This document shows positions 1-27,590 of a stretch of DNA of 27,590 bases, in pieces. Numbering within the stretch: position 1 is the stretch's first letter; each line of letters opens with the position of its first letter. The translations under genes and the position numbers were made by a program. Below the pieces are notes generated by a model that had not been told where the DNA came from, did no database searches, and saw only the letters and a list, made by a program, of their open reading frames with translations. The DNA lies in the IMG/VR virus record IMGVR_UViG_3300044972_002288, positions 1 through 27,590 of that record; one strand, written 5' to 3'. Source of the stretch: a virus.

Positions 1-133
1 CCGAGCCAGCAGCCCCTGCCAGTTCAGCCCGTCAAAGTACAGGAGGTACAATTCCTGGCTCTTCGGGCAGCTCGTACTATGGCCCAGAATCAAACGCCGA
101 GCCAGCAGCCCCTGCCAGTTCAGCCCGTCAAAG
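1..133 (+). repeat. Perfect 37-bp direct repeat, 96-bp period
   Basis: Bases 1-37 and 97-133 are identical. The period is 96 bp, 32 codons, so the repeat stays in frame and encodes the same Pro/Ala/Ser-rich segment twice. The other 59 bases of each unit differ. More copies may lie to the left of the window. Confidence 0.85.
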
Positions 134-1649
134 CAGTGGCAGAAACTACGGCTCAAGTGCTACAGGAAATGCAGCATTTGCCGCAGGAATGAGCAGTGCT
201 GCTGCGTCATCTACATTGGGCGACACTCTTTTTGGGATGAGTACCGCTGCGGTCGATCCGGACAACCCAGACAGCAAAAACATGACGCATGAACAGCGAG
301 CTGCTGCCCGTTTGCGTCGCTGGCAGATCACCATGGGTATTCAGTCCGTCGGCTATGGTCTTGAGGATATTTATTACAGTGGAGCCAGAGGCGCGCTTAA
401 CAACTTGCCGTTTGCCGCTCAGGGGCTTGCCGCAGCCGCTGGCGTAAACCCAGAAACAGCCGAGCGAGTCTCTGGCTACACGGCTCTGCTTGCCACTGGT
501 GCGATGGTGGCTTACGACAATCGCGAAGGTCTTGCCAAGAGTGCTGGCATCGATCTTGGTAAACGCGAAGACAAGATCATGGGCGTCATCCCAAATTACC
601 TTGGATTGCCCGACCTCTCGGACACGCAAGCGGCCCAGAAAAAGGTCACCGATGCGATGTACTACGTGGACAAGTACGGCGAGAAGTCCAACGAAGGTAA
701 AAAGTACAAAGAGGAAGCCATCAAAGCGATGGTCGATGTGCAATCTGCTCAAGCCAGAGACACATCGCCAGCAGAAATCGCCCGTGTCCGCTCGCTTCCA
801 TCTGTAGAGGCAATGTCCTCCGGAGAGATCCTTGGCCGGACAGGCTTGGGTGGAGACCGGATGACCGCGAATCTGGCCCAGAGCAAAGCTGTCAGCGAGT
901 CTTCGGCCTCCCAGATCTCCAAGGCTCTCTCAGGCGACCCGAAAGCAATTAGTGCCTTGCAGCAGGACATCAAAGACAACAAGCTCTCGGGCCGCGATAT
1001 GACCATGGCCCAGTCTGTGGTCAATATGGGTGGCAATATGAGTGCGTTTGACGCCAAGCGAATCGAGTCTCTGCGGGCCTCGGCGTCTAATCCATATACC
1101 GACATCAAAGCTGGCCAAAGCATGATTCAAGGTATCATGCAGAACAACGGCGCATCCAAAGAAGATGCCGCACAGTTTGCTAACGGGATGGGTCAGGAGA
1201 TGGGCGAGATGCAGAAACGCGCCCCTCAGAACTGGCAAGCCAGCTTTGATATGAACAAAGATCGATACGTTGCCAATATCGCGGCCAGTCTGGGCGGGAT
1301 TCAGGCCAACGGCAGTCGCGGCAACGCAAGAGCCTCGCAGACGAACAACCTGAAGGGCCAGATCTATAGCGATCTGGTGAACTCCGGCGTTCCGGCCAAC
1401 AAGGCTCGCGAGCTTGCCAATCAGCTCTACATGGAAGGCAACGGCCAGTTCCGAGGCCGAATGGACGCCGCTTCCGGAGCCAGTAACGGCATGAGCCAGA
1501 TGCAGAACTTCATGGGCATGCTGGGCGACGAACAGCAGATGGCATTCGGCCAGTTCCAGCAGAACAGGATGCAGATCCAGATGCACCAGGCAATGCTCCG
1601 TAGACAGGCTTTGATGCGATCGCGATTTGGCATGAGAGGGAACCGTTAA
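1..1649 (+). CDS. Large virion protein, C-terminal part (probable tape measure)
   Basis: The frame is open from base 3 with no start, so the gene begins left of the window; the first internal ATG is at 189. The visible ~548 residues start with a Pro/Ala/Ser-rich linker holding a repeated AEPAAPASSARQ-type segment. An Ala-rich, mildly hydrophobic part follows, then a long, probably helical Met/Gln/Asn-rich C-terminus ending in basic residues (RRQALMRSRFGMRGNR). No enzyme motif is visible. Its place directly before a hub-like tail gene, its helical composition and its large size fit a tape measure protein, which sets tail length and sits inside the tail tube. This is inference from position; an internal virion protein is the alternative. 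The stop overlaps the next start (TAATG), so the two genes are probably translationally coupled. Confidence 0.6.
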   Translation, partial: EPAAPASSARQSTGGTIPGSSGSSYYGPESNAEPAAPASSARQSSGRNYGSSATGNAAFAAGMSSAAASSTLGDTLFGMSTAAVDPDNPDSKNMTHEQRAAARLRRWQITMGIQSVGYGLEDIYYSGARGALNNLPFAAQGLAAAAGVNPETAERVSGYTALLATGAMVAYDNREGLAKSAGIDLGKREDKIMGVIPNYLGLPDLSDTQAAQKKVTDAMYYVDKYGEKSNEGKKYKEEAIKAMVDVQSAQARDTSPAEIARVRSLPSVEAMSSGEILGRTGLGGDRMTANLAQSKAVSESSASQISKALSGDPKAISALQQDIKDNKLSGRDMTMAQSVVNMGGNMSAFDAKRIESLRASASNPYTDIKAGQSMIQGIMQNNGASKEDAAQFANGMGQEMGEMQKRAPQNWQASFDMNKDRYVANIAASLGGIQANGSRGNARASQTNNLKGQIYSDLVNSGVPANKARELANQLYMEGNGQFRGRMDAASGASNGMSQMQNFMGMLGDEQQMAFGQFQQNRMQIQMHQAMLRRQALMRSRFGMRGNR

Positions 1650-4183
1650 TGCCAAACAATGCACCAAAGACTTACATCTATTTCAGAATTCGGTCGGCCC
1701 CATTGCCATCCACGATTGATCCGGCCAACCTTGACCCGTCCTCAATGGGCATCCAGATCAGTTCTGTTCGCACATGGCAACTGCAAGGCACTCCGTTCCT
1801 AGAATTTGCGGTTATCGGGAAAGGGCCACAGAAAAGCCCCGTTTCAGCCCCATTGTCGGTGAACCCTGATAATGTTTGGTCGTTGCAGGGTGCTGAGGTT
1901 CGAGTTTATCACGACTTTCGGGTAACGGCGTCTGCATTCAGCCCAAACGGAGTAACGGACTGTCCGTTGATATTCTGTGGCGATGTCCACGAGATACGCC
2001 CCACAGAGACTCCAGAAAACCCATGGCACGCATTCTCTTGTGCGGCCAGAGGACTGGTATCGCGTGCAGAGCGTGTCCCTGTGACAAGTCCAATTGACAA
2101 TAGTGATTCAATTCGGTTCAACATGAACGCGCTACTCAGCGAATACCAGCCTACGACAGGCGGAAAATCGCTGGGCGGAGCCATAAAAATGGTTCTCGGT
2201 TCGTTCGCAGTTGCGTTCAACTTATTTAAAAACGGAATTGGGGCATACACCTTTAAGAACAGCAGCGGAACGGTCGTTCCAAGCACAATCTATAATAGCG
2301 TAGCGGGAACCTACTCGCTAAATATTGACGGTGTCGCACAGTACGCAGTCACAGCCGAGATTGATGCAACGACAAGCAGCGACCTTGACAAGATCACGCT
2401 GGTTCCTCCGTTTGAGTTCCGGATCTCCGGAGATAACGCTGTTGCATCCATCCAGCAAACGCTCGATGCATACTGCCCTAACTTTGGCATGGTTGTGCTT
2501 CCAACTGGATTGATCCGGTTTTACGACATGCGGGTTTTTGCTGCAACTTCGATCGATCTTCAAGACAAAGCGATCGACGGGTTCTCGTACAGCAAATCCA
2601 CACTTGGCTCTTACAGCCGAGTTATGGTTCGCGGTGGCCCCAAGGTCGTTCCATATTACTGCCAGTGGTCTATCCCTCGCAGCAGTTCGACCTACAATCT
2701 TGACGACTCTCCGGATCTGCTGAGGTTCAACGGCTCTCTTGTCGAGTATTTTGACTCCACGGGCCTGACAAACACAACCGCAAAAGAGCAGTTCAAGCAC
2801 TCAGACTACACATGGGGCCGCACCTTATTATCAACGGGAGACGTGTATTTTTCGCTTGGCAATACAACCCTGCCGTCAAATCAAATCCGGCTCGTCCCTG
2901 ACACAGGAAACATCACAGGTAGAAGCGTCCCAAACCTGAAAGAGTGGATTGCTGACGAGCTGACGATGGTTGACGGTGGAACGGCATCGAGAAGAGAATG
3001 CCGTATCGTTGTGCGTCGCAAGCTGACAAATCATGTCGGCGGAGCCAGTATCGATGTTCGCGTGGATTCTGGAGAGTTCCTTGTCTCGTCAAACGAGCAG
3101 CTTCTTGACCCTGCGACAACCTGTAATATTACTACAGCTCCAAACGTGGATCGCCCCCCTGCTGATACAGCTTTAAACACTTATTCGCATCGATATGAGC
3201 TTTACGGTTACACTCGAAAAGGATCGGTAACCTGGCGAAGGTACAAGGTTCAGCTGGACGGCATTGCCTCAACGTCTTCACTGATGACCACCCAAAAGGG
3301 CATGGGGCGAATCTTGGGAACGGTTTTCCCGTCCGGAGCCGATGGACTGTGCTTCTCGCAAATTGGCGTAAACTCGATCGCCTACGATGCAAGCCGAACC
3401 CGCAAGGCATGGTATCCCGAGTGTCTTGTGGAGTTCCGGCAAAGGTCTGGGTCGGTCTGGTCGTACAATTCGTTCTGGACATCGTTTCGAATTGATCCAA
3501 CCAACAATATTATCGTCCTGAATCGCCCTTCGGTCGTTGACGCCAACAACAACGGGACAACCGGAAACTATACCTCGAAGACTCCTCCATGGGACACCGG
3601 AGCCGCAAACGGCACAACAGACCAGCCGTTTCAGATCGTGCCGTACAATATCAAGGCCCTGCTGCCAGTGTACGAAGGCACTCAAGAAGCGGTATACCCT
3701 CACTATGATGCCAATGGGACAATTGCCTCTGGAGAGTCCGAGGCCAAGGTTAAAACCATTTACGGCATGAGCAGAGATCTGATCATCCACATTCCCGACT
3801 GGTACGACAACCGCGACCAGTCCTATGCGGATCAGTACGCAAAAGAGCTGTGGGACAGCGTTCAGCAGCCCCAGATCGATGGTGGATTTGCATGGGTGGT
3901 CGGCACTCCAGACCCCTCTTCTGAGTGGGACTACAAGGGTATTTATGCAAATGGCACGCTCCAGGGGTTCAACGTCACTGTCACCGAAGGTTGCAACTCA
4001 TCCACCGGAAGCGGTGTTGAGGAGTGTTCCCTGGTGATGACATCAGCGGACGTGCGATACCAGACGGGCCGAAAGCCTTACACGATCATCGGATTTTCTA
4101 CGGCAAAGCCAAGGTCTGGGATGCCAATGCGGGACTTCCACAGCTTTGAAGACCATCTCGCAAGAGATCCAAACATCATTTGA
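1649..4183 (+). CDS. Tail hub/baseplate-like protein, 844 aa
   Basis: The long ORF starts at the ATG overlapping the previous stop. The N-terminal ~150 residues look like a beta-rich tail-protein domain with phrases such as VRVYHDFRVTA and LIFCGDVHEIRP. Around residues 270-340 a segment with DAYCPNFGMVVLPTGLIRFY, then FSYSKSTLGSYSRVMVRGG, resembles the way phage tail-hub proteins (gpD/gp27-like fold) are written. The C-terminal half is rich in Thr, Asn, Tyr and Gly, as in surface-exposed virion proteins. No signal peptide or membrane segment is seen. Following the tape-measure candidate and preceding a tail-tip-like gene, it would sit at the distal tail. The virion assignment is fairly safe; the hub assignment is inference from weak patterns and position. 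Confidence 0.55.
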   Translation: MPNNAPKTYIYFRIRSAPLPSTIDPANLDPSSMGIQISSVRTWQLQGTPFLEFAVIGKGPQKSPVSAPLSVNPDNVWSLQGAEVRVYHDFRVTASAFSPNGVTDCPLIFCGDVHEIRPTETPENPWHAFSCAARGLVSRAERVPVTSPIDNSDSIRFNMNALLSEYQPTTGGKSLGGAIKMVLGSFAVAFNLFKNGIGAYTFKNSSGTVVPSTIYNSVAGTYSLNIDGVAQYAVTAEIDATTSSDLDKITLVPPFEFRISGDNAVASIQQTLDAYCPNFGMVVLPTGLIRFYDMRVFAATSIDLQDKAIDGFSYSKSTLGSYSRVMVRGGPKVVPYYCQWSIPRSSSTYNLDDSPDLLRFNGSLVEYFDSTGLTNTTAKEQFKHSDYTWGRTLLSTGDVYFSLGNTTLPSNQIRLVPDTGNITGRSVPNLKEWIADELTMVDGGTASRRECRIVVRRKLTNHVGGASIDVRVDSGEFLVSSNEQLLDPATTCNITTAPNVDRPPADTALNTYSHRYELYGYTRKGSVTWRRYKVQLDGIASTSSLMTTQKGMGRILGTVFPSGADGLCFSQIGVNSIAYDASRTRKAWYPECLVEFRQRSGSVWSYNSFWTSFRIDPTNNIIVLNRPSVVDANNNGTTGNYTSKTPPWDTGAANGTTDQPFQIVPYNIKALLPVYEGTQEAVYPHYDANGTIASGESEAKVKTIYGMSRDLIIHIPDWYDNRDQSYADQYAKELWDSVQQPQIDGGFAWVVGTPDPSSEWDYKGIYANGTLQGFNVTVTEGCNSSTGSGVEECSLVMTSADVRYQTGRKPYTIIGFSTAKPRSGMPMRDFHSFEDHLARDPNII

Positions 4184-4191
4184 GGTGACAG

Positions 4192-5466
4192 ATGGGGCCG
4201 AACGAGAGCTGGCAAAGTGAAGTCGAGCAACAGCTTCGCAGTCTGAAGGACTATTCTGTCAATCAGTCGATCAATCAGCTGGCCGCTCAGGGCCAGTCCA
4301 ATTACGATCTGCCGGTCAGGAACAACCCTCAAGAAGATCCGACAACTACGAACGAAACGATCTGGATTCGGATGACCGAAAAGGGTACGGCAAACGGCCA
4401 GATCTTCTATTCGTGGCGTAGGCAGATCAAAGTAGCGACAGCAAATGGTTACGAGTGGCTGGATAACGGTGACTCTGGAACCCTTGACTATTACCCAGCG
4501 ACCGGCCTCAATAACGACGATGTACCTGCTTCTGGGGGCATACGATATCCGGCAAAATGGAACGCAGACACGTCGCAGTGGGTTTTTTTTTCTAATCAAC
4601 AATCGGCCTTGGGGATTCAGAGGTGGAATCAAAACGTATGGGTGTACGGGTATTTCATGGACACTCCGTCAATTAATTCGTGCATGAGTGCAAACCTCAC
4701 AAAAGACACGATTTCGCTAAACGCTGCAATTGCGGTTTTGACATCAAAAGACACTTACCCGAGAAATGTCCCTGGAAGGTCTTACTGGAAGTCTCCTGGG
4801 CTGGGAATAGAGTGGACAACTCTGGCGTTAGATAGAAGAGGAAGCGGGTACGCAGTAGATATGAACTCTACGGTGGCATCCTTGGTTTCTGCTCACGTCG
4901 TAAGCGTCACAGAGTTTTTTGTCGTAGGAGGATTTCCGGCTGGCACTCCAGATCTTAACGGAGAAGCCTCTTACGCTGGAGTCATGGAGTCGATCAGCAA
5001 AAACTGTTTTGTTCCAAACGTAGGGTGGAGATACAATGGGGATGGCTATTACCCAAGCGGGACATCCGAGAACTACTATTACGACGAGGTCGATCCCGCA
5101 AATCCATCCTATCCAACATATTATAATGAATTTGACGAAAGGTACGAATCCTTTAAATACGAGACTTACAAAAGGGTCGTATTCAAAAAGTATCTTGCAA
5201 ACGGCACGTACAACAACCAGACAAACACTATCACGTTAACAAGAGTGGTCGCCTCCAATAACACGATAAATGCAAACAATCCATGGGTTTACAACTATGG
5301 CCCCTTGAAAGGCACAGCTGGACACTACACTTTTCCGGCCTGCCTCACAGCGTCTCCTAGCAATCTGCTAACTTCGTCAAACAGTGTCATATCGATCGGG
5401 TGGGGTAACCTTTCGCTGGCCACCAGCAACACAACGAACGCAAACGGGCCACTTGTTTATCCATAA
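4192..5466 (+). CDS. Tail-tip or receptor-binding-like virion protein, 424 aa
   Basis: It starts at ATG 4192, eight bases after the previous stop, with a GAGGTGA-type ribosome site overlapping that stop. The N-terminus (~30 residues) is polar with repeated Gln/Asn/Ser and could form a short helix. The rest is rich in Asn, Thr, Tyr, Trp and Gly (for example GYEWLDNGDSGTLDYYPATG), typical of beta-structured phage adhesins. No catalytic motif is visible. As the last gene of the visible tail operon it could be a receptor-binding or tail-tip protein; this rests on position and composition only. Nine consecutive T at 4583-4591 (codons for Val-Phe-Phe-Ser) are a potential slippage site. Terminator-like structures lie downstream. 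Confidence 0.5.
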   Translation: MGPNESWQSEVEQQLRSLKDYSVNQSINQLAAQGQSNYDLPVRNNPQEDPTTTNETIWIRMTEKGTANGQIFYSWRRQIKVATANGYEWLDNGDSGTLDYYPATGLNNDDVPASGGIRYPAKWNADTSQWVFFSNQQSALGIQRWNQNVWVYGYFMDTPSINSCMSANLTKDTISLNAAIAVLTSKDTYPRNVPGRSYWKSPGLGIEWTTLALDRRGSGYAVDMNSTVASLVSAHVVSVTEFFVVGGFPAGTPDLNGEASYAGVMESISKNCFVPNVGWRYNGDGYYPSGTSENYYYDEVDPANPSYPTYYNEFDERYESFKYETYKRVVFKKYLANGTYNNQTNTITLTRVVASNNTINANNPWVYNYGPLKGTAGHYTFPACLTASPSNLLTSSNSVISIGWGNLSLATSNTTNANGPLVYP

Positions 5467-5622
5467 TTCTTCTGGGATTCCCTTGCTACCCCATTGATCC
5501 AATCCAAAACTCTTTGTATTCTGGTCAATACAGGAAGTGGCCTGCCGAATAGCGGGGCAGGGCTGTGCGTGGCGTTTCAACACTTTCCGCGATCGCCGAA
5601 AGGTGAGCGTACAGCAACCACT

Positions 5623-5674
5623 GGATTGCCCTTCAGTATCGCTCTATAGCGACCCGATCAGCATGCGGCAATCC
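5623..5674 (+). other. Nested inverted repeat
   Basis: GGATTGCC (5623-5630) pairs perfectly with GGCAATCC (5667-5674). Inside lies a second hairpin TCGCT-CTAT-AGCGA (5639-5652). The two stems could fold as one branched RNA structure upstream of the terminator-like hairpin. No family is recognised. Confidence 0.45.
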
Positions 5675-5692
5675 AAGCAGGATGCACAAACA

Positions 5693-5730
5693 CCCGCTCA
5701 GAGAAACCGATCCTTTGAGCGGGTTGTTCT
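5693..5730 (+). terminator. Terminator-like hairpin of the tail operon
   Basis: CCCGCTCA (5693-5700) pairs with TGAGCGGG (5716-5723) in eight perfect pairs around a 15-base loop, followed by TTGTTCT. The tail is T-rich but interrupted and the loop is large, so termination efficiency is uncertain. It lies ~230 bases after the tail operon's last stop and directly before the tRNA-like element. Confidence 0.45.
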
Positions 5731-5731
5731 T

Positions 5732-5790
5732 GTCACAGATGGCCGACGTTACGGGATTCTCGTCTCAGGGTTCGATTCCCTGATGTGACT
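5732..5790 (+). ncRNA. tRNA-like element A (acceptor plus T-arm, reduced middle)
   Basis: A 7-base acceptor-like stem (GTCACAG 5732-5738 with ATGTGAC 5783-5789, last pair G-A mismatched) encloses a standard T-arm: CAGGG, loop TTCGATT, CCCTG (5766-5782). Base 5790 (T) is in the discriminator position and no CCA follows. Only 27 bases separate acceptor and T-arm, too few for D-arm plus anticodon arm, and no good anticodon stem can be drawn. A second copy at 13569-13632 has the same fold with compensatory changes. The element sits 16 bases before the start of a small gene, so it would be in that gene's leader. It could be a degenerate tRNA or a tRNA-like processing or regulatory element. Confidence 0.5.
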
Positions 5791-5806
5791 TAACAGGAGT
5801 AAGTGA

Positions 5807-6019
5807 ATGCCTATTCAGTGTGTGCAGTGCAAAAAGCTCACCTCGGAACTGACCGAGCTGAAGAAATCCTACAGGGAAGTCAAAAAGTCCTACCTGGCTT
5901 CAGTAAAGGCGATATCCGAGATGGTCAACGAAAGCCGGTCTCGCTATGCCGAGATGACCTTAGAGATTGCCTGTCTAAAAGATGAGCTTGCACGGTGTAG
6001 AGCAAAAGATACTAAGTAA
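5807..6019 (+). CDS. Small coiled-coil protein with CxxC, 70 aa
   Basis: ATG 5807 follows an AGGAGT ribosome site. Residues 5-8 are CVQC, which may bind metal with two Cys near the C-terminus. The middle (~residues 12-60) is charged with heptad-like Leu/Val spacing, predicting a long helix or coiled coil. There is no membrane segment. The function is not recognised. It is the last plus-strand gene before the convergent integrase and lies directly downstream of tRNA-like element A. Confidence 0.65.
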   Translation: MPIQCVQCKKLTSELTELKKSYREVKKSYLASVKAISEMVNESRSRYAEMTLEIACLKDELARCRAKDTK

Positions 6020-6060
6020 AAAATTGGCTATAACACTATTTTCAAACCTTACCTATTTTA

Positions 6061-6074
6061 CCCCCCCCCCCCCC
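6061..6074. repeat. C14 homopolymer
   Basis: Fourteen consecutive C (G on the minus strand) lie between the convergent small coiled-coil gene and the integrase, 39 bases past the integrase stop. Such a run is slippage-prone and its true length may vary or be a sequencing uncertainty. Confidence 0.8.
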
Positions 6075-6112
6075 TTGAAGAATATTGCGCAGGCTAACAA
6101 GCGTTAGATGGT

Positions 6113-7177
6113 TCATCCCACATCCTCCGAGACCTTCTTGGCCAGCGTCGTGGAAATCTCTGCGTAAATCTCCGTAGTCTTGGCAGATGAGTGTCCTAGA
6201 GCAGCCTGAGCCGCATCGAGGCCAAACTTCTCTCGCACCATTGTGGCGTGATAGTGGCGAATCTGGTGGGATGTAAAATGAGGAACCTTGGCTCTCTTGC
6301 AGGCGATCTCTATCCAGCGGCCATAGTAGTCTGAGGTCATCGAGGTGAAGAGCGGTGCGTGTGGGTCGTTCGTCTTCCACTCGTTGATCAGAGCCATGGC
6401 TTTTGGCCCAAGATGGACAGTTCGATCCTTATTCCTCCAGCGGTTCTTGTGCTTGTAAGGGGCATAGACGTTGCCATGGATCTCCGCCATGGTCATCCTG
6501 AGAACCTCACCGCACCGCATGCCTGTGTAGAGCTGCATCTTGAGGACAGCGGCGATTCGTGGCTGGCAGTGAGACAGGATCGATTCAACAACATCGCTCG
6601 GAACCGGCTTGATCTTCTTCGGCTGTTTGGCAGACGATCGTCCAGGTTTGATCTTTGGTACGGTCAGCAGAGCCGACCATACAGTAGGCGAGACCAAGTC
6701 CATCTGAGCCGCCCAGCGGAAAATGTTCAGGACGTAGTTGTGCTTTTTATTCACCGTTGTCAAAGCCAGTCTTTTGTCCACCCACATCTGAATCAGTTCG
6801 GTAAGACGGCCAGGCGAGAATTTTTCAGCTGGGTAGTCAAAAACCTCAAGATCTTTGACGACTCGGGCGACAGCTTTGTCCTCGTCGGAGTCTGGAGGTT
6901 TTGTGCGCTTTACATGCTGTAGGTATTTTGAGGCAATTGTAGCGACACTGAGTTTGACCTGGACTTTGACTTTAGGGCATGGCTCGCCATAAGCCATGAT
7001 GTTCGACAACATCTTGGCATATGACTCCGCCGCCTCGATTGATCCGGATAAGCCCGTATATATCTCCGTACCGTTCCAATAGATGTAGGAACGGCCCGAA
7101 GCCTTGTGTTGACAGTGGTTTGGGACAAGGGACTTCTTACGTCCCATGTCTGAGGTATCTATGATATATCCGTACAT
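6113..7177 (-). CDS. int: Tyrosine-family site-specific integrase
   Basis: The C-terminal domain carries the tyrosine recombinase residues: Arg221 in TGMRCGEVLRM, a likely Lys near 250 (NKDRTVHLG), His304 and Arg307 in TSHQIRHYHATM, His329 in LGHSSAKTTEIY and the nucleophile Tyr338. A core-binding SAM-like domain occupies ~75-165. Residues ~18-46 (VPNHCQHKASGRSY and NGTEIYTG) match the N-terminal pattern I associate with planctomycete integrases. The enzyme would cut and rejoin attP and attB for integration and excision. ATG 7177 is given, but a start at 7147 (MGRKK) is also plausible because neither has a strong ribosome site. The attP core lies ~130 bases upstream of its start, the usual arrangement. 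It is transcribed against all early genes. Confidence 0.93.
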   Translation of the reverse strand: MYGYIIDTSDMGRKKSLVPNHCQHKASGRSYIYWNGTEIYTGLSGSIEAAESYAKMLSNIMAYGEPCPKVKVQVKLSVATIASKYLQHVKRTKPPDSDEDKAVARVVKDLEVFDYPAEKFSPGRLTELIQMWVDKRLALTTVNKKHNYVLNIFRWAAQMDLVSPTVWSALLTVPKIKPGRSSAKQPKKIKPVPSDVVESILSHCQPRIAAVLKMQLYTGMRCGEVLRMTMAEIHGNVYAPYKHKNRWRNKDRTVHLGPKAMALINEWKTNDPHAPLFTSMTSDYYGRWIEIACKRAKVPHFTSHQIRHYHATMVREKFGLDAAQAALGHSSAKTTEIYAEISTTLAKKVSEDVG

Positions 7178-7304
7178 TTACGGACTTATTCCTAAGTCTT
7201 TGTTGAATATTCGTTCGGAGTAAGAGGGTAAAGCAATACTTATACACCATGCAAATCCTTTATCAAATGGACATTAAACTTTTCTGTCGCGTAAACAAAG
7301 ATAG

Positions 7305-7347
7305 TACGCCCGACAGGATTCGAACCTGTGACCGACGGATTAGAAAG
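7305..7347 (-). other. attP: attP core: 3' half of tRNA-Arg(UCU)
   Basis: Read on the minus strand this is TTTCTAATCC (anticodon loop with UCU and the 3' half of the anticodon stem), a variable region, a T-arm ACAGG-TTCGAAT-CCTGT, the acceptor 3' strand CGGGCGT and a discriminator A at 7305. Upstream of the anticodon loop the match to a tRNA stops: the 5' half of the anticodon stem cannot be formed. A tRNA 3' half next to an integrase is the classic attP arrangement, in which integration rebuilds a complete tRNA. The expected attB is therefore a host tRNA-Arg(UCU) gene. Confidence 0.85.
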
Positions 7348-7394
7348 ACGTGAGTCGCGGGGTTCGTAGGGTTTGGTGGTTTCTGCGTACGGAT

Positions 7395-7682
7395 TTATAC
7401 CAGGATCTCGGCGGCGAATCCTGGCTTCAGGTGGTCGTTTTCTATCACGTAGTTGAACGCCTCTTTGCCTTCAGCGTACAACTGGTCAACCAGCACCTTG
7501 TGCTTTTCCTGCGTAAGGGCTAGCATGACATAGTTGATCAGATCTTGGAGCCTGCCCGACTCGCCATTTTTGATGACTTGTCTGGCCGCTATCTTCCGGA
7601 CTGCCTGAACAACCGGCTCAACCGAGTTCGCGTGCAAGCGCGTATGCTGGCTCGGCTTTAACTTTTCATTCGCTACGCTCAT
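7395..7682 (-). CDS. Small unrecognised protein, 95 aa (possible lysogeny regulator)
   Basis: It starts at the minus-strand ATG at 7682 after a good ribosome site (AAGGAGA). A mostly helical, charged sequence with a segment SVEPVVQAVRKIAARQVIK is visible; I cannot place a confident helix-turn-helix. It is the only minus-strand gene besides the integrase. Its promoter (7732-7761) is covered by an inverted repeat, and it diverges from the early genes, as a repressor or excisionase gene would. The role is inference from position only. The integrase could be co-transcribed with it through attP. Confidence 0.7.
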   Translation of the reverse strand: MSVANEKLKPSQHTRLHANSVEPVVQAVRKIAARQVIKNGESGRLQDLINYVMLALTQEKHKVLVDQLYAEGKEAFNYVIENDHLKPGFAAEILV

Positions 7683-7728
7683 CGCTATTCTCCTTTAATG
7701 CACAAGTCACAAAAACGAGTGCTGCATT

Positions 7729-7757
7729 CAAACTATACACTAAACACGAATAGTTTG
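7729..7757. promoter_or_regulatory. Operator candidate over the minus-strand promoter
   Basis: CAAACTAT (7729-7736) and ATAGTTTG (7750-7757) form a perfect 8-bp inverted repeat with a 13-bp gap, so arm centres are 21 bp apart, two helical turns. It covers most of the -10 box and touches the -35 box of the minus-strand promoter, where a dimeric repressor would block transcription. Confidence 0.5.
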
Positions 7758-7761
7758 TAAA
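7732..7761 (-). promoter_or_regulatory. Sigma70-type promoter for the 95-aa minus-strand gene
   Basis: On the minus strand TTTACA (7756-7761) and TATAGT (7732-7737) are separated by 18 bases. The start codon at 7682 lies ~50 bases downstream. Confidence 0.6.
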
Positions 7762-7781
7762 GATGTTCCGCCTTAAAGTAT

Positions 7782-7795
7782 TTGGTATATACCAA
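7782..7795. promoter_or_regulatory. 14-bp perfect palindrome between divergent promoters
   Basis: TTGGTATATACCAA is a perfect palindrome between the two divergent promoters. It differs from the 7729-7757 repeat, so a second binding protein may act here. Confidence 0.4.
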
Positions 7796-7822
7796 GATTT
7801 TTAGAATATCATGGATTTATTA

Positions 7823-7850
7823 TTGACTAAATTGATAAAGTTAGTATTAT
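7823..7850 (+). promoter_or_regulatory. Sigma70-type promoter for the rightward early genes
   Basis: TTGACT (7823-7828) and TATTAT (7845-7850) are separated by 16 bases. Downstream is a leader of ~40 bases and the start at 7892. This is the best consensus promoter I see in the window. Confidence 0.65.
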
Positions 7851-7891
7851 GACACATGTGCAGGATAAAACTATTGTACCCAGAGGATTCT

Positions 7892-8104
7892 ATGGTGGTA
7901 ACCATCAAGCTGCAAGGCGTCGAGCCAGTGTCTTTCCGTAACGAACAAATGCGACATCTCAATCGCAACCCAATCGGCAATCTGCGGGATGTCAATCCTG
8001 CAAAGATTGTCAGCAGGGTGACTGCATGGTTCTTAACGCAACCGGATGAAGTTAAAGACCAGATTGTTGGCGATCTCTTCGCGAAGGAAGAGTCGGCAGC
8101 GTAA
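7892..8104 (+). CDS. Small unrecognised early protein, 70 aa
   Basis: I chose ATG 7892 because AGAGGA precedes it by 5 bases; the upstream in-frame ATG at 7856 has no ribosome site and sits too close to the promoter. The product begins MVVTIKLQGVEPVSF and carries a helical C-terminal half (AKIVSRVTAWFLTQPDEVKDQ). No known domain is recognised. It is the first rightward gene after the divergent promoter pair and is closed by its own terminator at 8122-8157. That makes it a separate transcription unit, as expected for a Cro-like or anti-repressor gene. No DNA-binding motif supports that specifically. Confidence 0.7.
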   Translation: MVVTIKLQGVEPVSFRNEQMRHLNRNPIGNLRDVNPAKIVSRVTAWFLTQPDEVKDQIVGDLFAKEESAA

Positions 8105-8121
8105 GTAGGGATGGGTGGGCT

Positions 8122-8157
8122 AAAGGCCGGAATCTACGAGGTTTCCGGCCTTTTCTT
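8122..8157 (+). terminator. Rho-independent terminator
   Basis: AAAGGCCGGAA (8122-8132) pairs perfectly with TTCCGGCCTTT (8143-8153) around a 10-base loop, followed by TCTTTT. It lies 17 bases after the 70-aa gene. Reading through it would be needed for the same promoter to reach the downstream early genes. Confidence 0.85.
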
Positions 8158-8174
8158 TTACACAGGGGGCGTGT

Positions 8175-8483
8175 ATGGGGATCGTCGAAACCGTGTCAGA
8201 TCTGCTCACCAGAGCAGCCGACTGCGCGAACGAATCGCGAAGCATTCAAAGCAAGTGGTCAGAGGTCGAGAAAGAAATCTTTGGAATTTTGATTTCAACT
8301 TCTTTAAGGCCTTTATCGGCGACCATTCAAAGTGGCGACGAAGAGTCGTTTTTTCAGCTCGACTGGACGAACCGACGCCTCATCCAGGTTCCAAAAGACA
8401 CAATTGTCGTCGATCTCAAGCGAGTGAGTGACGCCGGTAAGATACTTGCCAATACCGGCGAGGAGATTCAAGATGTCTACTGA
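8175..8483 (+). CDS. Unrecognised protein, 102 aa, upstream of annealing protein
   Basis: ATG 8175 follows a GGGGGCG purine-rich site. The product is helical at the N-terminus (GIVETVSDLLTRAADCANES) with a mixed C-terminal half (NRRLIQVPKDTIVVDLKRV). It has no recognised domain. Its last 11 bases overlap the start of the annealing-protein gene, so the two are probably coupled, and it may assist recombination or replication. Any function is unknown. Confidence 0.65.
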   Translation: MGIVETVSDLLTRAADCANESRSIQSKWSEVEKEIFGILISTSLRPLSATIQSGDEESFFQLDWTNRRLIQVPKDTIVVDLKRVSDAGKILANTGEEIQDVY

Positions 8484-9270
8484 TCTAGTTAAGACAAGTG
8501 CTGCGGATATCGAAAAGGTCATCATCGGCGGAGATCTATCCAAGCTCTCTCCACAAGAACGCACCTCTTATTATATGAGTGTGTGCGACTCGCTAAACCT
8601 CAATCCTCTGACAAAGCCGTTTGAATACATCAACCTGAACGGCAAGCTGACGCTTTACGCAACCCGAAACTGTGCCGAGCAACTCCGTAAAAACAACGGT
8701 GTCTCAGTTACAGAGATGACTCAGCAAACCATCGGCGACGTGCTGATGATCACGGTCAAGGGCGTCGATAAGACAGGCCGTTCGGACGTGGCCAGCGGAG
8801 CCGTGTGCCTGGGCAACCTTAAGGGCGAGGCTCTCTGTAATGCCTACCTCAAGTGCGAGACCAAGGCAAAACGCCGCCTGACCTTGTCGATCTGTGGCTT
8901 GGGCATGCTGGACGAGACTGAGGTCGATTCCATCCCGAATGCTCGTAAGGTTGACCACCCTGCCCCTCAGGCCGAGCAGTTGCCTGCTCCTGTCCCAAGT
9001 CGGCCCAAGTTTGGTCAGGTCATCAAATCTGCTCTCAACGAGTATCCGCAGCCGATCCCAGCGTTCACCTCAACGATCTTCAACACGATGTCCAAGTTCT
9101 ATCGCGAGCTTGACGGCCTCGAGGATCAGAACTGGAAGATGCAGGGCGAGGCTATGGCCAAGCTCTACGATTCGATGGATGACTCAGAGAAGGACGAGGT
9201 CATCGCGACCATTCGCGACCTCGCCATGATCAAAGACAAGTTCCCCGAAGCGGAGCTTGTGGAAGCATGA
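8473..9270 (+). CDS. RecT/Bet-like single-strand annealing protein (putative), 265 aa
   Basis: ATG 8473 follows GGAG at a good distance; the longer frame upstream has no site. Residues ~30-150 carry phrases such as LNPLTKPFEYINLNGKLTLY, NCAEQLRK and ETKAKRRLTLSICGLGMLDE. These recur in a broad phage family that resembles RecT/Bet annealing proteins in its LNP..K..Y segment and in its place beside nucleases. The C-terminal third after a Pro-rich linker (~175-190) is probably a separate small domain. The product would coat and anneal single strands during phage recombination and replication. A YqaJ exonuclease (14965-15885) and SSB (15882-16202) encoded further down complete the usual set. The family call is from memory of sequence patterns. 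Confidence 0.6.
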   Translation: MSTDLVKTSAADIEKVIIGGDLSKLSPQERTSYYMSVCDSLNLNPLTKPFEYINLNGKLTLYATRNCAEQLRKNNGVSVTEMTQQTIGDVLMITVKGVDKTGRSDVASGAVCLGNLKGEALCNAYLKCETKAKRRLTLSICGLGMLDETEVDSIPNARKVDHPAPQAEQLPAPVPSRPKFGQVIKSALNEYPQPIPAFTSTIFNTMSKFYRELDGLEDQNWKMQGEAMAKLYDSMDDSEKDEVIATIRDLAMIKDKFPEAELVEA

Positions 9271-9545
9271 TTGGAAGCATTGTTACGCTTGCAGGCAAGA
9301 GGCCTCTCTACGTCGTTACGGGTCATACCTCATCATACTATACCTGCACCCCCGTAATTGGCGGAAAACCTGTTGTCTGCAAGCGTAATGATATTAAGCC
9401 TCAGTCGGTTGAGCAACTATTAAAACGATACGAGGGGTTGTCGCCCAGGCATGCGACAGCCTCGTTTGCTCATAACCTTCCGGCTCGAAAGAAAGAAGCC
9501 CTTCGGTTCTCGCAGAAGATGTATCGCAGGGGCAAGACTCAATGA
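9267..9545 (+). CDS. Unrecognised small basic protein, 92 aa
   Basis: It starts at the ATGA overlap with the annealing-protein stop. The N-terminal half looks like a small beta barrel (GSIVTLAGKRPLYVVTGHTS, then a Cys-containing strand region); the C-terminal half is basic and helical. It may bind nucleic acid, but no family is recognised. It belongs to the coupled early operon. Confidence 0.6.
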   Translation: MIGSIVTLAGKRPLYVVTGHTSSYYTCTPVIGGKPVVCKRNDIKPQSVEQLLKRYEGLSPRHATASFAHNLPARKKEALRFSQKMYRRGKTQ

Positions 9546-9682
9546 GTACCAGTATTGACCGGCATCTCAAGAAAAAGTACGATGTGTCTAAACAAGTTCA
9601 TAAAAAATGCCCCGTGACGAGCAAGGTCACTGAGGCGGATTTTGTGATCTCGGAGTGCTGCCTCCTAACCACTTTGTCCTAA
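9542..9682 (+). CDS. Small unrecognised protein, 46 aa
   Basis: It starts in an ATGA overlap with the 92-aa gene. The product is basic at the N-terminus (DRHLKKKYDVSKQVHKKC) and ends with Cys-Cys-Leu-Leu. The ORF is short and support is only the tight coupling with the upstream gene and its length up to the next ribosome site. Confidence 0.45.
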   Translation: MSTSIDRHLKKKYDVSKQVHKKCPVTSKVTEADFVISECCLLTTLS

Positions 9683-9698
9683 TAGAGAGGACGTTGTC

Positions 9699-10538
9699 AT
9701 GATAGACGATAACAGCGAACACGTCAACAGAACTCGCCCGTTTTTTACTGCAATACCAGATGATATTGCTAAAAGAGAAGATATTCCTCCGACCGCAAAG
9801 CTCGTCGCAGGTTCTATTTTCACTCGGACATTCCAACGCAGGATAACAAGATTTATTAACTTGCGAGCAGCATGGATTGCTGAAGACTGGGGGATTTCCG
9901 CTGACTCTGTAACTCGAGCATTAAAGCTGTTGGTCGAGCTTGAAGTGATCGAAGTCAAAAGAACGGCTTCTGGCCTCGAGATGCGCTTTGTTTCGTTGCC
10001 GCAAGATGCGGATTCGGATTCCGCAAAAAGCGGAGAGCCATTCCGCAAAAAGCGGACAGAGACTCCGCAAAAAGCGGATAGCGACTCCGCAAAAAGCGGA
10101 ATGCTCCCTTATACCGTATCCCAGACCGTATCTCAGACTGAACAACAACAGGAAGAGTTGTCGTTGTTGCGGAATCGGTTACCTGATCCAACCACATATA
10201 AGCCCGAGAACCTGACCCCTCGAAAGGGAGCCGTGCTGACCGAGGCTCAAAGAAACTTGGCCACCCAGTTACTGGGCGCGACTGGCCAGGATCGTCAATT
10301 CGCCGCTTCGGTAAGTCAGGAGATGGCCAACAAGACTGGGTTCCTTGAGTTCTACCTCAAGGCCACGATCAAGGCCAGCAAGGAGCGAAAGATCAAAGGG
10401 ACGACCATCGCCTACCTGATCGGGAGTATCAACAACTCTTGGGGTAACGGCGACTGGGTTGACCCAGATCAAGCCGCTAAGGATCAAAGGGATAAAGAAA
10501 TTGCAGCGAGACGCGCTCGCTTAGATCGGCTTACCTGA
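9699..10538 (+). CDS. Replication initiator, lambda O-like, with ori in its gene, 279 aa
   Basis: ATG 9699 follows GAGAGGA. Residues ~55-90 form a winged helix-turn-helix (AAWIAEDWGISADSVTRALK then a LLVELEVIEVKR wing). Residues ~107-134 are encoded by four DNA iterons and form a low-complexity linker of repeating SAKSG, RKKR and PQKAD. A Gln-rich linker and a C-terminal helical domain (~165-279) follow. The architecture, an N-terminal DNA-binding domain, origin repeats inside the middle of the gene and a C-terminal partner domain, is that of lambda O, where O binds four iterons and recruits the helicase loader P. The assignment is from architecture, not from sequence similarity. The stop overlaps the next start (TGATG). 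Confidence 0.7.
   Translation: MIDDNSEHVNRTRPFFTAIPDDIAKREDIPPTAKLVAGSIFTRTFQRRITRFINLRAAWIAEDWGISADSVTRALKLLVELEVIEVKRTASGLEMRFVSLPQDADSDSAKSGEPFRKKRTETPQKADSDSAKSGMLPYTVSQTVSQTEQQQEELSLLRNRLPDPTTYKPENLTPRKGAVLTEAQRNLATQLLGATGQDRQFAASVSQEMANKTGFLEFYLKATIKASKERKIKGTTIAYLIGSINNSWGNGDWVDPDQAAKDQRDKEIAARRARLDRLT
10020..10100. other. ori: Candidate phage replication origin: four iterons
   Basis: TCCGCAAAAAGCGGA occurs at 10020-10034, 10042-10056, 10064-10078 and 10086-10100, four identical 15-bp palindromes at exactly 22-bp intervals (7-bp spacers that differ). Because 22 is not divisible by three, the copies fall in frames 0, 1, 2 and 0 and encode different peptides, so selection acts on the DNA. 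Two helical turns of spacing would stack four initiator dimers on one face, as in the lambda origin. Confidence 0.85.
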
Positions 10539-11335
10539 TGAGTAACATCGTCGTTAACAGTTTTGTGCGGGGATACGTCGAGCAGATCTTTATCAACAAG
10601 GGCTACGACCCAGTGCTTGACGAAGAGATCTCTAAGACATTTGAGGCTCAGTGGGATCACTGGAAGAGGTTCATGGTGCAGGCCGGACTGAACGCTGACG
10701 AGCATTTCGCAGAGAATGTCGCCTATGAATTTGCCACGAAACGTCTGGTCGGCGGAGCGGCTCGGATCTTTGAGCATTTTGCAGATTTCGTCAGGAATCG
10801 GCCTAAGGCTGTAGCGCAACACGAAATTGCAAACCAAAAGGGATACGAATCTGAAGAGTGCCAGTATTGCGATGGAATTGGCTGCGTCAGCGTGCCGGTT
10901 GAGTACAAGGAACAGACCTCAAATCGTTCTTTCGCCTGTGTTTGCAACAACGCTCTGAAGTATGCGGGAATCCAGGTCGCAAACAGTGAGATGCTTCGGT
11001 ATGTGCTACAGAAGCAACGGCAGCGAGAGCAGCATTTGCTGATGTGGTGCGAGGCTCGCGGACTCGACATGTTTGGCGATCTGGCGGAGTACAACGCCAA
11101 GGCGAAGAGCTACCGTGACTCGCTGGGCGAACTGTTTAAGTCGGCACGACCAGAGGACATGGACAAGGCCGACAGGGAAGCACTCAAGGCCAAGAGGGCC
11201 AAGGAAGCGATGGCGGCAGTCGTCATCGAGTCTCAGGTGGAGATGTTTAGGCGTAAGCAAGTCGTGGAAGTAGCGGTAAGTCAACCATGGGCTGTACCTG
11301 TGGAAGACGAAGAAATGTTCCTCATGAGTATCTGA
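10538..11335 (+). CDS. Zinc-ribbon protein after the initiator, 265 aa (possible helicase-loader analogue)
   Basis: The start overlaps the initiator stop. The N-terminal ~95 residues are helical. Residues ~109-137 hold CQYCDGIGC, then CVC, a CxxCxGxG zinc-knuckle pattern like that of DnaJ-type zinc ribbons. A long charged helical C-terminal part follows (Lys/Ala/Glu-rich ~190-240). No Walker motifs are visible, so it is not a DnaC-type ATPase. Its place matches that of lambda P downstream of O, so it may bring the host helicase to the origin; this is inference from position. A DNA- or RNA-binding accessory protein is equally possible. Confidence 0.55.
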   Translation: MSNIVVNSFVRGYVEQIFINKGYDPVLDEEISKTFEAQWDHWKRFMVQAGLNADEHFAENVAYEFATKRLVGGAARIFEHFADFVRNRPKAVAQHEIANQKGYESEECQYCDGIGCVSVPVEYKEQTSNRSFACVCNNALKYAGIQVANSEMLRYVLQKQRQREQHLLMWCEARGLDMFGDLAEYNAKAKSYRDSLGELFKSARPEDMDKADREALKAKRAKEAMAAVVIESQVEMFRRKQVVEVAVSQPWAVPVEDEEMFLMSI

Positions 11336-11346
11336 AAGGAAGTCAA

Positions 11347-11541
11347 ATGCTGGTCATTGCACGGAAGATTAACGAGCGGTTTAAGATCCATATCCCCGAA
11401 GGTGTTCATGGCGACATCGAAATCGTCGTAACGGATGTCACAGGCCAAGGCACATGCGTCCGTATCGGCATCGATGCTCCACGGGAGATGAGCGTCACTC
11501 GCGACGATGCCATCAACAAAACAAGAAAGGTGCTGGCATGA
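11347..11541 (+). CDS. csrA: CsrA/RsmA-family translational regulator
   Basis: ATG 11347 follows AAAGGA. The 64-residue product has the CsrA pattern: start MLVIARKINERFKI, the inner strands with GDIEIVV and the signature VRIGIDAPREMSVTRDD. The family's usual length is ~60-65, so it is complete. CsrA dimers bind GGA-containing sites in mRNA leaders and block or promote translation. A phage copy could act on its own or host transcripts. It sits in an operon with thyX, overlapping its start by 4 bases (ATGA), which suggests coupling. Confidence 0.92.
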   Translation: MLVIARKINERFKIHIPEGVHGDIEIVVTDVTGQGTCVRIGIDAPREMSVTRDDAINKTRKVLA

Positions 11542-12302
11542 AAATCATCAACGCTCCATCCGTCTACCTGGTCGGCAAACAGGAACTCAACAGCCTTGAT
11601 TGTGCCGAGTTCTTAGAAGCCCACGGAGTCGAACACTGGAACAGCGACACCGACAATGCTAGCGAGCATCTCGTGGAGATCGCTGGCCGATTGTGCTACA
11701 TGAGCTTTGCCAAGCCTCGACCAGGTGGGAACAAGGCTTATATCGACCATATCCTGGAAGTGGGCCACGGCTCAGTTCTCGAACATGCTGTTTACTCGAT
11801 GATATTTACAGGCGTCTCACGGTCACTCACGCACGAGCTGGTGAGGCATCGTGCTGGCATGAGCTACTCGCAGCTCAGTCAGCGATATGTGGACGAGTCG
11901 GACTGTGCGTTTGTGCGACCACCAGGCATCAAGCCAGGAAGCACGCCAGAAGCGATCTGGTCGCAGGCCATTGGCCGAGCGCAGGGACATTACGAGGCGT
12001 TGTGCGAAACGCTGGAATACAACGACTTTGCCGACATCGAAGGCCCGACACTTCGACGCAAGAAATGCCGCGAGGCCGCTCGTGCTGTCCTCCCGAACTG
12101 CACTGAAACAAAGATCTTTGTGACAGGTAACGCCAGAGCATGGCGACACTTCCTTGAATTACGTGGCTCAATCCATGCGGACGCTGAGATTCAACGGCTG
12201 GCAATTGCAGTTCTGGACGTGTTGCAAGCTGAATCACCGAATATTTTTGGCGATTACACAGTGACGGAAAATGGAATTGAAACGAATTGGAGGAAAGTGT
12301 GA
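11538..12302 (+). CDS. thyX: Flavin-dependent thymidylate synthase ThyX, 254 aa
   Basis: ATG 11538 overlaps the csrA stop. The ThyX core is visible: HGSVLEHAV around 77-85 and the signature RHRAGMSYSQLSQRY at 103-117, which binds FAD and dUMP. The enzyme methylates dUMP to dTMP with methylene-tetrahydrofolate and NAD(P)H, supplying dTMP for phage DNA. I count eight residues between RHR and the conserved Ser, one more than in the textbook RHRx7S motif. The length is normal. Its 3' end is repeated in diverged form at 12545-12594. Confidence 0.95.
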   Translation: MKIINAPSVYLVGKQELNSLDCAEFLEAHGVEHWNSDTDNASEHLVEIAGRLCYMSFAKPRPGGNKAYIDHILEVGHGSVLEHAVYSMIFTGVSRSLTHELVRHRAGMSYSQLSQRYVDESDCAFVRPPGIKPGSTPEAIWSQAIGRAQGHYEALCETLEYNDFADIEGPTLRRKKCREAARAVLPNCTETKIFVTGNARAWRHFLELRGSIHADAEIQRLAIAVLDVLQAESPNIFGDYTVTENGIETNWRKV

Positions 12303-12538
12303 TGAACGTACCTGAATTAAGTTGCGGCAAATTTCTTGGCTACCGTGTTTTACATGGAGGTAATTTCCAGATCTATCTACAGTCAGTGAAAGGAGTCATG
12401 ACGGCAGATCTGAACGATCTTCTAGATTTTGCTGAACATATTGACCCAGAGATGACATCAATATGCGTTTACGAGTCTTATGAGGATCTTTACGCCTTGA
12501 GATACTCTCGCAAATTAGGCAAATGGAGTGGGATCTGA
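12302..12538 (+). CDS. Unrecognised small protein, 78 aa
   Basis: ATG 12302 overlaps the thyX stop (TGATG) and uses the GGAGGAAAG site inside the thyX 3' end. The product is of mixed alpha/beta type with an acidic middle (LNDLLDFAEHIDPEM). No family is recognised. It lies between the complete thyX end and a diverged second copy of that end, so it may have been inserted together with a thyX exchange. Confidence 0.65.
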   Translation: MNVPELSCGKFLGYRVLHGGNFQIYLQSVKGVMTADLNDLLDFAEHIDPEMTSICVYESYEDLYALRYSRKLGKWSGI

Positions 12539-12594
12539 TGATCTATTACACGGTGACGGATCAAGAGATTGAAACGAAGTGGAGGAAGGTATGA
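12538..12594 (+). pseudogene. Remnant of a second thyX 3' end
   Basis: Bases 12545-12594 match 12253-12302, the thyX 3' end, at about 41 of 50 positions. An 18-codon ORF beginning at ATG 12538 reads MIYYTVTDQEIETKWRKV, against DYTVTENGIETNWRKV in ThyX. Nothing more of thyX precedes it. The piece looks like the tail of an older or different thyX left after gene replacement or insertion. It retains the ribosome site (GGAGGAAG) for the next gene, which may explain its survival. Confidence 0.75.
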
Positions 12595-12710
12595 CATCTA
12601 TATTTGAGGCACTCCTTCTGCCGTTTACATGCCTGATGTTGTTAGTAGTGCTGCGATGCTGCTACTCAGAGGCAATGGATTCGTGGAAAGAGTGGAGGAA
12701 GTATAAGTGA
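12591..12710 (+). CDS. Predicted single-pass membrane microprotein, 39 aa
   Basis: ATG 12591 follows GGAGGAAG inside the thyX remnant and overlaps its stop by 4 bases. Residues 5-24 are strongly hydrophobic (FEALLLPFTCLMLLVVL) and are followed by RCC and a charged tail (DSWKEWRKYK), as in a single membrane helix with a cytoplasmic basic end. No family is recognised. A role in the membrane, for example superinfection exclusion, is possible but unsupported. Confidence 0.5.
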   Translation: MTSIFEALLLPFTCLMLLVVLRCCYSEAMDSWKEWRKYK

Positions 12711-12874
12711 TGACACCGCTTGAGAAAGAACTGCTAACACCAGAAGTTGTTGACGCTTGGAAGCGTGTTGCAACATATCAGATACAACACAATCGTGAAA
12801 AGATCACTATCCCCACGACTCTACTACTTGCCATGATCCACAAGATTCAGGCTAACGAGGCGGAACAGCAATGA
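12710..12874 (+). CDS. Unrecognised small helical protein, 54 aa
   Basis: ATG 12710 overlaps the previous stop (TGATG) and uses a GGAGGAAG site upstream. The product is helical and charged. The next gene starts in an ATGA overlap. Support is tight coupling on both sides. Confidence 0.5.
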   Translation: MTPLEKELLTPEVVDAWKRVATYQIQHNREKITIPTTLLLAMIHKIQANEAEQQ

Positions 12875-13071
12875 CATCGCTTGATTTCATCGCATCGTTG
12901 GAGCATGGCGAGGCCAAGGCCGCCGCTTTAACGGTCTACAACCTGATGCAAGACGAGCTGGACAGGATCGACATCGCTTTGATTAGGGCCAACTCCCTCA
13001 TCTCGCATGTTAGCTGGTTGACCGACGAGCCGATTCGAGTGAGTCCTAAGGAGGAGACCAGCATTGAATGA
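12871..13071 (+). CDS. Unrecognised small helical protein, 66 aa
   Basis: It starts in an ATGA overlap. Two helices are likely, around residues 3-32 and 36-52, with acidic and hydrophobic residues alternating. No known domain is seen. Its last 8 bases overlap the next gene, whose GGAG site lies inside this one. Confidence 0.55.
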   Translation: MTSLDFIASLEHGEAKAAALTVYNLMQDELDRIDIALIRANSLISHVSWLTDEPIRVSPKEETSIE

Positions 13072-13561
13072 AGAAATCAGGCGCATCATAAGGCCAGAAT
13101 ATTCCAAGAAAGTCCAGAGCGACACATGGAAAAATGCTCGCGACGACAAGGCGATAGAAGAACACGTCCTTTTTCTCGAAGAGTGCTGGCCTTCATTTGG
13201 CTCTGAGCAAATTCTGATCATGCTGAAAATCCAAAGGCTCGACGAGTCTATCCCTCTGAGTGCCGTGACGGACGTTATTGGAAACAAACCATCGCACGAT
13301 GACATCATGGAAAGCGACCGGCTAGGGCATAACAAGATGCTCCAATCCCGCATGGCAATCAAGCAGAAATGGAAAGCCAGAAACGGCACAATCGGTGTAT
13401 TCAAAAGCGGAAACAAGTGGTGCGTCGAGTACAGCTACCTGGGGAAAAGGATTTCGACATCGCGGTCAACGAAGAAGGAGGCTTGCGACTGGTACGACAA
13501 AGAGGAGCGAAAGCACATACCAAGAGACTATCAAGTGTTAAACAATTACGAGTTCCAGTAA
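13064..13561 (+). CDS. AP2-like DNA-binding domain protein, 165 aa
   Basis: ATG 13064 follows AGGAGA within the previous gene. Residues ~107-150 (GTIGVFKSGNKWCVEY, LGKRISTSRSTKKEACDWYD) look like the AP2/integrase-type three-stranded DNA-binding domain: GV-x-K-x-x-x-W strands, then K-x-x-A and an acidic helix. This fold is common in phage HNH endonucleases and integrases. No HNH or recombinase catalytic residues are visible in the N-terminal ~105 residues, so a stand-alone DNA-binding role is likely. The N-terminal half has a charged helix (SDTWKNARDDKAIEEH) that suggests a helical recognition or oligomerisation domain. tRNA-like element B begins 8 bases after its stop. Confidence 0.6.
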   Translation: MNEEIRRIIRPEYSKKVQSDTWKNARDDKAIEEHVLFLEECWPSFGSEQILIMLKIQRLDESIPLSAVTDVIGNKPSHDDIMESDRLGHNKMLQSRMAIKQKWKARNGTIGVFKSGNKWCVEYSYLGKRISTSRSTKKEACDWYDKEERKHIPRDYQVLNNYEFQ

Positions 13562-13568
13562 GTCAATT

Positions 13569-13632
13569 GTCGCGGCTGGGCAATAGCCCTTACCAATGGG
13601 GCTTTCGGCGGGTTCGATTCCTGCACGCGACT
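13569..13632 (+). ncRNA. tRNA-like element B (acceptor, short arm, T-arm)
   Basis: The acceptor-like stem is GTCGCGG (13569-13575) with ACGCGAC (13625-13631); the last pair is G-A mismatched exactly as in element A. The T-arm is GCGGG-TTCGATT-CCTGC (13608-13624), with a 5-base variable loop before it. A GCCCT/GGGGC stem (13586-13590 with 13598-13602, one G-T pair) with a 7-base loop TACCAAT could be an anticodon arm (CCA, Trp-like), but position 33 is A rather than T and the D-arm is replaced by ~10 bases. At 64 bases it is shorter than a normal tRNA. No CCA follows. Either a D-armless, probably defective tRNA or a tRNA-like RNA. Confidence 0.5.
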
Positions 13633-13634
13633 TG

Positions 13635-13712
13635 CCTGAGAGATGTTTTCGAACAGTCCTAACTCTCAGGCTGTTGGGTCTAAGCCCCCTTCGTCTTGTT
13701 GGCGGAGGGGGC
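13635..13712 (+). other. Two strong hairpins downstream of element B
   Basis: CCTGAGAG (13635-13642) pairs perfectly with CTCTCAGG (13663-13670), and GCCCCCT (13684-13690) with AGGGGGC (13706-13712). Neither has a T-run after it, so they look like structured leader RNA for the gene at 13735 more than terminators. Confidence 0.45.
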
Positions 13713-13734
13713 GATCTTCCACAAGGGGATAACG

Positions 13735-14094
13735 ATGCGAGCCAGAGCAGTAAACCCTCGCAAACGTGGCGAAATGACCAAGGCTGAGATCGCATTTAAA
13801 ACGCAGTGCGACTGGCTCAACGCATTCTTCGATCACGTCCGGTATGAGAGTCATACGCTGAGGTTTGGCGAGCTGAGATATACGCCAGACTTTACCGGAG
13901 TCAGGACAGAGGACGGTCAGGTTTGCCACTTTGAAGTCAAACCGGCTGGCCACAGGCACGTTTACACGGATGCCGCCAAAATTAAACTCAAAACTTTTTC
14001 AGCCGAGTACGGGGAATACGTGTTTTTCCTCGCTTGGCCGGACAAGAAACAGCCGCGAGGCTGGCACATCGAGGAAGTCAGCAATAGGGAGTAA
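13735..14094 (+). CDS. PD-(D/E)XK nuclease-like protein, DUF1064-type, 119 aa
   Basis: ATG 13735 follows AAGGGGA; the earlier in-frame ATG at 13696 falls in a hairpin without a ribosome site. The product has a nuclease-type core: an Asp in RYTPDF and the pair Glu-Val-Lys in CHFEVKPAGH, spaced as in PD-(D/E)XK enzymes of the phage DUF1064 family, which often look like Holliday-junction or endonuclease VII-type accessory nucleases. An N-terminal basic part (RKRGEMTKAEIAFKTQ) and a C-terminal WP-containing segment complete it. It would cleave DNA, with specificity unknown. It is the first gene after the structured leader. Confidence 0.6.
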   Translation: MRARAVNPRKRGEMTKAEIAFKTQCDWLNAFFDHVRYESHTLRFGELRYTPDFTGVRTEDGQVCHFEVKPAGHRHVYTDAAKIKLKTFSAEYGEYVFFLAWPDKKQPRGWHIEEVSNRE

Positions 14095-14096
14095 GG

Positions 14097-14318
14097 ATGA
14101 AGCCTCCACTAGACAAGCGTGATCTGATGATTCGGGATACGTACCACATCATTTCGGATTACATAAACAAAGGACGAAGCGAGGATAGACACGCATTATG
14201 GCTACAAGGACAAAAGCTGCGATCGCATCTGTTAGTGTCAGCCGACCTGACGATCGAAAATCCACGGCAAGGCCCCAGTACTACAGGCTCAAAGACGGGC
14301 GGCAAGTCATCGACGTGA
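14097..14318 (+). CDS. Small unrecognised protein overlapping the DUF3310 gene, 73 aa
   Basis: ATG 14097 is preceded by a good GGGAGTAAGG site. The first ~34 residues (MKPPLDKRDLMIRD, HIISDYINKG) look like a normal helical protein. From 14198 on the frame overlaps the DUF3310-like gene out of frame for 121 bases, and this C-terminal half is low-complexity Ser/Thr/Gly. The ribosome site supports translation, but the overlap is unusually long, so a truncated or out-of-frame gene is possible. Confidence 0.5.
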   Translation: MKPPLDKRDLMIRDTYHIISDYINKGRSEDRHALWLQGQKLRSHLLVSADLTIENPRQGPSTTGSKTGGKSST

Positions 14319-14557
14319 TCAACGATATCACGATCGCTTTTGTTTTGATCAAAGGCCCACTGGAAATCGACAAAATCATCCAGGTCTTTTGCCTTGGGAA
14401 CGCAGTGAAATATCACATGCGGTCGGGCAGAAAAGAAGGTGCGATCAACGACATCGAGAAGCGGGACGAGTACCTGGGGATGGGCAAAATCGACGCCAAG
14501 TTCTGGAAAGATATTGCCATTCCCGTCATGGAAAAGGCTCTCGGCAAGTCAAAGTGA
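14198..14557 (+). CDS. DUF3310-like protein, 119 aa
   Basis: It starts at ATG 14198 after GAGGA at 14181-14185. Residues ~25-90 carry the DUF3310 pattern of phage proteins: PQYY near 26, then VIDVI, FCLGNAVKYHMRSG and a DIEK...Y segment. DUF3310 proteins are common in phage early regions and are often described as nucleotide-metabolism related, but their function is not established. The basic N-terminus is mostly low complexity. It is the last gene before the first CGGTA element. Confidence 0.75.
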   Translation: MATRTKAAIASVSVSRPDDRKSTARPQYYRLKDGRQVIDVINDITIAFVLIKGPLEIDKIIQVFCLGNAVKYHMRSGRKEGAINDIEKRDEYLGMGKIDAKFWKDIAIPVMEKALGKSK

Positions 14558-14562
14558 CCTGT

Positions 14563-14590
14563 CGGTATAGACCAGTGTCCTAATGTCAGT
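14563..14590 (+). promoter_or_regulatory. CGGTA element, copy 1
   Basis: CGGTATAGACCAGTGTCC lies 5 bases after the DUF3310 gene stop. GTGT/ACAC downstream can pair weakly. The chosen start at 14616 is 53 bases on. Confidence 0.65.
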
Positions 14591-14615
14591 CAAACACATT
14601 TCTGGAGATACGAAA

Positions 14616-14978
14616 GTGAACGCAGATCCAATCAGGCAAATGTCAAAGCGAAACGAGCATAACATGCTTTCGCTTATGAGAATCAAAGAGTACGCACTTC
14701 TGACGATCCGCTATGCCAACGAAGGAATGCTGGATAACAAGCAGATCAGAGAGATCCTTTGCAGCAAGGATCTTGAGGAGTCAGAAAAGGCTCGGAAGAT
14801 TCTCGCCCTTTTTGAAGAACGCGAAATCGACCGTGAACTTGATCAAAACCCTCAATGCAATTCAAACTGCGAGTTTGAGGCAAACCTGTTGCGTGGACTC
14901 AAGCAGATCAGAGAACTGGCTGTCGGTATAAACAGTGGCAATTACGCCAAAAAGGAGTTGGTCAATGAATCGTTCTGA
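14616..14978 (+). CDS. Unrecognised helical protein, 120 aa, GTG start
   Basis: I chose GTG 14616 because TGGAGATACGAAA precedes it exactly as in the neighbouring cassettes; the upstream ATG at 14583 lies in the CGGTA element and has no ribosome site. The product is helical and charged with a Glu-rich centre (EREIDREL). It has no recognised domain. Its 3' end contains CGGTA copy 2 and overlaps the exonuclease start by 14 bases. Confidence 0.55.
   Translation: MNADPIRQMSKRNEHNMLSLMRIKEYALLTIRYANEGMLDNKQIREILCSKDLEESEKARKILALFEEREIDRELDQNPQCNSNCEFEANLLRGLKQIRELAVGINSGNYAKKELVNESF
14924..14949 (+). promoter_or_regulatory. CGGTA element, copy 2 (inside a coding region)
   Basis: CGGTATAAACAG is followed by the hairpin TGGC-AATTAC-GCCA (14936-14949) and AAAAAGGAG, the exonuclease ribosome site. 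It lies within the previous gene's 3' end, 41 bases before ATG 14965. Confidence 0.65.
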
Positions 14979-15885
14979 ATGGCTGGAAGTGAGACGCAAA
15001 ACGATCGGTGCTTCAGACGCCCCGATCATCCTTGGGATCAGCCCATGGAGCAGCCCACATGACATCTGGATATCGAAGATGGGCATGGATGCAACCGAAG
15101 AAACTCAGGCGATGCGTCTGGGTCATTACTTGCAGTCCGGAGTGGCCATGGAGGCTCTCCACCAGATTGGTGGATCGATCCTCTCCGAAGAGGACTTTGC
15201 CGTCCACCCAAATGGGTGGGCCTCGGCGACCCCAGACTACGTCATCCGGCAGGACGACGACAACGTCATCCTTGAAATCAAGTGTACGCATGAGAAAAGC
15301 TGGGACACTGTTCCTGAGCATTACCTCTTGCAAGTCCACTGGCAGTGCTGGGTTCACGGCATCGACCGTGCCTACATCGCTGTCCTGCATGGCTCTTCAC
15401 AAGTCAAAGTGTACGAGCTGCAAATCGACCTGTTTTCGGACTGGTTTATCGACTCTGTGGCCCACGTCAAAGCATGGTTTGACAACCATGTTTCACTTGC
15501 CGAAGAGCCAGCGATAACAGGTAAGCGGAATGACGCCCTTAAAGCGGCCATAAGGGCTGCTTCTGGCACTTCCGTTGACCTGAGCGAGGAAATCATCGAC
15601 AAGATGCGTAGAATCGCCCAGATCAAGCGAGAAACAGCCCCAGCGACCGACGAGCTGTCTGCTCTTGAGCGTGAGGTCAAGGAAGCGATCGGAACGGCTG
15701 AAGTTGGCCTGTATCAGGGCAAAACGGTCGTGACCTACAAAGAGACGATTTCCAAGCGTTTCGATACCAAGAAATTCCAAGCGGATCGGCCTGACATTGC
15801 CAAGGATTACCTCAGCGAAACGGTTTCGCGACGGTTTTTGCTGAAGGACGATCTGATTCTTTCCCTAACGGAGGTGACAGCGTGA
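14965..15885 (+). CDS. YqaJ-family exonuclease, 306 aa
   Basis: ATG 14965 follows AAGGAG. The YqaJ (lambda-exonuclease-like) core is clear: RRKTIGASDAPIILG at ~10-24, Asp91 in TPDYVI, Glu104-Ile-Lys106 in VILEIK and Gln123/Gln127 in the LLQVHWQCWVHG helix. The catalytic Asp-Glu-Lys set binds two metals and degrades one strand of duplex DNA 5' to 3'. The single strand left would be bound by the RecT/Bet-like protein (8473-9270). A Glu/Lys-rich helical segment and a C-terminal part complete a typical ~300-residue length. The SSB gene starts in a 4-base overlap, so the two are coupled. Confidence 0.85.
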   Translation: MNRSEWLEVRRKTIGASDAPIILGISPWSSPHDIWISKMGMDATEETQAMRLGHYLQSGVAMEALHQIGGSILSEEDFAVHPNGWASATPDYVIRQDDDNVILEIKCTHEKSWDTVPEHYLLQVHWQCWVHGIDRAYIAVLHGSSQVKVYELQIDLFSDWFIDSVAHVKAWFDNHVSLAEEPAITGKRNDALKAAIRAASGTSVDLSEEIIDKMRRIAQIKRETAPATDELSALEREVKEAIGTAEVGLYQGKTVVTYKETISKRFDTKKFQADRPDIAKDYLSETVSRRFLLKDDLILSLTEVTA

Positions 15886-16202
15886 TCAATAACTATTCGA
15901 TCGTCGGCGAAGTGGCTGAATCGGCAACAACACTGCCCAACGGTGGATACGCCAAGCTGAGGCTCAAGCTGACAAACAGCCTGAACCGGACAGAAATTGT
16001 CGAGGTTGTCAGCAAGGTGGGTGACTGGACATCGACTGCCACGCCTGGATCGATCGTTGCCGTGAGCGGGTCGGTTGGAGGTAAGATCAACGACAAAGGG
16101 TACTTGTATCTTTCTCTTTGGGCCAGAGACATCATCCTTGTCACTGCCTCTTCTGGAAAAATCGATCCTCCTTTTGACGAAAATGACGACGTTCCTTATT
16201 GA
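15882..16202 (+). CDS. ssb: Single-stranded DNA-binding protein, 106 aa
   Basis: It begins at GTG 15882 overlapping the exonuclease stop (GTGA). The order of strands fits an OB fold (NYSIVGEVAES, YAKLRLKLTNS, EIVEVVSKVG, GSIVAVSGSVGG, YLYLSLWARDI). It ends with DENDDVPY, close to the acidic DDDIPF tip through which SSB proteins bind partners. It has no long linker, so it is shorter than E. coli SSB. It would protect single strands in replication and recombination. Confidence 0.75.
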   Translation: MINNYSIVGEVAESATTLPNGGYAKLRLKLTNSLNRTEIVEVVSKVGDWTSTATPGSIVAVSGSVGGKINDKGYLYLSLWARDIILVTASSGKIDPPFDENDDVPY

Positions 16203-16254
16203 TTTTCTTCCTTTCTTCTGTCTATGCTGTCTATACAGGACAGGAGACTGAAAG

Positions 16255-16461
16255 ATGGATAAAGAAGTCTACAAAACAGAAGGTTATGCCAAGTCGCATA
16301 TCTTCACCATCCGAGCGAGCAGTCAGTGGCGACACTGGCTGCACAATCGGGCTGCAGAGGCTGGCGTGTCGCAATCCGAGATACTGGATCACATTATCGA
16401 AGATTGGGTACGCTTGAAAGACAAACCAATCCCACCCCGCAGATGGCCGCCGGAGACCTAA
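16255..16461 (+). CDS. Ribbon-helix-helix-like protein, 68 aa
   Basis: ATG 16255 follows AGGAGA. After a charged start, residues ~16-53 fit a ribbon-helix-helix: beta strand SHIFTIRAS, helix WRHWLHNRAAEAG, turn and helix SQSEILDHIIEDWVR. Such proteins bind operators as dimers. The tail is Pro-rich. It may regulate early genes. Confidence 0.6.
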   Translation: MDKEVYKTEGYAKSHIFTIRASSQWRHWLHNRAAEAGVSQSEILDHIIEDWVRLKDKPIPPRRWPPET

Positions 16462-16464
16462 ATT

Positions 16465-16824
16465 ATGAAACTTCCACCGTCCGATCCAACCCTTAGCTCG
16501 CTAACTCTTGAAGACGCTAAAAGGTGCGCTAAGTTCGCTGGCCGTATCGGATTCAAAGCGTCAGTTGTTAACCTGGGTGAATTCGGCCCAAAGGATAAAA
16601 GATATCACGCTTACGGCGTTAGGATCGAGGTCGATAAGCCGACCGAAAAAGTTCCTTTTATACAGCTAAAGTCTGTCAACATGTGGCGTTGCTGGGTTGA
16701 TGACAAGTTGTATTACAAAGAGCCAGTCGAGCTTATGTGGTGGGACAAGTTTATCCCTTCGCATGCTGAGTTGAAGGAAAAAGAGATCCACAAATGGATC
16801 AAGGAATACAAAGAGGTCGATTGA
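16465..16824 (+). CDS. Unrecognised protein, 119 aa
   Basis: ATG 16465 follows GGAG, 3 bases after the previous stop. The centre is mixed alpha/beta with basic segments (RCAKFAGRIGFKAS, MWRCWVDDKLYY); the C-terminus is a Lys/Glu helix. No domain is recognised. It is not preceded by a CGGTA element. Confidence 0.65.
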   Translation: MKLPPSDPTLSSLTLEDAKRCAKFAGRIGFKASVVNLGEFGPKDKRYHAYGVRIEVDKPTEKVPFIQLKSVNMWRCWVDDKLYYKEPVELMWWDKFIPSHAELKEKEIHKWIKEYKEVD

Positions 16825-16831
16825 GCTGCTT

Positions 16832-16873
16832 CGGTAAGTGAGTTGTTCAAGGGTTCTTTAATCGAGAAGAGGT
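16832..16873 (+). promoter_or_regulatory. CGGTA element, copy 3
   Basis: CGGTAAGTGAGTTGTTC lies 7 bases after the previous stop. A weak TTCT/AGAA hairpin follows, then AAGAGG. The next start is 46 bases on. Confidence 0.65.
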
Positions 16874-16877
16874 TGAC

Positions 16878-17186
16878 ATGAGCGTAGAAGTAGCTGTTTT
16901 AGAATGGTGGCTGTACGATGGCGAAGATGTTGTCATCGTGCGAGACCAGAACGACCAAGTCATTGATTTCATTGAGGCTGACGCCTCTACGATGAAAAAT
17001 TTCTTTGACTCTCAAAATCCTTTGCAGCCTTGGTATTCGCAAGATGAGTTTGTCGATTACGACGCGCTTCAGGAAGAGTTGCACGACACGACTAACCTGT
17101 TGGCCACAAGGTCTGAGAATGGCATTCGGATCTTCGAGCATGAGATTTGCGAAAAGAGGCAAGCTGCATTTAAGGCTGATCGGTAA
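16878..17186 (+). CDS. Unrecognised acidic protein, 102 aa
   Basis: ATG 16878 follows AAGAGG. The product is acidic, with a beta-rich start (EVAVLEWWLYDGEDVVIVRD) and an acidic helical remainder. No domain is recognised. Its TAA stop is formed by the next CGGTAA element. Confidence 0.65.
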   Translation: MSVEVAVLEWWLYDGEDVVIVRDQNDQVIDFIEADASTMKNFFDSQNPLQPWYSQDEFVDYDALQEELHDTTNLLATRSENGIRIFEHEICEKRQAAFKADR

Positions 17187-17200
17187 GTGTATTGTTCAGT
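17181..17200 (+). promoter_or_regulatory. CGGTA element, copy 4 (supplies the previous stop codon)
   Basis: CGGTAAGTGTATTGTTCAGT overlaps the previous gene's last codons, CGG and TAA. No strong hairpin follows. The next start is 45 bases on. Confidence 0.65.
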
Positions 17201-17225
17201 AACCCAAACGAAAGGAATTAGACAG

Positions 17226-17717
17226 ATGAAGATTGAGACGCAAGAAGATCTCGAGACAGCCAAAAACATGAGTTTCGCTCCCGACCAACTCGCCGAATTG
17301 GAAATTGGTTGCGAGATCTGGGACGTCAGAGGCGAAAATGAATTTGGTCAATCTTGGACTGGTACGATGTGCCGCTGGCCTAACGGGCGTGGAGCCTTTG
17401 AATGTGGCAGTGATAGCAGTTGGGGAGAATGGGAAGGTATTTTCCTGAAGCTGGATGATACCACTCAAGATTGGAAATTGATCTACATTGACCATGACGG
17501 TGAGACTTGGTTTCAAGTGGCGGTTGACTTTGAGTATTCCGCAGATGAGTTCTGGACTGAGTTGCGAGAAGATCACCCTGAGATTGCCGAACGATTTGGC
17601 GACACTTTGACGACCAAGGGAGTCATGATTCACGAGGATGAACTTGAGCAGGTAAAAAAACTTACAGGATGGGGAGATGGGCCAGAGTTCGCCCCCAATC
17701 CACTTTACTTGATCTGA
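17226..17717 (+). CDS. Unrecognised acidic protein, 163 aa
   Basis: I chose ATG 17226 because AAAGGAATTAGACAG precedes it; the longer frame from 17187 would read through the CGGTA element. The product is acidic and Trp-rich with likely beta strands (WDVRGENEFGQSWTG, GETWFQVAVDFEY). No domain is recognised. Confidence 0.65.
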   Translation: MKIETQEDLETAKNMSFAPDQLAELEIGCEIWDVRGENEFGQSWTGTMCRWPNGRGAFECGSDSSWGEWEGIFLKLDDTTQDWKLIYIDHDGETWFQVAVDFEYSADEFWTELREDHPEIAERFGDTLTTKGVMIHEDELEQVKKLTGWGDGPEFAPNPLYLI

Positions 17718-17718
17718 T

Positions 17719-17738
17719 CGGTAAGTGAGTTGTCAGTT
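17719..17738 (+). promoter_or_regulatory. CGGTA element, copy 5
   Basis: CGGTAAGTGAGTTGTCAGTT begins one base after the previous stop; a possible TGCC/GGCA stem (~17753-17766) follows near the ribosome site. The next start is 53 bases on. Confidence 0.65.
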
Positions 17739-17771
17739 CTCAATTTACCCTTTGCCAAGGAAGGCATTTCA

Positions 17772-17900
17772 ATGTGGTCTTTTTCGATAACAGTTTTTGG
17801 GATCTCTTTTACTTACGAGCGAAAGACTCGTAGGCCACGTAAACCTAAGGCGATATCCCTCAAAAAGATTCGCAATTTCACCAAATCATCCGTTCGGTAA
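17772..17900 (+). CDS. Small basic protein, 42 aa
   Basis: ATG 17772 follows AAGGAAGG. The first ~14 residues are hydrophobic/aromatic (MWSFSITVFGISF) and the rest is strongly basic (RKTRRPRKPK). It could bind nucleic acid. Its TAA stop is formed by CGGTA copy 6, as in the 102-aa gene, which supports it as a true cassette. Confidence 0.5.
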   Translation: MWSFSITVFGISFTYERKTRRPRKPKAISLKKIRNFTKSSVR

Positions 17901-17926
17901 GTGCTATGGCTGGGGCGTTCCCAGCC
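17895..17926 (+). promoter_or_regulatory. CGGTA element, copy 6, with 7-bp hairpin
   Basis: CGGTAAGTGCTAT is followed by GGCTGGG-GCGTT-CCCAGCC (17908-17926), a perfect 7-bp stem. The CGGTAA supplies the previous stop. Confidence 0.7.
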
Positions 17927-17941
17927 AAATTTAAACCGAGT

Positions 17942-17961
17942 GGTATAGACTAGCCTATCAA
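17942..17961 (+). promoter_or_regulatory. Degenerate CGGTA element, copy 6b
   Basis: TGGTATAGACTAGCC is a variant of CGGTATAGACAGTG, 38 bases before ATG 17979. The first C is missing. Confidence 0.45.
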
Positions 17962-17978
17962 AGTGATTGGTCAATACA

Positions 17979-18242
17979 ATGCAATTAAGAATGGGCCAAA
18001 TCTGGCCAACATCGTCAGAGATCATCCGCATGGGCCTCTACGAGCGAGGCGATCTGCTCTGCGTCTTGGAGGACAGGCTGAAGGACTTGACGTGGCTTAT
18101 GGTCGCGTCCGAGGCCAGAGAGTTCTCCCCTTCTTTTTCGCTTTCGTATGGCGAGCTTGTGAGTGAGAGCGTGCAGATCGAGGACTTGGTCAACCTGATC
18201 AAGGCAGTGGGCTGGGAGTATGAGGGCGACCCGAACGCATGA
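17979..18242 (+). CDS. Unrecognised protein, 87 aa
   Basis: The frame is open from TTG 17967; ATG 17979 is preferred but no strong ribosome site precedes either, which is unlike the neighbouring cassettes. The product is helical with an acidic, Leu-rich middle (LLCVLEDRLKDLTWLM) and a C-terminal helix (IEDLVNLIKAVGWEY). It has no recognised domain. Confidence 0.6.
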   Translation: MQLRMGQIWPTSSEIIRMGLYERGDLLCVLEDRLKDLTWLMVASEAREFSPSFSLSYGELVSESVQIEDLVNLIKAVGWEYEGDPNA

Positions 18243-18245
18243 GGT

Positions 18246-18280
18246 CGGTATGGACGATGCCCAGTCAATCGGGGCTGGGC
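18246..18280 (+). promoter_or_regulatory. CGGTA element, copy 7, with 6-bp hairpin
   Basis: CGGTATGGACGAT is followed by GCCCAG-10 bases-CTGGGC (18259-18280), then AAGGGGA. It begins 3 bases after the previous stop and 54 before ATG 18300. Confidence 0.7.
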
Positions 18281-18299
18281 TTAACACAAGGGGATTGAG

Positions 18300-18596
18300 A
18301 TGAAGTTCAGATCATACGAGATTGGATTAGTCGGCAAGTATCAGGGCAAAACGGGTAGCCCAGATGACACTTACATCGAGCGAATCTTTGAAGGTGAACC
18401 AGAAGACGATGATTCTTTTGTCGAGTCTTTTTGGACTCTTTACGGTCGCCTTTCTGATGGTCGAGCAATTGCGGTTTTTAATTCGAACTGCTTTCAGGGC
18501 TGTTTGGATATATACAGCCACATTACTGGACATCATCCGAATTTGCCTACGCCAGACTGCGACAATTCTTACGAAGTGACAGGGCTTTGGCCTTAA
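18300..18596 (+). CDS. Unrecognised protein, 98 aa
   Basis: ATG 18300 follows AAGGGGATTGAG. Likely mixed alpha/beta with an acidic patch (EGEPEDDDSF) and a C-terminal His/Pro region (HITGHHPNLPTPDC). No domain is recognised. Confidence 0.65.
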   Translation: MKFRSYEIGLVGKYQGKTGSPDDTYIERIFEGEPEDDDSFVESFWTLYGRLSDGRAIAVFNSNCFQGCLDIYSHITGHHPNLPTPDCDNSYEVTGLWP

Positions 18597-18597
18597 T

Positions 18598-18625
18598 CGG
18601 TATGAGCAGTGTCAGTCACAACCCC
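18598..18625 (+). promoter_or_regulatory. CGGTA element, copy 8
   Basis: CGGTATGAGCAGTGTCAGTC begins one base after the previous stop; GTG/CAC can pair weakly. The next start is 48 bases on, after AAAGGAA. Confidence 0.65.
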
Positions 18626-18645
18626 ACAATTCGAAAGGAAATACA

Positions 18646-18825
18646 ATGCTAGGCGAAATCGGATATTTGATCACTTTTGTCCACCCTAACAGCCGCAAAA
18701 AAGGCTCTTTTAAAACGTATTTTCCGCCTGAGGATTCGGCTGACGCCTTACGTAAGGCTAAAGCCATTGCAAAAAAGCACAGGTCTATTGGTTGCACCAA
18801 GGTCAAGGTCTCTGAGTGCGTCTAA
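18646..18825 (+). CDS. Small basic protein, 59 aa
   Basis: ATG 18646 follows AAAGGAA. The product begins MLGEIGYLITFVHP, then a basic helical segment (ALRKAKAIAKKHRS) and a Cys-containing end. It is a short alpha/beta protein with no recognised domain. The cassette layout around it matches the neighbours. Confidence 0.6.
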   Translation: MLGEIGYLITFVHPNSRKKGSFKTYFPPEDSADALRKAKAIAKKHRSIGCTKVKVSECV

Positions 18826-18835
18826 TCAGCCTGAT

Positions 18836-18860
18836 CGGTATAGACAGTGTCAGTGGTCAA
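18836..18860 (+). promoter_or_regulatory. CGGTA element, copy 9
   Basis: CGGTATAGACAGTGTCAGTG is close to the consensus. It lies 10 bases after the previous stop and 57 before ATG 18893, with AACAACAGTAACGAACGGAG following. Confidence 0.7.
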
Positions 18861-18892
18861 TACAACAACAGTAACGAACGGAGATAGATGCC

Positions 18893-19171
18893 ATGATTAT
18901 GAAATACAAAACCAAGCGTGACGTTAACGGCAACAGCCGTGCATTGTGGGTCATATTTGCGAATCATCGCATTAATGACGAGGGCATTCTGACGTTTTTT
19001 CCTAAGGCAAAGCCAAAGGTTTACCGTGATTTTTATGGCTCGTCAAATGAGGTTAGAGATCTGATCAACATGTACCAGATCAGGCCCATCGAGGTAGATA
19101 TTACGCCTGGCACGTACAGAGCAATCTTGTCAAACAAGCAAAACGAATGGGAAATCATGTCTTGTGGTTGA
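18893..19171 (+). CDS. Unrecognised protein, 92 aa
   Basis: ATG 18893 follows CGGAGATAG; ATG 18899 is also possible. The product is mixed alpha/beta with basic segments and a C-terminal Cys-Gly. It has no recognised domain. Confidence 0.65.
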   Translation: MIMKYKTKRDVNGNSRALWVIFANHRINDEGILTFFPKAKPKVYRDFYGSSNEVRDLINMYQIRPIEVDITPGTYRAILSNKQNEWEIMSCG

Positions 19172-19173
19172 TC

Positions 19174-19200
19174 CGGTATGAGCAGTGCCAGTTTCACCAA
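19174..19200 (+). promoter_or_regulatory. CGGTA element, copy 10
   Basis: CGGTATGAGCAGTGCCAGTT lies 2 bases after the previous stop, 46 before ATG 19220. The ATG inside the element (19178) has no ribosome site and is not taken as a start. Confidence 0.7.
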
Positions 19201-19219
19201 CAACTCGAAAGGAATAGCA

Positions 19220-19381
19220 ATGCGTATTGAGATCGTATCGTTCAAGGGGCATCACGTCCTTTACGCCAATGGCGAGCCGATTGCCCATGCATATCGGCCT
19301 GAGCAGAAGGCTGAATTACAGACTTTATATGAGAAATTGCTACAGCGTATGGGCCAAAATCCAGCGGATTCAGCGGAATAA
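19220..19381 (+). CDS. Small unrecognised protein, 53 aa
   Basis: ATG 19220 follows AAAGGAATAG. It begins with beta-like residues (MRIEIVSFKGHHVLYANGEP) and continues as a polar helix. It has no recognised domain. The following gene has only a degenerate element before it. Confidence 0.6.
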   Translation: MRIEIVSFKGHHVLYANGEPIAHAYRPEQKAELQTLYEKLLQRMGQNPADSAE

Positions 19382-19424
19382 CTATTGTCGGATCATCAAC
19401 AACAACAGCAACGGAGCAGGAATC

Positions 19425-19721
19425 ATGTCTACGGTCGAGAAAACACGGTCGAGAGTGTCAGAGCGGTCATGGGTCAAGGCCCAGCGTAAAGAGGCCGCAA
19501 AGGCCTATAAGACGCCCAACAGGCGGGTTTACTGTTATGACAGCCTCTATTGGGCTGCACGTCACAGGGGCCGCATGGAGGAGCATAAACAGCAGATGTT
19601 CAACTCTACGAGGCCCGGCCTAATCAAGATCTACTTCGATGCCTATATCTACCAGCGAATCGAATACAAAAAGTCGGTTGACAGGGCTAAGAGATGGGGT
19701 CGGCCTGTTCCGCTTCCTTGA
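19425..19721 (+). CDS. Unrecognised basic protein, 98 aa
   Basis: ATG 19425 follows GGAGCAGG; the longer frame from 19227 is out of frame with the upstream cassette gene. The product is strongly basic and helical (KTRSRVSERSWVKAQRKEAA) with Tyr-rich stretches and may bind nucleic acid. Its stop is inside a terminator hairpin. Confidence 0.65.
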   Translation: MSTVEKTRSRVSERSWVKAQRKEAAKAYKTPNRRVYCYDSLYWAARHRGRMEEHKQQMFNSTRPGLIKIYFDAYIYQRIEYKKSVDRAKRWGRPVPLP

Positions 19722-19733
19722 AGCACCTTTTTT
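19712..19733 (+). terminator. Rho-independent terminator
   Basis: GCTTC-CTT-GAAGC (19712-19724) followed by ACC and TTTTTT, overlapping the stop of the 98-aa gene. A 55-base pyrimidine-rich tract follows. Confidence 0.6.
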
Positions 19734-19790
19734 AGCTTTCTTTTAGCCTTCTTTTTTCCTTCTTCCTTCTTTTTCGCTTTGGCGTACGAG

Positions 19791-19863
19791 GGTACGAGCG
19801 AGCGTACCTGGGCGCACCTTGGCGGGTGCGTCCTGGGTGCGTGTTTTCATACCTGAGGGTATG
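19791..19863. promoter_or_regulatory. Three consecutive 6-bp inverted repeats
   Basis: GGTACG-AGCGAG-CGTACC (19791-19808), CGCACC-TTGGCG-GGTGCG (19813-19830) and CATACC-TGAG-GGTATG (19848-19863). Arms share a GGTR(C/T)G theme. The first two centres are 22 bp apart. GGGTGCGT also occurs as a direct repeat (19824-19831, 19835-19842). The C/T-rich tract 19725-19780 and copy 12 of the CGGTA element flank them. They could be operators for, or a structured leader of, the GP88 gene. Confidence 0.5.
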
Positions 19864-19883
19864 GGCCACGACTCATAGGGCAT

Positions 19884-19911
19884 CGGTATGGATGTTGTCC
19901 ACTAACGGACA
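19884..19911 (+). promoter_or_regulatory. CGGTA element, copy 12, with hairpin
   Basis: CGGTATGGATGT is followed by TGTCC-ACTAAC-GGACA (19896-19911) and CAACAAC. The next start is 55 bases on. Confidence 0.65.
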
Positions 19912-19938
19912 CAACAACAACACGAACGGATTGATACT

Positions 19939-20727
19939 ATGATCACAACACAAAACGTCCGCTTCTCACAAGCAAATGCTAAAATTGAGAGATTGTCACA
20001 AGTTGACAATCTACAGCCGTACCTTGACGGCGACAAGTCTATTTACAGTTTTGACCTGATTTCAGGTTATTCGTGCCCATTCGCTAACGAGTGTCTTTCC
20101 AAGGCCGTTAAAAACGACAATGGTAAACGAACAATTCGGGACGGAAAAAACACTAAAACTAGGTGCTTTTCGGCCTCACAGGAGGTTCAATATACGAACG
20201 TATATAACCTTAGGCTAGGCAATTTTGAGGCCTTAAAAGGCCTTGAAACGGCCGATGAAATAGCGGATGTGATCGAATCACAACTACCGGATGATGCCGG
20301 AATTGTTCGTATTCATGTTGCGGGTGACTTCTTCAACCAGCGATATTTAAAAGCTTGGTTGATTGTAGCTAAAAGAAATACTAGAAAGCTTTTTTACGCG
20401 TATACTAAGAGTCTACCATATTGGATTAATCTATTAGATGAGATTAACCAATTGGAAAATCTAGTGTTAACGGCCTCCAAAGGTGGCAAGTTCGATCGAT
20501 TGATTGATGAATTCAATCTTAGGCAAGCCGTGATTGTCTTTTCAGAACTAGAGGCCAAAACACTAGGCCTAGAGATAGATCATGACGATTCCCACGCGGC
20601 CGATCCAAGTAAACGTAATCAGTCCTTTTCCCTTTTAATACATGGCACGCAACCCAAGGGAAGCGACGCGGCCGCGGCCTTGACGGCCTTAAAAGGCCTT
20701 GGGTCATATTCCCGTAAAAAGGCCTAA
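19939..20727 (+). CDS. GP88-family protein, 262 aa
   Basis: ATG 19939 follows CGAACGGA. The family pattern of phage gene-product-88 proteins is clear: an N-terminal SCPFANEC (Cys46, Cys52), RCFSASQE (Cys76), then RIHVAGDFF (124-132), YLKAWLIVAK and FYAYTKSLPYW (152-162). The Cys residues could bind metal and the RIH..GDF segment may be a catalytic or binding core. Its function is unknown. The C-terminal ~60 residues are Ala-rich and end in basic residues. The gene is AT-rich but holds many GGCC and AGGCCT sites, unlike its neighbours. Confidence 0.85.
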   Translation: MITTQNVRFSQANAKIERLSQVDNLQPYLDGDKSIYSFDLISGYSCPFANECLSKAVKNDNGKRTIRDGKNTKTRCFSASQEVQYTNVYNLRLGNFEALKGLETADEIADVIESQLPDDAGIVRIHVAGDFFNQRYLKAWLIVAKRNTRKLFYAYTKSLPYWINLLDEINQLENLVLTASKGGKFDRLIDEFNLRQAVIVFSELEAKTLGLEIDHDDSHAADPSKRNQSFSLLIHGTQPKGSDAAAALTALKGLGSYSRKKA

Positions 20728-20738
20728 GTGAACACGTT

Positions 20739-20776
20739 CGGTATATCCATTGTGCCGATTACTTCGATCGGCACAA
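20739..20776 (+). promoter_or_regulatory. CGGTA element, copy 13, with 10-bp hairpin
   Basis: CGGTATATCCA is followed by TTGTGCCGAT-TACTTCG-ATCGGCACAA (20750-20776), a perfect 10-bp stem and the strongest of the series. It begins 11 bases after the GP88 stop and 63 before ATG 20802. Confidence 0.75.
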
Positions 20777-20801
20777 ACAACCACATGAAAAGGAATCGAC
20801 G

Positions 20802-21053
20802 ATGAACGAACAATGGGAATTGATACGTGATAAAATGCTATCGGCATTAATCCGTTATGACAAAATGGCGGAAAAAAGGTCACAATGGTGGAATAAATAC
20901 GCCATGGCTCATTACTGTAAAGCCTTACAGGATATGGATGAAAACATCATCCAAGGCTACACAATCGAACAAGCCTTGAATAAATCATTCATTCATAGTC
21001 CGCCCACTTGTCAACCTTATAAGAGTCTAAAACGTGTACTAGACTCTTTCTAA
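20802..21053 (+). CDS. Unrecognised protein, 83 aa
   Basis: ATG 20802 follows AAAAGGAAT. The product is helical, with an amphipathic first half and a WW pair (KRSQWWNKYAMAHYC). No domain is recognised. Its stop lies inside a terminator hairpin. Confidence 0.65.
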   Translation: MNEQWELIRDKMLSALIRYDKMAEKRSQWWNKYAMAHYCKALQDMDENIIQGYTIEQALNKSFIHSPPTCQPYKSLKRVLDSF

Positions 21054-21066
21054 AAAGTCTTTTTTT
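21041..21066 (+). terminator. Rho-independent terminator
   Basis: AGACT (21041-21045) and AGTCT (21056-21060) pair, with additional TTT/AAA pairs inside, then TTTTTT. It overlaps the stop of the 83-aa gene. Confidence 0.65.
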
Positions 21067-21085
21067 GGCCTATAGGACACCACAC

Positions 21086-21229
21086 ATGATCACACTGACA
21101 ATCGAACAACTAGACGCAATCATCGAATATGTTGCCAGTCAGCTGGCAACAATCGAACGTATCCAATCGGTATGTATAGTACCCAAGGGGGTTGACAAGA
21201 AACAATTCAAAGTGAAGGGAACCAGCTGA
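21086..21229 (+). CDS. Small unrecognised protein, 47 aa
   Basis: ATG 21086 follows AGGA at 21074-21077. Its stop overlaps the next ATG (TGATG). A perfect hairpin GTTGCCAG-TCAG-CTGGCAAC (21131-21150) and CGGTA copy 14 (21168) lie inside the coding region. The product is a short helix plus basic tail. Confidence 0.5.
   Translation: MITLTIEQLDAIIEYVASQLATIERIQSVCIVPKGVDKKQFKVKGTS
21168..21196 (+). promoter_or_regulatory. CGGTA element, copy 14 (inside a small gene)
   Basis: CGGTATGTATAGT is followed by ACCC-AAGG-GGGT. It lies in the 47-aa gene, 61 bases before ATG 21229. Confidence 0.55.
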
Positions 21230-21480
21230 TGACTACAATCAAAACCAAGTATGAGACGATCACAATCGACGATAAGATTATTGCTGACTATCGACGATTG
21301 ATGACGATGCCTCTTGATACAGAAGGCCTGAGTGGTATCACGGTAGATAGCTGTATTAACAATGGTTATGATACGGCGGTAGAGTTACTAGGATTGTGCA
21401 CTCTTGCTATCTGGCATGATTTTGAGTCAACGGCTATGTACCATACGGTACATACGGCAAGGCTTTACGAAATATTGTGA
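21229..21480 (+). CDS. Unrecognised protein, 83 aa
   Basis: The start overlaps the previous stop. An N-terminal strand/helix part is followed by a Cys-containing helical part (GYDTAVELLGLCTLAIWHDF). No domain is recognised. It is the last early gene. Confidence 0.65.
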   Translation: MTTIKTKYETITIDDKIIADYRRLMTMPLDTEGLSGITVDSCINNGYDTAVELLGLCTLAIWHDFESTAMYHTVHTARLYEIL

Positions 21481-21970
21481 CACTAGGCCTGTGACACGTT
21501 GCCCCACTTTCCCTTTTTCCCGCTCCTTCACCGTCCAGGCTTATATAACTGGACGGTTATATTCCACCGGACGTCGACCACACTGGACGCCGACCGCCTT
21601 CCCGCTTGACCATCATCAAGTGGGAGGCGGTAGCCCCCTGCCACACCCCCTTCTGGATATTCCACATTTTTCAATATCGGCTCACTGACCTGTAGCGGGT
21701 GGTGGCGATTTTTTTTATTGACCGTTTTCAGGAAACCGCTTGTTGTCGTTTTCCTGAGTTTGTCCAGCATCAAGAACAACAACAAGGCTTTGGCTTTGGC
21801 TTGTAAATTACCTGGGAAACTTTTACACTAAGTGTGCGGGTCAATACTGGTGGCCACTGGGTGTACCCCATGCATCCGGCCAACCCATACCTATGGTAAA
21901 CGTGAACTTCCTGTTCTGCAATAGGGTACTTTCAAAAGAATCTCAAGTCCTTAGAGGGAAAGGGGAAGAC
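21481..21970. other. Gene-free structured stretch before terminase genes
   Basis: No credible gene is seen in ~490 bases. It holds the hairpin CCGTCCAG-10 bases-CTGGACGG (21531-21556); three GGACG at 21551, 21569 and 21585, two of them in the near-repeat GGACGTCGACC / GGACGCCGACC; a 15-pair stem with one bulge (21594-21630); GATATT/AATATC (21656-21678); T8 (~21710); and TCAGGAAAC/GTTTTCCTGA (21728-21757). Lying directly before the terminase genes, it is a candidate packaging or terminase-binding region, but no sequence signature proves it. Confidence 0.45.
21801..21829 (+). promoter_or_regulatory. Possible promoter of the terminase operon
   Basis: TTGTAA (21801-21806), 17 bases, TACACT (21824-21829). 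Both boxes match only 4 of 6 consensus bases. The first gene starts ~140 bases downstream. Confidence 0.35.
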
Positions 21971-22366
21971 ATGGGTCAAGGGAACGTCGACGGCATTCCG
22001 GCCAGGGAGATACTCTCCATGCTCCGCAAGGCTATCAGGGAAGATTGGCCTGTCACTCATGAACAGAAGATCAAGTCTGCACAGACTATAGCTCGCATCG
22101 TAGAAAATGCCGACAACATTTTCTCGCCTAAGGACGTTATGACCGCGACACGGGTGCAGCTGGAGATGTCCAACTCCAACATCAAGAACGCCATCGCTGT
22201 CGATTATGCAGAACTCCAGCGAGAGAAGTTCGACCTCCTCTCCTCACTGGAAAAGAACATCGCCTACTCACTGGCAGATGGGCCGGATCAAGGGCCGATC
22301 GTCTCGGATACACCCATGCCATCCATCGAATACATCGATATCTCACCTCAGGAGCCAGAAGAATGA
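21971..22366 (+). CDS. Small terminase subunit candidate, 131 aa
   Basis: I chose ATG 21971 because GGGGAAGAC precedes it; the in-frame ATG at 21893 lacks a site. The product is helical with a charged middle (VTHEQKIKSAQTIARIVENA) and an acidic C-terminus (ISPQEPEE). It sits two genes before the large terminase, at the position of a small subunit. A helix-turn-helix is not obvious, so the call is positional. Confidence 0.5.
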   Translation: MGQGNVDGIPAREILSMLRKAIREDWPVTHEQKIKSAQTIARIVENADNIFSPKDVMTATRVQLEMSNSNIKNAIAVDYAELQREKFDLLSSLEKNIAYSLADGPDQGPIVSDTPMPSIEYIDISPQEPEE

Positions 22367-22605
22367 TTGCCCAGAACTGGTGTACGATTGATGGCAAATC
22401 CTGGAGACTTACCAAAGGCGATTGGCGGGCATCTGTGTATCTTTGTAGCGGCGAAAAAAAGTACTCAATATTTGTCCTGCGTATCAACCCAGAATGTCAC
22501 GCCGATCTCCCCATAGCACACGGTTACTTCGACTGCATCAAAGAGTCTAAGGCCGCTTGCATCGAATGGATGGACGAGCGTTTATCCCAAGAGGACATCT
22601 CTTGA
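22363..22605 (+). CDS. Unrecognised small protein, 80 aa
   Basis: It starts in an ATGA overlap and has Trp and Cys residues in a likely beta-rich fold (WCTIDGKSWRLTKGDW, VYLCSGEKKYSIFVLRI). No domain is recognised. Its stop overlaps the TTG start of the large terminase. Confidence 0.6.
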   Translation: MIAQNWCTIDGKSWRLTKGDWRASVYLCSGEKKYSIFVLRINPECHADLPIAHGYFDCIKESKAACIEWMDERLSQEDIS

Positions 22606-23996
22606 AAGTCTCCGCCGACTTCATGATCTCCAAGCCGACCCCGCCTTGGCTGCTCAACGAATATGACCCCTGCCGCAACTCCATCTCTCGGTTCAACAAG
22701 GTCGTCCTCGGTAGACCTCCTTTCTGGAGCAAACAGGCAGACCTTGCCGAGAGCTTTCGTACCTCAGAGACAACCCTCTGTATGGCAGGAAACTCCGTTG
22801 GCAAGTCCTTTTCCGTGGCCGCTCTCGTTCTCTGGTACTTGATGTACCACAAGAACAGCAAGGTCATCGTCACGGCTCCCTCCGAAACCCAGCTCAAGGA
22901 AGTCTGTTGGTCGTACATACTCAAGGCCTTTCATGAATGTCCTTACAAACTCTTCCCGAAAGCAAGAGTTTACAAACAGCCAATGAAGATCGAGATCGCC
23001 GAGGACTGGTGGGTGCTGGCTTACTCCACCAAGAAGAAAGAACGCCTCTCTGGTCACCACGCTGGCAATCTGGCATTCATCGTCGATGAGGCGTCCGGTG
23101 TCGATCGCGAGATCTACGAGGCTCTCGACTCCCTCGCACCTCACAGAACTCTCCTGATCGGAAACCCGCTCCGTCCGGACGGCGTTTTCTACGAGCGGTG
23201 CATGCGGCAGATGTCCATGCCCGACAAGAAGGTCAGCTTGATCAAGATCCCGTCCACCGACTCCCCCGACATCTCCGTCGAACACTCCGCCCGAGGTATG
23301 GCATCCAAGGGCTGGCTCGAAAAGATGAAGCGGGAATGGGGCGAAGGCTCGCTCTGGTGGAAACCCCACATCAAGGCCGAGTTCCCCGAAGCAGATTCCG
23401 CCTCCTTGATCCCGCTCGACTGGATGTTTCCCTGCGAACGCACTCCACACGTCCAGGGTGGGCCTAAACGGATCGCCATCGACCTTGGCACGGGCGGAGG
23501 AGGAGACCGCTCTGTGGTCATCGTCCGCGACGATAACGGGATCATCACCTACTGGGAATCCAATACAGCCTCTCTCGAGCAAACTGCCTGGAAAGCCTTC
23601 GAGTTCAAGCGTCAGTGGGACGTTTCCGACCACCGGATCACGTTCGACTCCGCTGGTATCGGGGCTGACTTTGCATTCCGGCTCCGTTCGATCGGTATCC
23701 ACAACCCAACTCCCTTCATGGGCGGTCGCCCTGCCAACAAACAGTTCCGCAACATGCGTTCCTACGCCTACTGGATGTGCCGGAGCCGGTTTGACCCAAA
23801 TGGCACTTGGTTCCGGCCATTTTCCATCCCCCAGCAGCTCATGCCATCGCTCAAACGCGAACTCATGGCCATCCGCTACGTCCTCGGCCCTACCGATGCC
23901 CTTGGTATTACCGACAAGGACGAGGTCGTCAACATGCTGGGCCATTCCCCCGACCTGGCCGACTGCCTGGCCCAATCCTTTGCCTATGTAGATTAA
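22602..23996 (+). CDS. terL: Terminase large subunit, 464 aa (TTG start)
   Basis: I chose TTG 22602 because it overlaps the previous stop and GAGG precedes it at a good distance; the ATG at 22557 is inside the previous gene. Walker A is AGNSVGKS (62-69), Walker B LAFIVDEA (157-164), and the coupling region GNPLRPDG follows. The nuclease domain has Asp294 in IAIDLGTG, Asp349 in RITFDSAG and Asp451/454 in SPDLADCLAQ, the acidic triad that cuts the concatemer. The enzyme drives DNA into the prohead through the portal encoded downstream. The length is normal. Confidence 0.93.
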   Translation: MKVSADFMISKPTPPWLLNEYDPCRNSISRFNKVVLGRPPFWSKQADLAESFRTSETTLCMAGNSVGKSFSVAALVLWYLMYHKNSKVIVTAPSETQLKEVCWSYILKAFHECPYKLFPKARVYKQPMKIEIAEDWWVLAYSTKKKERLSGHHAGNLAFIVDEASGVDREIYEALDSLAPHRTLLIGNPLRPDGVFYERCMRQMSMPDKKVSLIKIPSTDSPDISVEHSARGMASKGWLEKMKREWGEGSLWWKPHIKAEFPEADSASLIPLDWMFPCERTPHVQGGPKRIAIDLGTGGGGDRSVVIVRDDNGIITYWESNTASLEQTAWKAFEFKRQWDVSDHRITFDSAGIGADFAFRLRSIGIHNPTPFMGGRPANKQFRNMRSYAYWMCRSRFDPNGTWFRPFSIPQQLMPSLKRELMAIRYVLGPTDALGITDKDEVVNMLGHSPDLADCLAQSFAYVD

Positions 23997-24005
23997 GGAC
24001 TTGCA

Positions 24006-24242
24006 ATGCCTGTCAACTGCCAGAAACCTGTCCGCCCTGATGGCTGGATACCTGTCGTCTTCTGGGCGGATTGCAAGAAGTACAACCTGTGTCCGTGCGG
24101 CTACGACTATACCGAAGAATGCCCCTGCCCTGGCCCAACCATGGACGACTATCAGTACATGGAAGAGAAAGGGGTTATGTATGGAAAACTTGTTGACGGT
24201 CATGCCAGTAACTGCAATACTGGTATTGACCAAACCACTTAG
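24006..24242 (+). CDS. Small Cys-rich protein, 78 aa
   Basis: ATG 24006 follows AAGGA. Cys-rich patches (ADCKKYNLCPCG, EECPCPGP) suggest a zinc knuckle. It lies between the large terminase and portal. The function is unknown. Confidence 0.6.
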   Translation: MPVNCQKPVRPDGWIPVVFWADCKKYNLCPCGYDYTEECPCPGPTMDDYQYMEEKGVMYGKLVDGHASNCNTGIDQTT

Positions 24243-24253
24243 GACTCCAGTCC

Positions 24254-25870
24254 ATGCTGACTCTAGGCAACCTATTCGCCCCGATTGTCAACCCAAGCCG
24301 AAATATCGGTGCGGTGGCTCGTGTCCTGGTTGCCGACACGCCTGATGAGCTGAAAGAAGCTATTGAGTCAGGGTTCCAGAACGACCAGTCTCGCCTGTCG
24401 ATCGCCGGAATCTGCCGCGACTGCTATGACGGCAACTTCGCCCCTTATATCGCGGAGTGGCTGGGCAGCGATAGGGCCAGAGAGTCTGCTCTTCGGTTCA
24501 GCATGATCATGCGGCGGACAGCCGACGTTCTCTCGACCCACCTTTACCGCAAAGGGCCGACCCGAGAGATCTACGGCTATCCTGTTGCCACCGAGATGCT
24601 CAACTCGGTCTACAAGGCCAACAACTTTGACTCCATCATGCAGATGGCCGATCGTACCACCTACATCAACGATGTTGCTGCGATCGAGTTTCTGCCAAAC
24701 GATGGAGTCGATGCCTATCGGGTTCCCGTCAAGATGCGGCTCTGGGACTCGTCCGAGTTTGTGCCGATCTTTACGTCTGACGAATCTCTGGAACCATGGT
24801 GCGTCGCCACGCTCTCCAACTTCGGCCCAAAGCGGGTTGCTCGGGTTTTTACGGCTGAGGAAGTCAGCAAATATTCCTCGCCGACTCCCATGGTGCAAAG
24901 CACTCAAAACGTCTCGACCAACATGACTCAGGGCATGAAGGAAGAGTTCGGCTATCCCCAGCCCAACTATCTTGGAACTGTCCCGTTTGAGTTTGTCCAC
25001 TTCGAGTTGCCCCGCAACTCGTTCTGGGTTTCAGGGGTTGGTCAGCAACTGGCTCACCTGAATCTGCACGTCAATCGCCGGTTGTCGGACATTGCCGACC
25101 AGATCACCCACTGGCGACCCAAAGGCATCCTCAAGAACGTCAAAGCGGACTGGAATCTACCCAGAGACCAGAAGCCAGGCCAGTACACCCGCCTGGAAAC
25201 CACCGACAACATGATGATGAACGGCAAGGACGCGATCGCTGACTTCCTTGCCCCCGACCTGTCGTTTACCACCTACGACTGGAACGACCTGACGGCCTAC
25301 ATCGACCACATCGTCGAAATGCTGGGCGTGCCTGCCTCGACCATCCGCATGGAACAGCAGGGCGGAACCTCTGGCGTGGCGATCATGTCCGAGCAATTGC
25401 CGCTGATCGAACGGGCCGAAGCTCGCCAGCGTCAGTTTGAGTATTTTGAGCGTCGCATTGCCAAGAAATGCCTCACGGTCTGCCTCGCCCAGCTCATGAA
25501 CGCCCAGCCTCAGGATGAAGCGGGAGCGTTCTACGTTGAGAGCCAGATGGCTGAGATTCAGGCTGCTCTGGCTGACTTTGACACGTCCTTCCGGATGATC
25601 TGGCCAGTCATGACCAAGAATCGTCCTGGCCCAGAACGTGACGCTCACGATTCGTTCCAGCTCAACTTCAATCTCAAGAGTCGCGCCGAGATGATCGCCG
25701 ACGACCTGAATATTCCTATCGATGAAGCGTTTGCCAAAGTTCAGCAGACCATGCAGCTGATTCAGCAGGAAAATGCCATGCTGGCCGCTGCACAGGCTCC
25801 ACTTGCACCACCTATGCCACCTGAACAGCCTCAGGAAGGGGAAGGCGATGCTCAAGCTGAATCCGAGTGA
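24254..25870 (+). CDS. Portal protein, 538 aa
   Basis: ATG 24254 follows AGGA. It directly follows the terminase genes. Portal-type features: an N-terminal helical part, a middle with FWVSGVGQQLAHLNLHVNRRL, AYIDHIVEMLGVPAST and GGTSGVAIMSEQLP, then a long helical region (QRQFEYFERRIAKK) and a Pro/Glu/Gln-rich end. It would form the dodecameric ring for DNA entry and the tail joint. The length is usual for siphophage portals. Confidence 0.8.
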   Translation: MLTLGNLFAPIVNPSRNIGAVARVLVADTPDELKEAIESGFQNDQSRLSIAGICRDCYDGNFAPYIAEWLGSDRARESALRFSMIMRRTADVLSTHLYRKGPTREIYGYPVATEMLNSVYKANNFDSIMQMADRTTYINDVAAIEFLPNDGVDAYRVPVKMRLWDSSEFVPIFTSDESLEPWCVATLSNFGPKRVARVFTAEEVSKYSSPTPMVQSTQNVSTNMTQGMKEEFGYPQPNYLGTVPFEFVHFELPRNSFWVSGVGQQLAHLNLHVNRRLSDIADQITHWRPKGILKNVKADWNLPRDQKPGQYTRLETTDNMMMNGKDAIADFLAPDLSFTTYDWNDLTAYIDHIVEMLGVPASTIRMEQQGGTSGVAIMSEQLPLIERAEARQRQFEYFERRIAKKCLTVCLAQLMNAQPQDEAGAFYVESQMAEIQAALADFDTSFRMIWPVMTKNRPGPERDAHDSFQLNFNLKSRAEMIADDLNIPIDEAFAKVQQTMQLIQQENAMLAAAQAPLAPPMPPEQPQEGEGDAQAESE

Positions 25871-26012
25871 ACGCGACCACTTTGAAGAGCGTTCCGCGAT
25901 CATCGAGTATCTGGGTAACATCCCTCGCCCCGAAGCAGAGCGTCTGGCCTACGAAGAGGTCAGGTCAAAGCGTCCGGCGACAGTTCAGGGCATGCTGGAG
26001 CTAAAACGATGA
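25848..26012 (+). CDS. Small phage protein with FEERSAIIEY motif, 54 aa
   Basis: ATG 25848 follows GGGGAAGG and lies inside the portal gene's 3' end, overlapping it by 23 bases. Residues ~11-33 (HFEERSAIIEYLGNIPRPEAERLA) recall a motif in phage and plasmid proteins written as F-x-ERAAIxEfdGG-x-xRaeAE. Its function is not known. The next gene starts in an ATGA overlap. Confidence 0.55.
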   Translation: MLKLNPSERDHFEERSAIIEYLGNIPRPEAERLAYEEVRSKRPATVQGMLELKR

Positions 26013-26317
26013 GAATGAGACGAGGCAACCCTGCCGCATCCATGATCATGAACGGGCTGATTCTGCCCAACTGCATCGTCAACGCCCCAGACGGCCCTTA
26101 CCTGACAACAAGCCAGTACACGTTCAGTGCAGAGTGCCACGCTCCAAATCTGTCATTTGCATGGACTGCCGGAACTGGTGTGACCATCGTTTCTGGCGGC
26201 TCCACGGATTCTGTGACTGTCTCGTTTGGATCGACCGGCGTCAAGTCGCTTACGGTGCTGGTCACAAACAATAAAGGCGTGACCATCAACGGGGCCTGGA
26301 TTGGAGCAGTTTCCTGA
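26009..26317 (+). CDS. Ig/PKD-like virion protein, 102 aa
   Basis: It starts in an ATGA overlap. After a short basic start, residues ~33-100 show an Ig-like beta sandwich pattern (YTFSAECHAPNLSFAWTAG, SVTVSFGSTGVKSLTVLVTN), as in PKD/Ig domains on phage surfaces. It is probably a decoration or neck component. Confidence 0.6.
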   Translation: MRMRRGNPAASMIMNGLILPNCIVNAPDGPYLTTSQYTFSAECHAPNLSFAWTAGTGVTIVSGGSTDSVTVSFGSTGVKSLTVLVTNNKGVTINGAWIGAVS

Positions 26318-26673
26318 TGAGCAATTACGAACAGCTTCCAGCCAAAATCAGGGTAAAAATCATTGCTGGGGATGATGTCACCATGCCATATCAGATTGGC
26401 ACGAACGTAGTTTCAAACGGCACAACCACATTTGTGCCTGCCAATATTACGGGGTACTCGTTTGAATCTGTGATTCAAGGCATCTCAAGCAATGAAACAG
26501 CCGCCATTCAGATTCTAAGTGCATCAAATGGCTCGATTGCAGTCAAGTGGACAGATACCCAAACGTCCAATCTGACTGTTGGGATTGGCAGTTGGTATCT
26601 GGTCATGATTGACACGTACCAGTACGAACGAACCATCGTGGCAGGAGACGTGGAGGTCTACAGTCGTGTCTGA
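26317..26673 (+). CDS. Unrecognised virion-type protein, 118 aa
   Basis: ATG 26317 overlaps the previous stop (TGATG). The product is beta-rich and Thr/Ser/Gly/Val-rich (IKVTMPYQIG-type, GYSFESVIQG, YLVMIDTYQYERTIVAG). No domain is recognised. It overlaps the appendage gene by 8 bases. Confidence 0.6.
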   Translation: MSNYEQLPAKIRVKIIAGDDVTMPYQIGTNVVSNGTTTFVPANITGYSFESVIQGISSNETAAIQILSASNGSIAVKWTDTQTSNLTVGIGSWYLVMIDTYQYERTIVAGDVEVYSRV

Positions 26674-27590
26674 CATCATCGTAATCAAGCAAGCCGGCGG
26701 CGACAAAATAGCTGTAAACCCTTCTCCTGTAACAATCACAGGCGTGACGCTGGTTCCCGCTACAAACGCCACGCTGGGTGGCATCATCGTTGGGAATAAT
26801 CTGACGATCACTGGCAACGGGGTGCTGTCGGTAGCCAATACGTTCCAGCCAAAACTTGCGAACACGACATATGGCTTGACTGACACAGGCGTCCCTTACA
26901 CCGGATACACGGATTACTATATCAGAGGCGAGTATGTTACTGACGGGCTGAAGAGATATTATATTGGCTTGCGAGGTCAGAAGGAAACAGGTACTGGGAC
27001 TTACTACGACCCTGACAATTATGCAATCGGAAGCTACCTTTACAACGCGAACGGAACATTGCAATCTGCTACCAGCGTTGAAACGGACGGTATCAACTTT
27101 TCTTTAGTGTCGTCAAACACCCAAGGGTTTTCTACAGTAGTATCGGCACCAGGCTTTGCCTACATAGTAGCAAGTAACGCAACATCCCAAACCTTTCTCA
27201 GCCTTGGCGGTGGAGTTATCTCGGGTAATGCTCAGGGTGGACATTTTCGGCTCCGAGGCAACCTTGGTGGCACAGGGGATAACAGCCAAGATTACCAGCT
27301 TGTATTCGGGCCTACCTCTGGCTTTGACAGGGGGATCTGTTTTCAGCAGGTTGCTTTAAAGTCTACAATTGGATTCCAGTATGCTCATACGGATTCCAGT
27401 ATTAGTTACAAAATGACGAACGGATTAGTCTTTGATAACACGCCAGGTTTAGGCGGGTTTATAGGAAGCCCAGGTAGTTACACTTCTTTCCAACACACAA
27501 CTGACGCTGTCATTTCAGGCGTAAGAACTGGCACAGAGATCAGGGCTTCACGAAATAAAGCCGAACTGTTTTACCTCAATATTTCGCCTG
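26666..27590 (+). CDS. Tail fibre/appendage protein, N-terminal part, GTG start
   Basis: GTG 26666 opens a frame that stays open to the window end (308 codons), so it is incomplete. GGTCTAC precedes it weakly, but translational coupling with the previous gene is likely. Residues ~37-55 (ATLGGIIVGNNLTITGNGVL) match a repeat-like phrase found in phage appendage and fibre proteins. The rest is Gly/Thr/Tyr/Asn-rich beta sequence. It is likely a structural appendage. It sits unusually close after the portal, before any capsid gene in the window. Confidence 0.7.
   Translation, partial: MSDIIVIKQAGGDKIAVNPSPVTITGVTLVPATNATLGGIIVGNNLTITGNGVLSVANTFQPKLANTTYGLTDTGVPYTGYTDYYIRGEYVTDGLKRYYIGLRGQKETGTGTYYDPDNYAIGSYLYNANGTLQSATSVETDGINFSLVSSNTQGFSTVVSAPGFAYIVASNATSQTFLSLGGGVISGNAQGGHFRLRGNLGGTGDNSQDYQLVFGPTSGFDRGICFQQVALKSTIGFQYAHTDSSISYKMTNGLVFDNTPGLGGFIGSPGSYTSFQHTTDAVISGVRTGTEIRASRNKAELFYLNISP

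Follow-up and report, generated by a model that had tools for sequence, protein, structure and literature searches.

Origins of replication that lie within the gene of their own initiator are known from lambda and the Stx phages (PMC7466680) and from SPP1 (PMC6316719), and such an origin has been reported for phage MD8 (PMC8508860). In lambda the origin is situated in gene O (J02459) and carries four palindromic iterons (39034-39118; O-some). The oriL of SPP1 combines direct repeats and an AT-rich unwinding element within gene 38, whose product, the replisome organizer gp38, binds the origin repeats with nanomolar affinity and has the loader gp39 and the helicase gp40 as partners (PMC6316719). 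In the RepA_N initiators of the PLE satellites of Vibrio cholerae the semi-palindromic iterons vary in concert with the DNA-binding domain, the C-terminal domain being conserved, and natural swaps have been described (PMC8263062).

The stretch of viral DNA analysed here (the window; 27,590 nucleotides of the IMG/VR record IMGVR_UViG_3300044972_002288) encodes a replication-initiator-like protein of 279 amino acids (9699-10538, plus strand), recognised by its open reading frame, its PHROG matches and a model of its winged-helix (wHTH) domain. Within this gene the 15-bp sequence TCCGCAAAAAGCGGA occurs in four exact copies on the plus strand (10020-10034, 10042-10056, 10064-10078 and 10086-10100), with start-to-start spacings of 22, 22 and 22 bp, as an earlier note on this DNA had claimed. 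A fifth, degenerate copy on the same strand (GCCGCAAGATGCGGA, 9998-10012; three mismatches) had been overlooked there; its CCGC/GCGG arms are intact and it keeps the 22-bp register, 22 bp from the first exact iteron. The description of the iterons as palindromic applies to their perfect 5-bp inverted arms TCCGC/GCGGA but not to the A5 centre, which is non-palindromic. At up to three mismatches five matches were observed as compared to 1.09 expected, and none of 100 shuffles gave five. The array is identical in two more contigs (L005 and L006), which are near-identical to the window, so that its sameness there says little on selection. A lambda-type origin is the most economical and most likely reading of this arrangement, and based on the sequence analysis the array at 9998-10100 very probably represents the initiator-binding part of such a phage origin within the gene of its own initiator.

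The reading frame of the gene is not followed by the array. As had been claimed before, iterons 1 to 4 fall in all three frames (0, 1, 2 and 0 of the 279-codon open reading frame) and encode different peptides, namely SAKSG, FRKKR, TPQKAD and again SAKSG; the degenerate copy encodes PQDAD. The exact period and the exact copies might also result from a recent tandem duplication of coding DNA by slippage, the repeats having no function as DNA, and GC-rich coding repeats with 21- and 24-bp periods were indeed found by the motif scan. However, only the 15-bp cores agree between the copies, their 7-bp spacers (GAGCCAT, CAGAGAC, TAGCGAC) having different sequences. The period is also not divisible by three, and many unrelated initiators have different repeats at the same position in the gene; such an origin by slippage seems very unlikely. 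The initiator gene also contains at least three near-identical sites above the coding expectation, its repeat-chain score being 22.5, whereas 300 synonymous-codon shuffles reached at most 7.5 and 300 codon shuffles at most 6.0; the neighbouring genes score 3.0-3.5. Gene O of lambda, which served as positive control, reached a score of 7.5 (p = 1/301), and its annotated iterons were recovered exactly.

The parallel to lambda O drawn in the earlier note holds for the position in the gene, the copy number, the spacing and the combination of an A-rich centre with GC-rich arms, but neither for the Pfam family membership nor for the strength of the melting region. The four palindromic iterons of lambda correspond to the four exact copies plus the degenerate one in the window, and both the lambda iteron TCCCTCAAAACGAGGGA and that of the window have GC-rich arms and an A-rich centre. 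They are spaced by 20, 24 and 23 bp in lambda and by 22 bp in the window, and extend over codons about 117-145 of 299 and 108-134 of 279, respectively. In both cases the array is located in the middle of the gene, preceded by an N-terminal DNA-binding part and followed by a C-terminal part, and the next gene overlaps the initiator gene by few bases (PMC7466680, PMC8508860). Unlike lambda, the window has a much weaker melting region, and no P homologue was recognised. The 50-bp nearest-neighbour dG is about -64.5 at 10110 as compared to a window mean of -69.7 (sd 4.2), i.e. the stability minimum beside the array amounts to about 1.2 sd and is weaker than its equivalent in lambda (-57.5); the weakly less stable duplex at 10101-10160 is a candidate for a modest unwinding element. 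SPP1 resembles the window in having its repeats inside the initiator gene but encodes its own helicase. The probable origin in the window joins the functional class of lambda O and SPP1 gp38, with a different wHTH family.

The protein consists of the wHTH domain (about residues 21-97), the iteron-encoded linker and a C-terminal domain. In the predicted structure the wHTH reaches a pLDDT of about 70-86, with helix 68-80 as recognition helix; the motif S67-A-D-S-V-T-R73 (9897-9917, plus strand) contributes Asp69 as position 3 and Arg73 as position 7, and in a set of 11 diverse initiators near-invariance is confined to S67, D69, R73 and L78. Residues from 101 on, including the iteron-encoded ones, were modelled at low confidence and are probably disordered. 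An initiator-type DNA-binding protein is indicated by the wHTH model together with weak profile matches, the best initiator profile being PHROG 270 'replication initiation protein' (E 3.2e-7, residues 12-125), followed by the DnaD-like PHROG 186 (E 6.5e-5) and the O-like PHROG 391 (E 6.4e-4). The Pfam lambda-O family (Phage_rep_O) was not matched by the window protein at E <= 0.1, and lambda O was not matched by the wHTH profile built in this analysis. The solved initiator chains 4pql, 4pt7 and 5kbj were among the best matches in the fold comparison; the Z scores for 4pt7 (9.7) and 5kbj (9.1), on which a comparison with the RepA_N plasmid and satellite initiators was based, are shared by many other wHTHs, including unrelated ones. 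Apart from a structural match in BFVD with 31% identity, only three near relatives were recognised as having the C-terminal domain. No relative was detected in a profile scan of genome contigs with the initiator alignment, and a tblastn search of 50,697 phage records with the window initiator and the N-terminal part of its counterpart in contig L007 gave no match.

According to Pfam the window protein resembles only MarR/GntR-type repressor wHTHs, at sub-threshold level. Since wHTHs also occur in repressors and a dimeric wHTH on palindromic sites is typical of them, the role of the protein at the palindromes within its gene might be confined to repression of its own operon, as autoregulator or roadblock, with replication starting elsewhere. 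However, the sites are situated about 300-400 bp into the gene and not at a promoter, four to five phased copies are an origin-like number, and the matching PHROG profiles name replication initiators. Homologues of the same architecture furthermore bear annotations such as O-like or initiation protein, and their genes are often located upstream of helicase or loader genes. We therefore consider mere self-repression improbable.

The relation between the iterons and the protein is illustrated by L007, which like L005 and L006 is a further contig of the same phage lineage. In a blastn comparison its similarity to the window ends at 9535 (93.9% identity) and resumes at 10141 (88.5% identity), and in place of the 605 bp that the window has in between, L007 contains 457 bp of unrelated sequence. 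The exchanged cassette (9536-10140, plus strand) comprises the intergenic gap, the wHTH domain and the iterons. The replacement DNA encodes a different wHTH and carries a different array of GGGGCGCAG-type repeats (L007 2914, 2937, 2961 and 2984; spacing 23, 24 and 23 bp), which sits at the same position in the gene, and the C-terminal domain is kept. Thus, DNA-binding domain and sites were replaced jointly and move as a unit, which at the level of sequence strongly suggests that the docking sites and the DNA-binding half of the protein function as a pair. The same logic applies to the origin modules of the PLE RepA_N initiators, whose iterons of about 30 bp are intergenic, in contrast to the intragenic ones of the window. 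A search with the GGGGCGCAG pattern yielded L402 as sole strong independent match in a wHTH gene; its helix RERAVRT as compared to KERALQV in L007 makes a pairing of helix and repeat suggestive only.

The exchange in L007 also bears on a possible action of the repeats in the mRNA, where they might form hairpins, e.g. ones recognised by the CsrA protein that the phage encodes (about 11347-11541). Strong folding was calculated for the array stretch as RNA (z = -5.1), GGA is present in every repeat and the CsrA-family gene is located about 1 kb downstream. L007, however, retains the surrounding operon yet its repeats are unrelated in sequence, the arms can all pair with one another so that no single set of hairpins is favoured, and the phased spacing and the tie to the recognition helix of the own protein are features of DNA binding. 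A function as mRNA hairpins is hence the least probable of the explanations considered.

Intragenic arrays are widespread among phage initiators of this type. Searches with PHROG 270 and 391 in about 750 genomes of three phyla provided 78 unique wHTH open reading frames, which were selected without a DNA criterion. A significant intragenic repeat chain (p < 0.02, 60 dinucleotide shuffles per open reading frame) was present in 40 of these 78 phage and prophage genes from three host phyla. In the stronger chains 118 of 128 intervals were 21-24 bp long, a concentration that holds within the scanned range of 19-26 bp, and the intervals modulo 3 (52/38/38) were distributed over all three frames. 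The first copy followed a median of 30 residues past the wHTH. Members of PHROG 270, 391 and 186 carry such arrays with a period of about 22 bp, and intragenic arrays are likewise present in 10 of 17 wHTH genes of named phages picked by protein similarity; in several named phages the gene right after the initiator is annotated as DnaB-like helicase, primase/helicase, DnaC loader or P.

Array scans for CCGC-N5-GCGG and CCGCA-N3-TGCGG in 2.9 million viral contigs and in genome contigs revealed 41 arrays of the CCGC class in wHTH genes, including that of the window (helix SADSVTR). All 41 recognition helices have Asp at position 3 and Arg at position 7 (S-x-D-x-x-x-R), corresponding to 18 of 18 clusters at 55% domain identity. 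In the background Asp-3 was found in 9 of the 78 wHTH open reading frames and in 6 of 58 clusters (Fisher p about 1e-12 against 18/18), where the CCGC set had been chosen on the DNA pattern and the wHTH detection profile had been seeded from eight CCGC-class domains and later rebuilt on the unbiased set. In the unbiased set itself, chains with at least two CCGC palindromes were present in three of five Asp-3 genes as compared to none of 32 others (p = 0.0013). Helix similarity also predicts iteron similarity when the rest of the domain is controlled for (partial r = 0.156, Mantel p = 0.0065). Phage U7, whose helix SRDTVIR is combined with different repeats, indicates that Asp-3 is insufficient for GCGG sites.

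A permuted palindrome, CGCCA-N3-TGGCG, had been intended as negative control and turned out to be an iteron class in wHTH initiator genes itself (L183-L214; helix x-x-R-[TS]-x-E-R); it therefore serves as contrast and not as null. Position 3 is Arg (15) or His (1) in the 16 arrays of this second class in wHTH genes, mostly within R-[TS]-x-E-R. Further recurring pairings were observed between S[RK]RSV[IM] helices and GTGAATC...CTGCAC-type repeats (L233, L305, L234, L455, L456), and between SNSRVSE helices and TTCGGAAAA repeats (L459, L462, L463).

A search for the iterons in relatives, as proposed in the earlier note, was thus answered twice: iterons and wHTH domain were swapped jointly in L007, and in unrelated phages the iteron type predicts helix residues. 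Both findings imply by genetic inference that the specificity of the initiator fits its own sites, although they would be compatible with any kind of self-binding, including that of a repressor. It appears somewhat more probable than otherwise that phage wHTH initiators throughout their superfamily have their own binding sites about 30 codons past the wHTH, that an Asp/Arg switch at position 3 tracks GCGG versus GGCG half-sites, and that by natural exchange of the cassette a phage changes its replication specificity (compatibility group) in a single step. With the sites in the coding sequence, the rule of protein-DNA recognition would be readable from sequence alone. The correspondence between helix and iteron is the newest part of this picture; neither it nor the breadth of the architecture was found in the literature searched, which had limited coverage. 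The string CCGCAAATTGCGG did not occur in any of 5.39 million papers, a negative result that does not establish novelty, as most subscription papers lay outside the scope of the search.

The array, its location in the gene, the cassette exchange and the association of helix and iteron are computational findings, from which we infer binding, dimerisation, unwinding, helicase loading and the start of replication at the array as parts of a lambda-type origin. A dimer of the N-terminal wHTH would grip each TCCGC/GCGGA palindrome via the recognition helix S-A-D-S-V-T-R, and the 22-bp spacing, equal to two turns, would place successive dimers roughly on one face of the helix. The multi-dimer complex building up would then strain the adjoining DNA, and the conserved C-terminal domain, probably together with the product of the next gene, would load the replicative helicase of the host. 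Since the linker encoded by the iterons between the two protein domains is probably disordered, the DNA could stay fixed for binding at little cost to the protein. The wHTH domain and the iterons are inherited and exchanged as a single cassette.

The next gene (10538-11335, plus strand) overlaps the initiator gene by 1 bp and encodes a protein of 265 amino acids with the Cys motif CQYC...CVC. By its position this protein is a candidate helicase loader or P analogue; it had no match in Pfam, PHROG or PDB, and its structure model was unusable (pLDDT 39.6). The window, the 44-kb sister record and the record of L007 gave no match to a DnaB-type helicase (DnaB_C) or an IstB/DnaC-type loader, so that helicase loading is a putative step. 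In the 44-kb sister contig the slope of the GC skew changes from about zero to positive near the array (window orientation) but shows no sharp extreme, and the skew was therefore left out of the evidence.

For the phage of the window a probable origin and its initiator are thereby located, and window and L007 represent a natural matched pair for initiator specificity. Since the gene of such an initiator contains both the sites and their reader, a wHTH-DNA recognition code could be worked out from the thousands of phage initiators that are at hand. Possible uses include the prediction of origins in unannotated phages and the question of how phages escape origin-level interference, such as cross-inhibition by ectopic origins or origin-directed nucleases.

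The replication and recombination neighbourhood of the window includes a Holliday-junction resolvase (13696-14094) and a YqaJ exonuclease (14935-15885). Together with a tyrosine integrase (6113-7177, minus strand) and a Pfam GP88-family protein (19939-20727) these genes reflect a temperate-phage setting. The CsrA-family protein (Pfam E 4.9e-13) is unusual for a phage; its gene comes after the initiator operon and before that of a ThyX-type thymidylate synthase (11535-12302).

Arrays of CCGCA-N3-TGCGG were also detected outside recognised wHTH genes. In the Kiritimatiellia MAG JAKSOW01 (L089, L101, L107, L129, L133) they comprise two to four copies spaced by 21-22 bp, lie in short open reading frames with PHCAETTPQVAD-like peptides and perhaps belong to a multicopy mobile element. 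In L051, L055, L057 and L066 the palindromes form pairs with a distance of 23 bp, again not within wHTH genes; L066 has two such pairs. These may represent origins or operators that are separate from the initiator gene. In bacterial genomes the two-copy CCGCA pattern was dismissed as mostly noise in GC-rich DNA, 7 of 105 arrays lying in wHTH genes.

At the start of the window (1-217), positions 13-133 match the sister contig also 84 bp out of register, which seems to indicate a tandem repeat of about 84 bp. The sister record of L005 (G751, 44136 bp), classified as linear in IMG/VR, begins with the same 63 bases with which it ends; the genome may therefore be complete at about 44 kb, or the identity reflects an assembly overlap.

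Follow-up and report, generated by a model that had tools for sequence, protein, structure and literature searches.

We identified a 17-nt element, TCGGTA[T/A]-RNRNR-[T/G/A]TG[T/C/G]C, that lies in one orientation ahead of almost every gene of an array in an uncultivated temperate phage. The window analysed is the whole 27,590-nt stretch of IMG/VR record IMGVR_UViG_3300044972_002288. Tentatively, we read the element as the 5' part of a standard expression leader, perhaps acting in RNA, which also serves as a point of gene exchange.

An oriented 17-nt element precedes the array genes

The repeated element before the array genes is real. A matrix of 19 columns, derived from 12 copies, gave 12 matches of at least 12 bits on the + strand between 14.0 and 22.0 kb and none on the - strand, while 200 dinucleotide shuffles of this region gave a mean of 0.125 matches and a maximum of 2. 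In addition, an unseeded EM motif search on the leaders recovered the motif as TCGGTATGaaCAgTGcCA, with a log-likelihood ratio of 87 compared to 56 to 69 for three shuffled sets. Both results are in agreement with the enrichment over shuffled controls anticipated in the initial annotation. CGGTAW itself occurs 31 times on both strands of the window, compared to 15.1 +/- 3.8 times in shuffles, and with a leave-one-out matrix 10 of 12 copies outscored every non-element site in the window, the exceptions being 17895 and 20739.

All 13 CGGTA positions listed in that annotation were correct, and the variant it mentioned at 17942 is present as TGGTATAGACTAGCC. The motif it described was right as to CGGTA and too short, since the true element is 17 nt long and contains a second box, [T/G/A]TG[T/C/G]C, beginning 12 nt after the first T. 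The first list is extended by two copies: a weak match was found at 8435, and ahead of gene 19425 a decayed version stands at 19374 (CGGAATAACTATTGTCG). Every copy is oriented with transcription (Table 1). As first reported, the distance to the start codon is 41 to 63 nt, with the single exception of copy 6 (84 nt); at 17772 and 17979, this computation took values one base beyond the actual start codon. The distance from the upstream stop is not kept (-61 to +163); the nearness to the previous stop noted earlier was found in 8 of 13 copies (within 2 to 12 nt), and CGGTAA does supply the stop codon twice (stops ending at 17186 and 17900). Separate Shine-Dalgarno sequences lie downstream of the element. 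Between the boxes, loop positions 8, 10 and 12 are purines in 100, 86 and 90% of distinct copies, respectively.

Table 1. Copies of the element and the array in which they lie
Feature	Position	Strand	Context	Stem-loop (first element position; kcal/mol)	Remarks
Copy 1	14562..14579	+	before ORF starting GTG 14617		extra base between boxes; weak, 11.5 bits vs 20-27 for others
Copy 2	14923..14939	+	before YqaJ gene (start 14965)	14936-14949 (14; -4.4)	23.0 bits; overlaps end of previous gene
Copy 3	16831..16847	+	before gene 16878		L006 and L007 homology stops at 16849
Copy 4	17180..17196	+	before gene 17226		gives previous gene's TAA stop; L006/L007 homology limited to 17180-17228 (leader + ATG)
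Copy 5	17718..17734	+	before gene 17772		L007 homology from 17714
Copy 6	17894..17910	+	before gene 17979	17907-17927 (14; -14.7)	gives previous gene's TAA stop; variant half-copy at 17942
Copy 7	18245..18261	+	before gene 18300	18259-18280 (15; -14.2)	L006 homology stops at 18294
Copy 8	18597..18613	+	before gene 18646		26.5 bits; L007 homology starts at element
Copy 9	18835..18851	+	before gene 18893		26.7 bits; L007 homology stops at 18870
Copy 10	19173..19189	+	before gene 19220		21.5 bits; L006 homology stops at 19204
Decayed copy, GCGGAATAACTATTGTC	19373..19389	+	before gene 19425		found by EM search
Copy 11	19883..19899	+	before Gp88-like gene 19939	19896-19911 (14; -5.6)	163 nt past previous stop, 55 before start
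Copy 12	20738..20754	+	before gene 20802	20750-20776 (13; -15.3)	L007 homology from 20738
Copy 13	21167..21183	+	before gene 21229, inside gene 21086-21229	21181-21192 (15; -4.1)	L007 and L027 homology stops at 21176
Weak outlier	8434..8450	+	early operon, before gene 8473	(12; -7.6)	10.5 bits; corresponding L008 gene with copy at 3194
Array of small accessory genes with leaders	16878..21480	+			gene content varies among window, L006 and L007

Stem-loops start inside the element and the two boxes can pair

Stems of -4 kcal/mol or lower were found at 6 of the 13 copies (14924, 17895, 18246, 19884, 20739 and 21168); the claim that most copies are followed by a hairpin was thus correct about the existence of the stem-loops and overstated their number. 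All six begin at element position 13 to 15, and strong stems (about -14 to -15 kcal/mol) are confined to 17895, 18246 and 20739. The summed stem energy was -65.9, compared to -17.5 +/- 7.0 for shuffled downstream sequence. A similar excess was seen in the relative L008 (-19.4 compared to -4.7 +/- 3.6 in shuffles), and stem-loops were not enriched in L030, L032 and L055.

In a 26-row alignment, whose five distant copies were picked for keeping box 2, the boxes paired in one register in 91.5% of cells (many of them G-U pairs) compared to 32 to 61% when slid, and the covariation score exceeded that of 496 of 500 shuffles; this pairing excess vanishes once all distant copies are included. The internal stem is weak and G-U-rich, and for most leaders the predicted minimum-energy fold lacks it. 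All four copies with broken upstream pairing have a downstream stem-loop, compared to 3 of the 9 others (Fisher P = 0.049). No Rfam covariance model matched positions 14000 to 22000 up to E = 1. We note that the same pairing counts would arise from a dyad in DNA if its halves differed by transitions.

Gene content changes at the leaders

The window was compared with the close relatives L006, L007 and L027, whose backbone genes are 95 to 100% identical. Thirteen of the 19 gene-content junctions fall within leaders, compared to the 13% expected from the share of leaders in the array (binomial P = 4e-8), and the alignments provide examples of exact junctions at leaders. Moreover, the orthologues of gene 19425 in L006 and L007 carry a canonical element where the window's own copy has decayed. 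L008, L032 and L055 lack homologues of all the array genes. Serial leaders bearing a diverged form of the element nevertheless occur in distant relatives that share no array gene, and L008 carries a related dyad, TTATC-N6-GGTAA. The motif persists through complete gene turnover. Taken together, the junctions, the orthologues of gene 19425 and the diverged leaders uphold the initial view of a module that stands before each cassette gene and is kept through gene exchange, as well as the expected conservation at cassette boundaries in relatives. Within the window, the leaders of 18598 and 19174 are alike beyond the element (83% over 53 nt). L076 to L079 share gene 17226 (92 to 93% identity) but have different leaders.

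A DNA search of an annotated phage collection found no similar phage, and the terminase and YqaJ proteins have about 25 to 31% identity to known phages among the best matches listed. Alignment of the terminase in GTDB genomes gave no relative; that of the Gp88-like protein matched seven MAG contigs of scattered phyla, and no element array was found in the five of them that were scanned. Scanning IMG/VR with the consensus DNA pattern returned 11 stretches, of which two came from known relatives and the nine others were single matches without a serial array. The contigs contain no tRNA to hint at the host, and our searches of the literature turned up no account of the element. Integron attC sites were set aside because no attC-like sequence was seen and the window encodes a single integrase, the tyrosine recombinase of the phage. 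Gene 16255, taken by eye for a ribbon-helix-helix regulator, found no support in Pfam and PDB sequence searches.

RNA leader, promoter, DNA site or boundary

If the element works in RNA, the leader would run from the element, through either a stem-loop or an unstructured spacer that is often rich in CAA, to the Shine-Dalgarno sequence and the start codon. The recognition or processing site, presumably for a protein or a nuclease, would consist of a conserved UC and, after it, a weak hairpin of 15 nt, GGUAW-RNRNR-WUGYC; in about half of the copies an alternative stem-loop could form, whose 5' arm is the second box. Within a longer transcript, every cistron would obtain its own defined leader, and an incoming gene would therefore be expressed wherever it lands. 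Exchange would proceed by homologous recombination at the leader because this is the only sequence common to unrelated cassettes.

The spacing to the start codon, the single orientation, the fixed start of the stem-loops, the one pairing register, the loop purines and the junctions at leaders all argue for action in RNA. Nearly as likely, each element is a promoter core for its own gene, used by a host RNA polymerase of unusual or phage-altered specificity, and short transcripts would then carry the stem-loops close to their 5' ends. Orientation, the presence of one element per gene 41 to 63 nt before the start, and the contiguous 17-nt block are equally consistent with this, and the terminator-like sequence at 19712-19724, ahead of the 19884 copy, suits a promoter better than an RNA leader. 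The phage L023, in which sigma-70-type sites number 46 compared to 20.5 +/- 4.7 in shuffles (TTGACT-N17-TATAAT with a common GGACA), shows that such promoters can precede many small genes of a region of this kind. However, the element has no -35 partner, the last T of a -10 hexamer is missing in 13 of 13 copies, no conserved sequence lies upstream, and sigma-70-type sites (-35/-10 hexamers, 16 to 18 nt spacing) are absent from the + strand between 14000 and 20850. GG-N10-G recalls sigma-54, yet the C of the -12 box varies among the copies. Among the families listed, neither a phage RNA polymerase nor a sigma factor nor an activator of sigma-54 was recognized (Pfam, 50 phage proteins, of which the 44-kb contig supplied 47; PHROG, 25 of 55 families listed, so that a rare regulator could be hidden). 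We counted the lack of a sigma-70-type site and of recognized phage polymerase or sigma genes in favor of RNA. Furthermore, the stem-loops begin inside the element, and a start site downstream of it would therefore halve them. Against RNA, we counted the weak G-U-rich stem and the missing stem-loops in about half of the copies. It is rather doubtful that the element is an RNA connector, in which box 2 would pair either with box 1 or with a cassette-specific downstream arm and would be recognized by one factor, so that interchangeable genes would be co-controlled and exchanged at their control element.

We consider it unlikely that a phage repressor or a like protein binds the element as an imperfect 17-bp dyad, which would act as an operator or as an orientation-dependent block to elongation, as do the stoperators of L5. 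The two boxes, whose centres lie about 12 bp apart, do make up an imperfect inverted repeat, the dyad of L008 is related, and asymmetric intergenic copies in one orientation recall stoperators. Nevertheless, such binding would not explain a spacing tied to start codons, the confinement of strong copies to accessory genes (one weak copy lies elsewhere) or the downstream stem-loops, which it leaves without a role, and no matching repressor was identified. Least probable is that the leader is only common homology, kept because recombination there yields viable mosaics, and without a role in expression beyond the Shine-Dalgarno sequence. This would account for the coincidence of gene-content junctions with leaders and for the likeness of the 18598 and 19174 leaders past the element; however, a neutral linker is not expected to hold a constant distance to the start codon or to interleave conserved with free bases, and its motif would hardly survive, diverged, in phages without shared array genes.

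The accessory regions of temperate phages turn over fast, and how a new gene gets expressed at once is seldom clear. A leader doubling as an exchange point would answer both. The leader also offers a sequence handle by which small accessory genes and the limits of cassettes could be located in related uncultivated phages, and a second, independent case beside the start-associated sequences (SAS) for testing the role of serial leaders.

Comparison with known systems

Like the stoperators of cluster A mycobacteriophages, the copies are short, asymmetric, numerous and oriented with transcription; stoperators, however, are spread across the genome and bound by a repressor, whereas the present copies occupy one accessory region and are tied to start codons. 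The boxB of lambdoid nut sites is a stable hairpin with a GNRNA loop, preceded by boxA and present once per operon. The possible 15-nt hairpin, with its 5-bp stem and 5-nt loop with purines at alternate positions, is reminiscent of boxB, but its stem is weak and G-U-rich, its loop is often not GNRNA, and there are over a dozen copies; no boxA was seen by eye and no N-like protein was identified. The serial sigma-70 promoters of L023 lie in the same type of region at a similar distance from start codons and have clear -35 and -10 hexamers, neither of which the window element has.

The boundary sequences of lambdoid phage HK620, as far as they are described (Clark et al. 2001, cited in PMC3029335), are short and conserved, lie between small genes and coincide with mosaic junctions. 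Mosaic junctions at shared sequence were found here as well (13 of 19); by that description, what sets the present leaders apart is one recurrent motif at a fixed spacing to the start codon and at nearly every boundary.

The initial annotation had named the SAS of cluster K mycobacteriophages as a precedent. The SAS is a 13-bp sequence, GGGATAGGAGCCC, located 3 to 7 nt before the start codon and containing the Shine-Dalgarno core, and its function is likewise unproven (PMC12699233). The precedent holds for the layout: a short asymmetric repeat with 11 to 19 copies per genome, oriented one way ahead of some of the non-structural genes, retained across different gene families and accompanied in about half of the cases by an extra inverted-repeat feature. 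It fails for position, sequence and Shine-Dalgarno content, since the present element, TCGGTAW-N5-NTGNC, lies 41 to 63 nt (once 84 nt) before the start and contains no Shine-Dalgarno sequence. Similarly, the inverted repeats of the extended sequences (ESAS) lie upstream of the SAS and have a common consensus, whereas the stem-loops found here begin within the element, extend downstream of it and are unrelated in sequence. Orientation and the subset of genes thus agree with SAS/ESAS, and sequence and position do not: the element resembles an SAS in layout and is a different sequence element.

A temperate phage and its metagenomic relatives

The window, a complete IMG/VR virus record of 27,590 bases, derives from a temperate tailed phage, because its gene set comprises an integrase, a replication-initiator-like protein, ThyX, YqaJ, a terminase and a portal. 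The gene order runs from YqaJ through a block of small genes to the terminase and portal. A DNA search of an annotated phage collection found no relative of the window; the informative relatives were all metagenomic. L005, a portion of a 44-kb contig, carries an array identical to that of the window, and the backbone proteins of L006 and L007 are 95-100% identical to its own. Identity to the window is 56% for YqaJ and 88% for terminase in L008, 82-83% for terminase in L030 and L032, and 57-58% for YqaJ in L032 and L055. The window also encodes, at 19939-20727, a Gene product 88 family protein (phrog_1392, E 1e-17; within the contig set, PF17338 at E 1.8e-34 for the best match), which has 55-64% identical relatives across many otherwise dissimilar phage contigs.

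A 17-nt element forms part of the downstream gene's leader

The 13 CGGTA positions of the initial annotation were all right, and the true repeat unit spans 17 nt. Numbered from the T preceding CGGTA, its consensus is T1 C2 G3 G4 T5 A6 W7, then five bases with purines at positions 8, 10 and 12, then [TGA]13 T14 G15 [TCG]16 C17. With a cut-off of at least 12 bits, the matrix matched the array 12 times on the plus strand and 0 times on the minus strand (shuffles, mean 0.125), so the proposed repeat is indeed enriched over shuffled sequence. An unseeded EM search of the phage's leaders (element to start codon) recovered the identical motif. The element lies 41-63 nt from the downstream start codon (84 nt in a single copy), and its distance to the upstream stop varies from -61 to +163 nt. 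Since spacing is constant only to the downstream start, the element is part of the next gene's leader. Two copies had been missed: a weak one at 8435 (gene 8473, early operon) and a decayed one at 19374 (gene 19425), unlike the canonical copies of the L006 and L007 orthologues.

Cassettes are exchanged at the leaders

The window shares with L006, L007 and L027 blocks of high identity that begin and end at leaders. Leaders make up 13% of the array and contained 13 of the 19 distinct junctions (binomial P 4e-8; 15/19 at leaders with a 15-nt tolerance), a count to be read with caution because the likeness of leaders among themselves pulls block ends toward them. The alignments nevertheless place left junctions at the element's first T or a few bases from it; those on the right coincide with the start codon or lie inside the leader. 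Differences between orthologous elements were confined to positions 11, 12, 13 and 16. It is established that a start-linked leader of one orientation persists when genes are replaced, and that it marks the joints so formed.

The array genes past 16824 had no detectable homologue in L008, L032 and L055, and the four genes directly ahead of them have homologues there (34-65% identity). The arrays of L008, L030, L032 and L055 carry serial leaders of their own with a similar core; from position and core, we infer that these and the window's element descend from one element. No further serial array turned up when 2.9 million viral contigs were scanned with a consensus pattern.

Features of the window and of other contigs
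Feature	Contig	Position or sequence	Remark
Integrase	window	6113-7177	minus strand
YqaJ recombination nuclease	window	14965-15885	
Terminase	window	22557	after small-gene block
Portal	window	24254	after small-gene block
Left junctions	L006	at copies 14563, 18836	alignments
Left junctions	L007	at copies 17719, 18598, 20739	alignments
Right junctions	L006	at copies 16832, 17181, 18246, 19174	alignments
Right junctions	L007	at copy 18836	alignments
Leader core	L032 and L030	TCGGCAAGTGCAGTGTCAGT and TCGGCAAGTCGGTTGTCAGT	
Leader core	L055	TCGGCAAGCGTATTGTCGG	
Leader core	L008	GGATTAT-N5-[T/C]CGGTAATA	
CTGTAT/ATACAG-type inverted repeat	window	16203-16254	
CTGTAT/ATACAG-type inverted repeat	L008	11230-11288	
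CTGTAT/ATACAG-type inverted repeat	L032	5239-5298	
Leader stretch CTGGCTTGTTGCCAGGTCAGTGGTTATATTG	L077	4413-4502	
Leader stretch CTGGCTTGTTGCCAGGTCAGTGGTTATATTG	L078	7911-8000	
Leader stretch CTGGCTTGTTGCCAGGTCAGTGGTTATATTG	L079	7178-7267	

Pairing within and next to the element

Hairpins had been reported after most copies. Scoring the best uninterrupted stem, indexed by its first base, we found a stem of -4 kcal/mol or lower starting at element position 13-15 in 6 of the 13 listed copies; the stem-loops are thus present, and "most" needs trimming. At 8435 the stem starts at position 12. Three stem-loops are strong. Their sequences are unrelated among copies, and their location relative to the element is constant. 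Summed stem energy over 14 copies was -65.9 kcal/mol, compared to -17.5 ± 7.0 with the bases downstream of the element shuffled; L008 copies behaved similarly (-19.4 versus -4.7 ± 3.6), and the effect was not seen in those of L030, L032 and L055.

Box 1 (GGTAW) and box 2 (WTGYC), the conserved halves of the element, are complementary once G-U pairs are counted. Over 26 distinct copies, related to each other and including five distant ones selected for possessing box 2, 91.5% of pair cells were standard (32-61% with a slid register), and the covariation score exceeded 496 of 500 shuffles. This pairing excess was gone once all distant copies were taken in. An RNA stem between the boxes is suggestive only, because it is weak, because of this relatedness and selection, and because a DNA dyad with halves differing by transitions would score equally.

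RNA element or serial promoter

The 5' arm of the stem-loop sitting within the element, the register of box pairing and the purine pattern in the element's loop point to action in RNA, which we rank just above a promoter. Slightly behind comes the reading of the elements as serial promoters, which the general look of the element favors, as do a terminator-like site ahead of the copy at 19884 and the sigma-70-type promoters ahead of several small genes in L023. No recognisable -35/-10 arrangement was found, and no phage polymerase was recognised among the families listed, both of which count for action in RNA.

At 19712-19870, the array is interrupted by the terminator-like stem with its T-run and by the T-rich and GC-rich DNA that follows. 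Comparable T-rich then GC-rich stretches lie ahead of an array gene in L008 (from 14557) and L032 (from 7539). After gene 20802-21053, AGACT-N10-AGTCT plus seven T (21045-21066) is a possible second terminator within the array.

Other promoter-like and operator-like sequences

L023 is a different phage contig; its sigma-70-type promoters (3077-11185) read TTGACT-N17-TATAAT, and promoter-like sites number 46 there versus 20.5 ± 4.7 in shuffles. A common TGGACA often lies over the spacer start, and its GGACA could be an operator. A CTGTAT/ATACAG-type inverted repeat, adjoined by a possible -10 (TATGCT, TATACT, TATCCT), is kept in all relatives ahead of gene 16255, the first gene of the block following the SSB-like gene; together they may form an autoregulated promoter of the entire array. 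In L032, perfect or near-perfect intergenic dyads, GGTATTAAC-A-GTTAATACC and GGTATT-GGTT-AATACC (7636-7656 and 9477-9495), precede array genes and the terminase and are possible operators. A leader stretch common to three other phages, L077, L078 and L079 (5-bp stem, 5-nt loop), precedes small genes, among other places near a relative of window gene 17226 (92-93% identical).

Comparison with known systems

The start-associated sequences (SAS) of cluster K mycobacteriophages, cited as precedent in the initial annotation, share with the element their layout and confinement to non-structural genes, whereas the SAS-defining sequence and position are absent from it. With the boundary sequences of lambdoid phages, as cited in PMC3029335, it shares junction behavior. 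By these comparisons, it is therefore a serial leader element of a new form; what is new beyond serial leaders is that the element itself is the site of cassette exchange.
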